Part shown: positions 1-64,000 of the stretch, piece by piece
Numbering within the stretch: the first letter of the stretch is position 1
Layout: every line of letters begins with the position of its first letter
Notes under the pieces: model-generated
Told to the model about the DNA's origin: nothing
The model's database searches: none
The model's input: the letters and a program-made list of their open reading frames with translations, nothing else
Made by a program: the position numbers and the translations under genes
NCBI RefSeq assembly: GCF_009765965.1
Contig: NZ_LMUL01000014.1
Location: 1-64,000, forward strand
Length of the DNA: 64,000 nt
Direction of reading: 5' to 3'
From: Caulobacter sp. S45
Lineage (GTDB): Bacteria > Pseudomonadota > Alphaproteobacteria > Caulobacterales > Caulobacteraceae

Positions 1-86
1 GGTTATGTGTGCGCACAGCGCACGTAAATAACTAATCCCGCACATATCAATCGCCTGTCGCATACCTTTGTCAACCGATAAGGACC
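1..86. repeat. Left arm of an 86-bp perfect inverted repeat
   Basis: The reverse complement of this stretch matches positions 10772-10857 base for base, and the match stops at 86/10772. It begins at the first base of the window, so the repeat may extend further left. The repeated block carries a TTGACA box, an ATGTGCG half-site and a palindromic operator. In this copy the block points left, so it probably serves as the promoter of a minus-strand gene that lies before the window. That last point is inference. Confidence 0.93.
7..25 (-). promoter_or_regulatory. Operator, A(T/C)GTGCG-N5-CGCACA type (left copy)
   Basis: Read on the minus strand this is ACGTGCG-N5-CGCACAC, the same architecture as the perfect palindrome at 6674-6692. 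A further ATGTGCG half-site lies 20 bp upstream on the same strand, next to a TTGACA box. The likely binder is the PcaR/PobR-like IclR protein encoded at 356-1234, because the site recurs around its gene cluster. Binding is inferred, not shown. Confidence 0.6.
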
Positions 87-245
87 TAAAGCCAACGCCC
101 TAGGTCTGCAGCCCAATCAACAAAAGGAGAGTGCGGTTACGATCGCCTTCCGATTGAAAAACGCCAACGGGCCGCGCTTGCTGCGCAAGCGGCCGCCCCG
201 AGTAGTGGTGCGAGCCCAACCCGAAGGTGGCCTTGGAAGAATTAA

Positions 246-260
246 ATTCCGGTCCGGAAT
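246..260. other. 15-bp perfect palindrome ATTCCGG-N1-CCGGAAT
   Basis: The stretch from the left repeat to the end of the regulator gene (87-355) has no convincing coding sequence. Its clearest element is this 7-1-7 palindrome about 100 bp beyond the regulator's stop codon. No T-run follows it on either strand, so it is not an intrinsic terminator. It could be a protein-binding site, but no second copy was noticed in the window. Confidence 0.35.
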
Positions 261-355
261 AGGGGCCGTTCCATGCTGGGCCGCCCAGGCCCGAACAGGT
301 GCATCGCGACGTGCCGAGCTGATGTGGCGGTACATCCAGACCCAGCGGAGCGAGC

Positions 356-1234
356 CTAGCTGACGAGCAGGGGGCGCAGTTCAGCGGCGGCCTGGAGCAT
401 CGGCGGGAGGAAGACTTCCACCATCCTGGCGCGGCTGGTCTGGGAGGCCTGGGTGCTGACGTTCATGGCCCCGACGATGGCGCCGGCGGCGTTGCGGACG
501 GGGACGGCGATCGCACGCAGGTTGCCCTCCAGCTCCTCGTCCACGATGCAGTAGCCTTCCTTCGACACGCGTTTCAGGACCGTGGTGAGTTTCGCGGGGC
601 TGGTTATGGTCGCAGGTGTGAAGCGCGTAAGCGTCGCCTTGGCGAAGAACCGCTCCAGCTCGGACTCCGACAACGCAGCCAGCAGGACACGGCCCATCGA
701 GGTGCAATGGGCGGGAAGCTGGGTGCCGACCTCGCGATGCAGGGACGCCATCCGTTTGCGCGCCGAACGCGCCACGTAGATCACCTCCTGTCCATGCAGG
801 ATCGAGATGGAGCAGCTTTCGCCGATCTGTTCGCTCAGCCGTTCAAGGAACGATTGCGAGACGCGGGGCAGGGCGCTCGAGGTGAGATAGGCCTGGGCGA
901 TGGTCAGCACGCTCGGAGACAGGCTGAAGTAGCGATCCTTGCTCTCGACGTAGCCAAGGGTCTGCAATGTGAGCAGGCAACGGCGCACGGTCGCCCTGGG
1001 AAGGTCGACGATCCGGGAGACATCCGAAAGCGTCAGATGCTGGCTCTGAGATGTGAAGGCCCGCATCACCGAAAGTCCGCGCGCGAGCGCGATGACGAAA
1101 TTGCCGGATTCGGCGGTCTCCTCGTCGTGGCTTTCCAGCAGCGCGACGACGGGTGCAGGCTTCGGGGCGAAATCCTTGGGGCTTCGCTTCGAAGTCGTCT
1201 TGGTCGGGCGACCTGCGGTCGTTGAGTTCGGCAT
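356..1234 (-). CDS. IclR-family transcriptional regulator (PcaR/PobR-like)
   Basis: A 292-residue regulator of aromatic catabolism. A low-complexity N-terminal tail of about 40 residues precedes the winged helix-turn-helix (about 45-110, with the LSDVSRIVDLPRATVRR recognition region). The effector-binding domain carries typical IclR segments such as LPAHCTSMGRVLLA and a late VDEELEGNLRAIAVPV block, which resemble the beta-ketoadipate regulators PcaR, PcaU and PobR. It is the last gene of the minus-strand ligJ/ligK group, 157 bp after the hydrolase. Palindromic sites at 7-25, 6674-6692 and 10833-10851 are its probable operators. The effector is unknown; a phthalate- or protocatechuate-like acid fits the neighbours. 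Confidence 0.88.
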   Translation of the reverse strand: MPNSTTAGRPTKTTSKRSPKDFAPKPAPVVALLESHDEETAESGNFVIALARGLSVMRAFTSQSQHLTLSDVSRIVDLPRATVRRCLLTLQTLGYVESKDRYFSLSPSVLTIAQAYLTSSALPRVSQSFLERLSEQIGESCSISILHGQEVIYVARSARKRMASLHREVGTQLPAHCTSMGRVLLAALSESELERFFAKATLTRFTPATITSPAKLTTVLKRVSKEGYCIVDEELEGNLRAIAVPVRNAAGAIVGAMNVSTQASQTSRARMVEVFLPPMLQAAAELRPLLVS

Positions 1235-1391
1235 GCGTCATGTTCTTACATCCGGTCGACACATCGTCAACGAGAGGTCGCCAAGGTTGCTCGGATTGGT
1301 GTCGGTTGCGCCGCGATTGGGCGAGTTGGACCCAGTGTTCCAGAGCAACGAGGTGGTTCAAGCGATCCGCGGCGCCCTTGGATAGGTTTTA

Positions 1392-2264
1392 TCAAGCCTT
1401 GGTTGAATATTTCAAATCGGCCCTTGAGAGAAACTCAAGTATCACTGGAGCGGTCGCCGCCTGTGTCTGTTCGGGAACGGGAGCATCCCAATATTCGGCG
1501 CCGGGGATGCATTCCTGGAAGTATCGGGCGGCGGACGTCGCGTGGGCTGCGTCCGACCCCGGCACGACGAGGGCGGGGATGTCGAGCTGGAGCAGGTCTT
1601 CCGGTTCCGCGCCGGGGGCGGTGTCCCGGTCCATCAGGGTCCGCGCCATGCCGGCGACCAGGGTCCTGTAGCGGTTGACGTCCAGCTTGGCGTAGAGGTC
1701 GGCGAAGGCCGCGTCGTGCTTCAGCACCGACACCCAGGGACCGCCCCTCGGATCGGCGCCGAAGGCCTTGCCCTCGGTGCGCGCCAGTTCGATCACCGCT
1801 GCAAGACCGTTCTGCCGCACGAAGGCCAGGTGCTCGGCGAAGCGCTGATGACCGTTCAACCGGTAGTGTGCGCCGCCGACCGGCCAGAACAGGATCATGC
1901 TGCGCGTCCGCTCGGGATAGGCGACACCGAAGGCGGCGACCGCGCTGCAGCCCATGCAGCCGCCCATCACGTGGGCGGAGTCCACGCCGAGATGATCCAG
2001 CAGGGCGGCGCCTTGACGGGCGTAGTCCGCCCAGGTGATCCGCTCCACGCGCCCACCGGATGCGCCCGTCTCGCGTCGATCGAAGACGATGCAGCTGTAA
2101 TGCCGTGGAAGGTGTTCCAGCAGCTGGATCTCGGCATAGACGCCCTGGGTACGCCATTTTTCGATCACCGCATCGAAGCCGCCCGGCGAATACATCAGCA
2201 GGGGCGGCCCGGAGCCGAGGACTTCATAGCGGGTCGTGATCCCGTCGATGATGGCCGAGGCCAT
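1392..2264 (-). CDS. Alpha/beta hydrolase with a Cys nucleophile motif (GxCxG)
   Basis: A 290-residue cytoplasmic alpha/beta-fold hydrolase. The nucleophile elbow reads GGCMG with Cys103 where most family members have Ser, as in dienelactone hydrolases. A strand-7 Asp is likely in the VPGSD segment. The usual C-terminal catalytic His is not obvious, because the region reads PVPEQT. It starts 2 bp after the LigK-like aldolase gene, so the two are probably co-translated. It could cleave a ring-fission product or lactone, taking the place of LigI, which is absent here. That role is inference. It could equally be a C-C bond hydrolase or a non-hydrolytic member of the fold. Confidence 0.8.
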   Translation of the reverse strand: MASAIIDGITTRYEVLGSGPPLLMYSPGGFDAVIEKWRTQGVYAEIQLLEHLPRHYSCIVFDRRETGASGGRVERITWADYARQGAALLDHLGVDSAHVMGGCMGCSAVAAFGVAYPERTRSMILFWPVGGAHYRLNGHQRFAEHLAFVRQNGLAAVIELARTEGKAFGADPRGGPWVSVLKHDAAFADLYAKLDVNRYRTLVAGMARTLMDRDTAPGAEPEDLLQLDIPALVVPGSDAAHATSAARYFQECIPGAEYWDAPVPEQTQAATAPVILEFLSRADLKYSTKA

Positions 2265-2266
2265 GG

Positions 2267-2944
2267 CTATACTCCGCTGCAGCCGAGACGCTTGAGTTCG
2301 GGATCGACCCAGGTCTTGGGGTCCAGCTTGCCGGCCAGGGTGTTGGCCAAGATCACGGCCTCCTTGTCCCGCTTTTCGCAGGCCGATGTGTAGAGGCTCT
2401 CGGTCTCGTCGAACGGCACGCAGACGAAGCCGTCGTCGTCGCCGAGGATGAGGTCGCCGGGCTCGACCACCATGCCGTTGATCGCCAGCGGCGTGTTGAT
2501 CTCGCCGGGGCCGTCCTTGTAGGGTCCCCGGTGGGTCACGCCCGCCGCATAGACCGGGAAGGTGTTGGCGCGGATCCAGCCCAGGTCGCGCACCGCCCCG
2601 TTGATGACCACGCCGGCCGCGCCGGATGCTCTCGCATGGGACAGCATCAGCTCCCCGACCAGGGCGTTGGTCAGGTCGCCGCCGGCGTCGACCACGATTA
2701 CATCGCCGGGCCCGACCATCTTGAGCGCCTTGTGGATCATCAGGTTGTCGCCTGGACGGGTCTTCACCGTCAGCGCCGCGCCCGCGAGCACGCCACCGGC
2801 ATGGAGCGGTCGCAGGCTGGGACCGCCGGCGGTCAAGCGGGACATGACATCGCTCACGCAGGCGACGGGCACGTCCCTGTACCGGCGCACGATATCCTCG
2901 CCGACCACGCGACGCCGTTCCAGAATCCGGAATCCTATCGTCAC
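2267..2944 (-). CDS. ligK: 4-carboxy-4-hydroxy-2-oxoadipate aldolase-like protein (LigK/RraA family)
   Basis: A 225-residue RraA-fold protein, close to the roughly 228 residues of LigK. Members cleave 4-carboxy-4-hydroxy-2-oxoadipate to pyruvate and oxaloacetate with a divalent metal, the last step of the protocatechuate 4,5-cleavage and gallate routes. The middle (about 85-130) holds the VVDAGGD, GELMLSHA and GAVRDLGWI segments, including the Arg-Asp pair used for substrate and metal in this family. The gene lies between the zinc dehydrogenase and the hydrolase. LigJ, which makes the substrate of LigK, is in the same cluster and strongly supports the call. A general HMG/CHA aldolase remains possible. 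Confidence 0.85.
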   Translation of the reverse strand: MTIGFRILERRRVVGEDIVRRYRDVPVACVSDVMSRLTAGGPSLRPLHAGGVLAGAALTVKTRPGDNLMIHKALKMVGPGDVIVVDAGGDLTNALVGELMLSHARASGAAGVVINGAVRDLGWIRANTFPVYAAGVTHRGPYKDGPGEINTPLAINGMVVEPGDLILGDDDGFVCVPFDETESLYTSACEKRDKEAVILANTLAGKLDPKTWVDPELKRLGCSGV

Positions 2945-3002
2945 ATCCCTGCTCCTAGACGTTCAGCCATGCGGTTTCCCGCACCCACCCTACGAGACAG
3001 CC

Positions 3003-4112
3003 TCATTCCCAGGGCATGAGCGAGGCGTGGATCACGTCCGGTACGCCCTGGTTGCCGACCGAGCGGATCGCCAGGTCGACGTCCTTGAGGCCGAACTTGT
3101 GGGTGGTGATCTTGTCGAGCGGGAACCGCTTGGACGCCAGTTGCTCCAGCGCCAGCTCGCAGGCCCGGTAGCTGTGGCCCCGGGCGCTCTTGATGGTGAT
3201 CGCCTTGGTGGTCATCTTCTCGAGCGGGAAGTTGGGGAACTCCTTCATCTCGCCCTGGACCACGATCAGGCCAGCCTTGCGCTTCATCGCATTGATGCCG
3301 AGCAGGATCGGAATCGTGCCCGCGCCGGCGGTGCAGTCCAGCGAGAAGTCCACACCCTTGCCCGCGGTGATCTCGTTGATCCGGGCCAACGGGTCCTCCT
3401 CGTCGACATTGATCACGTAGTCGGCGCCCAGCAGCTTGGCGACCTCCATACGGGCCTTGTCCTTGGACGTGCCGGTGACGATGATCAGGGCGGCGCCGGC
3501 CTGCTTGCAGATCACCGTCTGCGACAGGCCCTGCTGGCCCGGCCCCTGGATTAGGACAGTGGAGTTGTAGCCGACCTCGGCGTCGAACAGCGACCACTCC
3601 ACCCCGTTGGCCATCGGCGTCACCAGGCCGGCGAGTTCGGGCGAAACGCCCTTGGGTACATGGTGCACGACCGCGTTCCACGGCAGGTAGACGTATTGGG
3701 CGAACCCGCCCCACAGGTGCGGGGGCTTCTCGATGGAGGTGTAGCCGTAGCGGATGGCGTCGGGATTGTTGCGCCAGTCGGTGTTCTCACAGTGGCGATA
3801 CTGGCCCTGGTGGCACCACTGGCACTTGCCGCACATCACATAGTGCTCGACGAAGACCAGGTCGCCTTCCTTGAAGCCCTTCCGGCGGGTGAACTCGCGG
3901 CCGGCCTTGGCGATGTAGCCGATATTCTCGTGGCCCATGATGGTGGGCTTGTTGTTCGGCGGGGTCTTGTAGAGTTTGACGTCGGTACCACAGATGCCGG
4001 CAACCTCCATCTTCAGCAAAGCCGCATCTTCCGGAATGTCCGGCATGGCGAATTCTTGAAACTCGATGGTGCTTGGTCCGGTCCTGACGGCAGCTTGAAC
4101 CTGCTCTACCAT
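3003..4112 (-). CDS. Zinc-dependent alcohol dehydrogenase (MDR superfamily)
   Basis: A 369-residue medium-chain dehydrogenase. Cys41 and the GHE motif (His61-Glu62) mark the catalytic zinc site, and Cys94, Cys97, Cys100 and Cys108 form the structural zinc site. A GPGQQGLSQ segment begins the NAD(P) Rossmann domain. The start at 4112 (MVEQVQ) is preferred to an upstream extension, whose residues look non-coding. It opens the aldolase-hydrolase-regulator stretch and has its own palindrome 20 bp upstream. In the cluster it could oxidise a dihydrodiol or a ring-cleavage semialdehyde, the roles of OphB and LigC, which are absent. The substrate is not deducible from the sequence. Confidence 0.88.
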   Translation of the reverse strand: MVEQVQAAVRTGPSTIEFQEFAMPDIPEDAALLKMEVAGICGTDVKLYKTPPNNKPTIMGHENIGYIAKAGREFTRRKGFKEGDLVFVEHYVMCGKCQWCHQGQYRHCENTDWRNNPDAIRYGYTSIEKPPHLWGGFAQYVYLPWNAVVHHVPKGVSPELAGLVTPMANGVEWSLFDAEVGYNSTVLIQGPGQQGLSQTVICKQAGAALIIVTGTSKDKARMEVAKLLGADYVINVDEEDPLARINEITAGKGVDFSLDCTAGAGTIPILLGINAMKRKAGLIVVQGEMKEFPNFPLEKMTTKAITIKSARGHSYRACELALEQLASKRFPLDKITTHKFGLKDVDLAIRSVGNQGVPDVIHASLMPWE

Positions 4113-4132
4113 GATGTCGTGTCCTTTAGACT

Positions 4133-4154
4133 TGTCGACACGGGGTGGTCGACA
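4133..4154. promoter_or_regulatory. Perfect palindrome TGTCGAC-N8-GTCGACA between divergent genes
   Basis: Two 7-bp arms match exactly across an 8-bp spacer. The site lies 20 bp before the zinc dehydrogenase start (minus strand) and 50 bp before the small plus-strand gene. This position suggests an operator that gives the dehydrogenase its own promoter, separate from the ligJ transcript. The binding protein is unknown. The sequence differs from the IclR-type 6/7-N5 operators elsewhere in the window. Confidence 0.5.
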
Positions 4155-4204
4155 TAGTTTGATTGGAAGAAGCGTCGGGAATTCGGCGGTCGCGAGTTGG
4201 CAAG

Positions 4205-4501
4205 ATGTTCGGAAGACCAAGGCCCACATCCGCGTCGCTAGCCGCCACCGACAGGCTGAAGATCTGGACACGGGCGCGTTTCGGCCTGGACGCGGACGCG
4301 GTGGTGTTCGTGGCGGAGATAAGCTGTGGCCTGCCGGGCTGCCCGCCGTTGGAGACGGTGGTGGCCTTCTGGTCAGCGCCGGACGTGCGCCACCAGTTCA
4401 AGTTCTTCAAGCCGCTGCAGAACGTGACCCAGGACGAGCTGCCGCCGACCTGGATGAAGGCCGCCATGATCGTCGACGAAGAGGACATCAGCTGCTGCTG
4501 A
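4205..4501 (+). CDS. Small conserved-looking protein on the strand opposite ligJ
   Basis: A 98-residue product that reads like a real protein. It has a charged N-terminal helix (DRLKIWTRARFGL), a hydrophobic strand (AVVFVAEISC), a CGLPGCPP motif, and a C-terminus ending in two Cys. It resembles a small family of unknown function that I recall from alphaproteobacteria; that memory is not checked. The three Cys (two in the CxxxxC-like motif plus the terminal pair) could bind metal. The start at 4205 excludes a poor-looking N-terminal extension. Its end overlaps the ligJ 3' end by 14 bp in convergent orientation, and it lies divergent to the zinc dehydrogenase around a palindrome. No function is assigned. 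Confidence 0.6.
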   Translation: MFGRPRPTSASLAATDRLKIWTRARFGLDADAVVFVAEISCGLPGCPPLETVVAFWSAPDVRHQFKFFKPLQNVTQDELPPTWMKAAMIVDEEDISCC

Positions 4502-5534
4502 CCATGGGCTTGCCGCGCGCGGTCAGCTGACCGTCGAGCCTTGGATAGACGCGACGCGCATTGCCCTCGAAGATCTTCTGGCGGTCGGCCTCGGCCAGGT
4601 TGGTCAGCTGATCGACGTAGCGCTTGGTGTCGTCGTAGTAGTGGCCAGTCTCCGGGTCGATCCCTTTGACCGCGCCGAGCATCTCCGAGGCGAACAGGAT
4701 GTTGTCGATGGGGATGACCTTGGCCATCAGCTCGACGCCAGGCAGGTGATACACGCAGGTATCGAAGAAGACGTTCTTCAGCAGGTGCTCGGTCAACAGC
4801 GGCTTCTTCATCTCCTGCGCCAGCCCGCGATAGCGGCCCCAGTGGAAAGGCACCGCCCCGCCGCCATGGGGAATGACGAACTTCAGCTCGGGGAAGTCCT
4901 TGAACAGGTCGCCCTGGATCAGCTGCATGAAGGCGGTGGTGTCGCCGTTGATGTAGTGGGCGCCGGTGTGGTGGAAGTTGGGGTTGCACGACGAGGTGAC
5001 GTGCACCATTGCCGGGACCTCGAGCTCGCACAGCTTCTCGTAGAGTGGATACCACGAGCGGTCGGTCAGGGGCGGGCCGGTCCAGTAGCCTCCGGACGGG
5101 TCGGGGTTGAGGTTGACCCCGACGAAGCCCAGCTCGTTGACCACGCGCTCGAGCTCGGGGATGCAGTTGGCCGGCGGCGCGCCCGGGGACTGGGGCAGCT
5201 GGCCGACGGCGGCGAAGTTGTCCGGCAACAGGGTGCAGACCCGATGGATCAGGTCGTTGGACATTCGGGTCCACTCAAGGCTGATCGCCTCGGTCCCGAC
5301 GTGGTGCGCCATGCCGGCGGCGCGGGGCGAGAAGATGGTCAGGTCGCTCCCGCGCTCGCGCTGCAGTTTGAGCTGGGGTTGGACCGACTGGATCAGCATC
5401 TCGTCGGTGACGCCCAGATCGGTCGTGGTCGGCCGACGCATCGCATCGGCCAGGCCCGCGAGCTGCTTGTCGCGGAACTGCAGCAGCGCCTGGGGTTCGG
5501 TGGTGTAGTGGCCGTGGATGTCGATGATCATCAT
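4488..5534 (-). CDS. ligJ: 4-oxalomesaconate hydratase (LigJ, amidohydrolase superfamily)
   Basis: A 348-residue amidohydrolase-fold protein that closely resembles Sphingobium SYK-6 LigJ along its whole length. LigJ adds water to 4-oxalomesaconate to give 4-carboxy-4-hydroxy-2-oxoadipate. Visible signatures are the N-terminal metal motif DIHGHY (His7, His9), TIFSPRAAGMAHHVG, LNPDPSGG, MVHVTSSCNP with its His, FVIPHGGGAVPFHWGR, and the late FASEMLGA Glu. It overlaps the upstream decarboxylase-like gene by 4 bp (ATGA), which implies translational coupling. Its product is the substrate of the LigK-like aldolase encoded about 1.5 kb downstream. Confidence 0.93.
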   Translation of the reverse strand: MMIIDIHGHYTTEPQALLQFRDKQLAGLADAMRRPTTTDLGVTDEMLIQSVQPQLKLQRERGSDLTIFSPRAAGMAHHVGTEAISLEWTRMSNDLIHRVCTLLPDNFAAVGQLPQSPGAPPANCIPELERVVNELGFVGVNLNPDPSGGYWTGPPLTDRSWYPLYEKLCELEVPAMVHVTSSCNPNFHHTGAHYINGDTTAFMQLIQGDLFKDFPELKFVIPHGGGAVPFHWGRYRGLAQEMKKPLLTEHLLKNVFFDTCVYHLPGVELMAKVIPIDNILFASEMLGAVKGIDPETGHYYDDTKRYVDQLTNLAEADRQKIFEGNARRVYPRLDGQLTARGKPMVSSS

Positions 5535-6454
5535 GCGGTCCCCGCGCTCGACATCGCGCCGCGCGCCCGCAGATGGGACGTGTCCTGGCCCGGCGTGACG
5601 AACATGTCATCGACTGCGTAGCTACAGGGCACGATCTGCTGGTCGGTGCAGAAGTCGATCAGGATTTGCAGCGACTTGCGGTTCGCCTCCATCCCGTAGA
5701 CCGGGGGAGGGGGGACGCCATCGGTCATCGCCACCCGTCGCGCTTGCTCAAACATCTCGTCGAGCTCGCCGGCCAGCCAGGGGTGCTGGACCAGCAGGTC
5801 GGTCTTGACCGAGAGGATGTGGTTGATCGGCACGATGTCCTGCTCGCGCATCCAACTCCGCGCGGCAGCCTCCGCGTCGGGGATCACGGTGCGCACCCCA
5901 CCCGGATCGACGTCCCGCTCGCCCATGATGGCCCGCAGCTCGCCGGCCATCATCAGCTCGCGCAGGCCCGACGAGGTGGCGTTGCGGATCACGCCTGGCG
6001 GGTCGGCGTATTCCACCAGGTGGGAGTCTTCCATGGTGATCCAGGTGATCTTCTCCAGATCGACCCCGTACTCGGTCTTCAGCACGCCGCGCACCCAGAC
6101 CCCCGACGTCTGGGCGTAGGCCCGCACGCCCGCCTTGCCCCCCTCGAGGTCCTTGGGGCCGCGGACTTCGGAATTGGCGGGACGGACCAGGTTGGTGTGC
6201 GGCAGCCGGCTCCAGAGCGGGATGGCCAGCCCCACGATCGGCTTGCCGTAGTGATGGGCGAGCACGTGGTTGACGACCGCCATTTCGGACACATCCAGAT
6301 CGCCTTCCCGGACCATGCGGCGGAACGCCTTGGGCAGGGGGTCGAATTCGATGAAGTCCAGCTTGACCTTGGTGGACGTCACGCGCCCGTCCTTAAGCGG
6401 GGCCACGTGCGCGTGCTTGCCCAGCGCCGTCTTCAGAACCAGAGGATCGTTCAT
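5531..6454 (-). CDS. 4,5-dihydroxyphthalate decarboxylase-like protein
   Basis: A 307-residue protein with the periplasmic-binding-protein-like fold of the 4,5-dihydroxyphthalate decarboxylase (Pht5/OphC) group. The family segment GVRAYAQTSGVWVRG is present. There is no signal peptide, as expected for a cytoplasmic enzyme. The family turns 4,5-dihydroxyphthalate into protocatechuate, which matches a phthalate-dioxygenase-like system starting 279 bp away on the other strand. It is first in the minus-strand operon and overlaps ligJ by 4 bp. The intergenic region before it holds the 6674-6692 palindrome. A substrate other than 4,5-dihydroxyphthalate is possible, since the family is loosely characterised. 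Confidence 0.78.
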   Translation of the reverse strand: MNDPLVLKTALGKHAHVAPLKDGRVTSTKVKLDFIEFDPLPKAFRRMVREGDLDVSEMAVVNHVLAHHYGKPIVGLAIPLWSRLPHTNLVRPANSEVRGPKDLEGGKAGVRAYAQTSGVWVRGVLKTEYGVDLEKITWITMEDSHLVEYADPPGVIRNATSSGLRELMMAGELRAIMGERDVDPGGVRTVIPDAEAAARSWMREQDIVPINHILSVKTDLLVQHPWLAGELDEMFEQARRVAMTDGVPPPPVYGMEANRKSLQILIDFCTDQQIVPCSYAVDDMFVTPGQDTSHLRARGAMSSAGTA

Positions 6455-6673
6455 CGTTCACGGAGTCCTCGTGTGGCGCGCCGCGAAACCCAACCGATGT
6501 CGGATGTTCGTAGAACGCACAAATTGGAAGCCTAACGAACATTTGGATTTAAAGGACGGTGGCCCGGTGTCAAGCCGGGCGCACCCGGAGAAGCGTCCCG
6601 CGTGGATCATTGGGACTCTTGACTTTAGGCCTTGACCGTCGTTCAGTTCGAGTGCGTTCGATATGCGCCATAA

Positions 6674-6692
6674 ATGTGCGGTGAGCGCACAT
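6674..6692. promoter_or_regulatory. Perfect operator ATGTGCG-N5-CGCACAT between divergent catabolic operons
   Basis: Two 7-bp arms are exact inverted copies around GTGAG. The site lies in the 278-bp gap between the decarboxylase-ligJ group (minus) and the Rieske ferredoxin operon (plus), 41 bp before the ferredoxin ATG. The near-identical element ACGTGCG-N5-CGCACAC occurs in both arms of the inverted repeat. This distribution marks a regulon operator, most likely of the IclR protein at 356-1234. A near half-site, ATATGCG, lies at 6661-6667. Confidence 0.75.
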
Positions 6693-6732
6693 ACTCGTTT
6701 CCAGTCTAGGCGGCGTATGCAGGGATCGAACT

Positions 6733-7077
6733 ATGAGTGAGCAGCAGCTCGTGCCGCTGTGCCTGATTTCAGACGTTACCGAGGATCTTCCCGTGAAGGC
6801 CGAGATCAAGGGTGAAGAGGTGGCCGTGTTCCAAGTCGGGGAACACTATTACGTCACGCAGAACCTCTGCACCCATGGTCCGGGCGAGCTGGCGGAGGGC
6901 TTCGTCGACGGTGACGAAGTCGAGTGCCCGTTCCACCAGGGAAAATTCAGCATCATCACCGGCAAGCCGACCGCGGCTCCCTGCACCGTCGCCCTGCGCA
7001 CCTGGGATGCGCTCGCGCGGGACGGGCAGGTCTACGCCTCAACCACGCCGCGTTCAGGCGGCGGCGAAGCGGCATGA
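6733..7077 (+). CDS. Rieske-type [2Fe-2S] ferredoxin of a ring-hydroxylating oxygenase
   Basis: A 114-residue electron carrier. The Rieske cluster ligands are Cys46-x-His48 and Cys65-x-x-His68, the spacing of biphenyl/naphthalene-type ferredoxins. It would pass electrons from the reductase encoded next to the oxygenase encoded third. Its stop codon overlaps the reductase start (ATGA at 7074-7077), so the two are coupled. The palindrome at 6674-6692 lies just upstream and probably controls the operon. Confidence 0.92.
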   Translation: MSEQQLVPLCLISDVTEDLPVKAEIKGEEVAVFQVGEHYYVTQNLCTHGPGELAEGFVDGDEVECPFHQGKFSIITGKPTAAPCTVALRTWDALARDGQVYASTTPRSGGGEAA

Positions 7078-8333
7078 TGCGCGCCCTATCACCGGAGCAG
7101 GTCGTGATCGTCGGCGGCGGCCAGGCAGGCGGTCGCTGCGCCGAAGCGCTGCGCGCGGCCGGGTTTGCAGGCCGGGTGACGATCGTCGGCAAGGAAGTGC
7201 ACCTACCCTATGAGCGACCTTCCCTGTCCAAGGAGATGCTGATCTCCGACGAGGACGAAAGCATCGTCTGGGTACGCCCCGAACAGGCCTATGCCGAAGA
7301 GCGCATAGAGCTCCGGCTCGGTGTTACGGCGACCTCCATCGACCGCGACCGGCGCGAGCTCCACCTCGATGATGGGTCCGTGCTGATCTACGACGCGCTG
7401 GTTCTGGCGACCGGCGCGCGGGCGCGGCAGTTGACCGTCCCCGGCGCCGACAGCGTCCCACTCCATCTCATCCGCACCATCGAGGACAGCCGCGCGCTGC
7501 GTAGCCGTCTGTCCGCCGGGACGCGGCTGGTGATCATCGGCGCCGGCTTCATCGGGCTGGAGGTGGCCTCCGCGGCCCGCCATCGCGGCGCCGAGGTCAC
7601 GGTCCTGGAAGCCGCCGACCGGGTCATGGCGCGCGCCGTCCCTCCGGAGATCAGCGAGCACCACACGGCCCTGCACCGCTCCCATGGCGTGAACATTTCG
7701 CTCGGGACCTCGGTCGTCTCCATCGCGCGCGAGGGCGACGCCATCGCCCTGCGGGGATCGGGTGGCGAGACCTTCGTGGCCGACGTGGTGGTGGTGGGCG
7801 TCGGCATCGAACCCAACGACGAACTGGCGCGCGAGGCGGGGCTGGAAACCGACCGGGGCGTAGTGGTCGACGCCTTCGGCATGACGCGCGATCCCCAGGT
7901 GTTCGCCGCCGGCGACGTGGCGCGGCACTACAATCCCCTGCTCAAGCAGCACATCCTGCTGGAATCCTGGCAGAACGCACAGAATCAAGCGATCGCGGTG
8001 GCCAAGGTGATCGCGGGCGGGGACGCACCTTATGCCGAGATCCCCTGGTTCTGGAGCGATCAGTTCGGGGTCAATCTGCAGGTGATCGGGCTGCCGAGCG
8101 CAGACGCCAAGACCATCGTGCGCGGGACGTCCGGCCAGGTTCCTTATGTGCTGCTGCAGACTAGGAATGGCCGCGTGCTGTCCGCCTGCGCTTTGAACGC
8201 GCCGCGCGAGCTGCGCTTCGCCCGGGAACTGATCAGCTCCGGGGCGGTGCTGGACGAGGCGATGCTGGGCGATCCGGGCGTGCGCCTCGCGGACATCGTG
8301 CGCGACGTGAAACAAAGAAAAGTCCCTGCCTGA
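7074..8333 (+). CDS. NADH:ferredoxin reductase, FAD-dependent
   Basis: A 419-residue flavoprotein of the class that serves three-component ring-hydroxylating dioxygenases. The FAD site is GGGQAG at residues 14-19. A second dinucleotide motif, IGAGFIGLEV, binds NADH, and VFAAGDVAR is the C-terminal FAD motif. The start at 7074 is chosen because it forms an ATGA overlap with the ferredoxin stop; the longer open frame upstream only shadows the ferredoxin gene. It would move electrons from NADH to the Rieske ferredoxin. The oxygenase gene follows after 27 bp. Confidence 0.92.
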   Translation: MMRALSPEQVVIVGGGQAGGRCAEALRAAGFAGRVTIVGKEVHLPYERPSLSKEMLISDEDESIVWVRPEQAYAEERIELRLGVTATSIDRDRRELHLDDGSVLIYDALVLATGARARQLTVPGADSVPLHLIRTIEDSRALRSRLSAGTRLVIIGAGFIGLEVASAARHRGAEVTVLEAADRVMARAVPPEISEHHTALHRSHGVNISLGTSVVSIAREGDAIALRGSGGETFVADVVVVGVGIEPNDELAREAGLETDRGVVVDAFGMTRDPQVFAAGDVARHYNPLLKQHILLESWQNAQNQAIAVAKVIAGGDAPYAEIPWFWSDQFGVNLQVIGLPSADAKTIVRGTSGQVPYVLLQTRNGRVLSACALNAPRELRFARELISSGAVLDEAMLGDPGVRLADIVRDVKQRKVPA

Positions 8334-8360
8334 CAGTTGGGTTGAACGGAAGAGTCGACA

Positions 8361-9647
8361 ATGTTGAAACCCGAGCAGAACGAGTTAGTCACCCGCACCG
8401 GGCCCGGCACGCCGATGGGAATGCTTTTCCGATCCTACTGGCTGCCTGCGCTGCTGGCTGAGGAACTGCCCGAGAACGATTGTCCGCCGGTGCGCGTGAA
8501 GCTGTTGTCCGAGCGCCTGCTGGCCGTTCGAGATAGCGACGGGCGCTATGGGCTGATCGACGAATTCTGCGCCCATCGCGGCGTGTCGCTGTGGTTCGGC
8601 CGTAACGAAGAGAGCGGCCTGCGCTGCCCCTACCACGGCTGGAAGTACGACGTTGAAGGCAACTGCCTGGACGTGCCCTCCGAGCCGGTGGAAAGCGGCT
8701 TCTGCAAGAAGATCAAGCTGAAGAACTACCCGCTGATCGAGCGCGGCGGCATCCTGTGGACCTATATGGGGCCGCCCGAGACCCCGCCCCCTGAACCCGC
8801 GTGGGAGTTCATGTCGGTTCCCGCCGACCAGACCTTCTCCTCCAAGCGGTTGCAGGAGACCAATTGGCTGCAAGCGATGGAAGGCGGTATCGACAGCGCC
8901 CACGTCTCGTTCCTGCATCGCGGCAACCTGAATTCCGATCCGCTGTTCAAGGGCGCGCGGGGCAATCAATACAACCTCAGCGACTCGCAGCCCTTCTTCG
9001 AAGTGGTAGAGCACGCCGCCGGTCTTTACATCGGCGCGCGCCGCAAGGCGGAAGACGGGAACTACTATTGGCGGATAACGCCCTGGGTGATGCCGTGCTT
9101 CACCATGGTGCCCCCGCGGGCGGACCACCCGATCCATGGGCATTTCTGGATTCCGATCGACGACGAGAACTGCTGGACCTGGAGTTTCGACTATCACCCG
9201 ACCAGGGCGTTGAGCGAACACGAGGTCCAGGCGATGCGTGATGGCAAGGGCATCCATGTTCAATATGTGCCGGGGACCTACATCCCCCTCGCCAACAAGA
9301 CCAATGACTATCTGATGGACCGTGCGTCCCAGAGGGCGGGCGTCAACTATAGCGGCGTCGAAGGCATAGGCATGCAGGATGCTTCCCTACAGGAAAGCAT
9401 GGGTCCGATTGTGGACCGTACGAAGGAGAACCTGACCACCACGGATAACGGGATCATCATGGCCCGGCTTCGCTTGATGCGCGCGGCGAAGGCGCTCGCG
9501 GACAAGGGGCAGTTGCCGCCGGGTCGAGACCCCGAAAGCCAGCGTATCCGTTCCGCCGCCATTATCCTGGGGCCGGACGAGGCCTTCAAGGATGCGGCGA
9601 AAGAGGCGTTGACGGCCCGGTCTGGCGTTGCACACGCCTCTGTTTGA
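8361..9647 (+). CDS. Rieske non-heme iron oxygenase, phthalate 4,5-dioxygenase-like
   Basis: A 428-residue oxygenase subunit. The Rieske centre ligands are Cys70-x-His72 and Cys89-x-x-His92. The mononuclear iron site shows the bridging Asp178 with His181 and His186 (GGIDSAHVSFLHRG). Length and these segments match the phthalate/phenoxybenzoate oxygenase group, which needs no beta subunit, and none is encoded nearby. That group normally uses a single fused reductase. Here it is paired with separate ferredoxin and reductase genes, a less usual combination. The likely reaction is dihydroxylation (or O-demethylation) of an aromatic carboxylate. Phthalate is favoured by the adjacent dihydroxyphthalate decarboxylase-like gene. 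Confidence 0.87.
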   Translation: MLKPEQNELVTRTGPGTPMGMLFRSYWLPALLAEELPENDCPPVRVKLLSERLLAVRDSDGRYGLIDEFCAHRGVSLWFGRNEESGLRCPYHGWKYDVEGNCLDVPSEPVESGFCKKIKLKNYPLIERGGILWTYMGPPETPPPEPAWEFMSVPADQTFSSKRLQETNWLQAMEGGIDSAHVSFLHRGNLNSDPLFKGARGNQYNLSDSQPFFEVVEHAAGLYIGARRKAEDGNYYWRITPWVMPCFTMVPPRADHPIHGHFWIPIDDENCWTWSFDYHPTRALSEHEVQAMRDGKGIHVQYVPGTYIPLANKTNDYLMDRASQRAGVNYSGVEGIGMQDASLQESMGPIVDRTKENLTTTDNGIIMARLRLMRAAKALADKGQLPPGRDPESQRIRSAAIILGPDEAFKDAAKEALTARSGVAHASV

Positions 9648-9694
9648 ATCTTTATGCGGTTGCTTGCGTCTTGCCATCGAAACGAGGGAAAGTC

Positions 9695-10204
9695 ATGATC
9701 GCCGGCTCAGCCCGCGCCACGACGATGAGGGAAGGGGCCTATCGGATAGCTGCGCCCAATTCGCGACCACGCAACATCATGGTTGTGGCGCTCGAGGCGG
9801 GGGCGGCTCGGCTCCTGGCCCATCTCGCGGAAGGCGTTTGGCATCGGGTCTCTTTCCGAAGCTCGGTATGGCTGCAGGATATTCCCAACCCGCAGAGCGG
9901 AACGCTCGACAAGTGGTGGGACGTGGTCGCCGGACACGCTGAAGACCTCGTGAGCGAGATAGCGGCGTCCGACCTCGTGATCATGGTGACGACAGCGGGC
10001 GACCCGACCACGGGGGCTTCGGTGATCGGCGAGGCTTGTGTTGAGCACGCGGTCAAAACATCTGGAATCGTCATTCGCGGTTCGATGGCTTCGCCGGATG
10101 TCCTTTCGCAGAGCCTTATGGAACTGCGGCCCTGGACCCAGACCCTGAGCGTCATCGGCGAAAGCGACATGATCGTCGATATGATCCATGCGCTGGGCGC
10201 TTAA
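9695..10204 (+). CDS. Unrecognised 169-residue protein downstream of the oxygenase
   Basis: I do not recognise this family with confidence. The predicted protein is compact, alternates alpha and beta, and has no signal peptide or membrane segment. A strand-loop-helix near the middle, DLVIMVTTAGDPTTGASVIGEA, has the Gly/Thr-rich look of a nucleotide-binding loop and loosely recalls the tubulin/FtsZ signature; this is only a resemblance. The start at 9695 follows a purine-rich GAGGGAAAG. The gene begins 47 bp after the oxygenase and is probably in the same operon, so a role linked to the oxygenase substrate or its activation is possible. Confidence 0.6.
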   Translation: MIAGSARATTMREGAYRIAAPNSRPRNIMVVALEAGAARLLAHLAEGVWHRVSFRSSVWLQDIPNPQSGTLDKWWDVVAGHAEDLVSEIAASDLVIMVTTAGDPTTGASVIGEACVEHAVKTSGIVIRGSMASPDVLSQSLMELRPWTQTLSVIGESDMIVDMIHALGA

Positions 10205-10771
10205 GGCGGCGAATCCTTTAGCCCCGCCCTTGCTTATCTAGGCGCCCCATTCGCGTTCGCGCGAGGCGCCGCATCTCCCATGCCTTGGGGCGTGCAAACG
10301 CATCCCTGCTCGCCACTTCAGGCTGGAAGCCCTGCGGTCGGCCGCCAGCAGAGCAACGCAATTATGACGTTCGAAGCGATACAGTAAATTGTTATGTTAT
10401 ATCAATAAGTGGAGAATTTCCCGTCTCAAATTAAGGCGGTGAGCCGCTATAATTCACATGTCCGATTGCCGAGAGCTGATATTTGGGGCGGAATTTTTCC
10501 GAAAAGCGATAAATCCGTAGGGGCATTTTTCTCCTTACCCATCGTATCAGCAAATGTGACGGAAGTGGATTTGTCGTGTGATCCGAAGAATTCACTCGAC
10601 CGTCTATCAGTCAATTTAATTAGCAAAATCAAATAGAAAAAGGTCAAGTTGGAGGGGTCTCTGGACGCTTGTGGCGCTGGGTGTGCTTGGTATCGGCTCC
10701 ATCATACAGCGAGCTTGGAGATGATGGCGACCCTATTGCTGAGGTGTTCCTGTTGGATTGGAAGGGGGAGG
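10205..10771. other. Non-coding stretch with an AT-rich island
   Basis: No convincing gene is seen. About 10373-10640 is clearly richer in A and T than the surrounding DNA, with runs such as gttatgttatatcaataag and a CGGAA-N3-TTCCG palindrome at 10489-10501. Short open frames exist here (one of 75 codons), but they match nothing I know. Two GGCGCC palindromes at 10241-10246 and 10265-10270 could form a hairpin after the preceding operon, without a T-run. The island may be a remnant of inserted DNA. Confidence 0.5.
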
Positions 10772-10857
10772 GGTCCTTATCGGTTGACAAAGGTATGCGA
10801 CAGGCGATTGATATGTGCGGGATTAGTTATTTACGTGCGCTGTGCGCACACATAACC
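10772..10857. repeat. Right arm of the 86-bp perfect inverted repeat
   Basis: It is identical to the reverse complement of positions 1-86. In this orientation it reads toward the bicupin gene at 10912 and supplies its likely promoter and operator: a TTGACA box at 10784-10789, an ATGTGCG half-site at 10813-10819 and the palindrome at 10833-10851. Identity breaks sharply at 10772 on the side away from the gene. The other boundary cannot be judged, because the left copy runs off the window. Confidence 0.93.
10833..10851 (+). promoter_or_regulatory. Operator ACGTGCG-N5-CGCACAC before the bicupin gene
   Basis: Arms of 7 bp surround the 5-bp spacer CTGTG; the inner TGTGCGCACA is itself a perfect palindrome. 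The site lies 61 bp before the bicupin ATG and about 44 bp after a TTGACA box (10784-10789). It is therefore placed like a repressor or roadblock site, or as a site for an IclR activator with the extra half-site at 10813-10819. It has the same design as 6674-6692. Confidence 0.65.
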
Positions 10858-10911
10858 GCCACGCCTCGGGCCGCAGGGTCGGGGGCGCGGCCGACGCGTT
10901 AGGGAGCGATC

Positions 10912-12132
10912 ATGGCGCACGACATGCCCGGCCAGAGCCACTGGCACGAACCGTCGGGGAACAAGCGTGCGGGGCTGGGCAAGTTCGGCCGTCCGATGAC
11001 GCCCTACGACAAGTTCATGGAGTCCGAGGGCATCCCGGTGTTCCGCGACCTGGGCGTGAAGAACGTGCGCAACCTGCCGATGACGGATTGGAAGCGGCGC
11101 GGCGGCAAGGGCAGCTACATCCAGCTGTTCGGCACCGAGGGCAAGTGGGGCTGCTATGTGGTCGAGGTGCCGGGCTCGGGCGCGCTCAACCCGGAAAAGC
11201 ACCTCTACGAAGAGATCTACCTGGTGGTGGAGGGCCGCGGCTCGACCGAGGTCTGGCTGGAAGGCGACGCCAAGCGCCACGTGTTCGAATGGCAGCCCGG
11301 CTCGCTGTTCTCGATCCCGGTCAACGCCATGCACCGCATCGTCAACGCGACGTCCAGCCCGGCGATCCTGATCGGGGGCACCACCGCGCCCAACCTGATG
11401 AACCTGATCGACAACGTCGACGCCATCTTCAACTGCCCCTACGAATTCCGCGACCGGTTCAGCGGCGCGGACGACTTCTACAAGCCCAACGACAACATCG
11501 AGCCCGACCCGGTGCGCGGCCTGGCCATGCGTCGCTCCAACTTCATGCCCGACATCGTCGACTGCGAGCTGCCGCTGGATAACCGCCGCTCGCCCGGCTA
11601 TCGCCGCATCGAGCCGTTCATGACCGGCAACACCTTCTATCTGTGGGTCGGCCAGCACGAGAACGGCCGCTACTCCAAGGCCCACGCCCACACCTCGGCT
11701 GCGGTGCTGATCTGCGTCAAGGGCGGCGGCTACACCTACACCTGGCCCGAGAAGCTCGGCCCCACCCCCTGGAAGGACGGCCACGCCGACCAGGTGCGCC
11801 GGCTGGACTACGAGCCCGGCGGCATGGTCTCCGCAGCCCCCGGCGGCGCGCGCTGGAACCACCAGCACTTCAGCGTCACCAAGGAGCCGTTCCGGCTCAG
11901 CGCCTGGTTCGGCCCCCACTCGCCCGGCCGCGAGCCCGGCCCGCCCGGCGAACAGCACACCGACTACACCGCCATGGAAATCCCCGAAGGCGGCAGCGCC
12001 ATCCCCTACTGGATGGAAGACCCCCACATCCGCACCGAGTACGAACAGACCCTGAAGAACAACGGCGTCGAAAACCGCATGCACCCAGACTGGTACATCC
12101 CCGGCGCTAAAGTCACAAACGTCGCAGAGTAG
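10912..12132 (+). CDS. Bicupin protein, possible ring-cleavage or sensor-type cupin
   Basis: A 406-residue cytoplasmic protein with two cupin domains. The first (about 85-165) shows KHLYEE...EG and a later MHRIVN His. The second (about 260-345) shows HAHTSAAVLICVKGGG and NHQHFS, a complete set of His ligands for one metal ion. The size and twin-cupin layout recall gentisate and 1-hydroxy-2-naphthoate 1,2-dioxygenases. However, the usual gentisate-dioxygenase signatures are not evident, so ring cleavage is only one possibility. It is a candidate for the missing dioxygenase of the left cluster. It sits alone behind the repeated promoter/operator, which suggests induction together with the Rieske operon. 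Confidence 0.72.
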   Translation: MAHDMPGQSHWHEPSGNKRAGLGKFGRPMTPYDKFMESEGIPVFRDLGVKNVRNLPMTDWKRRGGKGSYIQLFGTEGKWGCYVVEVPGSGALNPEKHLYEEIYLVVEGRGSTEVWLEGDAKRHVFEWQPGSLFSIPVNAMHRIVNATSSPAILIGGTTAPNLMNLIDNVDAIFNCPYEFRDRFSGADDFYKPNDNIEPDPVRGLAMRRSNFMPDIVDCELPLDNRRSPGYRRIEPFMTGNTFYLWVGQHENGRYSKAHAHTSAAVLICVKGGGYTYTWPEKLGPTPWKDGHADQVRRLDYEPGGMVSAAPGGARWNHQHFSVTKEPFRLSAWFGPHSPGREPGPPGEQHTDYTAMEIPEGGSAIPYWMEDPHIRTEYEQTLKNNGVENRMHPDWYIPGAKVTNVAE

Positions 12133-12163
12133 ACGGTGAAATATAATCTCATGATTTATGGAT

Positions 12164-12184
12164 CGATGATTTCAATAATCATCG
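12164..12184. promoter_or_regulatory. Perfect palindrome CGATGATT-N5-AATCATCG upstream of the outer-membrane gene
   Basis: Two exact 8-bp arms surround TCAAT, the same N5 spacing as the IclR-type operators in this window but with different arms. It lies 122 bp before the outer-membrane channel ATG, in AT-rich DNA. A lone ATGTGCG half-site follows at 12211-12217. The regulator that reads the palindrome is probably encoded outside the window or is one of the unassigned regulators. Confidence 0.55.
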
Positions 12185-12306
12185 AACATATCTGGATATA
12201 AATTCTGCGAATGTGCGGGTGAAATGATCCGCGAAATTCGTAGATTTATATAATGAATATGATCGTGCAGCTCGACCTGACGATCAAAAATATAGGGAGG
12301 GGAAAT

Positions 12307-13818
12307 ATGAGACGATTTTATCTGCACCTTTGCGCCTGCGTGGCGCTGACCGCGCTTACGCATTCGGGGGCCGCTTTGGCTCAAACCGAGGTGGCCCAAC
12401 CGTCCCCCATCCAGGCCGACGTGCTCGAGCGGGGCGCAGTCTCGCCGACCGCGCCGAACGACCCCTATCCGATCGAGGCGGCGGGCTGGTCGAAACCGCG
12501 CAGTTTCCAGTTCTTCGATTCCAGGTGGGAAGAAGACTGGAGCAAACTGCAGAAGGAGGGCAAGGCGCCGCCTCTCAAGGCCATGCCCCTGCTCGGCGAC
12601 GAGGTGACCTTGACGCTCAGCGCCGAGGATCGGCTCCGGGCGCACTTCTACGGCAACGGTCAGCTCACCGACAAGAACAACTATACCGAATTGCAAAATC
12701 GCACGATCGTGGGTGCCGATCTGCACATCACCGATCATTTTAGACTGTATACCGAGTTAGGCCACGCCGATCTGAGCGAAAACGGTCATCCAGACGTGCA
12801 ATCCGTCAGTGCAAAGCAGGACAATTCCCTGTCGTTGCAGCAGATGTTTGGCGAATTCCGCGAGGAATATAAGGGTGTTCTGGTCGGCGCTATGATCGGC
12901 CGTCAGGAATATACCGACGCGCCCGAGCAGCTCATCAGCGCCGGTAACGGACCAAATCTGCACCAGACCTGGAACGGATATCGCTTCTACATCCACACCG
13001 ATCGGTTCAGGTTGGGATATTTCACCGCCTATCCGACCGACCAGAACTTCGGCAAGGCGTTCAACCAGACCATCAGCCACGAGGAATACATCCGGTCGGT
13101 GACGGGAAGCGCGGCTCTTGTGTCGATGGGGAATCGCTACAACATCTTCCTTGATCCGCTTTACATAGAGAGCTTCAACAAAAACCTCGCCGCAGGGCCG
13201 ACGACGGGAGAAGATCACCGCTTCACCTACGGTAGCCGCCTTTGGGGCCGGATTGACCGGCTGACCTTCGACTGGATGGCCTATAAGCAGACCGGCTTCC
13301 ATATCGGGCGCGAAGTCGACGCATGGATGGCCTCGCTGACGCAGAACGTCAAGGTCTCGCCACTGGGCTTCCCGTCCACCTTCGGCTTCCGTCTCGACGG
13401 AGCCTCCGGCGGGGACGCCTTCAACAAGACCGGGACGACGCACCTGTTCGATCCAATCTATACGGACAAAGGCATTTTCGGGGAGGCCGAACTCTTCAGC
13501 TATCAAAACATCTTCATCATCGCGCCAACCGCTTCCGTTCGACTGACGCCTAAGTTCCGGATCAATGCGGAATATGACTTCATCTGGCGCATGGCCGCCA
13601 ACGACGCCTTCTATACGCCCACCAAGGCCTATACCGGGACCCAGAATGTGGCTGGAAAATATGCGGGTGGGATGGTCAGAATCAACAACTACTATGATCT
13701 GACCAGCAACATATTTCTGAGACTTGAATTGGATCAAATGTCAGTGGGGACGGTGTTGCGACGTGCTCATTTCAGTGACGCATATGTTGTTATGCCGGAT
13801 TTAACCTTTAGATATTGA
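12307..13818 (+). CDS. Outer-membrane beta-barrel channel (alginate-export/AlgE-like)
   Basis: A 503-residue precursor with a signal peptide (MRRFYLHLCACVALTALTHS, cleaved near AALAQ). Alternating aromatic and polar strands follow, and the last residues LTFRY give the terminal aromatic that barrel assembly uses. The layout matches the alginate_exp family, which lets anionic aromatics or sugars cross the outer membrane. The ATG at 12307 follows a strong GGGAGGGG site, so the longer upstream reading is rejected. The gene and its flanks are lower in GC than the neighbours. It likely imports the substrate of the cluster. A terminator follows at 13868. Confidence 0.82.
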   Translation: MRRFYLHLCACVALTALTHSGAALAQTEVAQPSPIQADVLERGAVSPTAPNDPYPIEAAGWSKPRSFQFFDSRWEEDWSKLQKEGKAPPLKAMPLLGDEVTLTLSAEDRLRAHFYGNGQLTDKNNYTELQNRTIVGADLHITDHFRLYTELGHADLSENGHPDVQSVSAKQDNSLSLQQMFGEFREEYKGVLVGAMIGRQEYTDAPEQLISAGNGPNLHQTWNGYRFYIHTDRFRLGYFTAYPTDQNFGKAFNQTISHEEYIRSVTGSAALVSMGNRYNIFLDPLYIESFNKNLAAGPTTGEDHRFTYGSRLWGRIDRLTFDWMAYKQTGFHIGREVDAWMASLTQNVKVSPLGFPSTFGFRLDGASGGDAFNKTGTTHLFDPIYTDKGIFGEAELFSYQNIFIIAPTASVRLTPKFRINAEYDFIWRMAANDAFYTPTKAYTGTQNVAGKYAGGMVRINNYYDLTSNIFLRLELDQMSVGTVLRRAHFSDAYVVMPDLTFRY

Positions 13819-13867
13819 TGTCGATTGAATTGTTGTGTAAATTAAACTCAGCCTTCCTGGCACTTGG

Positions 13868-13898
13868 GCGCGAGCGGATGTACTGCTCGCGCTTTTTT
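13868..13898 (+). terminator. Rho-independent terminator after the outer-membrane gene
   Basis: A perfect 8-bp stem GCGCGAGC/GCTCGCGC with a 9-base loop is followed directly by six T. It begins 50 bp after the outer-membrane gene's stop codon. It ends the left catabolic region. The rest of the gap to 14146 shows no gene or clear signal. Confidence 0.85.
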
Positions 13899-14146
13899 GC
13901 TCGAGCAAGTCGTGATCGCAGCCTCCGTCGCATAAGCGGTCCAATTTCGAATGGGCGTCAGTCGCTTCGGTCAAGACGGCGCGCCCTGAATGCCCGCGAG
14001 TGCGGGGACGCCACGGAAGTATGACTTGGCTCTCGCGGGCCTTCACAACCGCCTTGATCGACGATCGCCTCATCAGCCGACGAGCTTACAGGCTCCGTCG
14101 CATAGGGTGGCGGACGCGCGCGCGGCTGGCGGGTCTGGTCTGTGTC

Positions 14147-15502
14147 TTAGTCCGACGCCATGCGCCGGCCGCCGAACCGGTCGCTTGCAAGCGGTCGGAG
14201 GATAAAGGCGGCGACCGCCCCCACCGACAGCGGCACGACCGGAGCCAGGAAAAGGTATCTAAGCGGAAGGTGCATGCCGAGCAGCTGGCCGCCAATCAGC
14301 GGGCCCAGAATCGCGCCGAAGCGCCCTACACCCAAAGCCCAACCCGCGCCGTTCGCTCGGATTTTGGTGGGATAGCTCAAGCCGGCGACCGCATTGAGCC
14401 CGAGTTGGTTGCCCAGGACGGTGAGCCCGACCAGAAACACCACGAACTTGAGCATCAGGGGCGAGTAGCCCGGCAGGCCCAGGATGGCCACGGCCGGGCA
14501 CGCCATCAGCATGAACACCCCCACCACGCCGAGACCGGCCCGGTCCAGGAACCGGCTGATCGTCAATCCGCCTAGAACGCCGCCGACATAGTACATTGAG
14601 GTGGTCACCGCGGCTTGCGATGCGGATAGGCCGGATTCGCGGAAGACGGTGGGCATCCAGCTGCTCAGGAAAAAATTCGCCATCAAGTTGGTGACAAACA
14701 GCATCCAGACCAGCGGAGTTATCCACCTCAGCTTGCCCTCGAACAGCTGGCTCGGCCGGAAGCGGCCCGACGCATCGACAGGGAAGATGAAATTGGTGTC
14801 GTCGGCGATCTGTGCATCGGGCCGCATCGCCCGCGCCAGGGCGACGATCTTGCCGCGAGCCGCCGCGCGGACCGCCAGAAATTTCAGCGACTCGGGCATG
14901 TAAAGCAGGTTCAGCAGGGCCGCGATGATAGGCATGACGCCGCCGACCAGGAATAGCGTCCGCCAGCCCGAGCCCGGCGCCACGACGGTTACAACCGCCG
15001 GAACCATTCCGCCGAAGGTTATGCCCATGAACATGAGGGTTATCAGCGTGGCGCGCGCTCGGCTCGGAGCGTATTCGGCCATCAGCGCGATGGTGTTCGC
15101 CGTCAGGCCGCCAAGCCCGATCCCGGTGAGGAAGCGCAGGAGGGCGAGCGCCCAGATCGTATTCGCGCCGGCCGACGAGAGCGTGAAGATCCCGCAAAGC
15201 GCGGCGCTGACCACGATGGCGATCCGACGGCCGAACCGGTCGCCGACATAGCCGAAGAGCGGGGCCCCGAAGAGCATGCCGAACAGGCTGGCGCTGAACA
15301 CCGGGGCCAGGATTTCACGCTTGAGGTGCCACGCCCGCACGATCCCTGGAGCGGCGTAGGCCGCTGCGGTCAAGTCGTACCCGTCGCCGATCTGCGCCGC
15401 GAAGCCGAGCAGGATGATCTTGACCAGGAACGGACTGATCCTCTGTCCGTCCACCAGGCTCGAAATGCTGATCTCGGGCCTGTCGCGTGACGGCCCGGTC
15501 AT
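14147..15502 (-). CDS. MFS aromatic-acid:H+ symporter (AAHS family)
   Basis: A 451-residue inner-membrane importer with about twelve hydrophobic segments. GDGYDLTAAAYAAPGI in the first helix is the DGxD-type motif of the AAHS family (PcaK, BenK), and the loop-2 motif GYVGDRFGRR is present. The start at 15502 is preferred because it forms a TGATG overlap with the class II aldolase stop. Transcription starts beyond the aldolase, near the 16320-16336 operator. It probably brings in the carboxylated aromatic handled by the neighbouring monooxygenase and decarboxylases. Confidence 0.88.
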   Translation of the reverse strand: MTGPSRDRPEISISSLVDGQRISPFLVKIILLGFAAQIGDGYDLTAAAYAAPGIVRAWHLKREILAPVFSASLFGMLFGAPLFGYVGDRFGRRIAIVVSAALCGIFTLSSAGANTIWALALLRFLTGIGLGGLTANTIALMAEYAPSRARATLITLMFMGITFGGMVPAVVTVVAPGSGWRTLFLVGGVMPIIAALLNLLYMPESLKFLAVRAAARGKIVALARAMRPDAQIADDTNFIFPVDASGRFRPSQLFEGKLRWITPLVWMLFVTNLMANFFLSSWMPTVFRESGLSASQAAVTTSMYYVGGVLGGLTISRFLDRAGLGVVGVFMLMACPAVAILGLPGYSPLMLKFVVFLVGLTVLGNQLGLNAVAGLSYPTKIRANGAGWALGVGRFGAILGPLIGGQLLGMHLPLRYLFLAPVVPLSVGAVAAFILRPLASDRFGGRRMASD

Positions 15503-16272
15503 CAGAGAACCCAATCCTGCGGCAGGACCCCACGTGCCCGGGCCCGGCCGACATAGTAGTTCCAGAGTTTGGGGACGTGCTTGTCCCGCTTCAGGTCCTG
15601 CAGGAATAGGGCGATCTCGGACTCGGTGAGCGGCCGCACGGCGCCTAGCAGGGAGGCGTCGTACATGGCTTCGGCGTTCTCGACGAAATGCACGCAGTCG
15701 ATCAGCAGGCCGGGGATATCCTCGGCGACCACGACCTGGCCGTGGGCGCGGATTAGGGCGGCGTGGTGAGGACCGAGCGTGCCCGCCAGCGCCCGTCCGC
15801 GTTCGGGCGTATTCAGATGGCTTGGATCCTCATGCACCGGAATGCCGGAAGCCCAGCGCACCGCGTGGTTCTTGATCGCGACCAGCTTCACGTCCTGGAC
15901 CAGGGTGAAGACGGTGGTGCGGTCGTGATGAAAATGCGCCGCCGAATTGACGTCGGGCCGGGCGCGCAGCAGTTCGCAATGCAGGAAGACCTCGGCTGGG
16001 GGGCGTTGGCCCGGCGGCCCCGACAGCATCTTGCCGTCCAGGTCGCATACCAGCAGCATTTCTGGCCGCAGTTCGGCGCGGCTCTGGTCGAACGACTGGA
16101 TCAGGAAGGTGTCGCCGCCCGGCAGGCGCGCGCTGACATGGCCGCTGTAGCCCAATATCTCCAAGTCGTTGAGCATCAGCGTGCAGGCCGCCACCTGTTG
16201 GCGTAGCCGCTGTTCGATCTCCGCCAACCTGTCGGCGTCGTTGACGCCCCGATGTTGCGCCGGATCCGGCAT
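15502..16272 (-). CDS. Class II aldolase/adducin-family protein, possible hydroxy-aromatic decarboxylase
   Basis: A 256-residue protein of the class II aldolase fold. Metal ligands are visible as AHFHH (His-x-His) and AHGQVV, with a PPAEVF Glu between the N-terminal region and these. Besides aldolases, the family contains decarboxylases such as 3,4-dihydroxyphthalate decarboxylase (PhtC). A second paralogue at 19017 and an amidohydrolase decarboxylase at 19795 make a decarboxylase role attractive. It is first in a two-gene unit with the AAHS importer and divergent from the IclR gene across a palindromic operator. Substrate and reaction are not proven. Confidence 0.75.
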   Translation of the reverse strand: MPDPAQHRGVNDADRLAEIEQRLRQQVAACTLMLNDLEILGYSGHVSARLPGGDTFLIQSFDQSRAELRPEMLLVCDLDGKMLSGPPGQRPPAEVFLHCELLRARPDVNSAAHFHHDRTTVFTLVQDVKLVAIKNHAVRWASGIPVHEDPSHLNTPERGRALAGTLGPHHAALIRAHGQVVVAEDIPGLLIDCVHFVENAEAMYDASLLGAVRPLTESEIALFLQDLKRDKHVPKLWNYYVGRARARGVLPQDWVL

Positions 16273-16319
16273 GCCGACCTCCCAGTTCCCGGGGCCTTCT
16301 GGCTCGAGGCCGCCTTATG

Positions 16320-16336
16320 ATCCCATTTAATGGGAT
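16320..16336. promoter_or_regulatory. IclR-type operator ATCCCA-N5-TGGGAT
   Basis: A 6-5-6 perfect inverted repeat around TTTAA. It lies in the gap between the aldolase-importer unit (48 bp from its start) and the divergent IclR gene at 16451. A second copy with one changed base occurs at 17215-17231 after that IclR gene. The pairing makes autoregulation and control of both flanking units likely. Confidence 0.75.
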
Positions 16337-16450
16337 ATGATATAGATGTCCATGCCTCGCAAATCTCCCCTCTCGCGATTGCCGTCGCCGGACGCGCGCC
16401 GGATAAGGGGGTGGGACTTGGGTGGATGAAGCGAAGGGGTGCTCAGGGGT

Positions 16451-17203
16451 ATGGCCGGCGATACGACACCGCGGAAGATGCTGCGAATTCTGGACCTCAT
16501 CGAGGACAGCGCGGGGCCGGTGAGCACGGACGCCATGCTCGAGCAACTCGTCTTCACGCGCTCCACCCTGTATCGCTATCTCAAGATCCTCACTGAGACC
16601 GGCCTGATCACCTCCCTGCCTGACGCGGGTTTCACCCTCGGCCCTCGGATCGCCGAGCTCGACTACAAGATGCGGCAGCGCGATCCGCTGCTGGCCGCGT
16701 CCCAATCGCTCATGGTGGAACTCGCCCAGTCCGAACAGGGCGTAGCCCTGCTGTGTCGGCGTTATCGCGATCGCGTCCTCTGCATTCACCAGGAACGGGG
16801 CAAGGTCGCATTCCGCAGCAACTACACCCGCGGACTGGCCCGGCCCCTATTCAGGGGGGCTGCTTCGCGGATTATCCTGGCCCACCTCAACGCAGCCACC
16901 ATCAACCGCCTCCAGGCGGAGTTCTCCCAGCAATTCGCCGATTGCGGGCTCGGCGCCACCCAGCCCGAGGTGCGGGCCACGCTGAGCCGCATCCGGCGCG
17001 CGGGCTGGGACATCACCGAGGCCCAGGTCACGCCGGGCGTGATGGGCGTCGCCGCCCCGTTGCTCGATCTTCGCGGCGACATCCTGGGAAGCCTCAGCCT
17101 CACCATTCCCGTCCGGGAGCGGGGGGAGGGGGAAATCCGCCGGCTCGTCGAGCGTGTGCGCTTCTGCGCGGCGGTGGTCAGGACCGCAATCGCACAGGAG
17201 TGA
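16451..17203 (+). CDS. IclR-family transcriptional regulator
   Basis: A 250-residue regulator with a winged helix at about 5-65 (VSTDAMLEQLVFTRSTLYRYLKIL) and a C-terminal effector domain with the PLLDLRGDILGSLSLTIP strand typical of IclR proteins. The ATG at 16451 lies about 10 bp after AAGGGG and is preferred to a GTG 12 bp upstream that has no room for a ribosome site. The 6-N5-6 operators at 16320 and 17215 bracket the gene. They suggest it controls the importer unit on its left and the monooxygenase operon on its right. Confidence 0.88.
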   Translation: MAGDTTPRKMLRILDLIEDSAGPVSTDAMLEQLVFTRSTLYRYLKILTETGLITSLPDAGFTLGPRIAELDYKMRQRDPLLAASQSLMVELAQSEQGVALLCRRYRDRVLCIHQERGKVAFRSNYTRGLARPLFRGAASRIILAHLNAATINRLQAEFSQQFADCGLGATQPEVRATLSRIRRAGWDITEAQVTPGVMGVAAPLLDLRGDILGSLSLTIPVRERGEGEIRRLVERVRFCAAVVRTAIAQE

Positions 17204-17214
17204 ATCTGATCATA

Positions 17215-17231
17215 ATCCCATTATGTGGGCT
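17215..17231. promoter_or_regulatory. Second copy of the ATCCCA-N5-TGGG(A/C)T operator
   Basis: It reads ATCCCA-TTATG-TGGGCT and matches the perfect site at 16320-16336 in 11 of 12 arm positions with the same 5-bp spacer. It lies 106 bp before the monooxygenase start and just after the IclR stop codon. This is the place expected for control of the monooxygenase-decarboxylase operon. Confidence 0.7.
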
Positions 17232-17336
17232 TGACCCTCTATCGACGTGATGTACACCTGCTCTACGCCGACCTGCCCATGACGCCCCTCATCGGCGCTG
17301 GGGGCGCAAACATGAGAGCGGCGCGTAGGTTTTTGG

Positions 17337-18953
17337 ATGAACACCCAAGTCATCATCGTCGGAGCGGGTCCGGTCGGACTGACGCTTGCTGTCGATCTCG
17401 GGCGACGTGGGGTCTGTTGCACGATCATTGAGCGCAAGCCCGAGCCTGAATTCCTGCCGAAGATGGAGCGTTGCAATGCGCGCACCATGGAGATGTTTCG
17501 CCGTATCGGTCTAGCGGACAAACTTCGGGCGGCCGGACTTGCTTCCCACGTGCCGATGGACGTCTTCGTCATCCTGTCGATGATCGAGCCGCCGCTGCTG
17601 CACCTGACCTACCCTTCGGTCGATGCGGCTCGGCGGGAGGGGCGCGAGGTGAACGATGGGACCATGCCGCTCGAACCCTACCAGCTGATCTCCCAGTACA
17701 CGGTGGAGCCGCTGCTCAAGGCCGAGGCCGAGCGCCTGCAGTCGGTCAGCGTCCGCTACGGCTGCGAATTCCAGGCGTTCTCGCAGGACCCGGCCGGGGT
17801 CACGGTGACCATGCGCACGGACGACGGCGGGACCGAGACGCTGCGGGGCCTTTACCTCGTCGGCTGCGACGGCGGCGGCAGCCCGGTGCGTCGGCAGCTC
17901 GGCATTCCCCTGCGTGGCGAGGGAAACATGCTGCAGCTTCGCCAGGCGCTGTTTCGCTGCGACACGCTCTACGATCGCCTGCCTTTGCAGGACGGCCCCG
18001 GACACGGGCGGCATTATCATGTCGCTGACAACCAGGCGACGTTCCTGATCATGCAGGATTCCACCCGGCACTGGACGCTTCACGCCGTCGTCGACAGCGA
18101 CGAGGCGATGAAGCCCCAGTTCGAGCGCACCATCGGCGCGCCGGTCGACTATGAGATGCTCTATTGCGGGGAGTGGCGGCAGAACCTGTTGCTGGCCGAC
18201 GCCTATCGCATGGATCGCGTGTTCCTGGCGGGCGACGCAGTCCACCTTGTGATCCCCACCGGCGGACTGGGCATGAACACCGGCGTTGGGGACGCGTTCG
18301 ACCTGTCCTGGAAGCTGGCGGCGACGCTCCAAGGCTGGGGCGGCCCCGGACTGCTCGATTCCTACGAGATCGAACGTCGGCAGGTCGGCGACCGCAATGT
18401 CGGCGCGTCGCGCTACGCCTCGATGGGGCGGCGCAAGTGGCGCTCGCAGTGGCGTCCGGAAATCCGCGACGCCACGGCGGCCGGCCAGGCCGCGCGGGAC
18501 CATCTGGCCGGCGTCGCCGATATCGAGCAGCGCAAGACCAACGAGATGATCGGGGCCGAGCTTGGCTACCGCTACGTCGACTCGCCGATCATCGACAACA
18601 TTCCCGGCGGACCGGAACATCTGTTCCGCGACTACCAGCCGACCACCTGGCCCGGCGCGCGCCTGCCCCACGTCTGGCTGGCGGACGGGACGCCGGTCCA
18701 GGACCATATCCCGACCGAGGGCTACACCCTGCTGCGCCTGCGCGGTGGCCACGACACCGGCGCGTTGGAAGCGGCGTTCCGTGCGCGAAATGTCCGCCTG
18801 ACGGTTCTGGACCTCGCCGACGACGTGGCGCGTTCGGTCTATGGCCGGGACCTGCTGCTGCTTCGCCCAGATATGCACGTCGTCTGGCGCAGCGATGCGC
18901 CTCCGGCAGACGCGACGGCCCTATGCGCGATCGCCACGGGGCATCGCGCCTAG
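17337..18953 (+). CDS. FAD-dependent aromatic hydroxylase (group A monooxygenase)
   Basis: A 538-residue flavoprotein monooxygenase of the phenol/3-hydroxyphenylpropionate hydroxylase class (MhpA, PheA, TfdB). The N-terminal dinucleotide motif GAGPVG is at residues 9-14. A DG motif reads LVGCDGGGSPVRR, and the GD motif reads FLAGDAV followed by GGLGMNTGVGDA. A C-terminal thioredoxin-like tail completes the length. It would hydroxylate a phenolic acid with NAD(P)H and oxygen. Two likely decarboxylases follow in the same operon, so hydroxylation of a carboxylated phenol before or after CO2 loss is a reasonable inference. Confidence 0.86.
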   Translation: MNTQVIIVGAGPVGLTLAVDLGRRGVCCTIIERKPEPEFLPKMERCNARTMEMFRRIGLADKLRAAGLASHVPMDVFVILSMIEPPLLHLTYPSVDAARREGREVNDGTMPLEPYQLISQYTVEPLLKAEAERLQSVSVRYGCEFQAFSQDPAGVTVTMRTDDGGTETLRGLYLVGCDGGGSPVRRQLGIPLRGEGNMLQLRQALFRCDTLYDRLPLQDGPGHGRHYHVADNQATFLIMQDSTRHWTLHAVVDSDEAMKPQFERTIGAPVDYEMLYCGEWRQNLLLADAYRMDRVFLAGDAVHLVIPTGGLGMNTGVGDAFDLSWKLAATLQGWGGPGLLDSYEIERRQVGDRNVGASRYASMGRRKWRSQWRPEIRDATAAGQAARDHLAGVADIEQRKTNEMIGAELGYRYVDSPIIDNIPGGPEHLFRDYQPTTWPGARLPHVWLADGTPVQDHIPTEGYTLLRLRGGHDTGALEAAFRARNVRLTVLDLADDVARSVYGRDLLLLRPDMHVVWRSDAPPADATALCAIATGHRA

Positions 18954-19016
18954 CGGACGGGAAGAGGACACGACTCCGGTCGAGCGGAGCGGACGATGTT
19001 GAGAGGAATCCAGGCC

Positions 19017-19763
19017 ATGCCGACCAATGCATTGGAAGCGATCATCGACGACATCGTGACCGCCAACCACATCCTGGCCCAGGAGGGCGTGGTCGACGCC
19101 TTCGGCCATGTCAGCGCCCGCCACCCAACCAATCCTGGACACTTCCTGTTGTCGCGCGCCCTGGCGCCGGAGCTGATCACCCACGACGATATCATCGAAT
19201 ACGAACTGGACGGTGCGCCGGTCCAGCCCGACGCCGCGAAGGGATATCTGGAGCGCTACATCCACGGTGCGCTCTACGAGGCGCGGCCGGAGGTCCAGTC
19301 GGTCATCCATAGTCACAGCCGCAGCGTCATCCCATTCAGCGTGACCAGCGAGCCGCTGCGCCCCATCGTCCACAGCTGCGCCACCATCGGCCGCCATGTT
19401 CCGGTCTGGGACGCGCAGGATTCGTTCGGCGACACCACCCTGCTGATCTCCAGCATGGCGATGGGACGCGACTTCGCCAAGGTGCTGGCGCAGAACAACA
19501 GCGCGCTGATGCGGGGGCACGGCTCCACGGTCATCGGTCGTTCGGTGCGCGAAGCCACCTATACCGCCGTCTACCTCGAGGTGAACGCCGGACTACAACT
19601 TCAGGCCACGCGCTTCCCGCCGGTCAAGTACCTGACCGACGGCGAGATCGACGCGATTTGCGGCCGCCTCGCCGACGCCAAGCCGGCGGAAGGCTACGAC
19701 CGGGCCTGGGCCTACTGGTGCCGCCGGGCGGGCATGGAGCCGACGCCGCGCTTCGTGGGCTGA
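19017..19763 (+). CDS. Class II aldolase/adducin-family protein (second copy)
   Basis: A 248-residue class II aldolase-fold protein with the metal ligands IHSHS and RGHGST and a YLERY Glu region. It belongs to the same broad family as the protein at 15502-16272, but the two are clearly diverged. Its neighbours are an aromatic hydroxylase before and a LigW-like decarboxylase after. This supports the decarboxylase branch of the family (PhtC-like) more than a sugar aldolase. An ATG at 18996 is an alternative start; 19017 is favoured because GAGAGGA lies about 10 bp before it. Confidence 0.72.
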   Translation: MPTNALEAIIDDIVTANHILAQEGVVDAFGHVSARHPTNPGHFLLSRALAPELITHDDIIEYELDGAPVQPDAAKGYLERYIHGALYEARPEVQSVIHSHSRSVIPFSVTSEPLRPIVHSCATIGRHVPVWDAQDSFGDTTLLISSMAMGRDFAKVLAQNNSALMRGHGSTVIGRSVREATYTAVYLEVNAGLQLQATRFPPVKYLTDGEIDAICGRLADAKPAEGYDRAWAYWCRRAGMEPTPRFVG

Positions 19764-19794
19764 CGCCGTTCAGAAAAAAGAGGAGACGCTGAGA

Positions 19795-20853
19795 ATGGAC
19801 CAGCCGAAAGCAGAGCGGCCGCCCAAGGCCGACTACGCCCGCATCGCTACCGAAGAAGCCTTCGCGCCCGCCGAGATGATGAACATCTGGCGCAAGATCC
19901 TCGAAGGCCCCGATCCCGATCCCGGCTTCGTCAGCCTGATCGGCTTCTACATGACCAGCCAGGCCGAACGGCCCCGCCACATCATGAATTGTCTCACAGA
20001 CCTGGGCGCCATGCGCCTACGGCACATGGAAGAGGCCGGTATCGACCGGCAAGTTATCGCGCTGACCTCGCCCGGCGTGCAGGTGATGGAGGCCGACTCG
20101 GCCGTCGATTTCGCCAAGGTCGCCAATGACGAGCTTGCCGAAGCGTGCCGCAATCACCCCACGAAATTTTCCGGCATGGTCGCGATCGCTCCGCAGAAGC
20201 CGGCCGAGGCGGCGAAGGAGATCGAGCGCGGGATCAAGCAACTCGGCCTCACCGGCGTGATCATCAATTCCCATACCCATGGCGAATACCTGTCGAACCC
20301 GAAATTCTGGGAGATATTCGAGGCGGCGGAGGCCAACGACACGCCGATCTATCTCCACCCCAACACTCCGCCACGCGACATGATCCGCCCCTTTCTGGAA
20401 GTGGGCCTGGATGGCGCGATCTTCGGTTTCGGGGTCGAGACCGGCCTGCACGCGCTGCGCCTGATAACCAGCGGGGTGTTCGATCGCTTCCCCAAGCTGC
20501 AGATCATCATCGGCCACATGGGCGAGGCGCTGCCGTTCTGGGCTTACCGGCTCGACTACATGCACGCGGCGACGGTGCGCTCGAACCGCTATGAGAGCAT
20601 GAAGCCGCTGAAGAAGAAGCCGAGCGAGTATCTGCGCGAGAACTTTCACATCACCAACAGCGGGGTGGCCTGGGAGCCGGCGATCAAGTTCACCCAAGAC
20701 GTGGTCGGGACCGACCGGGTGCTCTATGCGATGGACTATCCTTACCAGCACTCGATCGAGGAAGTTCACAGCCTGGATCGAATGCAGATGGCGCCGGAAG
20801 TGAAGAAAGCGTTCTTCCAAACCAATGCGGAAAAACTCTTCAAAATATCATGA
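19795..20853 (+). CDS. LigW-like aromatic decarboxylase (amidohydrolase superfamily)
   Basis: A 352-residue ACMSD/LigW-type decarboxylase. It resembles 5-carboxyvanillate decarboxylase over its full length: RIATEEAF with the metal-binding Glu near residue 20, LTSPGVQ, INSHTHG, YLHPNTPPRDM, GFGVETG, IIGHMGEALPFW, and the late AMDYPYQ Asp. The family removes a carboxylate ortho to a phenolic OH without oxidation, using Zn or Mn. The gamma-resorcylate and 2,3-dihydroxybenzoate decarboxylases are less similar alternatives. It ends the monooxygenase operon, and a purine-rich AAAAAAGAGGAG precedes its ATG. The exact substrate is open. Confidence 0.83.
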   Translation: MDQPKAERPPKADYARIATEEAFAPAEMMNIWRKILEGPDPDPGFVSLIGFYMTSQAERPRHIMNCLTDLGAMRLRHMEEAGIDRQVIALTSPGVQVMEADSAVDFAKVANDELAEACRNHPTKFSGMVAIAPQKPAEAAKEIERGIKQLGLTGVIINSHTHGEYLSNPKFWEIFEAAEANDTPIYLHPNTPPRDMIRPFLEVGLDGAIFGFGVETGLHALRLITSGVFDRFPKLQIIIGHMGEALPFWAYRLDYMHAATVRSNRYESMKPLKKKPSEYLRENFHITNSGVAWEPAIKFTQDVVGTDRVLYAMDYPYQHSIEEVHSLDRMQMAPEVKKAFFQTNAEKLFKIS

Positions 20854-20944
20854 AGCGATATTTTTAACTGTAATCGCCTCGATGGATAAGGCGGCGCCGG
20901 GGAATGGGTGCTGTATTGGCGGTCGTCTCCTAGCTTTTCTCCAC

Positions 20945-22537
20945 TTAGGCCGATAGGCGGCCGGGTGGGGAAGGGGGCGTTGAGCCGAACAGGAGCGACT
21001 TGACCGTAACCGGCACGGTTCTCGACGGCAACCGGATGCGGCCAAGATCGACATGGTCGAAATCGCCCAGTCTGACGCCGTCGATCACCAGCACCTCTAT
21101 GGGTATGTCGAGTTCGTCTTTCAGGATAGCGCCCAGGCTGGCGGCGGCGTCGCCTTCGAGCATGAGATAGAGCGGGGCGCCCGCCGCGATGCGGTCGTCG
21201 AGCCCCGCCGCGATCCCCCGCGCAAGGGCGTGGAGGCGGCGGTGGCTCGGTGCTCCGGACCAGCGAAGCGCCAGGGCCAGGTCCTGGCCGACGAGGGGCG
21301 CCAGGGCGCGGCGGCCGCGGATCGCCGTCGCCAGCGCGACCGGATCGATTTCGCCAGACAAATCCACGGCTGGACGGAGCACGGGCAGGTTTCTGCGCGG
21401 CAGGAGTTTCGCGTGCGATGAGATGTAGATGGTGTCGCCGCTCATCTGCACGCAATAGCGGGATGCGCCGAGCACGGTCGCCCGGATACGCTCGCTCGGC
21501 TCGAGCAGGGGAGCGAACGCGGCCTCGTCCAGCGCCCGGCGCAAGGCGATCCCCAGCGCCGGGCCTAGATCGCCGAAGTCGCGCCGCTCCCGTCGGTAGA
21601 CATATTCCGCGACGCCGCCGGAGATCATGATCCCGTCCACGCCCGACGTCCCCACGAGCGGATCGGTCAGCATGGTTGTCGCGGCGGCCTCCGTGAGCGA
21701 GGCGGCGCCGACCGCAGCCATGATCGCCTGGACGACCAGCGCCGCCATCGCCGTGGCCACCGCAGCGCGGCCGCTCGGTGGGACGGTGTCGCCGTGCGCC
21801 CACGTGAAACCGGCGCGCGCGGCGTGCCTGGCCCCCGCCGGTTCGAGTCGTGTGAGCCTATCCTCCCGATCGACGGCGAGCAGTCGACCGCCCACCGCCA
21901 TCGCGGCGGTGGCGAGCACCTCGCCGCGCTCCACCAGGGCCAACTTGGTGGTCGCTCCACCGATGTCGACCAGCAGCAGGCGCCGACCGCCGTCCTCCCG
22001 TGACGCCCGGACAGCGCCCGATCCGAAGGCCGCGAGCATCGCCTCCATGTGGTCGCCGGCGGCGATGCAGACGAGATCGCCCACCGCCTGCGACAGGCGC
22101 GCACCGATCGCCGCCGCGTTCGTCCGCCCGCTCGCCGCGCCGGTCAGGATCACCGCGCCGGTATCGACCTCGTCGGGGCTGAAGCCGGCTTCGCGAAACA
22201 CCCGCTCGACGATCCGCCATAGCGCTTCTTCGTCGATCAGGTCGTTGTCGCGGAAGGGGGTCGCCATGATCGGCGAGGCATAGAGCGCCACCGGCTCGGC
22301 ATCATCTCGGCGGGCGCCATGAACGCTCAACCGCGAAAGCACCGCCTGGGTGCTCGACGAACCGATGTCGAGTCCCAGGCTGATCAGCGTGGCGTCCCCG
22401 GCCTCCCCACCGGCCCCAGCGAAATCCTCGTCGTGATCATGGTCGTGATCATGGTCGTGATCGTGATCTTCGTGCGAATGGTCGAACAAGGCGCCGAGCG
22501 CATGATCGGCCAAGCTATGGCGCCTATCGTCAGTCAC
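20945..22537 (-). CDS. eutA: EutA-like reactivating factor (orphan, no EutBC nearby)
   Basis: A 530-residue ASKHA-fold protein that resembles EutA, the ATPase that removes damaged cobalamin from ethanolamine ammonia-lyase. It has the phosphate-binding LGLDIGSSSTQ, the second LLVDIGGATTKLAL motif, GGVAEYVYRR, ATVLGAS, and the hallmark C-terminus VPVTVKSLLFG. It is longer than typical EutA (about 470 residues). The excess is an N-terminal His/Asp-rich tract (about 20-36) that could bind metal. Ethanolamine ammonia-lyase is not in the window. It sits instead last in a Bug-cupin-cupin operon under IclR control, so its partner enzyme is unknown. Confidence 0.85.
   Translation of the reverse strand: MTDDRRHSLADHALGALFDHSHEDHDHDHDHDHDHDEDFAGAGGEAGDATLISLGLDIGSSSTQAVLSRLSVHGARRDDAEPVALYASPIMATPFRDNDLIDEEALWRIVERVFREAGFSPDEVDTGAVILTGAASGRTNAAAIGARLSQAVGDLVCIAAGDHMEAMLAAFGSGAVRASREDGGRRLLLVDIGGATTKLALVERGEVLATAAMAVGGRLLAVDREDRLTRLEPAGARHAARAGFTWAHGDTVPPSGRAAVATAMAALVVQAIMAAVGAASLTEAAATTMLTDPLVGTSGVDGIMISGGVAEYVYRRERRDFGDLGPALGIALRRALDEAAFAPLLEPSERIRATVLGASRYCVQMSGDTIYISSHAKLLPRRNLPVLRPAVDLSGEIDPVALATAIRGRRALAPLVGQDLALALRWSGAPSHRRLHALARGIAAGLDDRIAAGAPLYLMLEGDAAASLGAILKDELDIPIEVLVIDGVRLGDFDHVDLGRIRLPSRTVPVTVKSLLFGSTPPSPPGRLSA
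22431..22466. repeat. 12-bp tandem repeat encoding a His-Asp tract
   Basis: Two exact units of tcgtgatcatgg plus a third, partly diverged unit lie inside the EutA-like gene near its 5' end. On the coding strand they give alternating His and Asp. Such tracts can change length by slippage, so the number of His-Asp pairs may vary between strains. Confidence 0.85.
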
Positions 22538-22566
22538 CGGACGCGTTCCGCACTTCGACAGCTCCG

Positions 22567-23178
22567 TTAAGAGACCGCCGCCTTGCCCCGCATGTACTGA
22601 CGCACGACTTCCTCGGTCAGCACCACGTTCGGATCGTATTCCGGCGCATCCTCCATCTGCTCGAGCGTGTTCAGCCCCATCTGCCTGAAGATCCGCGCCG
22701 TCGACGAAATGAGCCGCACGGGGCGCTCAGGGTTGGCGTTGAAGTGCTGATGGATGGTGTTCGGCGGAATGTAGATGTAATCACCCGCCTCCCAGTCGAA
22801 GCGCTGGGTCTCTTCCTGCGGCGTCCAGATGAACTGATCGGTGATCTCGACGTCGCAATCCTGATGGATATCGTAGCCCGCACCTTCCAGGACGTAGATG
22901 CATTCCTCCGCCAAATGTCGGTGCTTGCCCGAGCGGGAGCCGGGGGGGATGAGCTGCATGTAGACGTCGACCGTCTCGATGCGGGTGTTCATCTGCTCGT
23001 TGATCAGATGCTTGAGCAGTCCTTGGCGCGACATCTCCCAGGGCATTTCGTCCGGACGCACCACCTTCTTGCGCCGGGCGTTGCGCACGGGAGCGTCCGT
23101 CGCCTCGTCCAGCAGGTTCTGGTAGAGCTTTTCGTTGCCGCCGCCGCGAAGCCAAGCCGTACTTTCTTCCCAAGCCAT
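22567..23178 (-). CDS. Single-domain cupin protein B
   Basis: A 203-residue protein with one cupin barrel (about 70-165). Likely metal ligands are His86, His88, Glu92 (KHRHLAEE) and a later His in IHQHFN. A helical N-terminal arm of about 65 residues precedes it. Its start overlaps the stop of cupin A (TGATG), so the two are coupled and may form a complex; both share the HQHFNA motif. It might be a dioxygenase, isomerase or binding protein, and nothing in the sequence decides. The EutA-like gene follows after 29 bp. Confidence 0.75.
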   Translation of the reverse strand: MAWEESTAWLRGGGNEKLYQNLLDEATDAPVRNARRKKVVRPDEMPWEMSRQGLLKHLINEQMNTRIETVDVYMQLIPPGSRSGKHRHLAEECIYVLEGAGYDIHQDCDVEITDQFIWTPQEETQRFDWEAGDYIYIPPNTIHQHFNANPERPVRLISSTARIFRQMGLNTLEQMEDAPEYDPNVVLTEEVVRQYMRGKAAVS

Positions 23179-23819
23179 CAGTAGCCCCCCTCAGGATGGT
23201 TGAAGTCGAGTTCTTCCTCGCGCACGTCGAAACCCATGCTTTCGGGGGTTTCGTCGGTCACGCGGGCCTTGACCTGCTTTTGAAACAGCATGTTGAGGAA
23301 GAGGTAGAGCGGCTTGGTCTTGATCACCAGGCAACGCGCCGGCTTGGTCTTGGACGCGTTGAAGTGCTGGTGGACGCAGTTGTTGTGGACGATGGCCACG
23401 TCGCCCGCCTTCCAGTCGTAGCGTACGCCGTCGTGGATTTCGTAACCCTCGCCGTCGAGGATGTAGAAGGCCGCCTCGTTCACATGCCCGTGCTTCTGGG
23501 AATAGCCGCCCGGGGCGTACTCTTCCAGGTGCATATGGAAGGTCTGGGTGATGCCGTCCTTGGGCTCCACATAGTGGCGGCTATAGGCCTGCGGTCCATC
23601 GACGAACTTGATCTCCGATCCCTTGAGCACGCGCGGACTGGAGCGCAGGCGCGTTAGTTCCTTCTTGACGTCGTATTCACCTTCGAAGCCGCGAACGAAG
23701 ACGCGATCCTTCTTGGAGTGATAGAGGTTGGCGACCTTTTCCTCGGTCGTCAGCGCATCGGAGTTGTGGCCGATGGGGGGCGGTGGCGCGCCGTGCGCGT
23801 CGTTTGGATCGTCTGCCAT
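23178..23819 (-). CDS. Single-domain cupin protein A
   Basis: A 213-residue protein with a cupin barrel at about 90-175. Ligand candidates are His110, His112, Glu115 (QKHGHVNE) and the VHQHFNA His pair. The ATG at 23819 follows GAGAGGA; a longer TTG start at 23843 would add eight residues and has no good ribosome site. It lies 43 bp downstream of the Bug lipoprotein gene and overlaps cupin B by one base. It shares its fold and the HQHFNA signature with cupin B, so the pair probably arose by duplication. Its function is unknown. Confidence 0.75.
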   Translation of the reverse strand: MADDPNDAHGAPPPPIGHNSDALTTEEKVANLYHSKKDRVFVRGFEGEYDVKKELTRLRSSPRVLKGSEIKFVDGPQAYSRHYVEPKDGITQTFHMHLEEYAPGGYSQKHGHVNEAAFYILDGEGYEIHDGVRYDWKAGDVAIVHNNCVHQHFNASKTKPARCLVIKTKPLYLFLNMLFQKQVKARVTDETPESMGFDVREEELDFNHPEGGY

Positions 23820-23862
23820 GATCTTCCTCTCGTTACGGCGCAAGCGACGGGCGCGCCTGGGG

Positions 23863-24813
23863 TCACGCGACGGCGAGCTGGTTCTTCCAGCGGGTGACGA
23901 ACTGGGCCTGGTTCTGCAGGATGCGCATCGTCCCGGCCGGATCGTCCGGAGTCAGGTTGGCGTGGTTGCGCGCGGCCCATTCGACCACCGAAGGCTGGCG
24001 GAGCGCGCTGATGAAGGCCTTGGAGAGCCGCTCGATGATCGGGGCGGGCATCCCCGGCGGTCCTGCGATCGGCCGAAACTGCGCGATGTCGACTAGGTCC
24101 GGCAGGCCGAGCGTGGTCGCGTCCGGCACGCCCGGCAGGCTTCCGGTCTTTTCGAACGTGCAGAGCACCCGCACCGCCTTGGCCTTCAGGTAGGAGTTGA
24201 CCGAAGCCAGCGATGCGATCGCGGCGTCGCCGTCGCCCCGCACAGCCGCAACGATATAGTCGTTGGTGCCCTTGTAGCCCGTGATGATCTGACTGCGCAC
24301 GCCCAGCAGCCGGGCGCCGATCTTGGTCGCGGAATAGGCGGTGCCCGCCGCACCGACGCAGGTGAACTTGACCGGCCGCTGATGGCCGAGGGCGCGCAGG
24401 TGGTCGACGCTGTGGATCGCGGACGTGGCGGGGACCAGGAGCGCATAGGCGTCGCGTCCCATATTGGCGATCCAGCTGAGCTTCTGCAGATCGAAGTCCA
24501 GGCCGCCCTGTTCTCTTAGGATCATGGCCCCCGGGATGTTGACGATCGAGATGATCGAGCCGTCCGGCTTGGCGCGATGGATTTCCTGCGCCGCCTGCGC
24601 GCCGCCCGCTCCATCGACGTTTTGGGGGATGACCAGTGCGCCAAGGCTCTTCTGCAACGCCGGGATCACCGCGCGGACGTAGGAGTCGAAACCCCCGCCA
24701 GGCGCGTAGGGAATGATGAATGTCACATCCGGGTTGGACGACCTGCCTGGTGCACAGGCGGAAAGCAGAGCCGTGGAGCCGTACGCCAGGAAGCGCCGCC
24801 TTTCCGCCTTCAC
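23863..24813 (-). CDS. Bug/TctC-type substrate-binding lipoprotein
   Basis: A 316-residue periplasmic binding protein of the tripartite tricarboxylate transporter type. An N-terminal signal with an LLSAC lipobox (Cys20) makes it a lipoprotein. The characteristic FIIPYAPGGGFD loop and the VDGAGGAQAAQ region are present. TctA and TctB membrane subunits are not encoded in the window, so it would need a partner elsewhere or act as a sensor. It opens the cupin-cupin-EutA operon. The start is a GTG. The gap before it holds a perfect IclR-type operator. The ligand is probably a carboxylate. Confidence 0.85.
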   Translation of the reverse strand: MKAERRRFLAYGSTALLSACAPGRSSNPDVTFIIPYAPGGGFDSYVRAVIPALQKSLGALVIPQNVDGAGGAQAAQEIHRAKPDGSIISIVNIPGAMILREQGGLDFDLQKLSWIANMGRDAYALLVPATSAIHSVDHLRALGHQRPVKFTCVGAAGTAYSATKIGARLLGVRSQIITGYKGTNDYIVAAVRGDGDAAIASLASVNSYLKAKAVRVLCTFEKTGSLPGVPDATTLGLPDLVDIAQFRPIAGPPGMPAPIIERLSKAFISALRQPSVVEWAARNHANLTPDDPAGTMRILQNQAQFVTRWKNQLAVA

Positions 24814-24934
24814 GAAACGCCCCCGTCAGCGAGCGCGGGATAGGTTTTGGCGACGTTTTTCCGTCGGCTCATGTCATCTCCCTTTTCTTATGGTTTCGGT
24901 TAAGCGTCACCTGTGGTTTCGTCAAACAGAATTC

Positions 24935-24951
24935 GTTCCGCCTGACGGAAC
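24935..24951. promoter_or_regulatory. IclR-type operator GTTCCG-N5-CGGAAC
   Basis: A perfect 6-5-6 inverted repeat around CCTGA. It lies 20 bp before the GTG start of the IclR gene and 121 bp from the divergent Bug-cupin-EutA operon. The design equals that of the other two IclR operators in the window with different arm bases. Autoregulation and control of the divergent operon are likely. Confidence 0.72.
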
Positions 24952-24971
24952 AACAATGAGGGGAATCGAGA

Positions 24972-25766
24972 GTGGAAAATGATCCGACGCCACGCGCCGT
25001 CGAGCATCAGAAGAAGGCCAATCGCGTCGAGGCCGTCGAGCGCGCCCTGTCGCTGCTGCAATGCTTCCGCGCGCAAGGCGAAGGATTGAGCCTCGCCCAA
25101 CTCGCCCAGCGCTCAGCGTTGTCGAAGGCCACCATCCTGCGGCTGTGCGGTTCGCTCATCCGGAAAGGTTTCCTACATCGCGACGGCCGTGGAATTTTCG
25201 TGCTCGGCCGCGAGTTGCAGCGGCTCGGGCATCTCAGCCGCGCCGATATCGGGCTAGCCGATCTCATCCGGCCGGTGCTGCGGGATTTGGCGGAAAGCGC
25301 CGAAGAGACGTCTTCCTTCTACGTTCAGGACGGAGAGATGCGGCTCTGCCTGTTCCGCCACAATTCTCCGCGATCCGCGCGCCACCACCTTGAGGAGGGT
25401 TCGCGGCACCCGCTGGATCGCGGCGCCGCGGGCGTCCTGCTCAGCGCCTTCGGCGGAGCGGAAGGATCGGAAGCCGAACAAGCGAGAAAGCATGGATGGG
25501 TGATTTCGATCGGCAGCCGCAACGCCGAGCTTGCGGCGGTCGCGGTTCCGCTGGTGAACATGGACGGTCACGTGCTCGGTGCATTGACCGTATCCGGGCT
25601 GATTGGGCGCTTCACGACGGAGAAGATCGAGCGGAGTCGTATCGCGCTGCTCAACGCCGCGAGCGCGCTAAGGCCTCAGCTGCCGCTGCACCTCGACGGA
25701 GGGATCTTGGAGCCGGGCGCCTTCCATCACCGCCCGGGCCGGGACCAAGGTCGGGCGACATCATAG
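24972..25766 (+). CDS. IclR-family transcriptional regulator
   Basis: A 264-residue regulator. The helix-turn-helix (about 17-75) contains LSLAQLAQRSALSKATILRL, and the effector domain follows to the end with VPLVNMDGHVLGALTVSG. The start is a GTG at 24972 behind GAGGGG. It is divergent from the Bug-cupin-EutA operon, with a palindromic operator between them, and its 3' end overlaps the next SDR gene by 6 bp in convergent orientation. It most likely controls the Bug-cupin-EutA unit in response to a small acid. Confidence 0.87.
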   Translation: MENDPTPRAVEHQKKANRVEAVERALSLLQCFRAQGEGLSLAQLAQRSALSKATILRLCGSLIRKGFLHRDGRGIFVLGRELQRLGHLSRADIGLADLIRPVLRDLAESAEETSSFYVQDGEMRLCLFRHNSPRSARHHLEEGSRHPLDRGAAGVLLSAFGGAEGSEAEQARKHGWVISIGSRNAELAAVAVPLVNMDGHVLGALTVSGLIGRFTTEKIERSRIALLNAASALRPQLPLHLDGGILEPGAFHHRPGRDQGRATS

Positions 25767-26603
25767 GATGCTTCTGCCGCCGTCCATGACGATGTTCTGC
25801 CCGGTCATGTAGCTGGAGGCGGGGGAACACAGGAACTGGACCGCCGAGCGGTATTCGGCGACGTCCGCCATCCGGCCCATGGGGATCAGATTGGTTAGCC
25901 GATCCAGGAACTCGGGAGGATGGTTGTTGAACACCCCGCCGGGGGACAGGGCGTTCACCCGCACGCCGCGGTCGGCCCAATAGCTCGCCAGGTAGCGCGT
26001 CAGGCCGACCAGGCCGGATTTGATGACGGAGTAGGTGACGGGCTTGACCGGCTGGTCGCCCGGCGCGACTCCGGCCTTTCGATACAGCCGCTGATCCGGG
26101 GCGATGACCGACAGGTCGGAGGCTATATTGAGGATCACGCCGTCGCCCCGCTCCGCCATTCGGCTGCCAAAGATCCGGGAGCATAGAAAGGCGCCGGTGA
26201 GCCCGATGCGAATCTGGTCGTCCCAGGCCTGCAGCGGCATGTGCTCCAGCCGGCTGAGCTCCAGGCCGCCACCATCCGCCGACACCTTGGGGTCGATCGC
26301 CGCATTGTTCACCAGGATGTCGATCCTGTCGTGACGCTCCGCTAACCGAAGGAGCGAGGTCTCCGAGGCGACGTCCAGCACGTCGAGGTGAATCTGACCG
26401 GGAAACTGGGCGATCAGATCGGCACAGGCCGCCTGGAGCCTGTCCGGATCGATGTCCGTCGCCAGGACCGTTGCTCCGGCTTCCGCCAGGGCATGGGCGT
26501 GCTGCGGTCCCAGCAGGCCGGCTGCGCCCGTGACCAGGGCTGTCCGTCCGGACAGACTGTAGGCCGTGCTGCCGCTTGGGGTCGCCGCTGGGGGCATGAT
26601 CAT
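25761..26603 (-). CDS. Short-chain dehydrogenase/reductase (SDR 1 of the coupled operon)
   Basis: A 280-residue NAD(P)-dependent SDR. The cofactor motif reads TGAAGLLG, NNAA follows strand 4, and the catalytic Tyr-x3-Lys is YSVIK. The C-terminal YMTGQNIVMDGG is typical of classical SDRs. The start at 26603 forms an ATGA overlap with the SDR upstream; the longer open frame is a shadow of that gene. It is the last gene of a five-gene coupled operon. Substrates of this class are sugars, polyols or hydroxy acids, and the TIM-barrel isomerase and TPP enzyme in the operon favour a carbohydrate-like compound. Confidence 0.88.
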   Translation of the reverse strand: MIMPPAATPSGSTAYSLSGRTALVTGAAGLLGPQHAHALAEAGATVLATDIDPDRLQAACADLIAQFPGQIHLDVLDVASETSLLRLAERHDRIDILVNNAAIDPKVSADGGGLELSRLEHMPLQAWDDQIRIGLTGAFLCSRIFGSRMAERGDGVILNIASDLSVIAPDQRLYRKAGVAPGDQPVKPVTYSVIKSGLVGLTRYLASYWADRGVRVNALSPGGVFNNHPPEFLDRLTNLIPMGRMADVAEYRSAVQFLCSPASSYMTGQNIVMDGGRSIL

Positions 26604-27355
26604 GTCCTCGTCTGGCCGCCGTCGACCACCAGGACAGAGCCGGTGATGAAGGCTGCGCGGTCCGATAGCAGGAAGGCGGTCGCGTCGGCGACGTCCTGCG
26701 GCGCGCCGAACCGCCGCAAGGGCACCTCGCGGTCCAGCATGTTCCGGACGCCCTCTGGGTCGGCCCGTCGCTTGGCGTCCCATGTCCCGCCGTCGAACAG
26801 GATGTTCCCCGGCGCCACGCCGTTGATCCGGACACCGTCTCGCGCGAAGGGGCGCGACAAGCCGAGGACGGCTGCGTCGAGCGCCGCCTTGGCCGCGGAA
26901 TAGGCCACCGGCGCCCCCAGCGCCTCGCGACCGCAGATCGAGGATATGCAGACAATCGAGCCCGCGCTGTCTCGCGTCATCAAGGGACGCAAGGCGCAGA
27001 TCAGGTTCATGGCGCTGAACAGGTTCAAATCCAGGACACGCCGCCACTCGTCGGGCGTTTCCTGCCCTGGAGGGACCGAGGCCCCGGACCCGGCGTTGGT
27101 GACCAGCAGGTCGAGGCGTCCGAACCGCTGCCCGACCTGAGCCGCCAGGTCCTGGCAGGCGGCTTCCTCGCGCAGGTCCAGGCTGTAGGCGACCGCGCCG
27201 TCCAGTTCTCCGGCCGCGCGGTCCAGTTCCTCCTTGCCCCGGGCTGTCAGGATCAGTCGGCACCCCTCGGCATGCAGGCGCCGTGCGATGGCCAGACCGA
27301 TGCCGCGACTGGCGCCCCCGACCAGGGCGATCTTTCCTGCCAGATCGAGGTTCAT
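26600..27355 (-). CDS. Short-chain dehydrogenase/reductase (SDR 2)
   Basis: A 251-residue classical SDR with the cofactor loop GGASRGIG, an NAGSG segment and the catalytic YSAAK. It overlaps both neighbours by 4 bp (ATGA), so production of the whole set is probably coupled. Paired SDRs in one operon often oxidise and then reduce different carbons of one sugar or polyol. No residue pattern that fixes the substrate was recognised. Confidence 0.87.
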   Translation of the reverse strand: MNLDLAGKIALVGGASRGIGLAIARRLHAEGCRLILTARGKEELDRAAGELDGAVAYSLDLREEAACQDLAAQVGQRFGRLDLLVTNAGSGASVPPGQETPDEWRRVLDLNLFSAMNLICALRPLMTRDSAGSIVCISSICGREALGAPVAYSAAKAALDAAVLGLSRPFARDGVRINGVAPGNILFDGGTWDAKRRADPEGVRNMLDREVPLRRFGAPQDVADATAFLLSDRAAFITGSVLVVDGGQTRT

Positions 27356-28197
27356 GCCTGGGCGATCCAGTCGAGCACCGCCCGGCGGTAGCGGGCGGCG
27401 GCGCCTGGGTGATCGCCATCGGCCGCGCGGGCGGTCTGCAGGATGAAGTGACCGCTGTAGCCGACCGATTTCAACAGTGTGAACACGCCGGGCAGGTCCG
27501 CATTGCCTTCGCCCAGGGGCACGGTCGTTCCGTTCAGCAGCCGGTCCTTGACGTGGACGTTGAGCATCCGGTTGGCGATCAGGGGAATCTCCACCTCGGG
27601 CGGCCAGCCCATGCCGGCGCTGTTGCCGATGTCGAAATTGATCCCGAAGCGGTCGTGCGGAAACCGGGCGATGAAGGCCGTCAGCTCGTTCGGTGGGAAG
27701 TCGGACTCGAAAGCCACCCTGACGCCGAGTTCAGTCAGTCGCGGCGTCAGATCGACCAGCCCGTCCATCAGGGACGCCTCATCGGCGGGGTTCTGGATCG
27801 CGCCGTTGTCCACCAGCGGGACGACCACGAGGTGCGCCCCCACCGCCTGGGCGCCGGCGACGACATCGGCGAACTCATCGAGCAGGGCCTGCCGCGCCGC
27901 GCCGTGCGCCTTCCAGAACGGAGCCTGCATGAAGCAGTCCCCGGTGATCGAGCTGACCGTCACACCGCTGTCGCGCGCCAGGTCCTGGATCAAAGCCTGC
28001 CCAGGAGCCGTCATCAGTGGATTGTCCGCCAACCCGTCATGATCCAGCGTCCATTCCATCCGGGCGAACCCAAGGCTCCGGGCGATCGGAAACTCGGCCT
28101 GCCAGTGGGCCGCGGGAAAGGCCTGGATCTTGCCGTCGACCAGGGGCGACAAGCGGCCCTGCATGAAGCCGACCCGATGGTTGAAATCGGTCATCAA
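27352..28197 (-). CDS. Sugar-phosphate isomerase/epimerase-like TIM-barrel protein
   Basis: A 281-residue AP-endonuclease-2-type TIM barrel, the fold of xylose isomerase-like epimerases, hydroxypyruvate isomerase and IolE. Metal-site residues are suggested by FESDFP (Glu), FDIGNS (Asp) and NVHVKDR (His). The last position, usually Glu, reads Gln in FILQTARA. It is coupled by 4-bp overlaps to an SDR on each side. It would isomerise or epimerise a keto-sugar made by one of the SDRs. An inosose dehydratase role cannot be excluded. Confidence 0.8.
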   Translation of the reverse strand: MMTDFNHRVGFMQGRLSPLVDGKIQAFPAAHWQAEFPIARSLGFARMEWTLDHDGLADNPLMTAPGQALIQDLARDSGVTVSSITGDCFMQAPFWKAHGAARQALLDEFADVVAGAQAVGAHLVVVPLVDNGAIQNPADEASLMDGLVDLTPRLTELGVRVAFESDFPPNELTAFIARFPHDRFGINFDIGNSAGMGWPPEVEIPLIANRMLNVHVKDRLLNGTTVPLGEGNADLPGVFTLLKSVGYSGHFILQTARAADGDHPGAAARYRRAVLDWIAQA

Positions 28198-28964
28198 AGC
28201 CCCTTCGCCGTCCAGCCGCCGTCGATGACCAGATCCTGTCCGGTCATGTAACGCGAGGCGTCGCTGGCCAGGAAGACGGCCGCGCCCACCAGATCGTCAA
28301 CCACACCCCAACGCCCCAGGCAGGTACGGTCGGCGCGCTGTTGGCGCTGGATCGGATCGGAATAGCTTTTCGCGGTCATCGCCGTCTGGATGTAGCCGGG
28401 GGCCAGGGCGTTGACCCGGACGCCCCTGGGCCCGAGGTCCACCGCCAGGGACTTGGTCAAGAACCGCAGACCGCCCTTGGCCGCCCCATAGCCCGGATTC
28501 CCCGGAAAGCCGGCATGGGCGCCGATGCTGGTCACATTGATGATGGCGCCGCCATCGCGCATGACCCGTGACGCCGCCAGGCAGTTGGCGTAGGCGGCGC
28601 GTAGATTGACCCCGATGGTCTGGTCGAACCTGTCCATCGCCGAATCCGGCCGCTCGGGGTCCTCGGGCAGGGTGACGCCTGCGGCATTGATCAGGATGTC
28701 GAGCCGGCCATGCTCCGCCACGATGGCGGCCAGGACGTCGTCCAGGCCCAGCGCGACGTTGGCCGCCAGATAACCAACCGGCTGGCTGAAGGGATGGTCC
28801 GGGTTCGCGGATCGCGCCACGGCGACAACGACTGCTCCCGCCGCCGCCAGGCCGTCGGCGAGGGCGTGACCGATCCCGCGCGATCCGCCGGTGACCAGCG
28901 CGACCTTGCCGTCCAGTGAAAACAGGCTGGCCAGGCCTTGGGGCGAGCGGACCCCGTTCACCAC
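28194..28964 (-). CDS. Short-chain dehydrogenase/reductase (SDR 3)
   Basis: A 256-residue classical SDR: TGGSRGIG cofactor loop, INAAG, catalytic YGAAK, and the YMTGQDLVIDGGW C-terminus. It begins 7 bp inside the 3' end of the TPP-enzyme gene and ends in a 4-bp overlap with the TIM-barrel gene. It resembles gluconate 5-dehydrogenase and other sugar-acid SDRs in general layout only. Confidence 0.87.
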   Translation of the reverse strand: MVNGVRSPQGLASLFSLDGKVALVTGGSRGIGHALADGLAAAGAVVVAVARSANPDHPFSQPVGYLAANVALGLDDVLAAIVAEHGRLDILINAAGVTLPEDPERPDSAMDRFDQTIGVNLRAAYANCLAASRVMRDGGAIINVTSIGAHAGFPGNPGYGAAKGGLRFLTKSLAVDLGPRGVRVNALAPGYIQTAMTAKSYSDPIQRQQRADRTCLGRWGVVDDLVGAAVFLASDASRYMTGQDLVIDGGWTAKGL

Positions 28965-30736
28965 TGAAGTTCGGCCAGCGAGGTGGAGGACAGCTTGCCA
29001 TCCTGCCCGATGATGGTGCGAACGGTCGGTCCCCGGGGTTCCGACTTGTCGACGATCAGGTCGACGATGAGCGGCGGGGCCTCGGCGTCAAAGCCCTCGA
29101 GCGCTGCATCCAGCTGCGCCAAGCTCTCGATGCGGCGATAGCCGAGACGGAAGGCCGCCGCGATCTCGGCATAGTCGGGGATGAACACACCCGACGCCCT
29201 GTCCGCCCCGCCGGTGGCGCCGAAGTGCCGTTCCTGCGACGCCTTGATGGACAGATAGCCGTCGTTGTTCAGGACGAACAGCACGAAGCCCTTGGGTCCG
29301 TAGTGGGCCAGGGTCGCCAGTTCCTGAAGGTTGAGCATCAACCCGCCGTCGCCCTCGACGCACATGACCGGGCGCGCCTGGGCGAAGGCGGCGCCGATGG
29401 CATGCGGCAGACCCAGGCCCATAGCCCCCAAGGAGGCGCCGAAGAAGCACCGGGCGCCGGCGCGCGGAGCGAAGAAGCGGATGAAGGTCTCGATGCCCGC
29501 GCCCGATCCGGTCGGCACGAACACCTTGCCGGCGGACCATTTCGATAGGGCGCCCGCGACGCCGAAAACGTTCATGGCGCCGGTCGCGAGCCGCAGCTGT
29601 TCCTGCGCCAGATAGGTGGCTGCCTGCTCGCGGCACCATTGTAGCCAGGGGGTGGTCCTGGCCTTGTCCTGGGGCGCCGCCAGGCCGTCGATCGCAGACG
29701 GCAGGGCGCAGAGGTTGACTTCAAGCGTCGTCACGCGGGCGAGATGGGCGAACTTGGCCAGTTCAGCCGGGTCGACATCGACGATCCACCGTTCGGCCTG
29801 CGCGCCGAAGTCGTCCCGCTGGAACGCGGTGGTGCCCAGGTCCAGGCGTGCGCCGAGGAAGACGATCCTGTCGGCCTTGTAGAGAATGCTGTTGGCGGAC
29901 ATAGGCGCTAGGCCGCCCGGAGCGCCGAAGTTGAGCGGGTGTTCGGCAGGGACGGCGTCGGCGGCCGGCCACGACGTCACCAAGGGGATGGCGCGCGTCT
30001 CGGCGAAGGCGACGACCGCTTCGGCCGCTCCCGCAATCCGACAGCCGGCGCCGACATAGATCAGCGGCCGCTCGCCGCCTTGCAGCCAGCCCAGCGCGTC
30101 CGCAAGCGCGGCGGCGTCGGTGGGGGACCGGCTGGCGGCGATCCGGCTGCGGATATCGGCGAGCGCGTCGCGCACGGTCGCCTGATCGAAGGCCAGCGGG
30201 ACATTCTGGACATCCAGCGGGATCTCGATGAACACCGGCCCAGGACGCCCGCTGAACGCCAGCGCCAGAGCCGTATTGAGTTCGGCCATGGCCCCTTGAG
30301 CCGTCAGCTGGACGAAATGCTTGACGCAGGGCTGGATGAGATCGCGGGAGCGGACCTCCTGCGCCCCATGGGTGCGCGTCCCGTGGCGATCGATGTCGGC
30401 CGTCTTCACCTGCCCGGCGAGAACGACGATGGGGCTGGAGTCGCCAAAGGCGGAACACAGGCTGGTCACGGCGTTGGTCACGCCCGGCCCCGCCGTCACC
30501 ACGGCAAGGCCAGGCGCTGTGAACCCGGCGGCCTTGGCGTAGCCGTCGGCGGCCGCCACGCAGGCCTGTTCGTGCTGGCAGTAGACCGCCTTCAGTCCCG
30601 GGGTCGTTTCCACGGCCCGGTTTAGATACATCGCCATGCCGCCCGTCAGGCTGAAGGCGGTGCGAGCGCCCAAGGCGCATACGAGCTCGACCGAGAAACC
30701 GGCGATCGTCTGTAGGTTCGTCGGCGGTGACGACAT
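28958..30736 (-). CDS. Thiamine-diphosphate-dependent enzyme (acetolactate synthase-like)
   Basis: A 592-residue ThDP enzyme with the three-domain layout of acetolactate synthase and benzoylformate decarboxylase. Glu56 in YCQHEQ is the conserved proton relay. The ThDP/Mg motif reads EGDGGLMLN, with about 30 residues to NNDGY. It is first in the coupled operon. Catabolic ThDP enzymes such as IolD and ThDP enzymes of unusual-sugar synthesis are both found with SDRs and TIM-barrel epimerases, so breakdown and synthesis are both open. It would cleave or join a 2-keto compound next to the carbonyl. Confidence 0.83.
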   Translation of the reverse strand: MSSPPTNLQTIAGFSVELVCALGARTAFSLTGGMAMYLNRAVETTPGLKAVYCQHEQACVAAADGYAKAAGFTAPGLAVVTAGPGVTNAVTSLCSAFGDSSPIVVLAGQVKTADIDRHGTRTHGAQEVRSRDLIQPCVKHFVQLTAQGAMAELNTALALAFSGRPGPVFIEIPLDVQNVPLAFDQATVRDALADIRSRIAASRSPTDAAALADALGWLQGGERPLIYVGAGCRIAGAAEAVVAFAETRAIPLVTSWPAADAVPAEHPLNFGAPGGLAPMSANSILYKADRIVFLGARLDLGTTAFQRDDFGAQAERWIVDVDPAELAKFAHLARVTTLEVNLCALPSAIDGLAAPQDKARTTPWLQWCREQAATYLAQEQLRLATGAMNVFGVAGALSKWSAGKVFVPTGSGAGIETFIRFFAPRAGARCFFGASLGAMGLGLPHAIGAAFAQARPVMCVEGDGGLMLNLQELATLAHYGPKGFVLFVLNNDGYLSIKASQERHFGATGGADRASGVFIPDYAEIAAAFRLGYRRIESLAQLDAALEGFDAEAPPLIVDLIVDKSEPRGPTVRTIIGQDGKLSSTSLAELQW

Positions 30737-30913
30737 GGCGGCCTAGTCTCTCAAGAACGGATATTCGAATCGCTTGCAGGCGACCCGTCATCCTATCTCG
30801 GTTGCGGCGACTCGGCTCGCCGTGCGCCAACACCCCGTGGCGAGAGCAGCTCCTGCTATCCGTGGAGGATGAATTCGCGTGACAGTCGGGCCAGCGCCGA
30901 AATATGTAGGTTC

Positions 30914-31261
30914 ATGCCCAGATGGGTCCTCGCCATCCTTGCAGCGTTTGCGCTGTGCCTGAGCCCGCTGACCGCGTTTGCGGCGCAGGCTCGCTGCGCT
31001 CAGATGCCGATGGCGGCGGCGATGAGCAAGACGGCGCCGTCCCCCGCTTCAGGCGCCCATGGCAAGGGCTGTTGCGATCATCCGACTAAGGCCTGCATCG
31101 CGGCTTGCGCCGCCATGGCGTCTTCGGTGATCGCTCTGCCTTACGACGCCAGCCCGAAGATCTTGATCGGCGTACCTGTCGTTCGTGGCTTCGTAGCGTT
31201 TACCGAACTCGCGGGGCGCATCCCCGCCAAGGTCGAGCGACCCCCAAAATCCATCGCCTGA
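30914..31261 (+). CDS. Small secreted Cys/Met/His-containing protein before the copper efflux genes
   Basis: A 115-residue precursor with a clear signal peptide (MPRWVLAILAAFALCLSPLTAFA). The mature part has five Cys, several Met (AQMPMAAAMSK) and His, a composition seen in periplasmic copper-binding proteins. An ATG at 30869 would add 15 residues before the signal and is less likely. It is 165 bp upstream of the CusC-like gene on the same strand. A role in metal sensing or delivery to the efflux pump is inferred from composition and place. Confidence 0.65.
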   Translation: MPRWVLAILAAFALCLSPLTAFAAQARCAQMPMAAAMSKTAPSPASGAHGKGCCDHPTKACIAACAAMASSVIALPYDASPKILIGVPVVRGFVAFTELAGRIPAKVERPPKSIA

Positions 31262-31426
31262 AGCGCCCGACGGCACACCTCGATGTTTATCGAGGCGTGG
31301 CGCGCGTCCTGTACCTGCGGTCCCCTTTTGGCGGCTGCACGCCTGAGGCGCTGACCGTCGCCTGATCTGCCGCTGGGCCCCCTCCCGTCCCGCGGCCCCC
31401 TCTGCACACGATTTCAGGATTACCCC

Positions 31427-32659
31427 ATGCGACCCCTCTGGATGGTCGTGGGCGGCGCGCTCTGGGCCAGCGCCGTCCACGCCGAACCCCTCACGCTGGC
31501 CGCCGCGCTGGCCGAGGCCCGCGCCTCCGCGCCGAACGTCGCCGCCCAGGCGTCGATGGTCGACGCCGCCCGTTCCGCCGTCATTCCCGCCGGCGCCTTG
31601 CCCGACCCCAAGGCTTCGGTCGGGGTCACCGACTTCCCGATCTCCGGCCCCCTGGCGGGGCGGCCCGATCGGGATAATTTCAGTATGCTTTCCCTGGGCT
31701 TCTCCCAGGAGGTGCCGAACCGGGCCAAGCGGCATGCTCGCGTCGAGCAGGCGCAGGCCAATGTCACCGCCGCGCGATCGAGTCTCACCGTCGCCCAGCA
31801 GAAGGCGGAGGTCGCCGCCGGCAAGGCATGGGTCGCGCTCTACTACGCTGAGCGCAAGCTGAGCGCCCTGGACAAGCTGCAGCAGGAACTGGTCCAGGAG
31901 CGCGACGCCGCCCCCGCGCGTCTTCTGTCCGGCGCCGCGCGACCGGCGATGACGCTGGAGCCCCAGCAGTTGTTGGCCGTCCTTGCGGATCGGCGCGAGG
32001 CGTTGCGCGCCGAACTCCTCCAGGCGCGCGCCGCGCTCGGGCGTTGGATCGACGGCGCCGCGACGGCGGAACCGAGTGGGCCGCCGCCGAGCATGGATCT
32101 CGATCCGGTCGCCTTGCGTGCCCATCTCGACGCGTTGCCGATCATGCAGGTGGCGGCGGCGAAGATCGACCAGGCCGAGGCCGCGACCAAGGAGGCCAGG
32201 GCGGAGAAGCAGCCGGATTGGGGCTACCACGTCCAGTATGATCACCGCGATCCGCGGTTCGGGGACTACGTCTCGGGCCAGGTGAGCTTCAGCCTGCCGA
32301 TCTTCGCCAAGACCCGGCAGGACCCTGAGATCGCGAGCCGCCTCGCCGAGGTCAACAGCGCGCTGGCGGAGCAGGAGGCGACGCGTCGCGACCTGCGGGC
32401 GGACCTGGACAGCGCCCTGGCCGAGCACATCCTGCACCACTCGCAACTGGCGCGCGCTCGCGAGACCTTGCTGCCGCTCGCCCAGCGTCGCGCCGAGCTG
32501 GAGACCGCGAGCTACCAGGCCCGCACCGCCAGCCTCGCAGACGTCCTGGCCGCCCGCCGCGATGAAGTCGAAGCCGAACTCAACGTCCTGGATCGTGAAG
32601 CGGACACCGCCGAGCACGTCGTCGACATCGCCCTGACCTATGGGGAGCAAGACCAATGA
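31427..32659 (+). CDS. Outer-membrane efflux channel (CusC/CzcC-like, TolC family)
   Basis: A 410-residue precursor with a signal peptide (MRPLWMVVGGALWASAVHAE) and two repeats rich in long alpha-helices, the TolC-fold pattern (LAAALAEARASAPN, then a second half with RQDPEIASRLAEVNSALAEQEATRR). It forms the outer-membrane exit duct of the RND metal pump. It overlaps the adaptor gene by 4 bp. The three pump genes are one coupled operon. Confidence 0.88.
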   Translation: MRPLWMVVGGALWASAVHAEPLTLAAALAEARASAPNVAAQASMVDAARSAVIPAGALPDPKASVGVTDFPISGPLAGRPDRDNFSMLSLGFSQEVPNRAKRHARVEQAQANVTAARSSLTVAQQKAEVAAGKAWVALYYAERKLSALDKLQQELVQERDAAPARLLSGAARPAMTLEPQQLLAVLADRREALRAELLQARAALGRWIDGAATAEPSGPPPSMDLDPVALRAHLDALPIMQVAAAKIDQAEAATKEARAEKQPDWGYHVQYDHRDPRFGDYVSGQVSFSLPIFAKTRQDPEIASRLAEVNSALAEQEATRRDLRADLDSALAEHILHHSQLARARETLLPLAQRRAELETASYQARTASLADVLAARRDEVEAELNVLDREADTAEHVVDIALTYGEQDQ

Positions 32660-33909
32660 CACCGCCAAGAAGAAACGCCCTGGTCCTGGCCGTCGGGGTA
32701 GGCTTCGTCGCTGTAGGCGTCGTGGGCTATCAGTTCGGCGTGCACCAGGCCTCGCCGTCGCCCGCATCGAGCCCCATGGCCTCGAGCTCGCCCAAGGACA
32801 AGCCGCTCTACTGGTTCGATCCGATGCAGCCGGACCAGCATTTCGCCCATCCCGGCAAATCCCCGTTCATGGACATGCAACTCGTGCCCAAGATGGCGGA
32901 CGACGCGGCCCAGGGGGCGGGCGCGACGCCCGGCGTGAAGGTCGATCCTGCCTCGATCCAAAGCCTCGGTATCCGTACCGCCGCAGCGACACGCGGAATG
33001 CTGCCAAGTGCTGTGACCGCGACCGGGACGGTCGATTTCAACGAACGCAACGTCGCCATCGTCCAACCGCGCGCCGCCGGGTTCGTGCAACGGGTGTATG
33101 GCCGCGCGCCCGGCGACATCGTTCGCGCGGGGGCGCCGATCGCCGATCTGCTGGTCCCCGAGTGGAGCGGCGCCCAGGACGAGTTCCTGGCCGTCCAAAA
33201 GACCGGCGACGCCAGCCTGATCGCGGCGGCGCGAGGTCGGCTTCGATTGCTCGGCATGTCCGACGAGCTGATCCACAGCGTCGAGAGCGGTCACCGGCCC
33301 CGCTCCACCATCACGGTCTCGACCCCGGTCGGTGGCGTCATCCAGAAGCTGGATGTCCGCGCGGGCATGACCGTGTCGATGGGTCAGAGCCTGGCCGAGG
33401 TGAACGGTCTGGCCTCGGTGTGGGTGACGGCCGCCGTGCCCGAGGCCCAGGCCGGTCAGGTGAGGGAAGGCCAGAAGGTCTCGGTCACGCTCACCGCCTA
33501 CCCCGGCCAGACCTTATCGGGGCGCATTCAAGCGGTGTTGCCGCAGGTGGCCGGCGACAGCCGAACCCTGCAGGCCCGCATCGAGCTTCCCAACCCCGGC
33601 GGCCGGCTGCGGCCGGGCATGTTCGCCACCGTCGGGTTCAGCGGCGACAGCCGACCCGCGCTTCTCGTTCCCTCCGAGGCGATCATCACCACCGGACGGC
33701 GGACGCTGATAATGCTCGCCCGGGCCAACGGCCATTATCAGCCGGCCGAGATCAGCGTCGGGCGTGAGGCTGGCGGCCAGACCGAAGTGCTCGCCGGCCT
33801 GAGGGAGGGCGAACGCGTCGTGATCTCCGGCCAGTTCCTGCTCGATTCCGAGGCCAGCCTTTCGGCCTTGCCTGTCCGGTCCCTGGTTCAGGCGGAGGGC
33901 GCCCGATGA
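32656..33909 (+). CDS. cusB: Periplasmic adaptor of a copper/silver RND pump (CusB-like)
   Basis: A 417-residue membrane-fusion protein. An N-terminal membrane anchor is followed by a CusB-type heavy-metal-binding segment at about 53-80 (YWFDPMQP ... [14 protein letters not shown]), rich in Met as in E. coli CusB. The alpha-hairpin, lipoyl and beta-barrel domains follow. The Met-rich segment points to Cu(I)/Ag(I) rather than Co/Zn/Cd. It overlaps both pump partners by 4 bp, as expected for a fixed-ratio complex. Confidence 0.9.
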
Positions 33910-36900
33910 TCGCCAAGCTCATCCGTTGGTCGGTCGCCAACCGCTTCTTCGTGATCCTCGGCGCGCTCGTGCTGCTGGCCGCGGGCGTGCTCGCCCTGAA
34001 ATCCACCGCCGTCGACGCGCTGCCCGATCTTTCCGACACCCAGGTGATCATCCGCACGCCCTATCCTGGCCAAGCCCCGCGGATTGTGGAGGATCAGGTC
34101 ACCTATCCGCTGACCACCACCATGCTGTCGGTGCCGGGCGCGCAAACGGTGCGTGGCTATTCCTTCTTCGGCGACAGCTACGTCTACATCATCTTCAAGG
34201 AGGGGACCGACCTCTACTGGGCCCGCTCCCGGGTGCTGGAATACCTGTCCCAGGCGCGCCTGCCGGAAACCGCGCATCCGGCGTTGGGGCCGGATGCGAC
34301 CGGCGTCGGCTGGATCTACGAATACGCTCTGGTCGACCACACGGGACGTCACGACCTCAGCCAGCTTCGGACCTTGCAGGACTGGTTCCTGCGCTATGAG
34401 TTGAAGACCGTCCCCGGCGTCGCCGAAGTCGCCTCGATCGGCGGCATGGTGCGCGAGTATCAGGTGGTGCTCGATCCGGTGAAGCTGGCGGGGCTGGGCG
34501 TCACCCAGCAGCAGGTGGCCGCAGCCCTCAAGCAGGCCAACTCGGAAACCGGCGGTTCGGTGCTGGAGCTCGGCGAGGCCGAATACATGGTCCGTGCCGG
34601 CGGTTATCTGAAGACGCTGGACGACTTCCGCGCTGTTCCGGTGAAGATGGCCGTCGGCGGCGTACCGGTTCGTCTGGGCGATGTCGCCATGATCCAGATC
34701 GGACCCGAGATCCGCCAGGGCGTGGCGGAGTTAAACGGCCAGGGCGAGGTCGCCGGCGGCGTCATCATCCTTCGCTCAGGTGAGAACGCCCGCGCGACGC
34801 TGGCGGCGGTCAAGACCAAGCTTCAGGCCTTGAAGGCGAGCCTGCCCCCCGGCGTCGAGATCGTCCCGACCTATGACCGCTCCGGCCTGATCGACCGCGC
34901 CGTCGATAACCTGACCGAGAAATTGATCGAGGAGTTCATCGTCGTGGCGCTGGTCTGCGCCCTGTTCCTTTGGCACGTCCGCTCGGCGCTGGTGGCCATC
35001 ATCACCCTGCCGCTCGGGGTGCTCACGGCGCTTATCGTCATGCATCTGCAGGGCGTCAGCGCCAACATCATGTCGCTCGGCGGCGTCGCCATCGCCATCG
35101 GCGCCATGGTCGACGCGGCGGTGGTGATGATCGAGAACGCCCACAAGCGGCTCGAACACTGGGATCACGATCATCCCGGCGAACGCTTGGTTGGCGACGC
35201 TCGCTGGCAAGTCGTCACCGAAGCGGCCGTCGAGGTCGGACCTGCGCTGTTCTTCAGCCTACTGATCATCACCCTTTCGTTCATCCCCATCTTCACCTTG
35301 CAGGCGCAGGAAGGGCGGCTGTTCCGGCCGCTGGCGCTGACCAAGACCTACGCCATGGCCGGCGCCGCGCTTCTCTCGGTGACGCTGATCCCGGTGCTGA
35401 TGGGCTATCTGATCCGGGGGCGTATTCCCTCGGAGCGGGCCAACCCGATCAACCGGGCCCTGACCGCGATCTATCGACCGGCGCTGGATTGGGTGATGCG
35501 TCGGCCGCGCGCCACCCTGCTGATCGCAGCCCTGGTGTTCGCCACCACGGCCTGGCCGGCGACGCATCTGGGCGGCGAGTTCATGCCGCCCCTGGACGAG
35601 GGAGACCTGCTCTACATGCCCTCGGCCCTGCCGGGACTGTCGATCGGCAAGGCCTCGGAGCTGCTTCAGCAGTCCGACCGCCTGATCAAGACCGTGCCGG
35701 AGGTCGAGAGCGTGTTCGGCAAGGCCGGACGGGCCGAGACCGCCACCGATCCGGCCCCGCTGGAGATGTTCGAGACGGTGGTCCGGTTCAAGCCGCGCGC
35801 CCAATGGCGCCCTGGCATGACCATGGACAAGCTCACCGCCCAACTCGACCAGGCGGTCCGCGTGCCTGGGGTGACCAACGTCTGGGTCCCGCCGATCCGC
35901 AACCGGATCGACATGCTGGCCACCGGCATCAAGAGCCCGATCGGCGTGAAGGTCGCGGGCTCCGATCTGGGTGAGATCGACCGCATCGCCCAGGCGGTCG
36001 CCGCCGCGGCGAAAAACGTCCCTGGCGTCACCTCGGCGCTCGCCGACCGGCTCAGCGGCGGCCGCTATATCGACGCCAATATCGACCGGGCTGCGGCGGC
36101 GCGCTACGGCCTCAACATCGCCGACGTGCAGAGCACCATCTCGGGCGCGGTCGGGGGTGAGGAGATCGGCCAGACGGTCGAGGGGCTCGCCCGCTTCCCG
36201 ATCAATTTGCGCTATCCGAGGGAGCTTCGCGACAGCCTGGAGGGCCTGCGCAACCTGCCGATCCTGACGCCCTCGGGTCAGCAGATCATCTTGGGAACCG
36301 TCGCCGACCTCAAGATCACCGACGGCCCACCCATGTTGAAGAGCGAGGACGGCCGGCCTTCGACCTGGGTCTATATCGACGTGCACGGACGCGACCTGGT
36401 CTCGGTCGTCTCCGATCTGCGGCGCGCCGTTGGCAAGGACGTCCATCTCTCGCCGGGCGTAAGTCTCAGCTACTCGGGCCAGTTCGAATACCTGCAGCAC
36501 GCGGTCGCCCGGCTGAAGATCGTCGTCCCAGCGACCCTGCTGATCATCTTCATCCTGCTTTACGTCACCTTCGGGCGGTTCGACGAAGCCGCACTGATCA
36601 TGGCGACCCTGCCATTCGCCCTGACCGGTGGGTTCTGGATCCTCTACCTGCTCGGGTTCCACCAATCGGTCGCCACCGGCGTGGGCTTCATCGCGCTCGC
36701 CGGGGTCTCCGCCGAGTTCGGTGTGGTGATGCTGATCTACCTGAAGGCCGCGCTCGCCGCGTATGGGCCTTCCCCTTCAGCCGATCTAGTGGAAGCCGCC
36801 GTTCGCGAGGGGGCCCTGCTGCGGGTGCGGCCCAAGGCTATGACGGTCGCCGTGATCCTGGCCGGCCTGTTCCCGATCCTGGTCGGGCATGGGACCGGTT

Positions 36901-37034
36901 CCGAGGTCATGAGCCGCATCGCCGCCCCGATGATCGGCGGCATGATCACCGCCCCGCTGCTGTCGATGCTGGTCGTGCCCGCAGGCTACCTGCTTTTGCG
37001 GCGTCGCCGCGCCATGTGGTCGGGAGGGAGTTGA
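33906..37034 (+). CDS. cusA: Heavy-metal RND efflux pump inner-membrane protein (CusA-like)
   Basis: A 1042-residue RND transporter of the heavy-metal (HME) class, normal length. The transmembrane-4 proton-relay signature reads [23 protein letters not shown], and the periplasmic loops contain the usual [13 protein letters not shown] and [19 protein letters not shown] segments of CusA/SilA/CzcA. It drives metal export across both membranes using proton influx. The CusB-type adaptor next to it favours copper or silver. It is the last gene of the coupled operon. Confidence 0.92.
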
Positions 37035-37205
37035 CGCAATGGATCGCACAAATGCTCGAGGAGCGACCACTTGCCGAGGAGGCGCGTCCCACCGGCCCTG
37101 GTCTTCGGCGCGATACCTCGTCGCAAAGGACTCACATGGCGGCTGCCCACGGTTGAAGTCGCCACGAAGTGGAATACAAGCCGCACGGTTTCTGGGGCGG
37201 GCGAC

Positions 37206-37598
37206 GTGAAAAAATTCGAATATTTGAATCTAACCATGGTCCTGGCCGTGGCGGGAGCGGTGTCGGGATGCGACCGCCACAAGGATCAAGGCTGGGAAGC
37301 CTCCACAGGCCCGGCCCGGGTATGCGTCGATCAACAGGGCAAGCGGGTGTCCGAAGATTGATGCGGTACGACGCGGCCGGTCGGCGGTGGGGTCAGCCCC
37401 TTCCTTTGGTATTATCTCGGATCGCTCAACCGCGGAGGATATGCCCCGGGCTATGGCGGCTTAGTGGGCGGCGGGTCATATCAACCTCGGCCTGGGGTCG
37501 CTTATGGGACCCTGCCGCCTAGCGGGATCACCCGGGGTGGCTTCGGTGGGACCGCGAGAAGCTTCGGGGGCTTTGGCGGCTTTGGCGCCGGAGAATAG
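37206..37598 (+). pseudogene. YgiB-like lipoprotein gene interrupted by an in-frame TGA
   Basis: A GTG at 37206 opens a frame that encodes a signal peptide with a lipobox (AVSGC, then DRHKDQ) and an ACVD-type Cys region, and stops at TGA 37359-37361. The same frame continues without shift to a TAG at 37596. It gives a Gly/Tyr/Phe-rich C-terminus with ITRGGFGG, which matches the VTRGGFG tail of E. coli YgiB (DUF1190). The codon lost lies just before a conserved-looking Cys. A YgiC-like gene starts 3 bp later, the known ygiB-ygiC order. A nonsense mutation or a sequencing error both fit; read-through is less likely. Confidence 0.75.
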
Positions 37599-37600
37599 GG

Positions 37601-38737
37601 GTGCAGCGCAGAACGCTCAGCCCGCGTGCGGATTGGCAAGGCAAGGTCGAGGCTCTGGGCCTCATCTGGCACACGGCGGCGGGCGCGCCCTACTGGAACG
37701 AGAGCGCCTGCTACGTCTTCACGCCCGCCGAGATCGAGGCGATCGAGACCGCGACGCGTGACCTGTATCTCATGTTCCTGAACGCCGGCGAGCACATCGT
37801 CGCCAACCGGCTCTTCGCACAGTTCGGCATACCCGGTTGGTGTGAGCCTCTGATCATCGAGGCTTGGCAGGCCGAGCCGCCAGCGCTCAACTATGGTCGC
37901 TTCGACCTGGGCTTCGACGGACGTGGCCCTCCAAAGCTGTTCGAGTTCAACTGCGATACGCCCACCTCCTTGCTGGAGGCCGCAGTGGTGCAGTGGGCCT
38001 GGAAGGAAGAGTGCTTTCCGACCCACGAGCAGTTCAACAGCCTGCACGATAGCCTCGTCGCCAAATGGAGCGATATCGGGCCCTATCTGGCTGGCGATCT
38101 TGTCCATTTCGCCCACGCCCAGGAGAGCACGGGCGAGGACGCCGTTACGACCGCCTATCTCCTCGACACGGCGCGGGAAGCTGGACTGGCCGGGGAGGTC
38201 TTGCTGGCCTCGGACATCGGCTGGGCGGCCGGCAAATTTTATGACCTGCAAGAGCGCGAGATCCGCACTCTGTATCACCTCTATCCTTGGGAGTGGCTGG
38301 TTAGCGAGTCGTTCGGACGCAACCTGATCGAGAACCAGGGCCGCACGGTTTGGATTGAGCCGATCTGGAAAATGATATGGAGCAACAAGGCGATCTTGCC
38401 GATTTTGTGGGATCTATATCCGGGGCATCCCAATCTCCTGTGGGCGTCGAGGAATGCGCCCGCTTCCGATAGCTATGTTCGAAAGCCGGTCTTGGCGCGT
38501 GAAGGCGCCAATATCCACGTCGTAAAGGCTGGCCGTGAGATCGCCCGCACGGACGGCGCATACGGTGAGGGAAGGGTCATCTATCAAGGCCTGTTCGACC
38601 TTCCCGATTTTGGCGGCGTACGACCGATTATCGGGAGTTGGAGCGTCGACGGCGAGCCAGCTGGCCTGGGTGTTCGAGAGGATGGTCTGATCACAGGCAA
38701 CCTCTCGCGGTTTGCGCCGCACGTGATCGAGGCGTGA
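37601..38737 (+). CDS. ygiC: Glutathionylspermidine synthase-like ATP-grasp protein (YgiC/YjfC family)
   Basis: A 378-residue protein of the C-terminal synthetase domain family of glutathionylspermidine synthase, at the usual length for YgiC/YjfC. Typical segments are FDLGFDGRGPPKLFEFNCDTPTSLLEAA and YVRKPVLAREGANI, with ATP/Mg ligands in the FEFNCDTP and ENQGR regions. It starts with GTG 3 bp after the broken YgiB-like frame. Members are predicted to form an amide bond between a peptide and an amine or peptide; the real substrates are unknown. Confidence 0.87.
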   Translation: MQRRTLSPRADWQGKVEALGLIWHTAAGAPYWNESACYVFTPAEIEAIETATRDLYLMFLNAGEHIVANRLFAQFGIPGWCEPLIIEAWQAEPPALNYGRFDLGFDGRGPPKLFEFNCDTPTSLLEAAVVQWAWKEECFPTHEQFNSLHDSLVAKWSDIGPYLAGDLVHFAHAQESTGEDAVTTAYLLDTAREAGLAGEVLLASDIGWAAGKFYDLQEREIRTLYHLYPWEWLVSESFGRNLIENQGRTVWIEPIWKMIWSNKAILPILWDLYPGHPNLLWASRNAPASDSYVRKPVLAREGANIHVVKAGREIARTDGAYGEGRVIYQGLFDLPDFGGVRPIIGSWSVDGEPAGLGVREDGLITGNLSRFAPHVIEA

Positions 38738-38898
38738 AGAAGCCTGTCCGCTGAGCGGTGGACGCATGGGGCAACTTTATCGTGGGCGGCTACCCCGCTG
38801 CGATTGGGAACGTGGCGAATTCCATGTTCGAAGAGAAGTGTCAGGCTAACGTGACGGGGTCGCGGAAGCATAGTTGGGGCGGTTTCAGTTGATTGAGC

Positions 38899-40635
38899 CT
38901 AGCCGAAGGTGAAGGCGAAGGCCTGAATGCCCGAATCCATGAACTCGATCTCGAACGTCCGGTCGCGGACACCGTCGTGCTGACGGACGAGTTGGAACAG
39001 ACGTTGCTGTGCGACCACACCCATCCCCTTAGCGTCGACGTCGACACCGTGGTCGGCGCCCGGCGGCTGGCCGTCCAGCCGGATGCGGAACCGCACGGGC
39101 TTGCCGTCGGTGGAAGGGCCGAGCACTAGGTGGAGATCGCGGGCGTGGAACCGGTAGACGATCCGGCCGCCGGGCCCTTGTGGAACCGCGTGCTCAGGTC
39201 CGACGGTCCAGTCGCCGGCCAGCGCCCATTGATTCAGCGTCAGGGGCGAAGGCGGCGAATAGACATGACGCTCGTCCCGAACCATGCCGCCGGGACTGGC
39301 GAAGCCTCGACCGCGGGCATAGCCGATATAGGTCTCCGGCGTGATCGTCCTGTTCCCGCTCGCCGCCGCGGCCGCGCCTTGGCCCTGGACCTGGACGACG
39401 CCGCCGGCCACGTGAGCAGCGCCGTTCTCGGCCAGCAGCCGCTGGATGATCCTTTCCGACTGGGCGTAGCCGCCCTCGCCGAGGTGATGGGCGCGGATGC
39501 GGCCCTGGCCGTCGATGAAGTAGTGGGCCGGCCACCATTCGTTGTTGAACGCCCGCCAGACGGTGTGGTCGTTGTCGATCGCGACCGGATAGGTCACGCC
39601 CAGGTCGTGGACGGCGCGGCGGACGTTGGCGATATCCTTCTCGAAGGCGAACTCCGGCGTATGGACGCCGATGACGACCAGGCCCTGGTCCTTGTACTTG
39701 TCCGCCCAGGCCCGGATATAGGGCAGCGATCTCAGGCAGTTGATGCAGGAATAGGTCCAGAAATCGACCACCACCACCTTGCCACGCAGGCTCTGCGCGG
39801 TCAGCGGCGGCGAGTTCAGCCATTGGACCGCGCCGCTTAAAGGGGCCATGACACCTTCCACCGGCAGCGGTCCGGGCGGTAGGGCGTCGGCAGCGCCCCG
39901 CACCCGACCGACGTGGAATCTATCGAGCAGACCCTGTTCGATACTGGCGGTGCTAGCCGTTGACAGCCGGCTGAGCAGGCCGGTGTCCAGGCCAAGCCCG
40001 ATCGCCACGACCCCGGCGATGACCGCCGCCCCCAGCACCCGGCGGATCCACTCGCCGGCCTTGAGCGAGCGTTTCATCCCGGCGAACCCCCGCCCGCCGA
40101 CCAGCAGGGCCAGGGCCAGCGAGGACGCGGCGCCGGCGGCGTAGGCCAGCAGCAGCAACGAGGTCTGCACGCTGGCGCCCTTCAACGCTGCGCCGGTCAG
40201 CAAGAGGCCCAGGATCGGACCCGCGCAGGGCGCCCACAGCAGGCCCGTTGCGATCCCGAGCAGGAAGGAGGTGGCGAAGGTGCCGTCCGACCCGCCCCCT
40301 GGCGTCGCCGCCTCGGACAGGCGCGCGCCCATGGCGACCAGCGGGCGTGTGGCCCGATCCGCAAGGGAGGGGAACAGCAGCAGCAAGCCGAACAGGGCCA
40401 GGATCGCCATCGCCGCGATCCGACCCAGGCCATTCGCCTGCACCACCCAGCCGCCCCCGACGGCGGCGAACGTGGCCACCCCGGCGAAGGTCAGCGCCAT
40501 GCCCAACAACAACGGCAGGCCGTTGCGCACGAACGGCTGATCGGCGCGGGCGAACACGAACGGCAGGACCGGCAGGATGCACGGACTGACGATGGTGAAG
40601 GCGCCGCCGAGGTAGGAGAAAACGAAGAGGAGCAT
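38899..40635 (-). CDS. DipZ-like thiol-disulfide membrane protein (CcdA plus thioredoxin domain)
   Basis: A 578-residue fusion. The N-terminal 230 residues contain six or more membrane helices of the CcdA/DsbD type (SPCILPVLPFVFA, WAPCAGPILGLLL, each with the redox Cys). A TlpA-like thioredoxin domain follows with the active site WTYSCINCLR. A C-terminal beta-rich domain of about 150 residues is typical of mycobacterial DipZ. It would carry reducing power from the cytoplasm to extracytoplasmic proteins. Proximity to the copper pump and the redox-active periplasmic genes may reflect thiol protection, which is inference. Confidence 0.88.
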   Translation of the reverse strand: MLLFVFSYLGGAFTIVSPCILPVLPFVFARADQPFVRNGLPLLLGMALTFAGVATFAAVGGGWVVQANGLGRIAAMAILALFGLLLLFPSLADRATRPLVAMGARLSEAATPGGGSDGTFATSFLLGIATGLLWAPCAGPILGLLLTGAALKGASVQTSLLLLAYAAGAASSLALALLVGGRGFAGMKRSLKAGEWIRRVLGAAVIAGVVAIGLGLDTGLLSRLSTASTASIEQGLLDRFHVGRVRGAADALPPGPLPVEGVMAPLSGAVQWLNSPPLTAQSLRGKVVVVDFWTYSCINCLRSLPYIRAWADKYKDQGLVVIGVHTPEFAFEKDIANVRRAVHDLGVTYPVAIDNDHTVWRAFNNEWWPAHYFIDGQGRIRAHHLGEGGYAQSERIIQRLLAENGAAHVAGGVVQVQGQGAAAAASGNRTITPETYIGYARGRGFASPGGMVRDERHVYSPPSPLTLNQWALAGDWTVGPEHAVPQGPGGRIVYRFHARDLHLVLGPSTDGKPVRFRIRLDGQPPGADHGVDVDAKGMGVVAQQRLFQLVRQHDGVRDRTFEIEFMDSGIQAFAFTFG

Positions 40636-40690
40636 GGAGCTTAATTCGCCGCCAGGGCGGAATGGTTACGGCGGCGAGAGGCGCGCCGCC

Positions 40691-41905
40691 CTACTTGGGC
40701 GTCACGCGAAACAGTCCGCCGTGTCTGGAATCCTCAAGTATCCACAGCGCACCGTCCGGCCCCACCTCCACGTCGCGGATGCGGTGGTCGAGGCTCCAGC
40801 GTTCGGCCGGCTTCGCCGTGGCGCCGTTGATGACGATGCGGGTGAGCGACATGCTGGCAAGGCCGCCAACCAGGATCGAGCCGTTCCATTGCGGGAACAT
40901 CTTGCCCTTGTAGAAGATGAAGTTCCCAGGGGCGATAACCGGGGTCCAGTAAAGGAGCGGCTTAGCAAGATCCGGCCGAGTATCCGGGCTGGGGATCGGC
41001 ACGCCGTCATAGTTGGTCGCGTAGGATACGAGCGGCCATCCATAGTTCTTGCCCGGCTCGATCAGGTTGAGTTCGTCGCCGCCCTTGGGGCCGTGCTCGA
41101 TTTCCCACAGCCGGCCGTCGGGCGCGAAGGCCAGGCCGTAGGGCGTGCGGTGGCCCGTCGTCCAGGTTTCCGCCGGCGTCAGGTTCGGCCCGGGGAAGGT
41201 GTAGGTCCTGATCACCGGCGCGGTCTTGGCCAGTTCAGTGTCCTTTGGCGGATCGATCACCGGCACGGTGGCCGCGCCGACCTTGCCGGCCTGCGGATTG
41301 CCAGGGGCCGGCTTGCCGTCGAGCGTCAGCCTCAGGATTTTCCCCAAGGGCTGGTTGGGGTCCTGGGCAGGGGTCATGCGCTGGCGGTCGCCGACCGTCA
41401 GGAACAGATATTTGCCGTCGGGCGAGAAGGCGATCTGGGCGCCGAACTGTCCGCCTTCGCCGCGCTCGCCGTCGCGCCAGATCACCTTGAGGTCGTCCAG
41501 ACTCGCCGCGCCCTGGCTGAGCGATAGCTTAGCCCGGGCCAGCGCCAGGCTGGAGCCCCCGTCGCCCGGCTCCGAATAGGTCAGGTAGACATAGTGGTCG
41601 GTGGTGTAATGGGGCGACAGGAAGACGCCGAGCATGCCGCCCTGTCCCTTGGACAGCACGGCCGGAACATTGGCGACCGGGGTCCTGGCGCCGTCCTGGG
41701 TCACCACCCAGATCGGGCCGACCTTCTCGGTGATCAGCATGCGCCCGTCAGGCAGGAAGGCCAGGCGCCAGGGCAGGTTGAAGGTCGCCACTTGCGTCAT
41801 GACGAACGGAACTGTGGGGTCGGGCGCCTGTGTTCCAATATTGACCTGGGCCTGCGCGCCCGTCGCCGCTAGGACCGCAAGCGCGGCCGAATAGGCCATT
41901 TTCAT
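40691..41905 (-). CDS. PQQ-dependent sugar dehydrogenase (soluble aldose dehydrogenase type)
   Basis: A 404-residue precursor with a signal peptide (MKMAYSAALAVLAATGAQAQ). The six-bladed propeller shows the usual motifs: PWRLAFLPDGRMLITEK, GMLGVFLSPHY, HRTPYGLAFAPDGRLWEIEHGPKGGDELN, and NYGWPLVSY. These match the Asd/YliI group of glucose/sorbosone dehydrogenases, which oxidise aldoses in the periplasm with PQQ. It lies 55 bp upstream of the DipZ-like gene on the same strand. PQQ synthesis genes are not in the window. Confidence 0.88.
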   Translation of the reverse strand: MKMAYSAALAVLAATGAQAQVNIGTQAPDPTVPFVMTQVATFNLPWRLAFLPDGRMLITEKVGPIWVVTQDGARTPVANVPAVLSKGQGGMLGVFLSPHYTTDHYVYLTYSEPGDGGSSLALARAKLSLSQGAASLDDLKVIWRDGERGEGGQFGAQIAFSPDGKYLFLTVGDRQRMTPAQDPNQPLGKILRLTLDGKPAPGNPQAGKVGAATVPVIDPPKDTELAKTAPVIRTYTFPGPNLTPAETWTTGHRTPYGLAFAPDGRLWEIEHGPKGGDELNLIEPGKNYGWPLVSYATNYDGVPIPSPDTRPDLAKPLLYWTPVIAPGNFIFYKGKMFPQWNGSILVGGLASMSLTRIVINGATAKPAERWSLDHRIRDVEVGPDGALWILEDSRHGGLFRVTPK

Positions 41906-42100
41906 CGTCGATCTCGCTCGGATATCGGTTGACGGCTCTTCGGTAGCCCTTCGAGCGCCGATGCGGGAGGTTGATTTCCCCCTGCATCCTGAAGGCCAGC
42001 TACTTAGCCGCGGAGCTTAGGCAGCCGGACGCGGAAAGTCCACGGTTCGGTATGTGCAAAGGGTTACGGCGACTTTCCAGCGCCGGCCGATGGCGGCGGC

Positions 42101-42868
42101 TTAGCCCGCCGTCCAGCCGCCGTCGACGACCAGCGAACTTCCGGTCATCAGCGTGGACGCGTCCGAGGCCAGCAGCAGCAGCGCGCCGGTCAGTTCATCC
42201 ATGCGACCGAGCCGGCCGAGCTTGATCTTGCTGAACACCCAATCGCGTGTGGCGGGATCTTCCAGAAGCGGCCGCGTCAACGCGGTCTCGATCCAGGTCG
42301 GGCAGATCGTGTTGACGCGGATAGCGTGCGGCGCGAGCTCTATCGCCATGCATTTGGTCAAGCCCTCAAGGCCCCATTTCGAAGCGCTGTAAAGCGAACG
42401 TCCGCCCCCGCCGACCAAACCCATCTGCGAGGAGACGTTGATGATCGAGCCGGGCCTCTCGGCTTCCAGCAATCCCTTCGCCACCGCCTGCGCCACGAAC
42501 AAGGCAGCCTTCAGATTGAGGTCCAGCACCGCGTCATAGTCCTCTTCCGTCACTTCGACGATGGAGCGGATGCGGTTGGCGCCGGCGTTGTTGAGCAGGA
42601 TGTCGAACGGCCCACGCGCCTCGACCTCGCGGCGCACGGCGGCGAGGTCGGTCACGTCCAGCGTGAAGGCGTCCGCCGCAAACCCCGCCTCGCGGATGTC
42701 CCCGGCCAGGGCCTCCACCTCGCTGGATGTGCGGGCGCACAGGGTGACCGCCGCGCCCGCCTGGGCGAAGACCGATGCGGCGGCTGCGCCGATGCCGCGT
42801 CCCGCCCCGGTGACAAGCGCTCTTTTGCCGTTGAGTCGGAAGGACGGCAGGGGCGGGGTGAGGGTCAT
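42101..42868 (-). CDS. Short-chain dehydrogenase/reductase
   Basis: A 255-residue classical SDR: TGAGRGIG cofactor loop, NNAGAN, catalytic YSASK, and the MTGSSLVVDGGW end. The start at 42868 (MTLTPP) lies 23 bp after the DUF3089 gene, so they are likely co-transcribed; the longer open frame upstream is a shadow. It resembles gluconate 5-dehydrogenase-like SDRs. The substrate is unknown. Confidence 0.87.
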   Translation of the reverse strand: MTLTPPLPSFRLNGKRALVTGAGRGIGAAAASVFAQAGAAVTLCARTSSEVEALAGDIREAGFAADAFTLDVTDLAAVRREVEARGPFDILLNNAGANRIRSIVEVTEEDYDAVLDLNLKAALFVAQAVAKGLLEAERPGSIINVSSQMGLVGGGGRSLYSASKWGLEGLTKCMAIELAPHAIRVNTICPTWIETALTRPLLEDPATRDWVFSKIKLGRLGRMDELTGALLLLASDASTLMTGSSLVVDGGWTAG

Positions 42869-42891
42869 GACGGACGCCCTGGGATTGCCGG

Positions 42892-44085
42892 CTACCGCTC
42901 TCGGGCCAGATAGGTCCGACCCTGGGCGCGGACGATGTCGATCAGGTCGCCCATGGCCAGATTCATATCTATCCGGTGCAGGCCCCAGTCCTTCAGCAGG
43001 CGGCCGTTCACGATCACGTCCCCGGTTATCGCATTGGTGCGTGCGGCGCCTGGCGTCGGATGGATGGTGACGGCCAGATAGGTGTGGGCGTTGTCCTCGC
43101 GGCATTCGGCGCTGAGCAGGCCGGGAACCTCGACGAAGGGCGTGGAGATCGGCTTCGGCGGATGGGTCCAGGGACCGGGCGGCACGCCGCTGGCGGTGAC
43201 CATTTCGTGGCCCGCGCCCAGATAGGCGTGGAGCGGGCCGGAGCCGCCTCCCAGCGCCGCCGGATTGGTGCAGGCCGCCTGCAGCCCCCGTCCGTGCGAG
43301 GCGCCGAACAACTGAGCGTCGACGGGAGGAGGGCTGTCGGCGCGGTAGGAAGCAAGGTTGATGGCGCAGCCGATCTGGCCGGCTGCACGGCATAGGGGGA
43401 TCGTCTTGAACTCACCGCCCACGTCCTTGCCGACGGGAACCTGCAAGTAATACCCGGCGAGGATGACTGACAGGACCCGTCGTTGGATCGGTTTCCCGTC
43501 GATCTCTTGTCGGGTCAGTTGCGCCAGCACCAGAGACCCTTGGGAGTGGCCGATCAGCACGACGCCGCGGCCGTGGTTGTCGTGCGCAAGATAGTAGTCC
43601 CAGGCGGCTTTCACGTCGTCGTAGGCCATGGCTCGGTCGGCTGGGTTCGGACGTCCGCTCATGGCCGCGTGGAGCGCCGTCAGCGTTCCCTGCCGGTAGA
43701 GCGGCGCATAGGGACGGCAGACCGAGGCGAAGCGCGCGAACTGCTGGTTGATGACCGCGATCTCCTCCTTCTCGACCTTCATCGGAGCGTTGCCGCCGGG
43801 CGCGGTGGAGACGGTGGGATAGACGTAGAAGCAGTCGATGGGCGCGCTGGGATCGGCGCGGAACCGCTCCAGACGGGTCGAGCCGTCGGCGTCGAGGACG
43901 GTGGCGTCCTGGTCCGAGCGGCCACATACGTCGTCCGTCCGCCCGGGTCGGCAGAGCCAGGCGGCCGGGTCCGCGTAGCCTGACCCTGGCGGCGAGGCGC
44001 GGTGGGGCGCGGCCTGGGCGGAGGCGCACACCGGAGCGAGTAGACCGGCGCTCAAGACAAGCGCCATCAATGTCGTAAACCTCAT
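42892..44085 (-). CDS. DUF3089 protein, secreted alpha/beta-hydrolase-like
   Basis: A 397-residue precursor with a signal peptide (MRFTTLMALVLSAGLLAPVC). The domain shows CFYVYPTV, the nucleophile elbow GHSQG and an AYDDVKAAWDYYLAHDNHGRG helix, all features of DUF3089 proteins, which have the alpha/beta-hydrolase fold. It may be a periplasmic esterase or lipase. It is placed upstream of an SDR and downstream of the thiolase-SDR pair, all on the minus strand, in a region that appears to serve breakdown of a hydrophobic compound. Confidence 0.82.
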   Translation of the reverse strand: MRFTTLMALVLSAGLLAPVCASAQAAPHRASPPGSGYADPAAWLCRPGRTDDVCGRSDQDATVLDADGSTRLERFRADPSAPIDCFYVYPTVSTAPGGNAPMKVEKEEIAVINQQFARFASVCRPYAPLYRQGTLTALHAAMSGRPNPADRAMAYDDVKAAWDYYLAHDNHGRGVVLIGHSQGSLVLAQLTRQEIDGKPIQRRVLSVILAGYYLQVPVGKDVGGEFKTIPLCRAAGQIGCAINLASYRADSPPPVDAQLFGASHGRGLQAACTNPAALGGGSGPLHAYLGAGHEMVTASGVPPGPWTHPPKPISTPFVEVPGLLSAECREDNAHTYLAVTIHPTPGAARTNAITGDVIVNGRLLKDWGLHRIDMNLAMGDLIDIVRAQGRTYLARER

Positions 44086-44139
44086 CGGGATTCCGCCCTA
44101 AGCCATATTGTTTTTGGGACTACGGACTTGTCCCCTCGA

Positions 44140-45315
44140 TCAGACCACTTCGAACAAGGCCGCCGCGCCCATGCCGCCGCCAATGCACATGGTGACCACG
44201 ACGTGGCGCACCCCGCGTCGACGACCTTCGAGCAGCGCGTGGGCCACCAGACGGGTCCCCGACATGCCGTAAGGATGGCCGATGGAGATGGCGCCGCCGT
44301 CGACGTTTAGTCGATCATCGGGAATGCCGAGGCGATCCCGGCAGTAGAGCACCTGCACGGCGAACGCTTCGTTCAACTCCCAAAGCCCAATGTCGTCGAT
44401 ACCGAGCCCAAACCGCTTCAGCAGTTTGGGGACGGCGAAGACCGGGCCTATGCCCATCTCGTCGGGCTCCACACCCGCGACCGCCATGCCGCAATAGCGG
44501 CCGAGCGGCGTCAGGCTTCGCGCGGCGGCCAGCCCGGCCTCCATGACCACGCAGGCGGCGCCGCCGTCGGATAGCTGGCTCGCATTGCCGGCGGTGATCG
44601 ACCCGTCTGGTCGAACCGGTTTCAGCGAGGCCAAGCCTTCGAGGGTCGTGTCGGGGCGATTGCCTTCGTCTCGGCTGAGGACGACGTCTGCGTGCGAGGT
44701 TGCGCCGGTGGCCTTATCGACGACCAGTTTGGTGGTTTCGACGCGGATGATCTCCTCGTCGAAGCGGCCGGCGGCCTGGGCCTCGGCCGTCCGGCGCTGC
44801 GAGGCGAGGGCGTAGGCGTCCTGGCGCTCGCGGGAGATGTCGTACCGGCGCGCAACGATCTCGGCGGTGTCCAGCATCGGCATGTAGATGTCGGGGTGCA
44901 GGGCCAGCAGCGCCGGATCGGGGTCGGCGCGGAACTGGGGGGTCTGGACCAGCGAAATGGACTCCACACCGCCCGCCACGACCACGTCCATCCGGTCGAC
45001 GATGACTTGCTTGGCGGCCATGGCGATGCTCATCAGACCCGACGAGCACTGGCGATCGATGGTCTGCCCGGCGACGGTGACGGGCAGGCCGGCGGCCAAG
45101 GCGGCGGTGCGCCCAATGGTGTGCTGCACGCCCTGGGGCATGGCCGCGCCCAGGATGCAGTCCTCGATCTCGGCGGGATCGACGCCCGAGCGCGCGACGG
45201 CGGCGCGGATGGCGTGGGCCGCCAGCGACGGGGCAGGGGTGGCGTTGAACGCCCCCCGGTAAGCCCGTCCGATCGGGGTCCGCGCCACCGAGACGATAAC
45301 AGCGTCGCGCGTCAT
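44140..45315 (-). CDS. Acetyl-CoA acyltransferase (thiolase)
   Basis: A 391-residue thiolase at normal length. The acylated Cys90 is in [14 protein letters not shown]. The C-terminal His and Cys motifs read [19 protein letters not shown] and [13 protein letters not shown]. It carries out the last step of a beta-oxidation cycle, releasing acetyl-CoA or propionyl-CoA. It lies 1 bp after the SDR stop and is surely co-translated with it. The acyl-CoA ligase and TonB receptor to the right suggest a shared pathway for a fatty-acid, terpenoid or steroid side chain. Confidence 0.9.
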
Positions 45316-45316
45316 C

Positions 45317-46213
45317 TCAGGCGACCTCGGCCTGTGTCTGCGGGGCGACGAAACCGGCCTTCTTCAGCTCGAGCTCGCTCTGGGCCCAGCCCCGATCCGG
45401 CAACGTCTCGCCGCGCCGATCCGCCAGTTCCGCCCACCGCGCCAGCAACGCCTCGGCCGAGGGCGGGTCGCCAGGAAGGTGAAGTCCCTGGGTCAGGGTG
45501 ACGTTGGCCATCTCAAAACCGCCCGCGCCGGCGCAGACGATCGTGCGGGTCGGAGCTTGCTCCGAGACCAACGCCAGAACCGCCGGGCTGACGAACTCTG
45601 GGCGCAGCATCGCCAACTGCTCCCGCGGTACGATGCCTTCCATCATCTGGGTGGCGGCGGTGGGGGCGATGCAGTTCACGCGGATGTCGTAGCGATCGCC
45701 TTCGAGGGCCAGGGTCTGCATCAGGCCCACCAGCGCCATCTTGGCGGCGCCGTAGTTGGACTGGCCGAAGTTGCCGTAGAGACCGGAAGAAGAGGTCGTC
45801 ATGACGATGCGGCCATACTTCTGTTCGCGCATCGCGTCCCACACGGCCTTGGTGCAGTTGGCCGCGCCCATCAGGTGCACGTCGACCACCAAGCGGAAGT
45901 CGTCCAAGCTCATCTTGGCGAAGGTTTTGTCGCGCAGTATGCCTGCGTTATTGATCAGGATGTCTACGCGACCCCAGGTCTCCAGGGTCTTGTCGACCAT
46001 CTCCTTCATACACGCCGCATCGGTCACCGAGCCCAAGGCGGCCCGCGCCTGACCCCCTGCTGCGGCGATCTCGGCGGCCACGGTTTCGGCGGCGACGCCC
46101 AGGTCGTTCACCACCACCCGCGCCCCGCGCCGCGCCAGCAGCTGCGCATGGGCGCGGCCCAGGCCGCCGCCCGCGCCCGTTACGATAGCTACACGTCCGT
46201 TCAGATCGATCAC
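45317..46213 (-). CDS. SDR of the multifunctional-enzyme type (3-hydroxyacyl-CoA dehydrogenase-like)
   Basis: A 298-residue SDR that resembles the dehydrogenase part of peroxisomal MFE-2/HSD17B4: [12 protein letters not shown] cofactor loop, [20 protein letters not shown], and catalytic [13 protein letters not shown] is characteristic of that branch. The start is a GTG at 46213 behind GGGAGA; the longer open frame to 46312 lacks a site and reads poorly. It would oxidise 3-hydroxyacyl-CoA for the thiolase encoded 1 bp later. Confidence 0.85.
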
Positions 46214-46429
46214 ACGCGTCTCCCGCCCGCCGCCGCGGCGTTGTCGCCACTGGCTTTTCTGCTTCGTGAGGACCCTCAGGCCCCCGTGTGTGCGCCATCT
46301 AGGCAGCGCCATGCGCGACGGTCAAGACATTCACTAGTGCAATAATTAGCGTTGACAGTCTGGCAGGGGTGAGCGAGCTTCGACTCAAGCGCCAAAGAGC
46401 GCGAGCCAGATGTTGGCAAGGGGAGGAAC

Positions 46430-48673
46430 ATGAAGACCCACCTATTGTGGCTGAGCGCGTCCGCGTGGGCGCTGGGATGGTGCAGCATGGCTGGAGCGCA
46501 GACCACCTCGTCCGCCCAAGCCACGACGCCGGCGCCGGCTCCGGCCACGTCGTCCACACCGAGCAGTAGCAACGGCGGGACTTCGGTAAAGGAAGTTGTC
46601 GTCACCGCCGAGCGCCGCACCACCAATCTGCAGCAAACGCCGATCGCCGCGACCGTGCTGACCCAGGACGACCTGTTCAAGCGGGGCGTGTTCACTGTGG
46701 ACCAACTGCAGTTCGTCAGCCCGTCGCTGACCGTGAACAACTTCGGCCAGGGCAACGACATCGACATCCGCGGCATCGGCAAGGGCGAGCACAATACCCA
46801 GACGGCCACCGGCGTCGTCACCTATCGCGACGGGGTGGCCTCGTTCCCCGGCTACTTCCAGGACGAGCCCTATTACGACATCTCCAGCATCGAAGTGCTG
46901 CGCGGCCCGCAGGGCACCTTCAGCGGACAGAACGCCACCGGCGGGGCGGTGATCGTCAATACCCAGGACCCGATGATCAACGGCGGTAACAGCGGCTATC
47001 TGCTGGCCCACTACGGCAACTACAACGACACCCAGCTGCAGGGCGCGGTGAACATCCCGATCAACGACACCCTGGCCGCGCGCTTCGCCTTCAACACCCA
47101 GTACCGCGACACCTTCTATCACATCAACGGCCTGACCGGGGACCCCAACACGATGTGGGGCAGCGGGCGGTTCTCGCTGTTGTGGCGGCCGACCGAAGCG
47201 CTGAAGGTACTGTTCAAGGTCGACTACAGCTATCTCGACAACGGCGGTTATTTCGGCGACGCGCTGGTGGCTCCTACCGGAGGCGCTAATCCCACCAACA
47301 ACCTGTTCCGCTTCAACAACAACTACGAGACCTACGCCGTCGACCAGTTCGCTCGCGCTGACCTGAAGATCGACTATGTGTTGCCCGACGGCATCACGCT
47401 GCGCTCGGTCACCGGCTATCAGCAGGGTCGCACGGGGTGGAAGGGCGACATCGACGGCACGGACGCGCCGTCGCCCAACAACTTTATCATCGCCGAGTCG
47501 GTGGACGAACGGCTGTGGTCCCAGGAATTCAACATCATCTCGCCCGACAAGGGACCGGTCACTTGGATCCTGGGCGCCTACTACTCTAGCAACGACTACC
47601 TCTATCCGGAGGGCAAGGGCGGCAAGTTCGACGTCGGCGTTCCGCCGGGCGAGGTGGACGAGGACCTGCAAGGCTTGAACAGGACCAATACCGAGGCGGT
47701 GTTCGGCCAGCTCAGCTTTAACTTGCCGGCAGGCTTCCAGCTCCAGGCGGGGCTGCGCTATTCCAGCTGGAGCACCACCGACGTCAACGTGCTGTTCTTC
47801 GTGCCGGAATTCGGGCTTAACTTCCTGGACAACAACTTCGAGGACGGCTCAAACGTCACCGGAAAGGTGACGCTGAACTGGAACATCGACCCGAACAACT
47901 TCGCCTACGTCTTCGTCGCGACCGGAGCCAAACCGGGCGGATTGAACGAGCCACTGTACTTCGGCGGCGGCGGCATCCCTGCGCCGTTCAAGCAGGAACG
48001 CGTCACCGATTACGAGATCGGCTGGAAGTCCAAGCTGCTGAACGGCCATCTGCGCACTCAGCTCGGGGCTTACTACAACAATTTCGAAGATTTCCAGGTC
48101 ATTCTGCCGATCCCGAACAACCCGCTCCAGAGCACCGAGGTCAACAATCCCAGCGGCACCAAGCTATACGGGCTGGAGGCGTCGGCCCAGGCGGTGTTCG
48201 GTGACTTCAAGGGCAGCTTCGGGATGGGCCTCGAGCACACCGCGCTCGGAACCTTCTACGCCGAGGACCCGCGGTTGCCCGAATCTGGGACTTGCGATCC
48301 GCGGAACGGGCCGGCCAACGGGGTCTGCCTCAACCTGAGCGGCCATCCGCAGACCTATGCTCCGGACGTCACCTTCAATGTCAGCGGGCAGTACGACTTC
48401 CATCTGGGGAATGGCGACCTGATCACGCCAAACGTCAACTTCAGCTACGTGTCATCCCAGTGGGGCACTCTGTTCGACAACGCGTCGCAGGGCGACTTCC
48501 TGGCGTCGCGCAAGATCCTGGGCGCTTCGCTCGCCTGGACCCACGGCAGCTTCGTCACCACCCTGTACGGCTACAACCTGACCGACGACCAATACGTCAG
48601 CGCGCTGCTGTCGCCCATCCGCCTGGCTGGCGCGCCACGACAGTTCGGCATCAGTGTCTTGAAGACGTTCTGA
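46430..48673 (+). CDS. TonB-dependent outer-membrane receptor
   Basis: A 747-residue receptor with a signal peptide (MKTHLLWLSASAWALGWCSM, cleaved near AGAQT). A Ser/Pro/Ala-rich linker, a plug domain starting EVVVTAERR, and a 22-strand-type barrel ending in Phe (VLKTF) follow. The layout is that of the large Caulobacter/sphingomonad group that imports sugars, aromatics or lipids, not siderophores in particular. A good GGGGAGGAAC site precedes the ATG. It is divergent from the SDR-thiolase pair and followed by an acyl-CoA ligase, which suggests uptake of an organic acid. Confidence 0.9.
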   Translation: MKTHLLWLSASAWALGWCSMAGAQTTSSAQATTPAPAPATSSTPSSSNGGTSVKEVVVTAERRTTNLQQTPIAATVLTQDDLFKRGVFTVDQLQFVSPSLTVNNFGQGNDIDIRGIGKGEHNTQTATGVVTYRDGVASFPGYFQDEPYYDISSIEVLRGPQGTFSGQNATGGAVIVNTQDPMINGGNSGYLLAHYGNYNDTQLQGAVNIPINDTLAARFAFNTQYRDTFYHINGLTGDPNTMWGSGRFSLLWRPTEALKVLFKVDYSYLDNGGYFGDALVAPTGGANPTNNLFRFNNNYETYAVDQFARADLKIDYVLPDGITLRSVTGYQQGRTGWKGDIDGTDAPSPNNFIIAESVDERLWSQEFNIISPDKGPVTWILGAYYSSNDYLYPEGKGGKFDVGVPPGEVDEDLQGLNRTNTEAVFGQLSFNLPAGFQLQAGLRYSSWSTTDVNVLFFVPEFGLNFLDNNFEDGSNVTGKVTLNWNIDPNNFAYVFVATGAKPGGLNEPLYFGGGGIPAPFKQERVTDYEIGWKSKLLNGHLRTQLGAYYNNFEDFQVILPIPNNPLQSTEVNNPSGTKLYGLEASAQAVFGDFKGSFGMGLEHTALGTFYAEDPRLPESGTCDPRNGPANGVCLNLSGHPQTYAPDVTFNVSGQYDFHLGNGDLITPNVNFSYVSSQWGTLFDNASQGDFLASRKILGASLAWTHGSFVTTLYGYNLTDDQYVSALLSPIRLAGAPRQFGISVLKTF

Positions 48674-48686
48674 CGCCGCCTTGCTC

Positions 48687-48714
48687 GGCCGCCGACCGGA
48701 CGTGGCCGGCGGCC
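48687..48714 (+). other. GC-rich hairpin after the receptor gene
   Basis: An 8-bp perfect stem GGCCGCCG/CGGCGGCC with a 12-base loop starts 13 bp after the receptor's stop codon. No T-run follows, so it is at best a weak or Rho-assisted terminator. Confidence 0.4.
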
Positions 48715-48765
48715 AAATCCCTACGTTAACAGTGTCCTCGTACTCACAGTCCTCGCCAAGCGCCC

Positions 48766-50370
48766 ATGCAATCCTACGCCCTTACGGTAGACAAGTTCCT
48801 CGACCATGCCGCCAAGTGGTCGGGGGACCGCGAGATCGTCACGGCGGAGGCGGGCCGGAGCGTGCGGCGGATCGGCTATGCCGCGCTGAGAACCCGCAGC
48901 AACCTCCTGTCGGGCGCGCTTGCGGCGCTGGGGCTGAGCTTCGGCGACAGGGTCGGGACGCTGGCGTGGAACACCCAGCATCATTTGGAGATGTACTACG
49001 CCGCCATGGGCGCGGGGCTCGTCTGCCATACCCTCAATCCACGTCTGACCGCAGCCCATCTGGCGGCGATGATCAACGAGGCGGAGGATCGGGTGCTGGC
49101 CGTCGCCTGCAACCTGACGCCGCTGCTGGCGGATCTCGCGCCGCTCTGTCCGGGTCTCGAGCACGTGATCTTGATGGATGGCGACGGGCTGGCGCCGGAC
49201 AACCTGGGCCTGAAAGCGCGGGTCTGGCCGCAGGAGGCCCTGCTCGACGCCTACGGCGCCCCTGTCGCCTGGGGCGGTTTCGACGAAGAGACCCCAGCCG
49301 GGCTCTGCTACACGTCAGGCACTACAGGCAAGCCCAAGGGCGTACTCTACACCCACCGTTCCAACTACCTGCACACCCTGCGCGCCCTACAGGCCGACAG
49401 CATCGCCCTGACGGGAAGCGACGCCCTGCTTGTGGCCGTGCCGATGTTTCACGCCAACGGCTGGGGCTTGCCGTTTGCCGCGCCCGCAACGGGCGCCAAA
49501 CTGATCCTGCCCGGCCGCCACACCGACGGCGCCAGCTTGGCCGTGCTAATGCGGGATGAGGGGGTGACCGTCGCCGCCGGCGTCCAGACCGTCTGGCTCG
49601 GCGTGCTCGATCATCTCGACGCGGTGGGCGGTGAGCTACCGGACCTGAAGCGGGTGATCATTGGCGGTTCGAGCTGTCCGGACGCGCTGATCCGGCGGAT
49701 GGAGGAGCGGTTGGGCGCCCGGGTGCAGACCAGTTGGGGCATGACCGAGCTATCGCCCATGGGCACCATCGCGCCGGCCGACGCGCCGCCGTCCGAGACG
49801 CGCGCGTCCGGCCGCCCGCCCATGGGGCTCGACCTTAAGCTCACCGACGCCGAGGGCGTCACGCTGGCGGAGCAGCGCGGGGTGGTCGGCCACCTGAAGG
49901 TGAAGGGTCAGAGCGTGCTCGACCGCTACTTCAAGGCGGAGACGGACGCCCTGGACCAGGAGGGGTATTTCGACACCGGCGATCTGGCCAGCATCGACGA
50001 GGCGGGCGCCCTCACCATCTGTGGACGGTCGAAGGACCTGATTAAGTCCGGCGGCGAGTGGATCAATCCCGCCGAGATCGAAGATATCGTCGGCCGCCAT
50101 CCCGCCGTGGGCCTGGTGGCGGTGATCGGTCGCTTCGACGCCAAGTGGGGCGAGCGTCCGGTCCTGATCGTGGAGTCGCGGCAAGGCCAGGCGGTCGATG
50201 GCCCGGCCCTGCTCGACATGCTTCGCGGTGAGATCGCCGACTGGTGGTTGCCCGACCAGATCGCGCAGGTCGAGACCATGCCGCTCGCCGCGACCGGAAA
50301 GATTGACAAGAACCAATTGCGTGCCGACTACGTCAACGGGAAGATCGCCACCGAGGGAGTCGATCGTTGA
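48766..50370 (+). CDS. Acyl-CoA synthetase (AMP-forming)
   Basis: A 534-residue ANL-superfamily ligase. The AMP motif reads YTSGTTGKPKGV, A5 is WGMTE, the hinge region reads TGDLASIDEAG and CGRSKDLIKSGGEWIN, and the catalytic Lys is in AATGKIDK. It resembles medium/long-chain fatty acyl-CoA ligases (FadD3/AlkK-type). It activates an acid with ATP and CoA for the thiolase/SDR cycle encoded to the left. Its stop overlaps the TetR gene's TTG start (TTGA), so enzyme and regulator are coupled. Confidence 0.9.
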   Translation: MQSYALTVDKFLDHAAKWSGDREIVTAEAGRSVRRIGYAALRTRSNLLSGALAALGLSFGDRVGTLAWNTQHHLEMYYAAMGAGLVCHTLNPRLTAAHLAAMINEAEDRVLAVACNLTPLLADLAPLCPGLEHVILMDGDGLAPDNLGLKARVWPQEALLDAYGAPVAWGGFDEETPAGLCYTSGTTGKPKGVLYTHRSNYLHTLRALQADSIALTGSDALLVAVPMFHANGWGLPFAAPATGAKLILPGRHTDGASLAVLMRDEGVTVAAGVQTVWLGVLDHLDAVGGELPDLKRVIIGGSSCPDALIRRMEERLGARVQTSWGMTELSPMGTIAPADAPPSETRASGRPPMGLDLKLTDAEGVTLAEQRGVVGHLKVKGQSVLDRYFKAETDALDQEGYFDTGDLASIDEAGALTICGRSKDLIKSGGEWINPAEIEDIVGRHPAVGLVAVIGRFDAKWGERPVLIVESRQGQAVDGPALLDMLRGEIADWWLPDQIAQVETMPLAATGKIDKNQLRADYVNGKIATEGVDR

Positions 50371-51089
50371 CAGATGTGACGCGGGCGCTCGCCCCTGGAG
50401 AAACAGGGGACAGCTCGGTGTCGGAAGCCTCCAGCGCCAAGCGCGTTCGTCGCAGCAAGGCGGCTCAGCGGGCGGAAACTCTGGAAACCATCCTTGATGC
50501 GGCCGAGTACCTGTTTTCGAAGGCTGGCCTTGATGGCGTAACCCTTCGCGACGTGGCCCAGCGCGTCGGCGTGCACACCACGCTCCTGCACTACTATTTC
50601 AAGGACAAAAACAACCTGTTCGAGGCGGTGTTCGCGCGGCGGGCCGGCGTCACCGTCGGCCGTCGCATGGAAGCCCTCGAAGGCTATGAGGCGACGGCCG
50701 GCGACCACCCTACGGTGGAGGGGGCCCTGCACGCCTTTCTGGATGTCGACCTTGACCTCTATATCGAGGGGGGAGAGCCCTGGCTGAACTACGCCGCCTT
50801 CTGCGCCCGCGTCAGCAACACGCCCGAGGGGGCGGCGCTGATGGACGTCCACTTCGATCCGGTGGTGCTCAAGCTCGTCGGCATACTGAAGCGCGCGCTA
50901 CCCGACTATTCCGAGGCGGACATCTTCTGGGGATACCACTTCGTGACGGGCGCCTTGATGAACACGCTCGCCCGGACCGGGCGGATCGACCGGCTCTCGG
51001 GCGGCGTGTGCCACTCCGACGACTTCGGCGCGGTCAAGCAACGGATCGCCAAGTTCATGGCCGCGGGTTTCCTGGCCCTCAAGGGCTGA
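50367..51089 (+). CDS. TetR-family transcriptional regulator
   Basis: A 240-residue TetR repressor. The helix-turn-helix at about 35-80 reads ILDAAEYLFSKAGLDGVTLRDVAQRVGVHTTLLHYYF. The C-terminal ligand domain is helical. The start is a TTG that overlaps the acyl-CoA ligase stop. FadR/PsrA-like TetR proteins often sense acyl-CoA, so regulation of the ligase and receptor genes by a pathway acyl-CoA is a fair inference. It ends 18 bp before the convergent esterase gene. Confidence 0.88.
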   Translation: MTDVTRALAPGETGDSSVSEASSAKRVRRSKAAQRAETLETILDAAEYLFSKAGLDGVTLRDVAQRVGVHTTLLHYYFKDKNNLFEAVFARRAGVTVGRRMEALEGYEATAGDHPTVEGALHAFLDVDLDLYIEGGEPWLNYAAFCARVSNTPEGAALMDVHFDPVVLKLVGILKRALPDYSEADIFWGYHFVTGALMNTLARTGRIDRLSGGVCHSDDFGAVKQRIAKFMAAGFLALKG

Positions 51090-51107
51090 GGGCCAGGCGC
51101 AGGGCGG

Positions 51108-52772
51108 TCACGGACACGCTGGGCTCTTATCCGGCGTCGGCGGGGCGATCACGCCGATGTTCCAGTTCCACGCCAGGGTTCCGTCGGCCCGGCGACGACA
51201 GACCACCGCCTCGTGCAGCGCGTAGGCTTCCTGGGGCAGGTGGGTCTTCGGTTGCGGGCCGGCTTCGAACGCCATGTAGGCGTCCGTCGCGCCGAACCGC
51301 GGCCATTGGGGCTCGCCCGTCGCCTCGGGCCGGCCAGTTTTCACGAAGCTGGACCAGTAGCCCACCATGGCGTCGGACAGCCGCGTCTCTTCAGCCGTCT
51401 CCGGCGGTTTGGGCCAGTAGGGCGGCAGGAGGTCCCGCGTGCCGAACACGAAGGGCAGTTCGCTGGCGTGGAAGCCGTGGAGGCCCTTACTGTCCGCCGC
51501 CGGATAGCCGTGATCGAACAGATAGAGATAGGACGGCGCCCCGATCGCAGCCTGGGCCTTGGCCAGCCGCTCGGCGGTCCAGGCGTACATGGCGTCACGC
51601 GTGGTCGCCAGCATGCTCTCGCGAATGTCGGTGCTGGGATAGAGCTTCAGGAACGAGTCTGCGAGGTCGCGATACCGCTCGCGGATGATCCGCTCGTATT
51701 CGCTTGCGCTGGCGGGCGCCGGCGGCAGCAGGAAGGTCAGGGAGCGGATCTCGCCGCTGTTGGAGCCGGCCAGGATCGGCACGCGCGCCTGTTCGCCCTT
51801 GTCGAAGACGTCGACCAACTGGCCCGGCAGGAACTTCCCGTCCACCGCGCCGAACGGGGCGAAGCCGGAGGCGGCGGCCGCATTGGTCAGGGCCTGCGGG
51901 TCCATCGCGCGCAGGGCGGCGATGTCGGAGGCATGGAGCTTGGCGGCGAGCTTCACCCCCTCGTCCTCGGCCGAGGGCATGCCGAACACGCTCCGCTTCA
52001 GCGCCGGCGTGGTGATCATGTAGGCGCTCTCGGCGATCGCGCCGCTGAACAGGCCCCGCGCCGGGGGGGAGGCCATCAGGTACATGACGCTGAGGCCGCC
52101 GGCCGATTCGCCCGCGATCGTCACCTTGGACGGATCGCCGCCGAACGCGCCGACATTGCGCCTGACCCAGCGCAGCGCCTCGATCTGGTCGAGCAGGCCG
52201 TAGTTGCCCGACAGGCCAGCCGGCGACTCCGCGCCGAGGCTGGGATGGGCCAGATAGCCCAGCACGCCCATCCGGTAGTTGATCGAGACCACGACGATCC
52301 CCTGGGCGGCCAGCCGGGCGCCGTCATAGATCGTTTCGCTGCTGGCGCCGCTGGTCAGGGCGCCGCCGTGAATCCACACCATAACGGGTAGGTCGTGCGC
52401 GCCCTTGGGCGCCCAGACGTTGAGCGACAGGCAGTCTTCGCTCGTCGAGGCTAACGGGTCGGCATAGATGCTGATCGAGCGGGGATTGGGCTGCATGCAG
52501 GCGGGGCCGAATTGGGTGGCCTCGCGCACGCCCTCCCAGCGCGGGGCGGAGATGGGCGGCTTCCAGCGCGCTGGCCCGACCGGCGGGGCCGCATAGGGGA
52601 TGCCCTTGAAGGCGTTCACCGAGCCTGCGCTTGCGCCCTGCACCCGGCCGGCGGGAGCGTCCACGAGCGGGGCGTTTTGGGCGTGGGCCGCGGGCGAGGC
52701 GGCGAGGCAGGCGGCTGCAGCGCCCCAAAAAAGCAAGCGACGAAGGGCAAGTAGGCGACGGATCCGGATCAT
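51108..52772 (-). CDS. Secreted type-B carboxylesterase
   Basis: A 554-residue esterase with a signal peptide (MIRIRRLLALRRLLFWGAAAA, cleaved near AHAQN). Family motifs: EDCLSLNVWAP, the oxyanion IHGGA, the nucleophile GESAGG, and a late His in FHASELPFVFG. It hydrolyses esters in the periplasm or outside the cell. The ATG at 52772 overlaps the stop of the MFS gene (ATGA); the much longer open frame upstream is a shadow of that gene. The released acid could be the substrate of the acyl-CoA ligase or the cargo of the MFS protein. Confidence 0.9.
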   Translation of the reverse strand: MIRIRRLLALRRLLFWGAAAACLAASPAAHAQNAPLVDAPAGRVQGASAGSVNAFKGIPYAAPPVGPARWKPPISAPRWEGVREATQFGPACMQPNPRSISIYADPLASTSEDCLSLNVWAPKGAHDLPVMVWIHGGALTSGASSETIYDGARLAAQGIVVVSINYRMGVLGYLAHPSLGAESPAGLSGNYGLLDQIEALRWVRRNVGAFGGDPSKVTIAGESAGGLSVMYLMASPPARGLFSGAIAESAYMITTPALKRSVFGMPSAEDEGVKLAAKLHASDIAALRAMDPQALTNAAAASGFAPFGAVDGKFLPGQLVDVFDKGEQARVPILAGSNSGEIRSLTFLLPPAPASASEYERIIRERYRDLADSFLKLYPSTDIRESMLATTRDAMYAWTAERLAKAQAAIGAPSYLYLFDHGYPAADSKGLHGFHASELPFVFGTRDLLPPYWPKPPETAEETRLSDAMVGYWSSFVKTGRPEATGEPQWPRFGATDAYMAFEAGPQPKTHLPQEAYALHEAVVCRRRADGTLAWNWNIGVIAPPTPDKSPACP

Positions 52773-54157
52773 GCGCGCGGGGCTCCCGTTGTGAGGTCTT
52801 CTTTTCGCAGCACCCGCGCCAGCCACAGGAACAGCCCTATGGCCAGGCCGTAGAACGGCAGCAGGGCGTAGAAGGCGAATTGCAGCGAGTGGTGCGGGTG
52901 GGCGGCGCGGAAGAAATCGCTCGCCGCGCCGACATAGGTCGGTCCGAGGCCCAGGCCGATCAGGTTCATGATCAGCAGCAGCAGGGCGCCCGACAGCACG
53001 CGCTGGTGCGGTGCGACCTCCTCCTGGACCAGGGCGACCGCCGAAGAGAGATAGAAGTAGTTGAGGAAGACCGGGCCGATCAGGAAGGCCAGGGCCATCG
53101 GCCATGACGGCGCCCAGACGAAGCCCACGAAGAAGGGCACCGCCAGGGCGAGCGCGCCTGCCGGGACCAGGGCGTAGGCCCGCTTCGAACGGCGCGTGAA
53201 CCGGTCGATCACCCGTCCGGACGCGAATATCCCGGCACTCATGCCGATGCCGACGAGCAGGGCGTACCAGAGCGCCAGCTGGTTCAGCGTCATGGCCTTT
53301 TCGCGCATGAGGAACAGGGTGGTGAAATTGGTCGACCCGTAGGTGATCATCTGGGTCGCGCCGCTTGCGAGCGAGACGAGCACGAGCGAGGGGCTGGAGA
53401 AGAACATCCGCATCGTCGGCCAAAAGCCCGATGTCGAAGGCTTTGCGGCGAGGATCGGGGGTTTGAGGACACGGGGGGCGGGTGGTTCGGCCAATCGGTT
53501 GGGGTCTAGGCCGCCGCGCCGCGGCTCGGGCACGACCAGCTTGATCGCCACGGCCGCCAGCAAGCCGACCGCGCCCACGGCCAGAAAGGCCTGATGCCAG
53601 CTGAAGGCGGCGGCGACGGAGGCTCCGAAGGCGATGCCCAGCGCCTGTCCGATTGGCGGACCCAGGTTGAACAGGCCCAGCGCCGTGCCGCGACGCCCGC
53701 GCGGGAAGTAGTCGGAGATGATGGCGTAGGAGGGCGGCACGCCCCCGGCCTCGCCAACGCCCACCGCCATCCGCGCCGCGACGAGTTGGGGATAGTTGGT
53801 CGCCAGCCCGCAAGCCGCTGTCGCCGCGCTCCAGATCGCGCAGGCCAGCGACAGCACCCCGACCCGGTTGGTCCGGTCCGCGAGCCAGCCGACAGGGATG
53901 GAGATCAGGCAATAGAACAGGGCGAAATACAGCCCGCCGATCCTGCCCAATTGGCTGTCGGTCAGATGCAGGCTGTCCTGGATCGGCTTGGCCAGGATCG
54001 AAAGCAACTGGCGATCGAGGAAGTTCAGGACATACACGAAGCAGAGCATGGCCAGCACGATCCAGGCCCGCCTGCCTGGCGCGGCGGATCGGCCCGTCAG
54101 GGGCTGCTCGACCGGTGGGAAGGGGCCGACCGGCGGTGCGGATTCCTGGACCGCCAC
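52769..54157 (-). CDS. MFS transporter (spinster-like/ACS-type)
   Basis: A 462-residue inner-membrane protein with about twelve hydrophobic helices. The first helix region reads LCFVYVLNFLDRQLLSILAKPIQ, and the loop-2 motif reads GWLADRTNR. The NFLDRQ motif is typical of the spinster-like proteins common in sphingomonads and Caulobacter. It is coupled to the esterase by a 4-bp overlap. Import of the acid or alcohol released by the esterase is the simplest role. Confidence 0.87.
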   Translation of the reverse strand: MAVQESAPPVGPFPPVEQPLTGRSAAPGRRAWIVLAMLCFVYVLNFLDRQLLSILAKPIQDSLHLTDSQLGRIGGLYFALFYCLISIPVGWLADRTNRVGVLSLACAIWSAATAACGLATNYPQLVAARMAVGVGEAGGVPPSYAIISDYFPRGRRGTALGLFNLGPPIGQALGIAFGASVAAAFSWHQAFLAVGAVGLLAAVAIKLVVPEPRRGGLDPNRLAEPPAPRVLKPPILAAKPSTSGFWPTMRMFFSSPSLVLVSLASGATQMITYGSTNFTTLFLMREKAMTLNQLALWYALLVGIGMSAGIFASGRVIDRFTRRSKRAYALVPAGALALAVPFFVGFVWAPSWPMALAFLIGPVFLNYFYLSSAVALVQEEVAPHQRVLSGALLLLIMNLIGLGLGPTYVGAASDFFRAAHPHHSLQFAFYALLPFYGLAIGLFLWLARVLRKEDLTTGAPRA

Positions 54158-54541
54158 GGCTTAGGCGCTATATCTGTAGTGCGAGGCGCCAATGACGGCG
54201 CGAAGCGATCCACAGGCCTGCTTCTTGGCACGCCTGGCGGCGTTCAGTTTCTTCACCGCCGCCCTCCCTGTTTTCGCAATCGCTCATTATTGACGACTGT
54301 CGAGACCCACCATGCAGCCTAGTAGCGGCCGCCGTCAACACTCACTATGGCGCGGATGAATATGCGTCTAGGCGGCAAGGCTGGCTGCGGCGACGCCCCC
54401 TGTCCGCGCAGAATCCAGCACGTCGGCGGCAACAGCTCCAGCGGCCCATTGGGGCGCGGAACTACAGTGCAAGCGCAGTCCAGCCCTGCTTGAACCTTCT
54501 CCGTCAGGGAATGGGGATGCCGGCGCGTTTCGCATCTTGCC
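54158..54541. other. Intergenic region without a recognised gene
   Basis: The 384 bp between the MFS transporter start and the next SDR stop show no coding sequence that I can support. It must hold the promoter of the MFS-esterase unit, which reads left. No clear operator, RNA gene or terminator with a T-run was seen. Confidence 0.6.
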
Positions 54542-55312
54542 TTAGATCGACTTGACCTCCCCGCCGTCCATACGGAGCGCTGAGCCCGTCATCCACTTTG
54601 CGGCCGGCGAAACGAGGAACGCCATCAGGTCGGCGATCTCCGCGGGCTCGCCGTAACGGGCGATCGCCGCCTCCTTCGGAAACCTAGCCGTGGCTTCCTC
54701 GAGCGTCATGCCGTGGAGCGGGGCCCAATGTTCCAGGTAGGAGCGGCGGCGGCCGGTCATCACTGCGCCCGGCAGGACGCTGTTCACTTGCACGCCGTCC
54801 TCGATGCCGCGATCCGAGAACGCCTTGGCCAGCGCCACGATCGCCGCGTTGATGGTTCCGACCGCGGCGTAGGGCGCTTTGGGGAAGATCGCCGAGTTGC
54901 CCGAGATCAGGACTACCGAGCCCTTGGCGGCCCTGAGCGCCGGCCACGCGGCAATGGTCAGGCGGCGCGCCCCATGCAGCTTGAGCGCCAGCCCCGCGTC
55001 CCATTGCGCGTCGGTCATCTCGAACAGGTCGATCTGGGGAACCGCTCCGGCGATGTTGAGCAGAGCGTCGATCCGACCGAACTTGGCGAGGGTGTCGTCG
55101 ACGATGCGCTTCGCAGCAGACGCCTCGGACAGGTCGACTGCAATCGTCAGCGCCTCGGCCCCGGCCTCACGAACCAGCCGCGCCGTCTCATCCAGCTTGT
55201 CTTGGTTTCTAGCCACCAGCACCAGCGCCGAAAAGTCTCGGGCCAGTCGCACAGCCGTCGCGCCGCCGATACCCTGGCTAGCGCCGGTCACGATCGCCAC
55301 CGTCTTGCTCAT
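54542..55312 (-). CDS. Short-chain dehydrogenase/reductase
   Basis: A 256-residue SDR: TGASQGIGG cofactor loop, LNIAGA at the strand-4 position (NxAG), and a C-terminal MTGSALRMDGG. The usual catalytic Tyr-x3-Lys is not evident: the expected region reads YAAVGTINAAI, so the Lys is replaced. The start at 55312 has AAAGGAGACGG before it. It follows the alpha/beta hydrolase gene after about 100 bp on the same strand. Loss of the Lys would weaken normal SDR catalysis, so the reaction is uncertain. Confidence 0.82.
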   Translation of the reverse strand: MSKTVAIVTGASQGIGGATAVRLARDFSALVLVARNQDKLDETARLVREAGAEALTIAVDLSEASAAKRIVDDTLAKFGRIDALLNIAGAVPQIDLFEMTDAQWDAGLALKLHGARRLTIAAWPALRAAKGSVVLISGNSAIFPKAPYAAVGTINAAIVALAKAFSDRGIEDGVQVNSVLPGAVMTGRRRSYLEHWAPLHGMTLEEATARFPKEAAIARYGEPAEIADLMAFLVSPAAKWMTGSALRMDGGEVKSI

Positions 55313-55412
55313 TTCCGTCTCCTTTGTTCGCATGGATTCTGGCCACATCTTCGGCGAGCTTCGGGATTGAAGCGGGGCGGCGGCGGGGAGGCCGCGTCCG
55401 CCCCGCTGATGC

Positions 55413-56252
55413 TCAGCCGAGGAATTTCCGGATTGCCTCGGCGATCTCGGTTGCGTGGGTCTCGAGCGCAAAGTGGCCGGTGTCGAAGAAGTTCACCTGG
55501 GCGCCGGGGATGTCGCGCTTGAACGCCTCTGCGCCCGGCGGAAGGAAGAACGGATCGTTCCTTCCCCAGACCGCGAGGAACCGTGGCGCGTGGGTCCGGA
55601 AATACTGTTGGAAGGTCGGGTAGAGCGCGACATTGCTCTTGTAGTCCCCGAACAGATCGAGCTGCACATCCGCCGCGCCTTCGCGGGTCAGATAGTAATC
55701 GTCCAGAGTGTAGCCATCCGGGGAAATCCGTGTCGGGTCCGCCACGCCATGACTGTACTGCCAGTAGGTGGTCTCCGGCGTCAGCATCGCCCGCAGGGCG
55801 TTTCTGTTTATCTCCGACGGCTCCTCCCAGTAGGCGCGGATCGGGTTCCAGCCATCGCTCAGGCCCTCGACATAGGCGTTGCCGTTCTGGGAGATGATCG
55901 CGGTAATACGCTCCGGGTGGCGGATCGCGAGACGAAAGCCAGTCGGCGCCCCGTAGTCGAAGACGTAGACGGCGAAGCGGTCGAAGCCGACGATCTCGGT
56001 GAAGCGCTCGATGGTGTCGGCGATGGAGTCGAAGGTGTTGGCCTTGGGGGTGTCAGACCGTCCGAAGCCCGGCAGGTCGGGCGCGATGACGTGGAAGCGA
56101 TCGGCCAGAAGAGGAATCAAGTCCCTGAACATGTGGCTGGACGTGGGGAAGCCGTGCAGCAGCAGGAGCTTGGGCGCATTCGAAGCCCCCGCCTCGCGGT
56201 AGAAGAGCTTCAGTCCGTCGACGTCAACGTTGTTGTAAGTGATCGAACTCAT
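55413..56252 (-). CDS. Alpha/beta hydrolase, epoxide hydrolase/dehalogenase-like (Asp nucleophile)
   Basis: A 279-residue hydrolase. The nucleophile elbow reads VFDYGAPTG, with Asp99 as in haloalkane dehalogenases and epoxide hydrolases. The oxyanion loop is LLHGFPTSSHMFRDLI, and the C-terminal His is in DTGHFALETH. It would open an epoxide or remove a halogen. A perfect GTAACTGC-N6-GCAGTTAC palindrome lies 19 bp before the ATG, so it is likely tightly regulated. No signal peptide is present. Confidence 0.86.
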   Translation of the reverse strand: MSSITYNNVDVDGLKLFYREAGASNAPKLLLLHGFPTSSHMFRDLIPLLADRFHVIAPDLPGFGRSDTPKANTFDSIADTIERFTEIVGFDRFAVYVFDYGAPTGFRLAIRHPERITAIISQNGNAYVEGLSDGWNPIRAYWEEPSEINRNALRAMLTPETTYWQYSHGVADPTRISPDGYTLDDYYLTREGAADVQLDLFGDYKSNVALYPTFQQYFRTHAPRFLAVWGRNDPFFLPPGAEAFKRDIPGAQVNFFDTGHFALETHATEIAEAIRKFLG

Positions 56253-56270
56253 GGCATTTCTCCTTGTGTG

Positions 56271-56292
56271 GTAACTGCCATAAAGCAGTTAC
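56271..56292. promoter_or_regulatory. Perfect operator GTAACTGC-N6-GCAGTTAC
   Basis: Two exact 8-bp arms surround CATAAA. The site sits 19-40 bp before the epoxide-hydrolase-like start, over the probable promoter. GTAAC/GTTAC elements also occur in the gap between the 56358-57041 and 57198-57812 genes (about 57113-57156), so one regulator may act on both. The CGNR protein at 57198 is one candidate. Confidence 0.65.
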
Positions 56293-56357
56293 TGAGGTGT
56301 CTTAAGGGGCGAGGGCGGCCCTCCATCGGTCGGCCTTCAGCCCGTATCTCCAGCCTC

Positions 56358-57041
56358 TCAGCGAGGAAACGCGTCGAGGATCGCGGCGGCCACGAGATCG
56401 GGCCGGGCGACCATCGGAGTGTGATCGACGGGATGGGATATCGTGCGGGCGCCCATTCGTTCCGCCATGAAGCGCTGGTTGAGGTGAGAGATCATGCGAT
56501 CCTCCTCCGCCACCAGATATAGGCTCGGGATATCCCGCCAGAGGGGGCGCCCGACGGGCTTGCCGATGCAGGCGGCGGCGATGGGCCTTTGCACGGCGGC
56601 GAGGACGGCCTGTTCGGCCTCCGACGCTTGTGGCGCGAAAGCAGTCGCGAAGGCCTCCTCCGGCAGCCAGATCAGCCCGTCTGCATCCGGGGCTAGCCTT
56701 GGCGCCAGGGGATGTGGCTCGGTCCGGTAGAACACGTCGGCGACCGTCTCGCCCGCATCAGGGGCGAGGGCGGCCACATAGACCAGCGCCTTGACCCGTT
56801 TCGAGCGGGTGGCGCCGATCACGGCTCCCGCATAGGCGTGGCCCGCGAGCACGACCGGGCCGCCGGCCCGCTCGATGGTACGGTCCAGCGCAGCGACGTC
56901 ATCGTCGAGCGTCGTCAGCGGTAGGGGCGCGGCGACGGCTCGCTGGCCTTCCGATCGGAGCCGTTCGATGACACGCGCCCAGCTTGATCCGTCCGCCCAA
57001 GCTCCATGGGCAAGCACCACAGTGACGTCATTGGTGCTCAT
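56358..57041 (-). CDS. Alpha/beta-fold hydrolase-like protein lacking the nucleophilic Ser
   Basis: A 227-residue alpha/beta-fold protein. The usual elbow GHSYGG reads GHAYAG, with Ala69 in place of the nucleophile. The oxyanion start LAHGAWADGSSW and a late His in HPVDHTP are kept. It may be a non-hydrolytic member of the family or use another mechanism. The ATG at 57041 follows AGGGAGGAAG; the GTG 21 bp upstream is rejected. It is divergent from the CGNR-regulator gene. Confidence 0.82.
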   Translation of the reverse strand: MSTNDVTVVLAHGAWADGSSWARVIERLRSEGQRAVAAPLPLTTLDDDVAALDRTIERAGGPVVLAGHAYAGAVIGATRSKRVKALVYVAALAPDAGETVADVFYRTEPHPLAPRLAPDADGLIWLPEEAFATAFAPQASEAEQAVLAAVQRPIAAACIGKPVGRPLWRDIPSLYLVAEEDRMISHLNQRFMAERMGARTISHPVDHTPMVARPDLVAAAILDAFPR

Positions 57042-57197
57042 AAGGCTTCCTCCCTTTTCCACTTCCGCGATGGGCTGGCGAGATGCGACACCGCATTGAG
57101 CGCCTTAATAGGGTTACGCTCTGGTCATGTAACTTGTCAACAACGTATTTACAGGTTACGTATCCAGGCAGCCGAGAAGCTCTGAAAGACCGACGCC

Positions 57198-57812
57198 ATG
57201 TCCCTCGATCCGCCTGCCATGTTCGTCGCCGATGCGCGCGGCCTCGACTTCCTGAACTCCGTGGCCACGCCGACGGATGCGTTAGTCGACTGGATCGCCG
57301 ACGGCCCTGGTTTGATCAGCTGGCTACGCCAGGGCGGCCTCGTGCCCGCCGATGCGTTGCGGGAGATCGCAGCGCGTGCAATGCCAAGCGAGCTGGACCG
57401 GGTGGCAGGTCAGGCGCGCGACCTGCGCGAGTGGTTCAGGGGTTTCGTACGAGACTGGAGGGGCCGCCCGCTTGGGTCGGACGCCGTCAAAGACTTGGAG
57501 CCGTTAAATCGACTGCTCGAGCGTGATGAGGCCTATGGCCGGATCGTTTTCCATCGAGACGGCGACCATCTCGCTCTCGAGTCGGCGAGGCGATGGCGCT
57601 CGCCGGAATCGCTGCTGATCCCAATTGGCGAGGCGCTGGCGCGGGTAGTGGTGGAAGAGGACTTCACCCACATCAAGGCCTGCGAGGGGCAGAACTGCAC
57701 GCTGGTGTTCGCCGATCACACTCGAGGCCGAGCCCGCCGCTGGTGCAGCATGGGGGTTTGTGGAAACCGCGCCAAGGTCGCTGCCCATCGTCGTCGGAAG
57801 AAGTCGCCGTGA
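57198..57812 (+). CDS. CGNR zinc-finger protein (ABATE domain), likely regulator
   Basis: A 204-residue protein with an N-terminal ABATE-type domain and a C-terminal CGNR zinc finger: two Cys in KACEGQNC and then WCSMGVCGNRAKVAAHRRRKK. Such proteins are thought to bind DNA as stress or catabolic regulators. It is divergent from the Ser-less hydrolase gene. The 156-bp gap contains repeated GTTACG/GTAAC elements and a TTGACA on the minus strand. Confidence 0.87.
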   Translation: MSLDPPAMFVADARGLDFLNSVATPTDALVDWIADGPGLISWLRQGGLVPADALREIAARAMPSELDRVAGQARDLREWFRGFVRDWRGRPLGSDAVKDLEPLNRLLERDEAYGRIVFHRDGDHLALESARRWRSPESLLIPIGEALARVVVEEDFTHIKACEGQNCTLVFADHTRGRARRWCSMGVCGNRAKVAAHRRRKKSP

Positions 57813-57972
57813 CGGTCTCCTCGCGGGTCATCACAAATTAAACGGACATCTAGAATTTTCTTTTCGGTGACGGGCCGGCGACGCAGGCAGGCTTCGATGT
57901 TCTCCAGCAGTAGAGGCGTTCCAGGACCGGCTCTAGGCTCGCCGGCCCTGGGTGGCGCCGGATGGATCTCGT

Positions 57973-58722
57973 TTAGACCTGGGCTAGGCCGCCATCGACC
58001 GGCAGGTCGATGCCGGTGACGTAGCTCGACTCGTCGGAGGCCAGGAAGAATGCGGCTGCGGCGAGCTCCTCCGGGCGACCAATACGGCCGAGCGGGGTCA
58101 TGGAGGCGAACACCTTCTTGGCGGCTTCCGACGCTTCGTCGTTGTCGAACTGACCGCGGATGATCGGCGTTTCGGTAGCGCCGGGGCTCAGCGTGTTCAC
58201 GCGGATGCCACGGTCCTTGAGCTCCTGGGCCCAGGTGCGCACGAGGGACCGGACGCCAGCCTTGGCGGCGCCGTACATACCGTGGGCGGGAACGCCCTTC
58301 ACATTGATGATGGAGGAGACGGCGATGATCGAACCGCCGCGGGTCATCAGCGGCAACGCCTTCTGGACCGTGAAGACGACGCCCTTCAGATTGATGTCCA
58401 GGGTCTTGTCATAGTGGGCTTCGGACAGGTCGAAAATCTGCGCATGCTCGATGAAGCCTGCGCTGGCGAATACGATATCGACCACGCCCTTCTCGGCTTT
58501 CACCTGGGCGTACAGCCTATCCAGGTCCGCTAGGTTGGCCACGTCGCCCTGGACCGTGGTTACGTTCCTGCCGATCTCGGCCTTGGCCTTGTCGAGTTCG
58601 GCCTGGCGACGGCCGGTGATGAAGACGTAAGCGCCTTCGTCGACGAAGCGCTTGGCCGTCGCCAGGCCAATGCCGCTCGATCCGCCCGTGATGACGGCGA
58701 CTTTTCCACTTAGGTTGGACAT
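57973..58722 (-). CDS. Short-chain dehydrogenase/reductase
   Basis: A 249-residue classical SDR: TGGSSGIG cofactor loop, FASAGF near strand 4, catalytic YGAAK, and SYVTGIDLPVDGG. The ATG at 58722 (MSNLSG) follows GTGGAG; a GTG 12 bp earlier is rejected. It is 186 bp downstream of the LysR gene on the same strand, so LysR may control it. The family often detoxifies quinones or aldehydes. Confidence 0.88.
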   Translation of the reverse strand: MSNLSGKVAVITGGSSGIGLATAKRFVDEGAYVFITGRRQAELDKAKAEIGRNVTTVQGDVANLADLDRLYAQVKAEKGVVDIVFASAGFIEHAQIFDLSEAHYDKTLDINLKGVVFTVQKALPLMTRGGSIIAVSSIINVKGVPAHGMYGAAKAGVRSLVRTWAQELKDRGIRVNTLSPGATETPIIRGQFDNDEASEAAKKVFASMTPLGRIGRPEELAAAAFFLASDESSYVTGIDLPVDGGLAQV

Positions 58723-58908
58723 GGGGTGCTCCACTGTCCGTCGTCACGATGACGGCGTTCGAGCGGATAGATGCAGCGGAGGCGGGGGTTCGGTAAGCCG
58801 GCGAATGGGAATGAGGGTCATTCCAAATTGGCATGGCGAGCGCTGCGGCGCGGCGGCCACGGCCAGGCTGAAGAACGTCGTCCTTGCGAGGCGGACCGTG
58901 CTCGCCCC

Positions 58909-59823
58909 TTATGTCGAGGCGGCCGCTTCGCTTTGGAAGGTTGAGCCAAGCTCCTGCTCGATGAAGCTGGCGAAGACGCGGGCCTTGGTGCTCGCATTTC
59001 GGCCGGTCGGGAACACCGCCCAGAGATCGGTCGCGGGCAGGCGCCAATCGTGGAGCACGCGCCTGACCCGGCCCGAGGCGATCTCCGGCGCAAACATCCA
59101 CTCGGAGGCGATGGCGAAGCCCATCCCCGCGAAGACAGCCTCCCGCACGCCCTCCGCCGCTGTGAGCCGCACGCGACCCTTGATCGTCACCACGCTTTCC
59201 GCAGTACCCTGGTTGAACGCCCAGACCGCGCCGCCGCCGCGCTGGTCGTAGATCACCGCCTGATGTGCGAGCAATTCGGTTGGGGTTGTGGGCTCGCCCG
59301 CAGTCTCGAAATAGCTTGGAGCGCCCACCACCACGCGAGGACTTTGGCCGATCTTGCGGGCGGTGAGCGAGGAGTCTTGCAGGTCGCCCATCCGTAGCGC
59401 GACGTCGATCCCCGCTTCCACCAAGTCGAGATTACGGTCGTCGAGAAACACCTCGACATCAAGCTCGGGGTGCATGGCGAGGAACTTGGGAAGCCGCGGA
59501 ACAACGTGCAGCCGGCCGAAGGTCACCGCTCCACAAATCCGCAGGCGTCCCGTCAGCGCCGCCCCCGCGCCCCGCGCCCTGAGCACCGCTTCGTCGGCTT
59601 CTTCGATCGAGCGTTTGGCGTGCCCGTAGAAGGTCTCGCCCGCCTCCGTCGCCGCCAGCCCCTGTGTGGTGCGCAACAGGAGTTTGACGCCGACGCTCTC
59701 TTCCAGCTGCGCGATGATCTTGGAGACCGCCGGCTGCCCGATGCGCAGCTGGCGCCCAGCGGCGGTGAACGATCCAGTGTCTATGACCCGGACAAACGCC
59801 TCCATGGCGGCCAATCGATTCAT
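58909..59823 (-). CDS. LysR-family transcriptional regulator
   Basis: A 304-residue LysR regulator with the N-terminal winged helix (AFVRVIDTGSFTAAGRQLRIGQPAVSKIIAQLE) and the substrate-binding-like domain. It belongs to the large DsdA/AaeR-like subgroup (VFLDDRNLDLVEAGIDVALRMG). The ATG at 59823 has AGGGGAATATT before it; a longer start reads poorly. The neighbouring SDR and divergent DCC protein genes are possible targets. Confidence 0.88.
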   Translation of the reverse strand: MNRLAAMEAFVRVIDTGSFTAAGRQLRIGQPAVSKIIAQLEESVGVKLLLRTTQGLAATEAGETFYGHAKRSIEEADEAVLRARGAGAALTGRLRICGAVTFGRLHVVPRLPKFLAMHPELDVEVFLDDRNLDLVEAGIDVALRMGDLQDSSLTARKIGQSPRVVVGAPSYFETAGEPTTPTELLAHQAVIYDQRGGGAVWAFNQGTAESVVTIKGRVRLTAAEGVREAVFAGMGFAIASEWMFAPEIASGRVRRVLHDWRLPATDLWAVFPTGRNASTKARVFASFIEQELGSTFQSEAAAST

Positions 59824-59985
59824 CAATATTCCCCTGTGGAATGAAGGAAGAGTCTGCGCGGCGCCCCTATCGTCAAGGGGACATGAGCAAATGAGCTTGC
59901 ACGTCACGCCAGCCCCTCCTGCGCTGCCAGGGGCGGGGGTGGCAGATGTATCCTGTCTTCAGGAAAGCCGAGCTATGGTGATCGG

Positions 59986-60450
59986 ATGGAGCCCACCGCA
60001 CCTTCGCCCATCACAGCTTCCGTCGAGCCGGTCGGTCTCGATGGAGTGATGGTGTTCGATGGCGTGTGCAATCTCTGCTCGGGTTACGTGCGTTTCGTAA
60101 CGGCGGTGGATCGGCAAGGCCTGATCCGGTTCGCCGCCATGCAGTCGCCGTTCGGCCGCTTGCTTTGCGAGGCCAACGGGGTCGACCCGTTCGATCCGGC
60201 GACCTTTCTGTTCTTCGACAAGGGGCGCGTGCTCGAGGGGACGGATGCGATCGCGGCGATGCTGACCCGACTTCCCAGGCCATGGCGTTGGCTTCGTTTT
60301 CTCGTCGTGATCCCGCGGCCTTTGCGCGATGGTGTTTACCGCTGGACGGCGCGCCATCGCTATCGTCTGCTGGGCAAGCGACAGACCTGCATGATCCCGC
60401 CGCCCGCCACGCGGGCGCGTTTCCTCGAAGTGGCGCCTCCGGCCGAATGA
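59986..60450 (+). CDS. DCC-family (DUF393) thiol-disulfide oxidoreductase
   Basis: A 154-residue protein of the DUF393 (DCC) family with the diagnostic FDGVCNLCSG motif (Cys-x-x-Cys) near residues 25-33, then FVTAVDRQGLIRFAAMQS. It has a thioredoxin-like fold, and members are thought to act in disulfide exchange. Its stop overlaps the start of the next gene (ATGA at 60447-60450), so the two are coupled. No signal peptide is seen. Confidence 0.85.
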   Translation: MEPTAPSPITASVEPVGLDGVMVFDGVCNLCSGYVRFVTAVDRQGLIRFAAMQSPFGRLLCEANGVDPFDPATFLFFDKGRVLEGTDAIAAMLTRLPRPWRWLRFLVVIPRPLRDGVYRWTARHRYRLLGKRQTCMIPPPATRARFLEVAPPAE

Positions 60451-62138
60451 CGAAGCGGGTCGTTCTCGTCGGCGCCACCGGCGTCTTTGGTTCTCGGCTC
60501 GCGGCGATGCTCGCCGACATGCCCGAGATCGAGTTGGTGCTCGCCGCCCGCAATCTGCCGGCATTGGAGCACCTGCGTGACGTGCTCGTCCTAGACGGCG
60601 GCGCCACGGTCTCGACGGTGTCTTTCGATCGCGCACAGCCGGAAATGCTCGGGCGGCTTCAGCCCTGGCTGGTGGTCGACGTGGCGGGACCGTTCCAGGA
60701 CAGCGGCTACGATCTGGCTGAAACCTCCGTGAGCGCGGGCGCGCATTACATCGACATCTCCGACGGACGGGCGTTCGTCGCCGGGTTCGCGGAGGCGCTT
60801 GGCCCGGGGGCGACCGTGGCCGGCGTGCTGGCTGTGACCGGAGCGAGCTCTACGCCGGCCCTGTCGCACGCCGCGCTGCACCAGCTATGCGACGGCTGGC
60901 GGCGGCTCGACGAGGTGAGGGTGGTCATTTCGCCAGGTGCGCGTGCGCCGCGGGGGCTCGCCGTGGTCCAAGCGATCCTGAGCTACGTCGGGCTCCCCGT
61001 GTGGATTTTCCGCGATGGCTGCTGGAGCGAGGCGGCGGGCTGGTCGGGGTTGCGGCGGGTCCGGATGCCAGGCCTGGGAAGCCGCTGGGCGTCGATCTGC
61101 GAGACGCCCGATCTGGATCTCCTGCCAGCGTGCTTTCCCGTCCAGGGGAGCGCGCTGTTCATGGCGGGGCTTGAGCTCGCACCAATGCATCTGGGCCTCG
61201 CCTTCCTCGGATGGACGGTGCGCCTTGGGCTGGTCCGCTCGTTGGCGCCGCTCGCTCCGTTGCTCCGGGCCGCGGCCGGCCTGTTCGTCCCCTTTGGCTC
61301 CGACCGCGGCGGCATGATCGTCGAGGCCAAGGGAAGGGACGGCGACGACGAGCCGATCTACGCGCGTTGGGCCCTGTGCGCAGACGCCAACGCCGGCCCC
61401 AATACGCCGGTTGCGCCCATCGCGGCGCTGATCCGGGCGATGCTGGAGGGGCGGGAGGCGAGACGGGGCGCGATGACCGCCGCCGGTCTTTTGCCGCTAG
61501 AGGCCATTGTCCGCGAACTCGATCCCTACCCGATCACGACGATCCGCCACGAGAGCCATCCCTCCAGCCCCGCACTGTACCGAAGGCTGCTGGGGCGGCG
61601 ATTTGCCGAACTGCCGATGGCGGTCCAGGCCGTGCATGCGGGCATGGCGCCCATGACCTTCAGAGGCGACGCCGTTGCGCGGGCGGGCTCTTCCTTCTCC
61701 GCTCGGATCATGCGCCGAGTGCTCGGCCTTCCCTCATCGGGGCGCTCGGATGTCGAGGTGAAAATCGCCCCGGATGAACGGGGTGAGACCTGGACGCGGC
61801 GTTTCGGGGCGGCGCGTTTTTCGTCCAGGCTTGTCCAGGGACGGGAGCTTGGCGCCTTTGAGGAGCGTTTCGGACCGCTGAGATTTGGCTTCGATCTGCA
61901 GCCTTCACGTCAGGGCGTCACATGGGTCTTGTCGAGGTGGGGCATCCTGGGTCTGGACCTACCCCTGGGGTTGGCGCCGTTGATGCGGGCGAGGGCGCAA
62001 GAGGAGGCCGGTCGCTATCGTTTCCGCGTCGTCGTCGCCCACCCCTGGCTCGGTCTGCTATTCGCTTACCGTGGATTGTTGGCTGACAACCATGGGCGTC
62101 GACTTTCCAATAGGGCCGTCGCCTTGGATGGACTTTAG
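60447..62138 (+). CDS. Saccharopine dehydrogenase-like/DUF4166 fusion protein
   Basis: A 563-residue protein. The N-terminal part (1 to about 350) is a saccharopine-dehydrogenase-type NAD(P)-binding fold starting VVLVGATGVFGSRLAAMLA, and the C-terminal 180 residues match DUF4166 (YRRLLGRRFAELPMAVQAVH, EVKIAPDERGETWTRRFG). Such proteins probably reduce or isomerise a lipid-like substrate; the DUF4166 role is unknown. The start at 60447 is fixed by the ATGA overlap with the DCC gene. It ends 34 bp before the convergent PhnD-like gene. Confidence 0.83.
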   Translation: MTKRVVLVGATGVFGSRLAAMLADMPEIELVLAARNLPALEHLRDVLVLDGGATVSTVSFDRAQPEMLGRLQPWLVVDVAGPFQDSGYDLAETSVSAGAHYIDISDGRAFVAGFAEALGPGATVAGVLAVTGASSTPALSHAALHQLCDGWRRLDEVRVVISPGARAPRGLAVVQAILSYVGLPVWIFRDGCWSEAAGWSGLRRVRMPGLGSRWASICETPDLDLLPACFPVQGSALFMAGLELAPMHLGLAFLGWTVRLGLVRSLAPLAPLLRAAAGLFVPFGSDRGGMIVEAKGRDGDDEPIYARWALCADANAGPNTPVAPIAALIRAMLEGREARRGAMTAAGLLPLEAIVRELDPYPITTIRHESHPSSPALYRRLLGRRFAELPMAVQAVHAGMAPMTFRGDAVARAGSSFSARIMRRVLGLPSSGRSDVEVKIAPDERGETWTRRFGAARFSSRLVQGRELGAFEERFGPLRFGFDLQPSRQGVTWVLSRWGILGLDLPLGLAPLMRARAQEEAGRYRFRVVVAHPWLGLLFAYRGLLADNHGRRLSNRAVALDGL

Positions 62139-62172
62139 CTCTTGTCTGCTCGCTTTGGGTTCGGGCGCGGTA

Positions 62173-63024
62173 TTACTTCAGAGCGGGATATCCTTGATCT
62201 ATAGCCATCTGCTCGAAATACATCAGCCCATGATAGTAGGCTTCGGAAAGTGGATGAAAGCTCACGATAAGCAGCTCATTTCGGACTGACGCGAGGGCCG
62301 AATCGTGGACGACGTCCTCCAATGCCGTACGCATCGCCTGGAAGGTGGCGAGGTCTGTTAGGCGGCCAGTGATCAGCGGAAGGCCGGGGCTCTGGGAGGT
62401 CCAGGCCAGGACTCTCAGTTGATCCGTCAATTTTGACCGCAATCGCTGCATAAGGGCCCAGGTGACTCCATCGATGGAGGCTGTGTCCGCAACGCCATTG
62501 GCCACCGCTACGACGCTGTCGGCGTGACTTCCGGTCAAAATCACATTGCTGAAGAAGCTTGAGCCACCGGCGATCGGCGCGATCTCCGCGCGCAGCAGGT
62601 TCATGCCGGTGTTGGAATCCGGTGCGTTCAACGCCAGTCTCGTCTTGCGAAGGTCCGCAAGATTCTGGGCCGGATCGGTCTTGCGCACGATGACAGCAGC
62701 GCGATGGAAGGGACCGTCGCAGCCGCGCGCCTTGTAGTGTGGGGTCGCGACCAGCCGCACTCGACCGCGCAGCTTCGTCATCAAAGGGTAGCCGCACGTC
62801 TGGGTCAGCAGGAGACGGGGGTCGCTCCAGAGCGCCTCGAGCTCGCCGCTCCGTGTCAGCGTGGGAGGCGCCCAAGCCACACCTGTGGTCTGCAGGCGAT
62901 CTCGGATCGCAGCCCATAGGCCGTCGGTGGCGGGCTGCAGTTCGGGGAAGTCGTACATCGGCAGGGCGGCGAGCGCCCCTGTGGCCTTTCCGATATGAGC
63001 CCAGTCGAAGCTGTGGGCGGTCAT
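62173..63024 (-). CDS. PhnD-like solute-binding protein without a signal peptide
   Basis: A 283-residue protein with the type-2 periplasmic-binding fold of PhnD (phosphate/phosphonate binding): LLLTQTCGYPLMTK, VIVRKTDPAQNLADLRKTRLALNAPDSNTGMNLLR, and VAVANGVADTASIDG. No signal peptide or lipobox is found at the N-terminus (MTAHSFDWAHIGK), so it should stay in the cytoplasm, unlike true transporter subunits. No ABC permease or ATPase is adjacent. Its ATG overlaps the desaturase stop (ATGA). A ligand-sensing role is possible; this is inference. Confidence 0.82.
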   Translation of the reverse strand: MTAHSFDWAHIGKATGALAALPMYDFPELQPATDGLWAAIRDRLQTTGVAWAPPTLTRSGELEALWSDPRLLLTQTCGYPLMTKLRGRVRLVATPHYKARGCDGPFHRAAVIVRKTDPAQNLADLRKTRLALNAPDSNTGMNLLRAEIAPIAGGSSFFSNVILTGSHADSVVAVANGVADTASIDGVTWALMQRLRSKLTDQLRVLAWTSQSPGLPLITGRLTDLATFQAMRTALEDVVHDSALASVRNELLIVSFHPLSEAYYHGLMYFEQMAIDQGYPALK

Positions 63025-63986
63025 GACGTTCCGCCTTCGTCGAGCGCCAGGTGGACCAGCCGATCGTGCGGACGCAGGAGGTAACGCCCAAATATTTCGC
63101 GATAGCCCGCATAGACGGGGCCGCCCCGGTCGAGAACCTCGGCCCGGTGGCGACGATAAAGCAGGGGCAGGCGATACCAGGCGGCGCCCGGATCGGCGTG
63201 ATGGACCACGTGGAGGTTGTTGTTCAGGTAGAGCAGGCCCAGCACCGGCGCCTTCTCGACGACTGCGATCCGGCGCCCGGGATCTTCATGGGCGCGGTGT
63301 TCGGCAAACGAGCGCAACAGCGACAGGGCGACGCCCGGATAGACGAAGGTCAGCAGGTATTCGCCCAGACCCATTCCGCAGACCCCCACCACCCAGGCGA
63401 TAACGCCGAGCGCCAGACCCAGATGCTCGCACCAGATTTTCGCGCGCCCAGCATCGCCGATCACCAGAACTGTCTCCTGCGCCAGGAATCGGCCGACAGT
63501 GACGAAGGGGCCGATCAGGAGCCTTCCGAGCAGAGGCGCCTGGACCGCCTCCAGCACATAGTGGGCGCGCGCCCAGGCGTTTTTGGGCGGAGGTAGGTAA
63601 CGCGTCTCGCAATCCGAGCCCGGTAGCGTCAGGTGTTCCGCCGCGTGATGATCCAGGTGAGAGCGGCGATAAATCTCGAACGGCAGCCATAGGGCTAGCG
63701 GCCAGATCGCCAGCGCCGTGTTCACTCGCCGCGATCGGGTCGGATGTCCGTGGATCGCCTCGTGCTGAAGCGAACCATGCCAGGCCACCAGCCATCCGCC
63801 TGCAATGACGCGCAGGGCGATCGGGACGAGGTGATGGAAGAAGGTCAGGGCGAACCATCCGACGTAGATGGTCAGTGCGATCCCGATCGTAGGCCATTCG
63901 ACCGCGCCCATTCGTCTATCGCGTCCGCGAACGTCGGCGTCGCTGCGATCATCCTTCGTCGGGTTTGGATTTATGGGTGTCAACAC
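63021..63986 (-). CDS. Membrane fatty-acid desaturase-like protein
   Basis: An at least 321-residue membrane-bound di-iron protein. The three His boxes are visible: LQHEAIHGHPT, HLDHHAAEH and VVHHADP. Several hydrophobic helices lie between them. The family contains acyl-lipid desaturases and beta-carotene ketolase/hydroxylase relatives. The reading frame stays open to the window end, so the true start may be outside; a GTG at 63986 or an ATG at 63911 are the in-window options. It is coupled to the PhnD-like gene by 4 bp. Confidence 0.86.
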   Translation of the reverse strand: MLTPINPNPTKDDRSDADVRGRDRRMGAVEWPTIGIALTIYVGWFALTFFHHLVPIALRVIAGGWLVAWHGSLQHEAIHGHPTRSRRVNTALAIWPLALWLPFEIYRRSHLDHHAAEHLTLPGSDCETRYLPPPKNAWARAHYVLEAVQAPLLGRLLIGPFVTVGRFLAQETVLVIGDAGRAKIWCEHLGLALGVIAWVVGVCGMGLGEYLLTFVYPGVALSLLRSFAEHRAHEDPGRRIAVVEKAPVLGLLYLNNNLHVVHHADPGAAWYRLPLLYRRHRAEVLDRGGPVYAGYREIFGRYLLRPHDRLVHLALDEGGTS

Positions 63987-64000
63987 GCCGGCATCGTCCA

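Follow-up and report, generated by a model that had tools for sequence, protein, structure and literature searches.

What would a member of the EutA family, whose classical representatives repair a cobalamin enzyme, do in an operon with two cupin genes? The question is raised by a Bug-cupin-cupin-EutA operon of Caulobacter sp. S45 with a divergent IclR gene, located at positions 20945-24813 of the window, i.e., the whole stretch of 64,000 nucleotides analysed here (NZ_LMUL01000014.1, 1-64,000). No description of a EutA-cupin system was found in the literature searched, the scope of which did not extend to subscription papers and preprints. In a Ruegeria annotation paper (PMC4334477), EutA stands for an ectoine-utilisation protein, and in the available part of PMC10949508 EutA is named solely in a reference title.

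The operon and its EutA-like product

The operon lies on the minus strand and begins with the gene for a Bug/TctC-type solute receptor of 316 aa with a lipobox-like LLSAC (23863-24813; Pfam TctC, 3e-26), followed by two single-domain cupin genes belonging to cluster c14 (23178-23843, 221 aa; Pfam Cupin_2, 1.6e-14) and cluster c13 (22567-23178, 203 aa; Pfam Cupin_2, 4.6e-13), and by the EutA-like gene (20945-22537), whose predicted actin-fold ATPase product of 530 aa has a His/Asp-rich N-terminal tail (Pfam EutA, 5.2e-93). The divergent IclR-type regulator (24972-25766, plus strand; Pfam HTH_IclR and IclR_C) is nearest to the PcaR/PcaU group in NCBIfam, with a score under the cut-off. All genes named in the initial annotation (EutA-like, two cupins, TctC/Bug receptor, divergent IclR) are present, and its description of the cupins as coupled and sharing HQHFNA agrees with the one-base overlap of the c14 and c13 genes (TGATG) and with the occurrence of this motif in both. 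A gap of 29 bases separates the stop of the c13 cupin gene from the EutA start. The Bug receptor cluster, present in 27 of 96 sources including the window, is a frequent neighbour, not a constant one. Neither EutB nor EutC was found in the Caulobacter sp. S45 genome, on which ground classical ethanolamine use was rejected. The term "orphan" applied to this EutA has to be revised, since the genome has four EutA-like genes. The three further genes lie on contig C2, outside the initial annotation, and two of them adjoin two-domain cupins. Nor did that annotation mention that the N-terminus of this protein is rich in His and Asp.

Full length had been claimed for the EutA-like protein, and its Pfam EutA alignment (PF06277) indeed covers profile positions 2-474 of 475, a likeness to classical EutA. 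The protein scored 312.9 bits with this profile versus 31.3 and 20.1 bits, both sub-cut-off, with BcrAD_BadFG and Hydantoinase_A, and its scores with the NCBIfam EutA equivalogs (243.4, 192.3, 183.8 and 149.3 bits) were all under the respective cut-offs of 598, 769, 952 and 799. Four cupin-associated and five classical-type proteins have 49 invariant residues in common, among them the ASKHA phosphate and adenosine motifs (D57, G59, D191, G193, G194, T196, G307 and G308), whereas the residue after DIGGGTT is Lys in the four and Asn in the five; the cupin-associated proteins differ further in that they adjoin cupins, with EutBC not found, and in that the window clade is His-tailed. On the basis of these motifs and of fold matches, the EutA-like protein is a predicted actin-fold (ASKHA) ATPase. 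Its structure model has a pLDDT of 85, with residues 1-44 below 50, and a sequence search found no EutA structure among solved structures. The large subunit of diol dehydratase-reactivating factor, which works by ATP-driven exchange of damaged cofactor, shares the actin-like core (2d0o; Z 15.5, rmsd 4.6, 250 aligned), but it stands at row 50 of the fold matches, with many actin-fold proteins scoring equal or higher, and its client is a B12 enzyme. In a quick tree, which carried long-branch warnings, 110 non-classical rows were separated from 6 classical-type rows by a branch of support 100 and length 0.85; five of the six classical-type rows adjoin EutBC, and L140 is unannotated. Together with five other proteins, the window protein forms a clade with support 100.

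Membership of the EutA family would be consistent with repair of a cobalamin enzyme encoded elsewhere, in the manner of classical EutA, a client that the initial annotation had also considered. The EutA-like proteins form a separate clade, however, and in a sample of 289 genomes of the class the 7 with EutA yielded no EutB or EutC, while EutB was present in 23 genomes, all of them without full-length EutA. The diol-dehydratase large subunit was not found in the EutA-bearing genomes either, which is a weak negative because no control matched. With these three proteins searched, a B12 client found no support, and we regard this reading as very improbable.

Partnership of EutA-like and cupin genes

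Apart from its single-domain cupins, the window encodes a two-domain cupin (bicupin; 10912-12132, plus strand) of a family that co-occurs with EutA, scoring 488 bits with the bicupin profile. In the class sample, with bicupins counted at E up to 1e-20, a bicupin was present in 7 of the 289 genomes and EutA in the same 7, of which 6 have it at full length; in the remaining genome (G226) the contig stops about 90 bases past the bicupin and leaves only an N-terminal piece of EutA. Full-length EutA was found in none of the 282 genomes without a bicupin (p 3.2e-14 for the co-occurrence with kinship ignored, the 7 genomes representing four families). One internal stop codon is reported for each of the two bicupin matches from G122 and G226; in G122 the reading frame of the gene stays open for 370 codons, with the match extending beyond the gene end. 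The sample holds 17 full-length EutA genes, 12 with a bicupin within two genes, three with single-domain cupins (the window, L033 and L038) and two with no adjacent cupin (L032:6573 and L041). A partner cupin was present in 61 of 80 related loci and in 33 of the 40 that are flanked by 4 kb or more on each side; in the other 7 well-flanked loci the profile matched no partner cupin, although a different two-domain cupin is encoded in L102, which belongs to these 7. Inspection revealed no adjacent partner cupin at the EutA-like genes of L067, L073, L081, L083, L097, L102, L112, L041 and L032:6573.

The adjacency occurs in many bacteria of soil and water, among the cultured carriers being Aromatoleum toluclasticum ATCC 700605, Noviherbaspirillum humi, Limnohabitans sp. 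15K and Marinobacter algicola DG893. It spans several Proteobacteria classes, Actinomycetota and others, and the type of partner changes with the EutA subclade, being a single-domain cupin pair in the window clade and a bicupin elsewhere. The cupin-cupin-EutA order was found in all five checkable members of the six-member window clade, and is thus not unique to this strain. Of the two findings that the initial annotation had named as refuting its idea, eutBC elsewhere in the genome and a strain-specific gene order, neither was obtained. The gene partnership of EutA-like proteins and cupins is real, and the initial proposal of a reactivase attached to cupins is strongly supported at this level. 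Since these genes lie in catabolic islands, much of whose other gene content differs among loci, the two could be imagined to hitch-hike there without a joint function, but the co-occurrence in 7/7 versus 0/282 genomes, the taxonomic breadth of the adjacency and the dependence of partner type on EutA subclade make this highly unlikely. Cupin-adjacent genes annotated as "ethanolamine ammonia-lyase reactivating factor EutA", as in Phyllobacterium, are probably misnamed, and they probably mark an undescribed enzyme system in several Proteobacteria classes and Actinomycetota.

Strict co-occurrence would be expected of an enzyme subunit no less than of a chaperone, and the EutA-like protein might be an ATP-using subunit in a complex with the cupins, comparable to the ATP-driven activator or hydrolase subunits that share its fold, and no repair factor. 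This would accord with the sub-cut-off matches to BcrAD_BadFG and Hydantoinase_A and with two structural neighbours of the model, an activator of 2-hydroxyacyl-CoA dehydratase and a subunit of benzoyl-CoA reductase. Against it, EutA is by far the top match, and some genomes have fewer EutA genes than bicupins, as exemplified by G113 with 2 full-length EutA genes versus 6 bicupin matches (6 candidates scored), a ratio that a shared helper fits better than a subunit. We consider the subunit reading unlikely.

Cupin metal sites and the proposed role of the ATPase

The c13 cupin carries a 3-His-plus-Glu metal motif (H86, H88, E92 and H143) invariant in 15 aligned rows, and the c14 cupin a 3-His motif (H118, H120 and H158) invariant in 13 aligned rows. 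In the bicupin the complete His triad is in the C-terminal half, where HxH and the later His are invariant in 28 rows; the first motif of the N-terminal half is without HxH in 28/28 rows, and its second-motif HQHF is kept in 20 of the 28, the window's bicupin not being one of them. Judged by the conserved HxH and later His ligands, the window cupins and the bicupin are predicted metal-dependent cupins. The structural comparison of the window bicupin depended on the method: VIA-align gave salicylate 1,2-dioxygenase (Z 20.7) and gentisate 1,2-dioxygenase (Z 20.6) ahead of oxalate decarboxylase (19.0), and with plain Foldseek the top ranks went to cupins of the oxalate decarboxylase type, the matches being mostly oxalate decarboxylases and seed globulins. 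The two dioxygenases (2phd and 3bu7) align over 253 and 261 residues with rmsd values of 3.4 and 3.5, but at identities of 15% and 13%, and the C-terminal His triad of the bicupin contrasts with the salicylate dioxygenase metal, which is in the N-terminal half. The solved-structure sequence search gave weak matches for the cupins, with gentisate dioxygenase 3bu7 at the top (3.7e-7). The window bicupin had no NCBIfam match, and the cut-offs of TIGR02272 and NF049978 were reached by none of 10 bicupin relatives. No close relative of the c13 cupin was found among plasmid records, none of the best 14 matches covering 80%. Cupins with 3-His sites are often iron enzymes, as are the salicylate and gentisate dioxygenases, and nickel use is possible in the quercetin dioxygenase QueD and in acireductone dioxygenase, which the c13 cupin resembles in its 3-His-plus-Glu motif. 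These two families were not among the curated matches of the window cupins, and we know of no dedicated ATPase partner for either.

The explanation that we prefer, to which we give about an even chance, assigns the EutA-like protein to the cupin enzymes, and not to ethanolamine ammonia-lyase, as an ATP-driven helper that would act in metal loading or reactivation, perhaps with nickel; we infer both mechanism and metal. A nucleotide-driven conformational change would open the cupin oligomer, as in the related B12 reactivases, and the active-site metal of the opened cupin could then be loaded or replaced. The His-rich tails would serve as a holding site from which the metal passes to the cupin, with nickel as the leading candidate and cobalt or iron as possible ones. 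The cupins, a single-domain pair here and a salicylate/gentisate-dioxygenase-like bicupin elsewhere, would catalyse oxygenase or related steps of a pathway for aromatic acids, to which the Bug receptor, a Rieske oxygenase, a FAD hydroxylase, an aldolase and an amidohydrolase may also belong. By which route a metalloenzyme acquires its correct metal is a long-standing question, and a chaperone encoded next to the cupin that it serves would open it to direct tests; the available part of one review gives an estimate of 30% of metalloenzymes aided by metal-delivery systems (PMC4192464).

His-rich tails, nickel genes and catabolic surroundings

His-rich tails are present in 77 of 83 proteins of the larger clade that includes the window protein, whose own N-terminal tail has 10 His, versus none of 6 classical-type EutA proteins; of the 27 non-classical EutA-like proteins that fall outside this clade, 25 are without such tails, and many of these adjoin bicupins. 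His tails can also bind zinc, cobalt or copper. HypB and the CobW/UreG group are similar in using nucleotide and in having a His-rich tail, and some EutA-like loci are located beside a nickel transporter and NikR; these proteins differ in belonging to another fold family and in their clients, which are hydrogenase or urease, whereas the proposed client of the EutA-like protein is a cupin.

Within the 80 related loci, NicO, HoxN or NikR was present in 12 and CobW in 6, either being present in 14, of which 11 are betaproteobacterial; with the other cases included, these amount to about seven independent cases. NicO proteins can carry cobalt as well. NicO was matched in 7/7 EutA genomes versus 98/289 overall (p 4.5e-4, kinship ignored), and in the six genomes with full-length EutA it was within 5 kb of EutA twice, against 0.10 expected (p 0.0045), although in the class sample it is close to only 2 of the 17 EutA genes. 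One such NicO gene sits between two EutA-bicupin units elsewhere in the Caulobacter sp. S45 genome, and in G210 the sole NicO match directly follows EutA. Neither urease nor NiFe hydrogenase was found in G104, G113 and G210, three of the six full-length-EutA genomes. In Caulobacter sp. S45 urease was not found, and a weak NiFe-hydrogenase match is likely a group-4 type large subunit, judging from its CSLC and DPCVSC motifs; it lies at a distance of 6 kb from a NicO gene and would be another nickel enzyme with a NicO of its own. The profiles used found no nickel genes in the 64-kb window. NikR was found in 1/7 EutA genomes. In Phyllobacterium, where HoxN and NikR follow bicupin-EutA, the stretch from hoxN to nikR (L136) contains a NikR site close to consensus, the sole 1-mismatch site in 1.71 Mb of searched sequence, which is predicted to control, if anything, hoxN-nikR. 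A weak site with 2 mismatches is upstream of nikR in L096; none was found near nikR in four Burkholderiales loci (L059, L111, L114 and L125), nor, in the same sequence set, at EutA or cupin promoters.

With nickel left aside, the ATPase might reset oxidised or demetallated iron cupin dioxygenases by subunit or metal exchange, the nickel genes being unrelated. The same EutA-cupin link would be expected, the 3-His sites and the nearest folds, salicylate and gentisate dioxygenase, point to iron, and tail-less EutA-like paralogs also adjoin bicupins; yet the conserved His tails, and NicO, HoxN, NikR and CobW beside some loci, would be left unexplained, and we find this reading rather doubtful. In a more specific form of the helper explanation, which we hold to be less likely than not, a B12-reactivase lineage would have turned into a dedicated ATP-driven metal (nickel) insertase or reactivase of cupin oxygenases, equipped in part of its range with uptake by NicO/HoxN, regulation by NikR and His tails that hold the metal, and would serve a widespread, uncharacterised nickel-cupin route for aromatic acids. 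If a cupin chaperone is at work, the aerobic breakdown of aromatic compounds may have a need for nickel.

Several other genes of the window would fit the proposed aromatic-acid pathway. On the plus strand the window encodes a ferredoxin reductase of the type found in Rieske systems (6924-8333; best NCBIfam AndAa, 420 bits with a cut-off of 650), a LigXa_C-type Rieske oxygenase supported by Pfam that recurs at related loci (8361-9647; cluster c7 profile, 820 bits), a FAD aromatic-hydroxylase-type protein (17337-18953; Pfam FAD_binding_3, exceeding the NCBIfam PRK06126 subfamily cut-off), a class II aldolase-type protein of cluster c28 (18996-19763; Pfam Aldolase_II), which recurs in L047, L049, L052 and L074, and an amidohydrolase-2 of cluster c39 (19795-20853; Pfam, 5.2e-39), which recurs in L049 and L119. 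An aromatic-acid/H+ symport-type MFS transporter is encoded on the minus strand (14147-15514; TIGR00895, 318.5 bits, under the cut-off of 418.55). The ferredoxin reductase, FAD hydroxylase and MFS transporter genes are pathway context. The window's bicupin and Rieske oxygenase genes lie beyond the range of the initial annotation.

The EutA-like ATPase and its operon

The operon named in the initial annotation is present: the genes for the Bug/TctC receptor (23863..24813), the cupins c14 (23178..23843) and c13 (22567..23178), which overlap by one base, and a 530-aa EutA-like ATPase (20945..22537) are co-directional on the minus strand, with a divergent IclR gene (24972..25766, plus strand). The Pfam EutA match spans the full length of the EutA-like protein, its score lies far under the curated EutA equivalog cut-offs, and its N-terminus is rich in His and Asp. 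The predicted model of this protein (mean pLDDT 85) is an actin-fold ATPase, and a diol dehydratase-reactivating factor was one among its many structural matches (Z 15.5, rmsd 4.6, 250 aligned). Sequence comparison showed that the nucleotide motifs are retained and that, in the nine sequences compared, the Asn that follows DIGGGTT in the five classical-type proteins is Lys in the four cupin-associated ones. The window's genome carries four full-length EutA genes, one in the window and three on contig C2.

Ethanolamine ammonia-lyase had been noted as absent from view, and its EutB protein was not found in the window's genome either. In a sample of 289 genomes from the window's class, 23 carry EutB and 6 carry full-length EutA, with zero overlap, and a search for EutC in the 7 EutA or bicupin (two-domain cupin) genomes found none. 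Given that none of the EutB-bearing genomes has a full-length EutA (0/23), their ethanolamine ammonia-lyase seems to work without a EutA reactivase. Separately, the region 26600-30736 encodes a xylose-isomerase-like barrel protein (minus strand) between what look by eye like short-chain dehydrogenases and a thiamine-diphosphate enzyme, the profile scan covering the barrel protein; this region may serve a distinct pathway for sugars or cyclitols.

Partnership of EutA-like genes with cupins

The proposed tie of the EutA-like gene to cupins was borne out at the level of gene partnership, by co-occurrence and adjacency in the class sample. Across the sample's 17 full-length EutA genes and their flanks, window included, a bicupin of about 400 residues lay no more than 2 genes away in 12, single-domain cupins stood beside 3 (window, L033 and L038), and 2 had no adjacent cupin. 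A search of the same 289 genomes with a bicupin alignment (E up to 1e-20) returned 7 genomes, i.e., the 6 with full-length EutA and G226, which has only an N-terminal EutA piece at a contig end, adjoining the bicupin. Thus, EutA and bicupin occur together in 7/7 genomes and neither occurs in the other 282 (p 3.2e-14 with genomes taken as independent, which is not fully true since the 7 genomes represent 4 families). Two genomes of the same family as the window's, G063 and G278, have neither. Loci L033 (8703-12204) and L038 (7576-11781), where the EutA-like genes adjoin a UbiD-type decarboxylase besides the small single-domain cupin, with a NicO nickel/cobalt transporter gene in between in L038, are a further variant of the EutA-cupin system.

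A public-genome scan with the EutA alignment gave at least 80 loci from alpha-, beta- and gammaproteobacteria, Actinomycetota and a small number of other groups; this is a biased set because the ranking favoured loci whose EutA most resembles the window protein. A partner cupin was detected by profile in 61/80 loci and in 33 of the 40 flanked by 4 kb or more on each side, 26 of these within 3 kb; genes in GC-rich loci were called by a simple script and can be missed. A LigXa_C type Rieske oxygenase was present in 17/80, and other common neighbours were IclR regulators, a 2Fe-2S reductase, TctC/TctA, alpha/beta hydrolases and an ABC importer (solute-binding protein, double permease and ATPase). 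A Rieske oxygenase of the LigXa_C type is also encoded in the window (8361-9647), together with a bicupin (10912-12132) and a transporter of aromatic-acid type. These recurring neighbours point to aromatic-acid catabolism, and the cupin substrate would be an aromatic acid. At L083 (9720-11531), a EutA-like gene lacking a neighbouring partner cupin is immediately followed by the gene for a carbamoyltransferase, whose HypF-like match is weak.

EutA branches, His tails and cupin metal sites

For 116 EutA proteins, a quick maximum-likelihood tree, with long branches and a tool warning that some joins may be false, split 110 non-classical proteins, the majority from cupin-bearing loci, from 6 of classical type at support 100 on a long branch. 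The window protein belongs to a six-member clade (support 100) nested in an 83-member clade. The order c14-c13-EutA was found in all five six-member-clade loci with readable flanks (in L113 the contig ends within c14), and the sequence of the sixth, L094, begins at EutA. Since the usual partner outside this clade is a bicupin, the partner type changes with the EutA branch. In other loci, e.g., L059, L074 and L111, c13 and c14 also occur as a pair alongside bicupins. The window's amidohydrolase cluster recurs in L119 and L049, and its aldolase and Bug clusters in L049.

Within the 83-member clade, the 60 residues upstream of the core, part of which may precede the true start codon, include 4 or more His in 77/83 proteins, and the 60 downstream of it include 7 or more His in 48/83. 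Upstream and downstream tails were seen in 2 and 0 of the 27 other non-classical proteins and in none of the 6 classical-type proteins. In several loci (e.g., L057, L061, L062, L065, L069 and L121), one tailed and one untailed EutA gene lie on opposite strands near a bicupin, which suggests that the two types may act together.

The cupins conserve metal ligands: HxH, Glu and His in c13 (H86, H88, E92, H143), three His in c14 (H118, H120, H158) and three His in the bicupin C-terminal half (H258, H260, H317). In the bicupin N-terminal half, HxH is missing from the first motif in 28/28 rows, and HQHF is present in the second motif in 20/28, the window's bicupin not among them. The nearest folds to the predicted model of the window's bicupin (mean pLDDT 82) were salicylate 1,2-dioxygenase (Z 20.7, rmsd 3.4, 253 aligned) and gentisate 1,2-dioxygenase (Z 20.6, rmsd 3.5, 261 aligned); oxalate decarboxylase scored Z 19.0.

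Proposed metal loading and the nickel genes

Known reactivases of the EutA lineage work by opening up a B12 enzyme with ATP and replacing its damaged cofactor. On the simplest analogy, cupin-type EutA proteins would bind a cupin oligomer, pry it open at the expense of ATP and then load or exchange its metal, which the His tails would hold before loading. Nickel is a candidate for this metal. On contig C2 a NicO-family gene lies between two EutA-bicupin units; in G210 the sole NicO match follows EutA; and Phyllobacterium has consecutive bicupin, EutA, hoxN (nickel transporter) and nikR (nickel regulator) genes with a Rieske oxygenase nearby. The hoxN-nikR intergenic stretch also has a near-consensus NikR site, and no other one-mismatch site turned up in the 1.71 Mb searched. 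Of the 80 related loci, 12 carry NicO, HoxN or NikR, 6 carry CobW of the metallochaperone group and 14 carry either, 11 of these 14 being betaproteobacterial; the two CobW proteins inspected have long His stretches. By our count, the nickel link comprises about seven independent neighbourhoods.

With the profiles used, nickel genes were not found in the 64-kb window. In the class sample, NicO matched in 7/7 EutA genomes vs 98/289 overall (p 4.5e-4, genomes taken as independent), two matches lay less than 5 kb from EutA vs 0.10 expected, and NikR was found in 12/289 genomes and 1/7 EutA genomes. The window's genome has a second NicO gene on contig C19, in a region (L139:7350-15876) that also encodes subunits of proton-antiporter type and what reads as the large subunit of a group-4 type NiFe hydrogenase, its two CxxC motifs retained.
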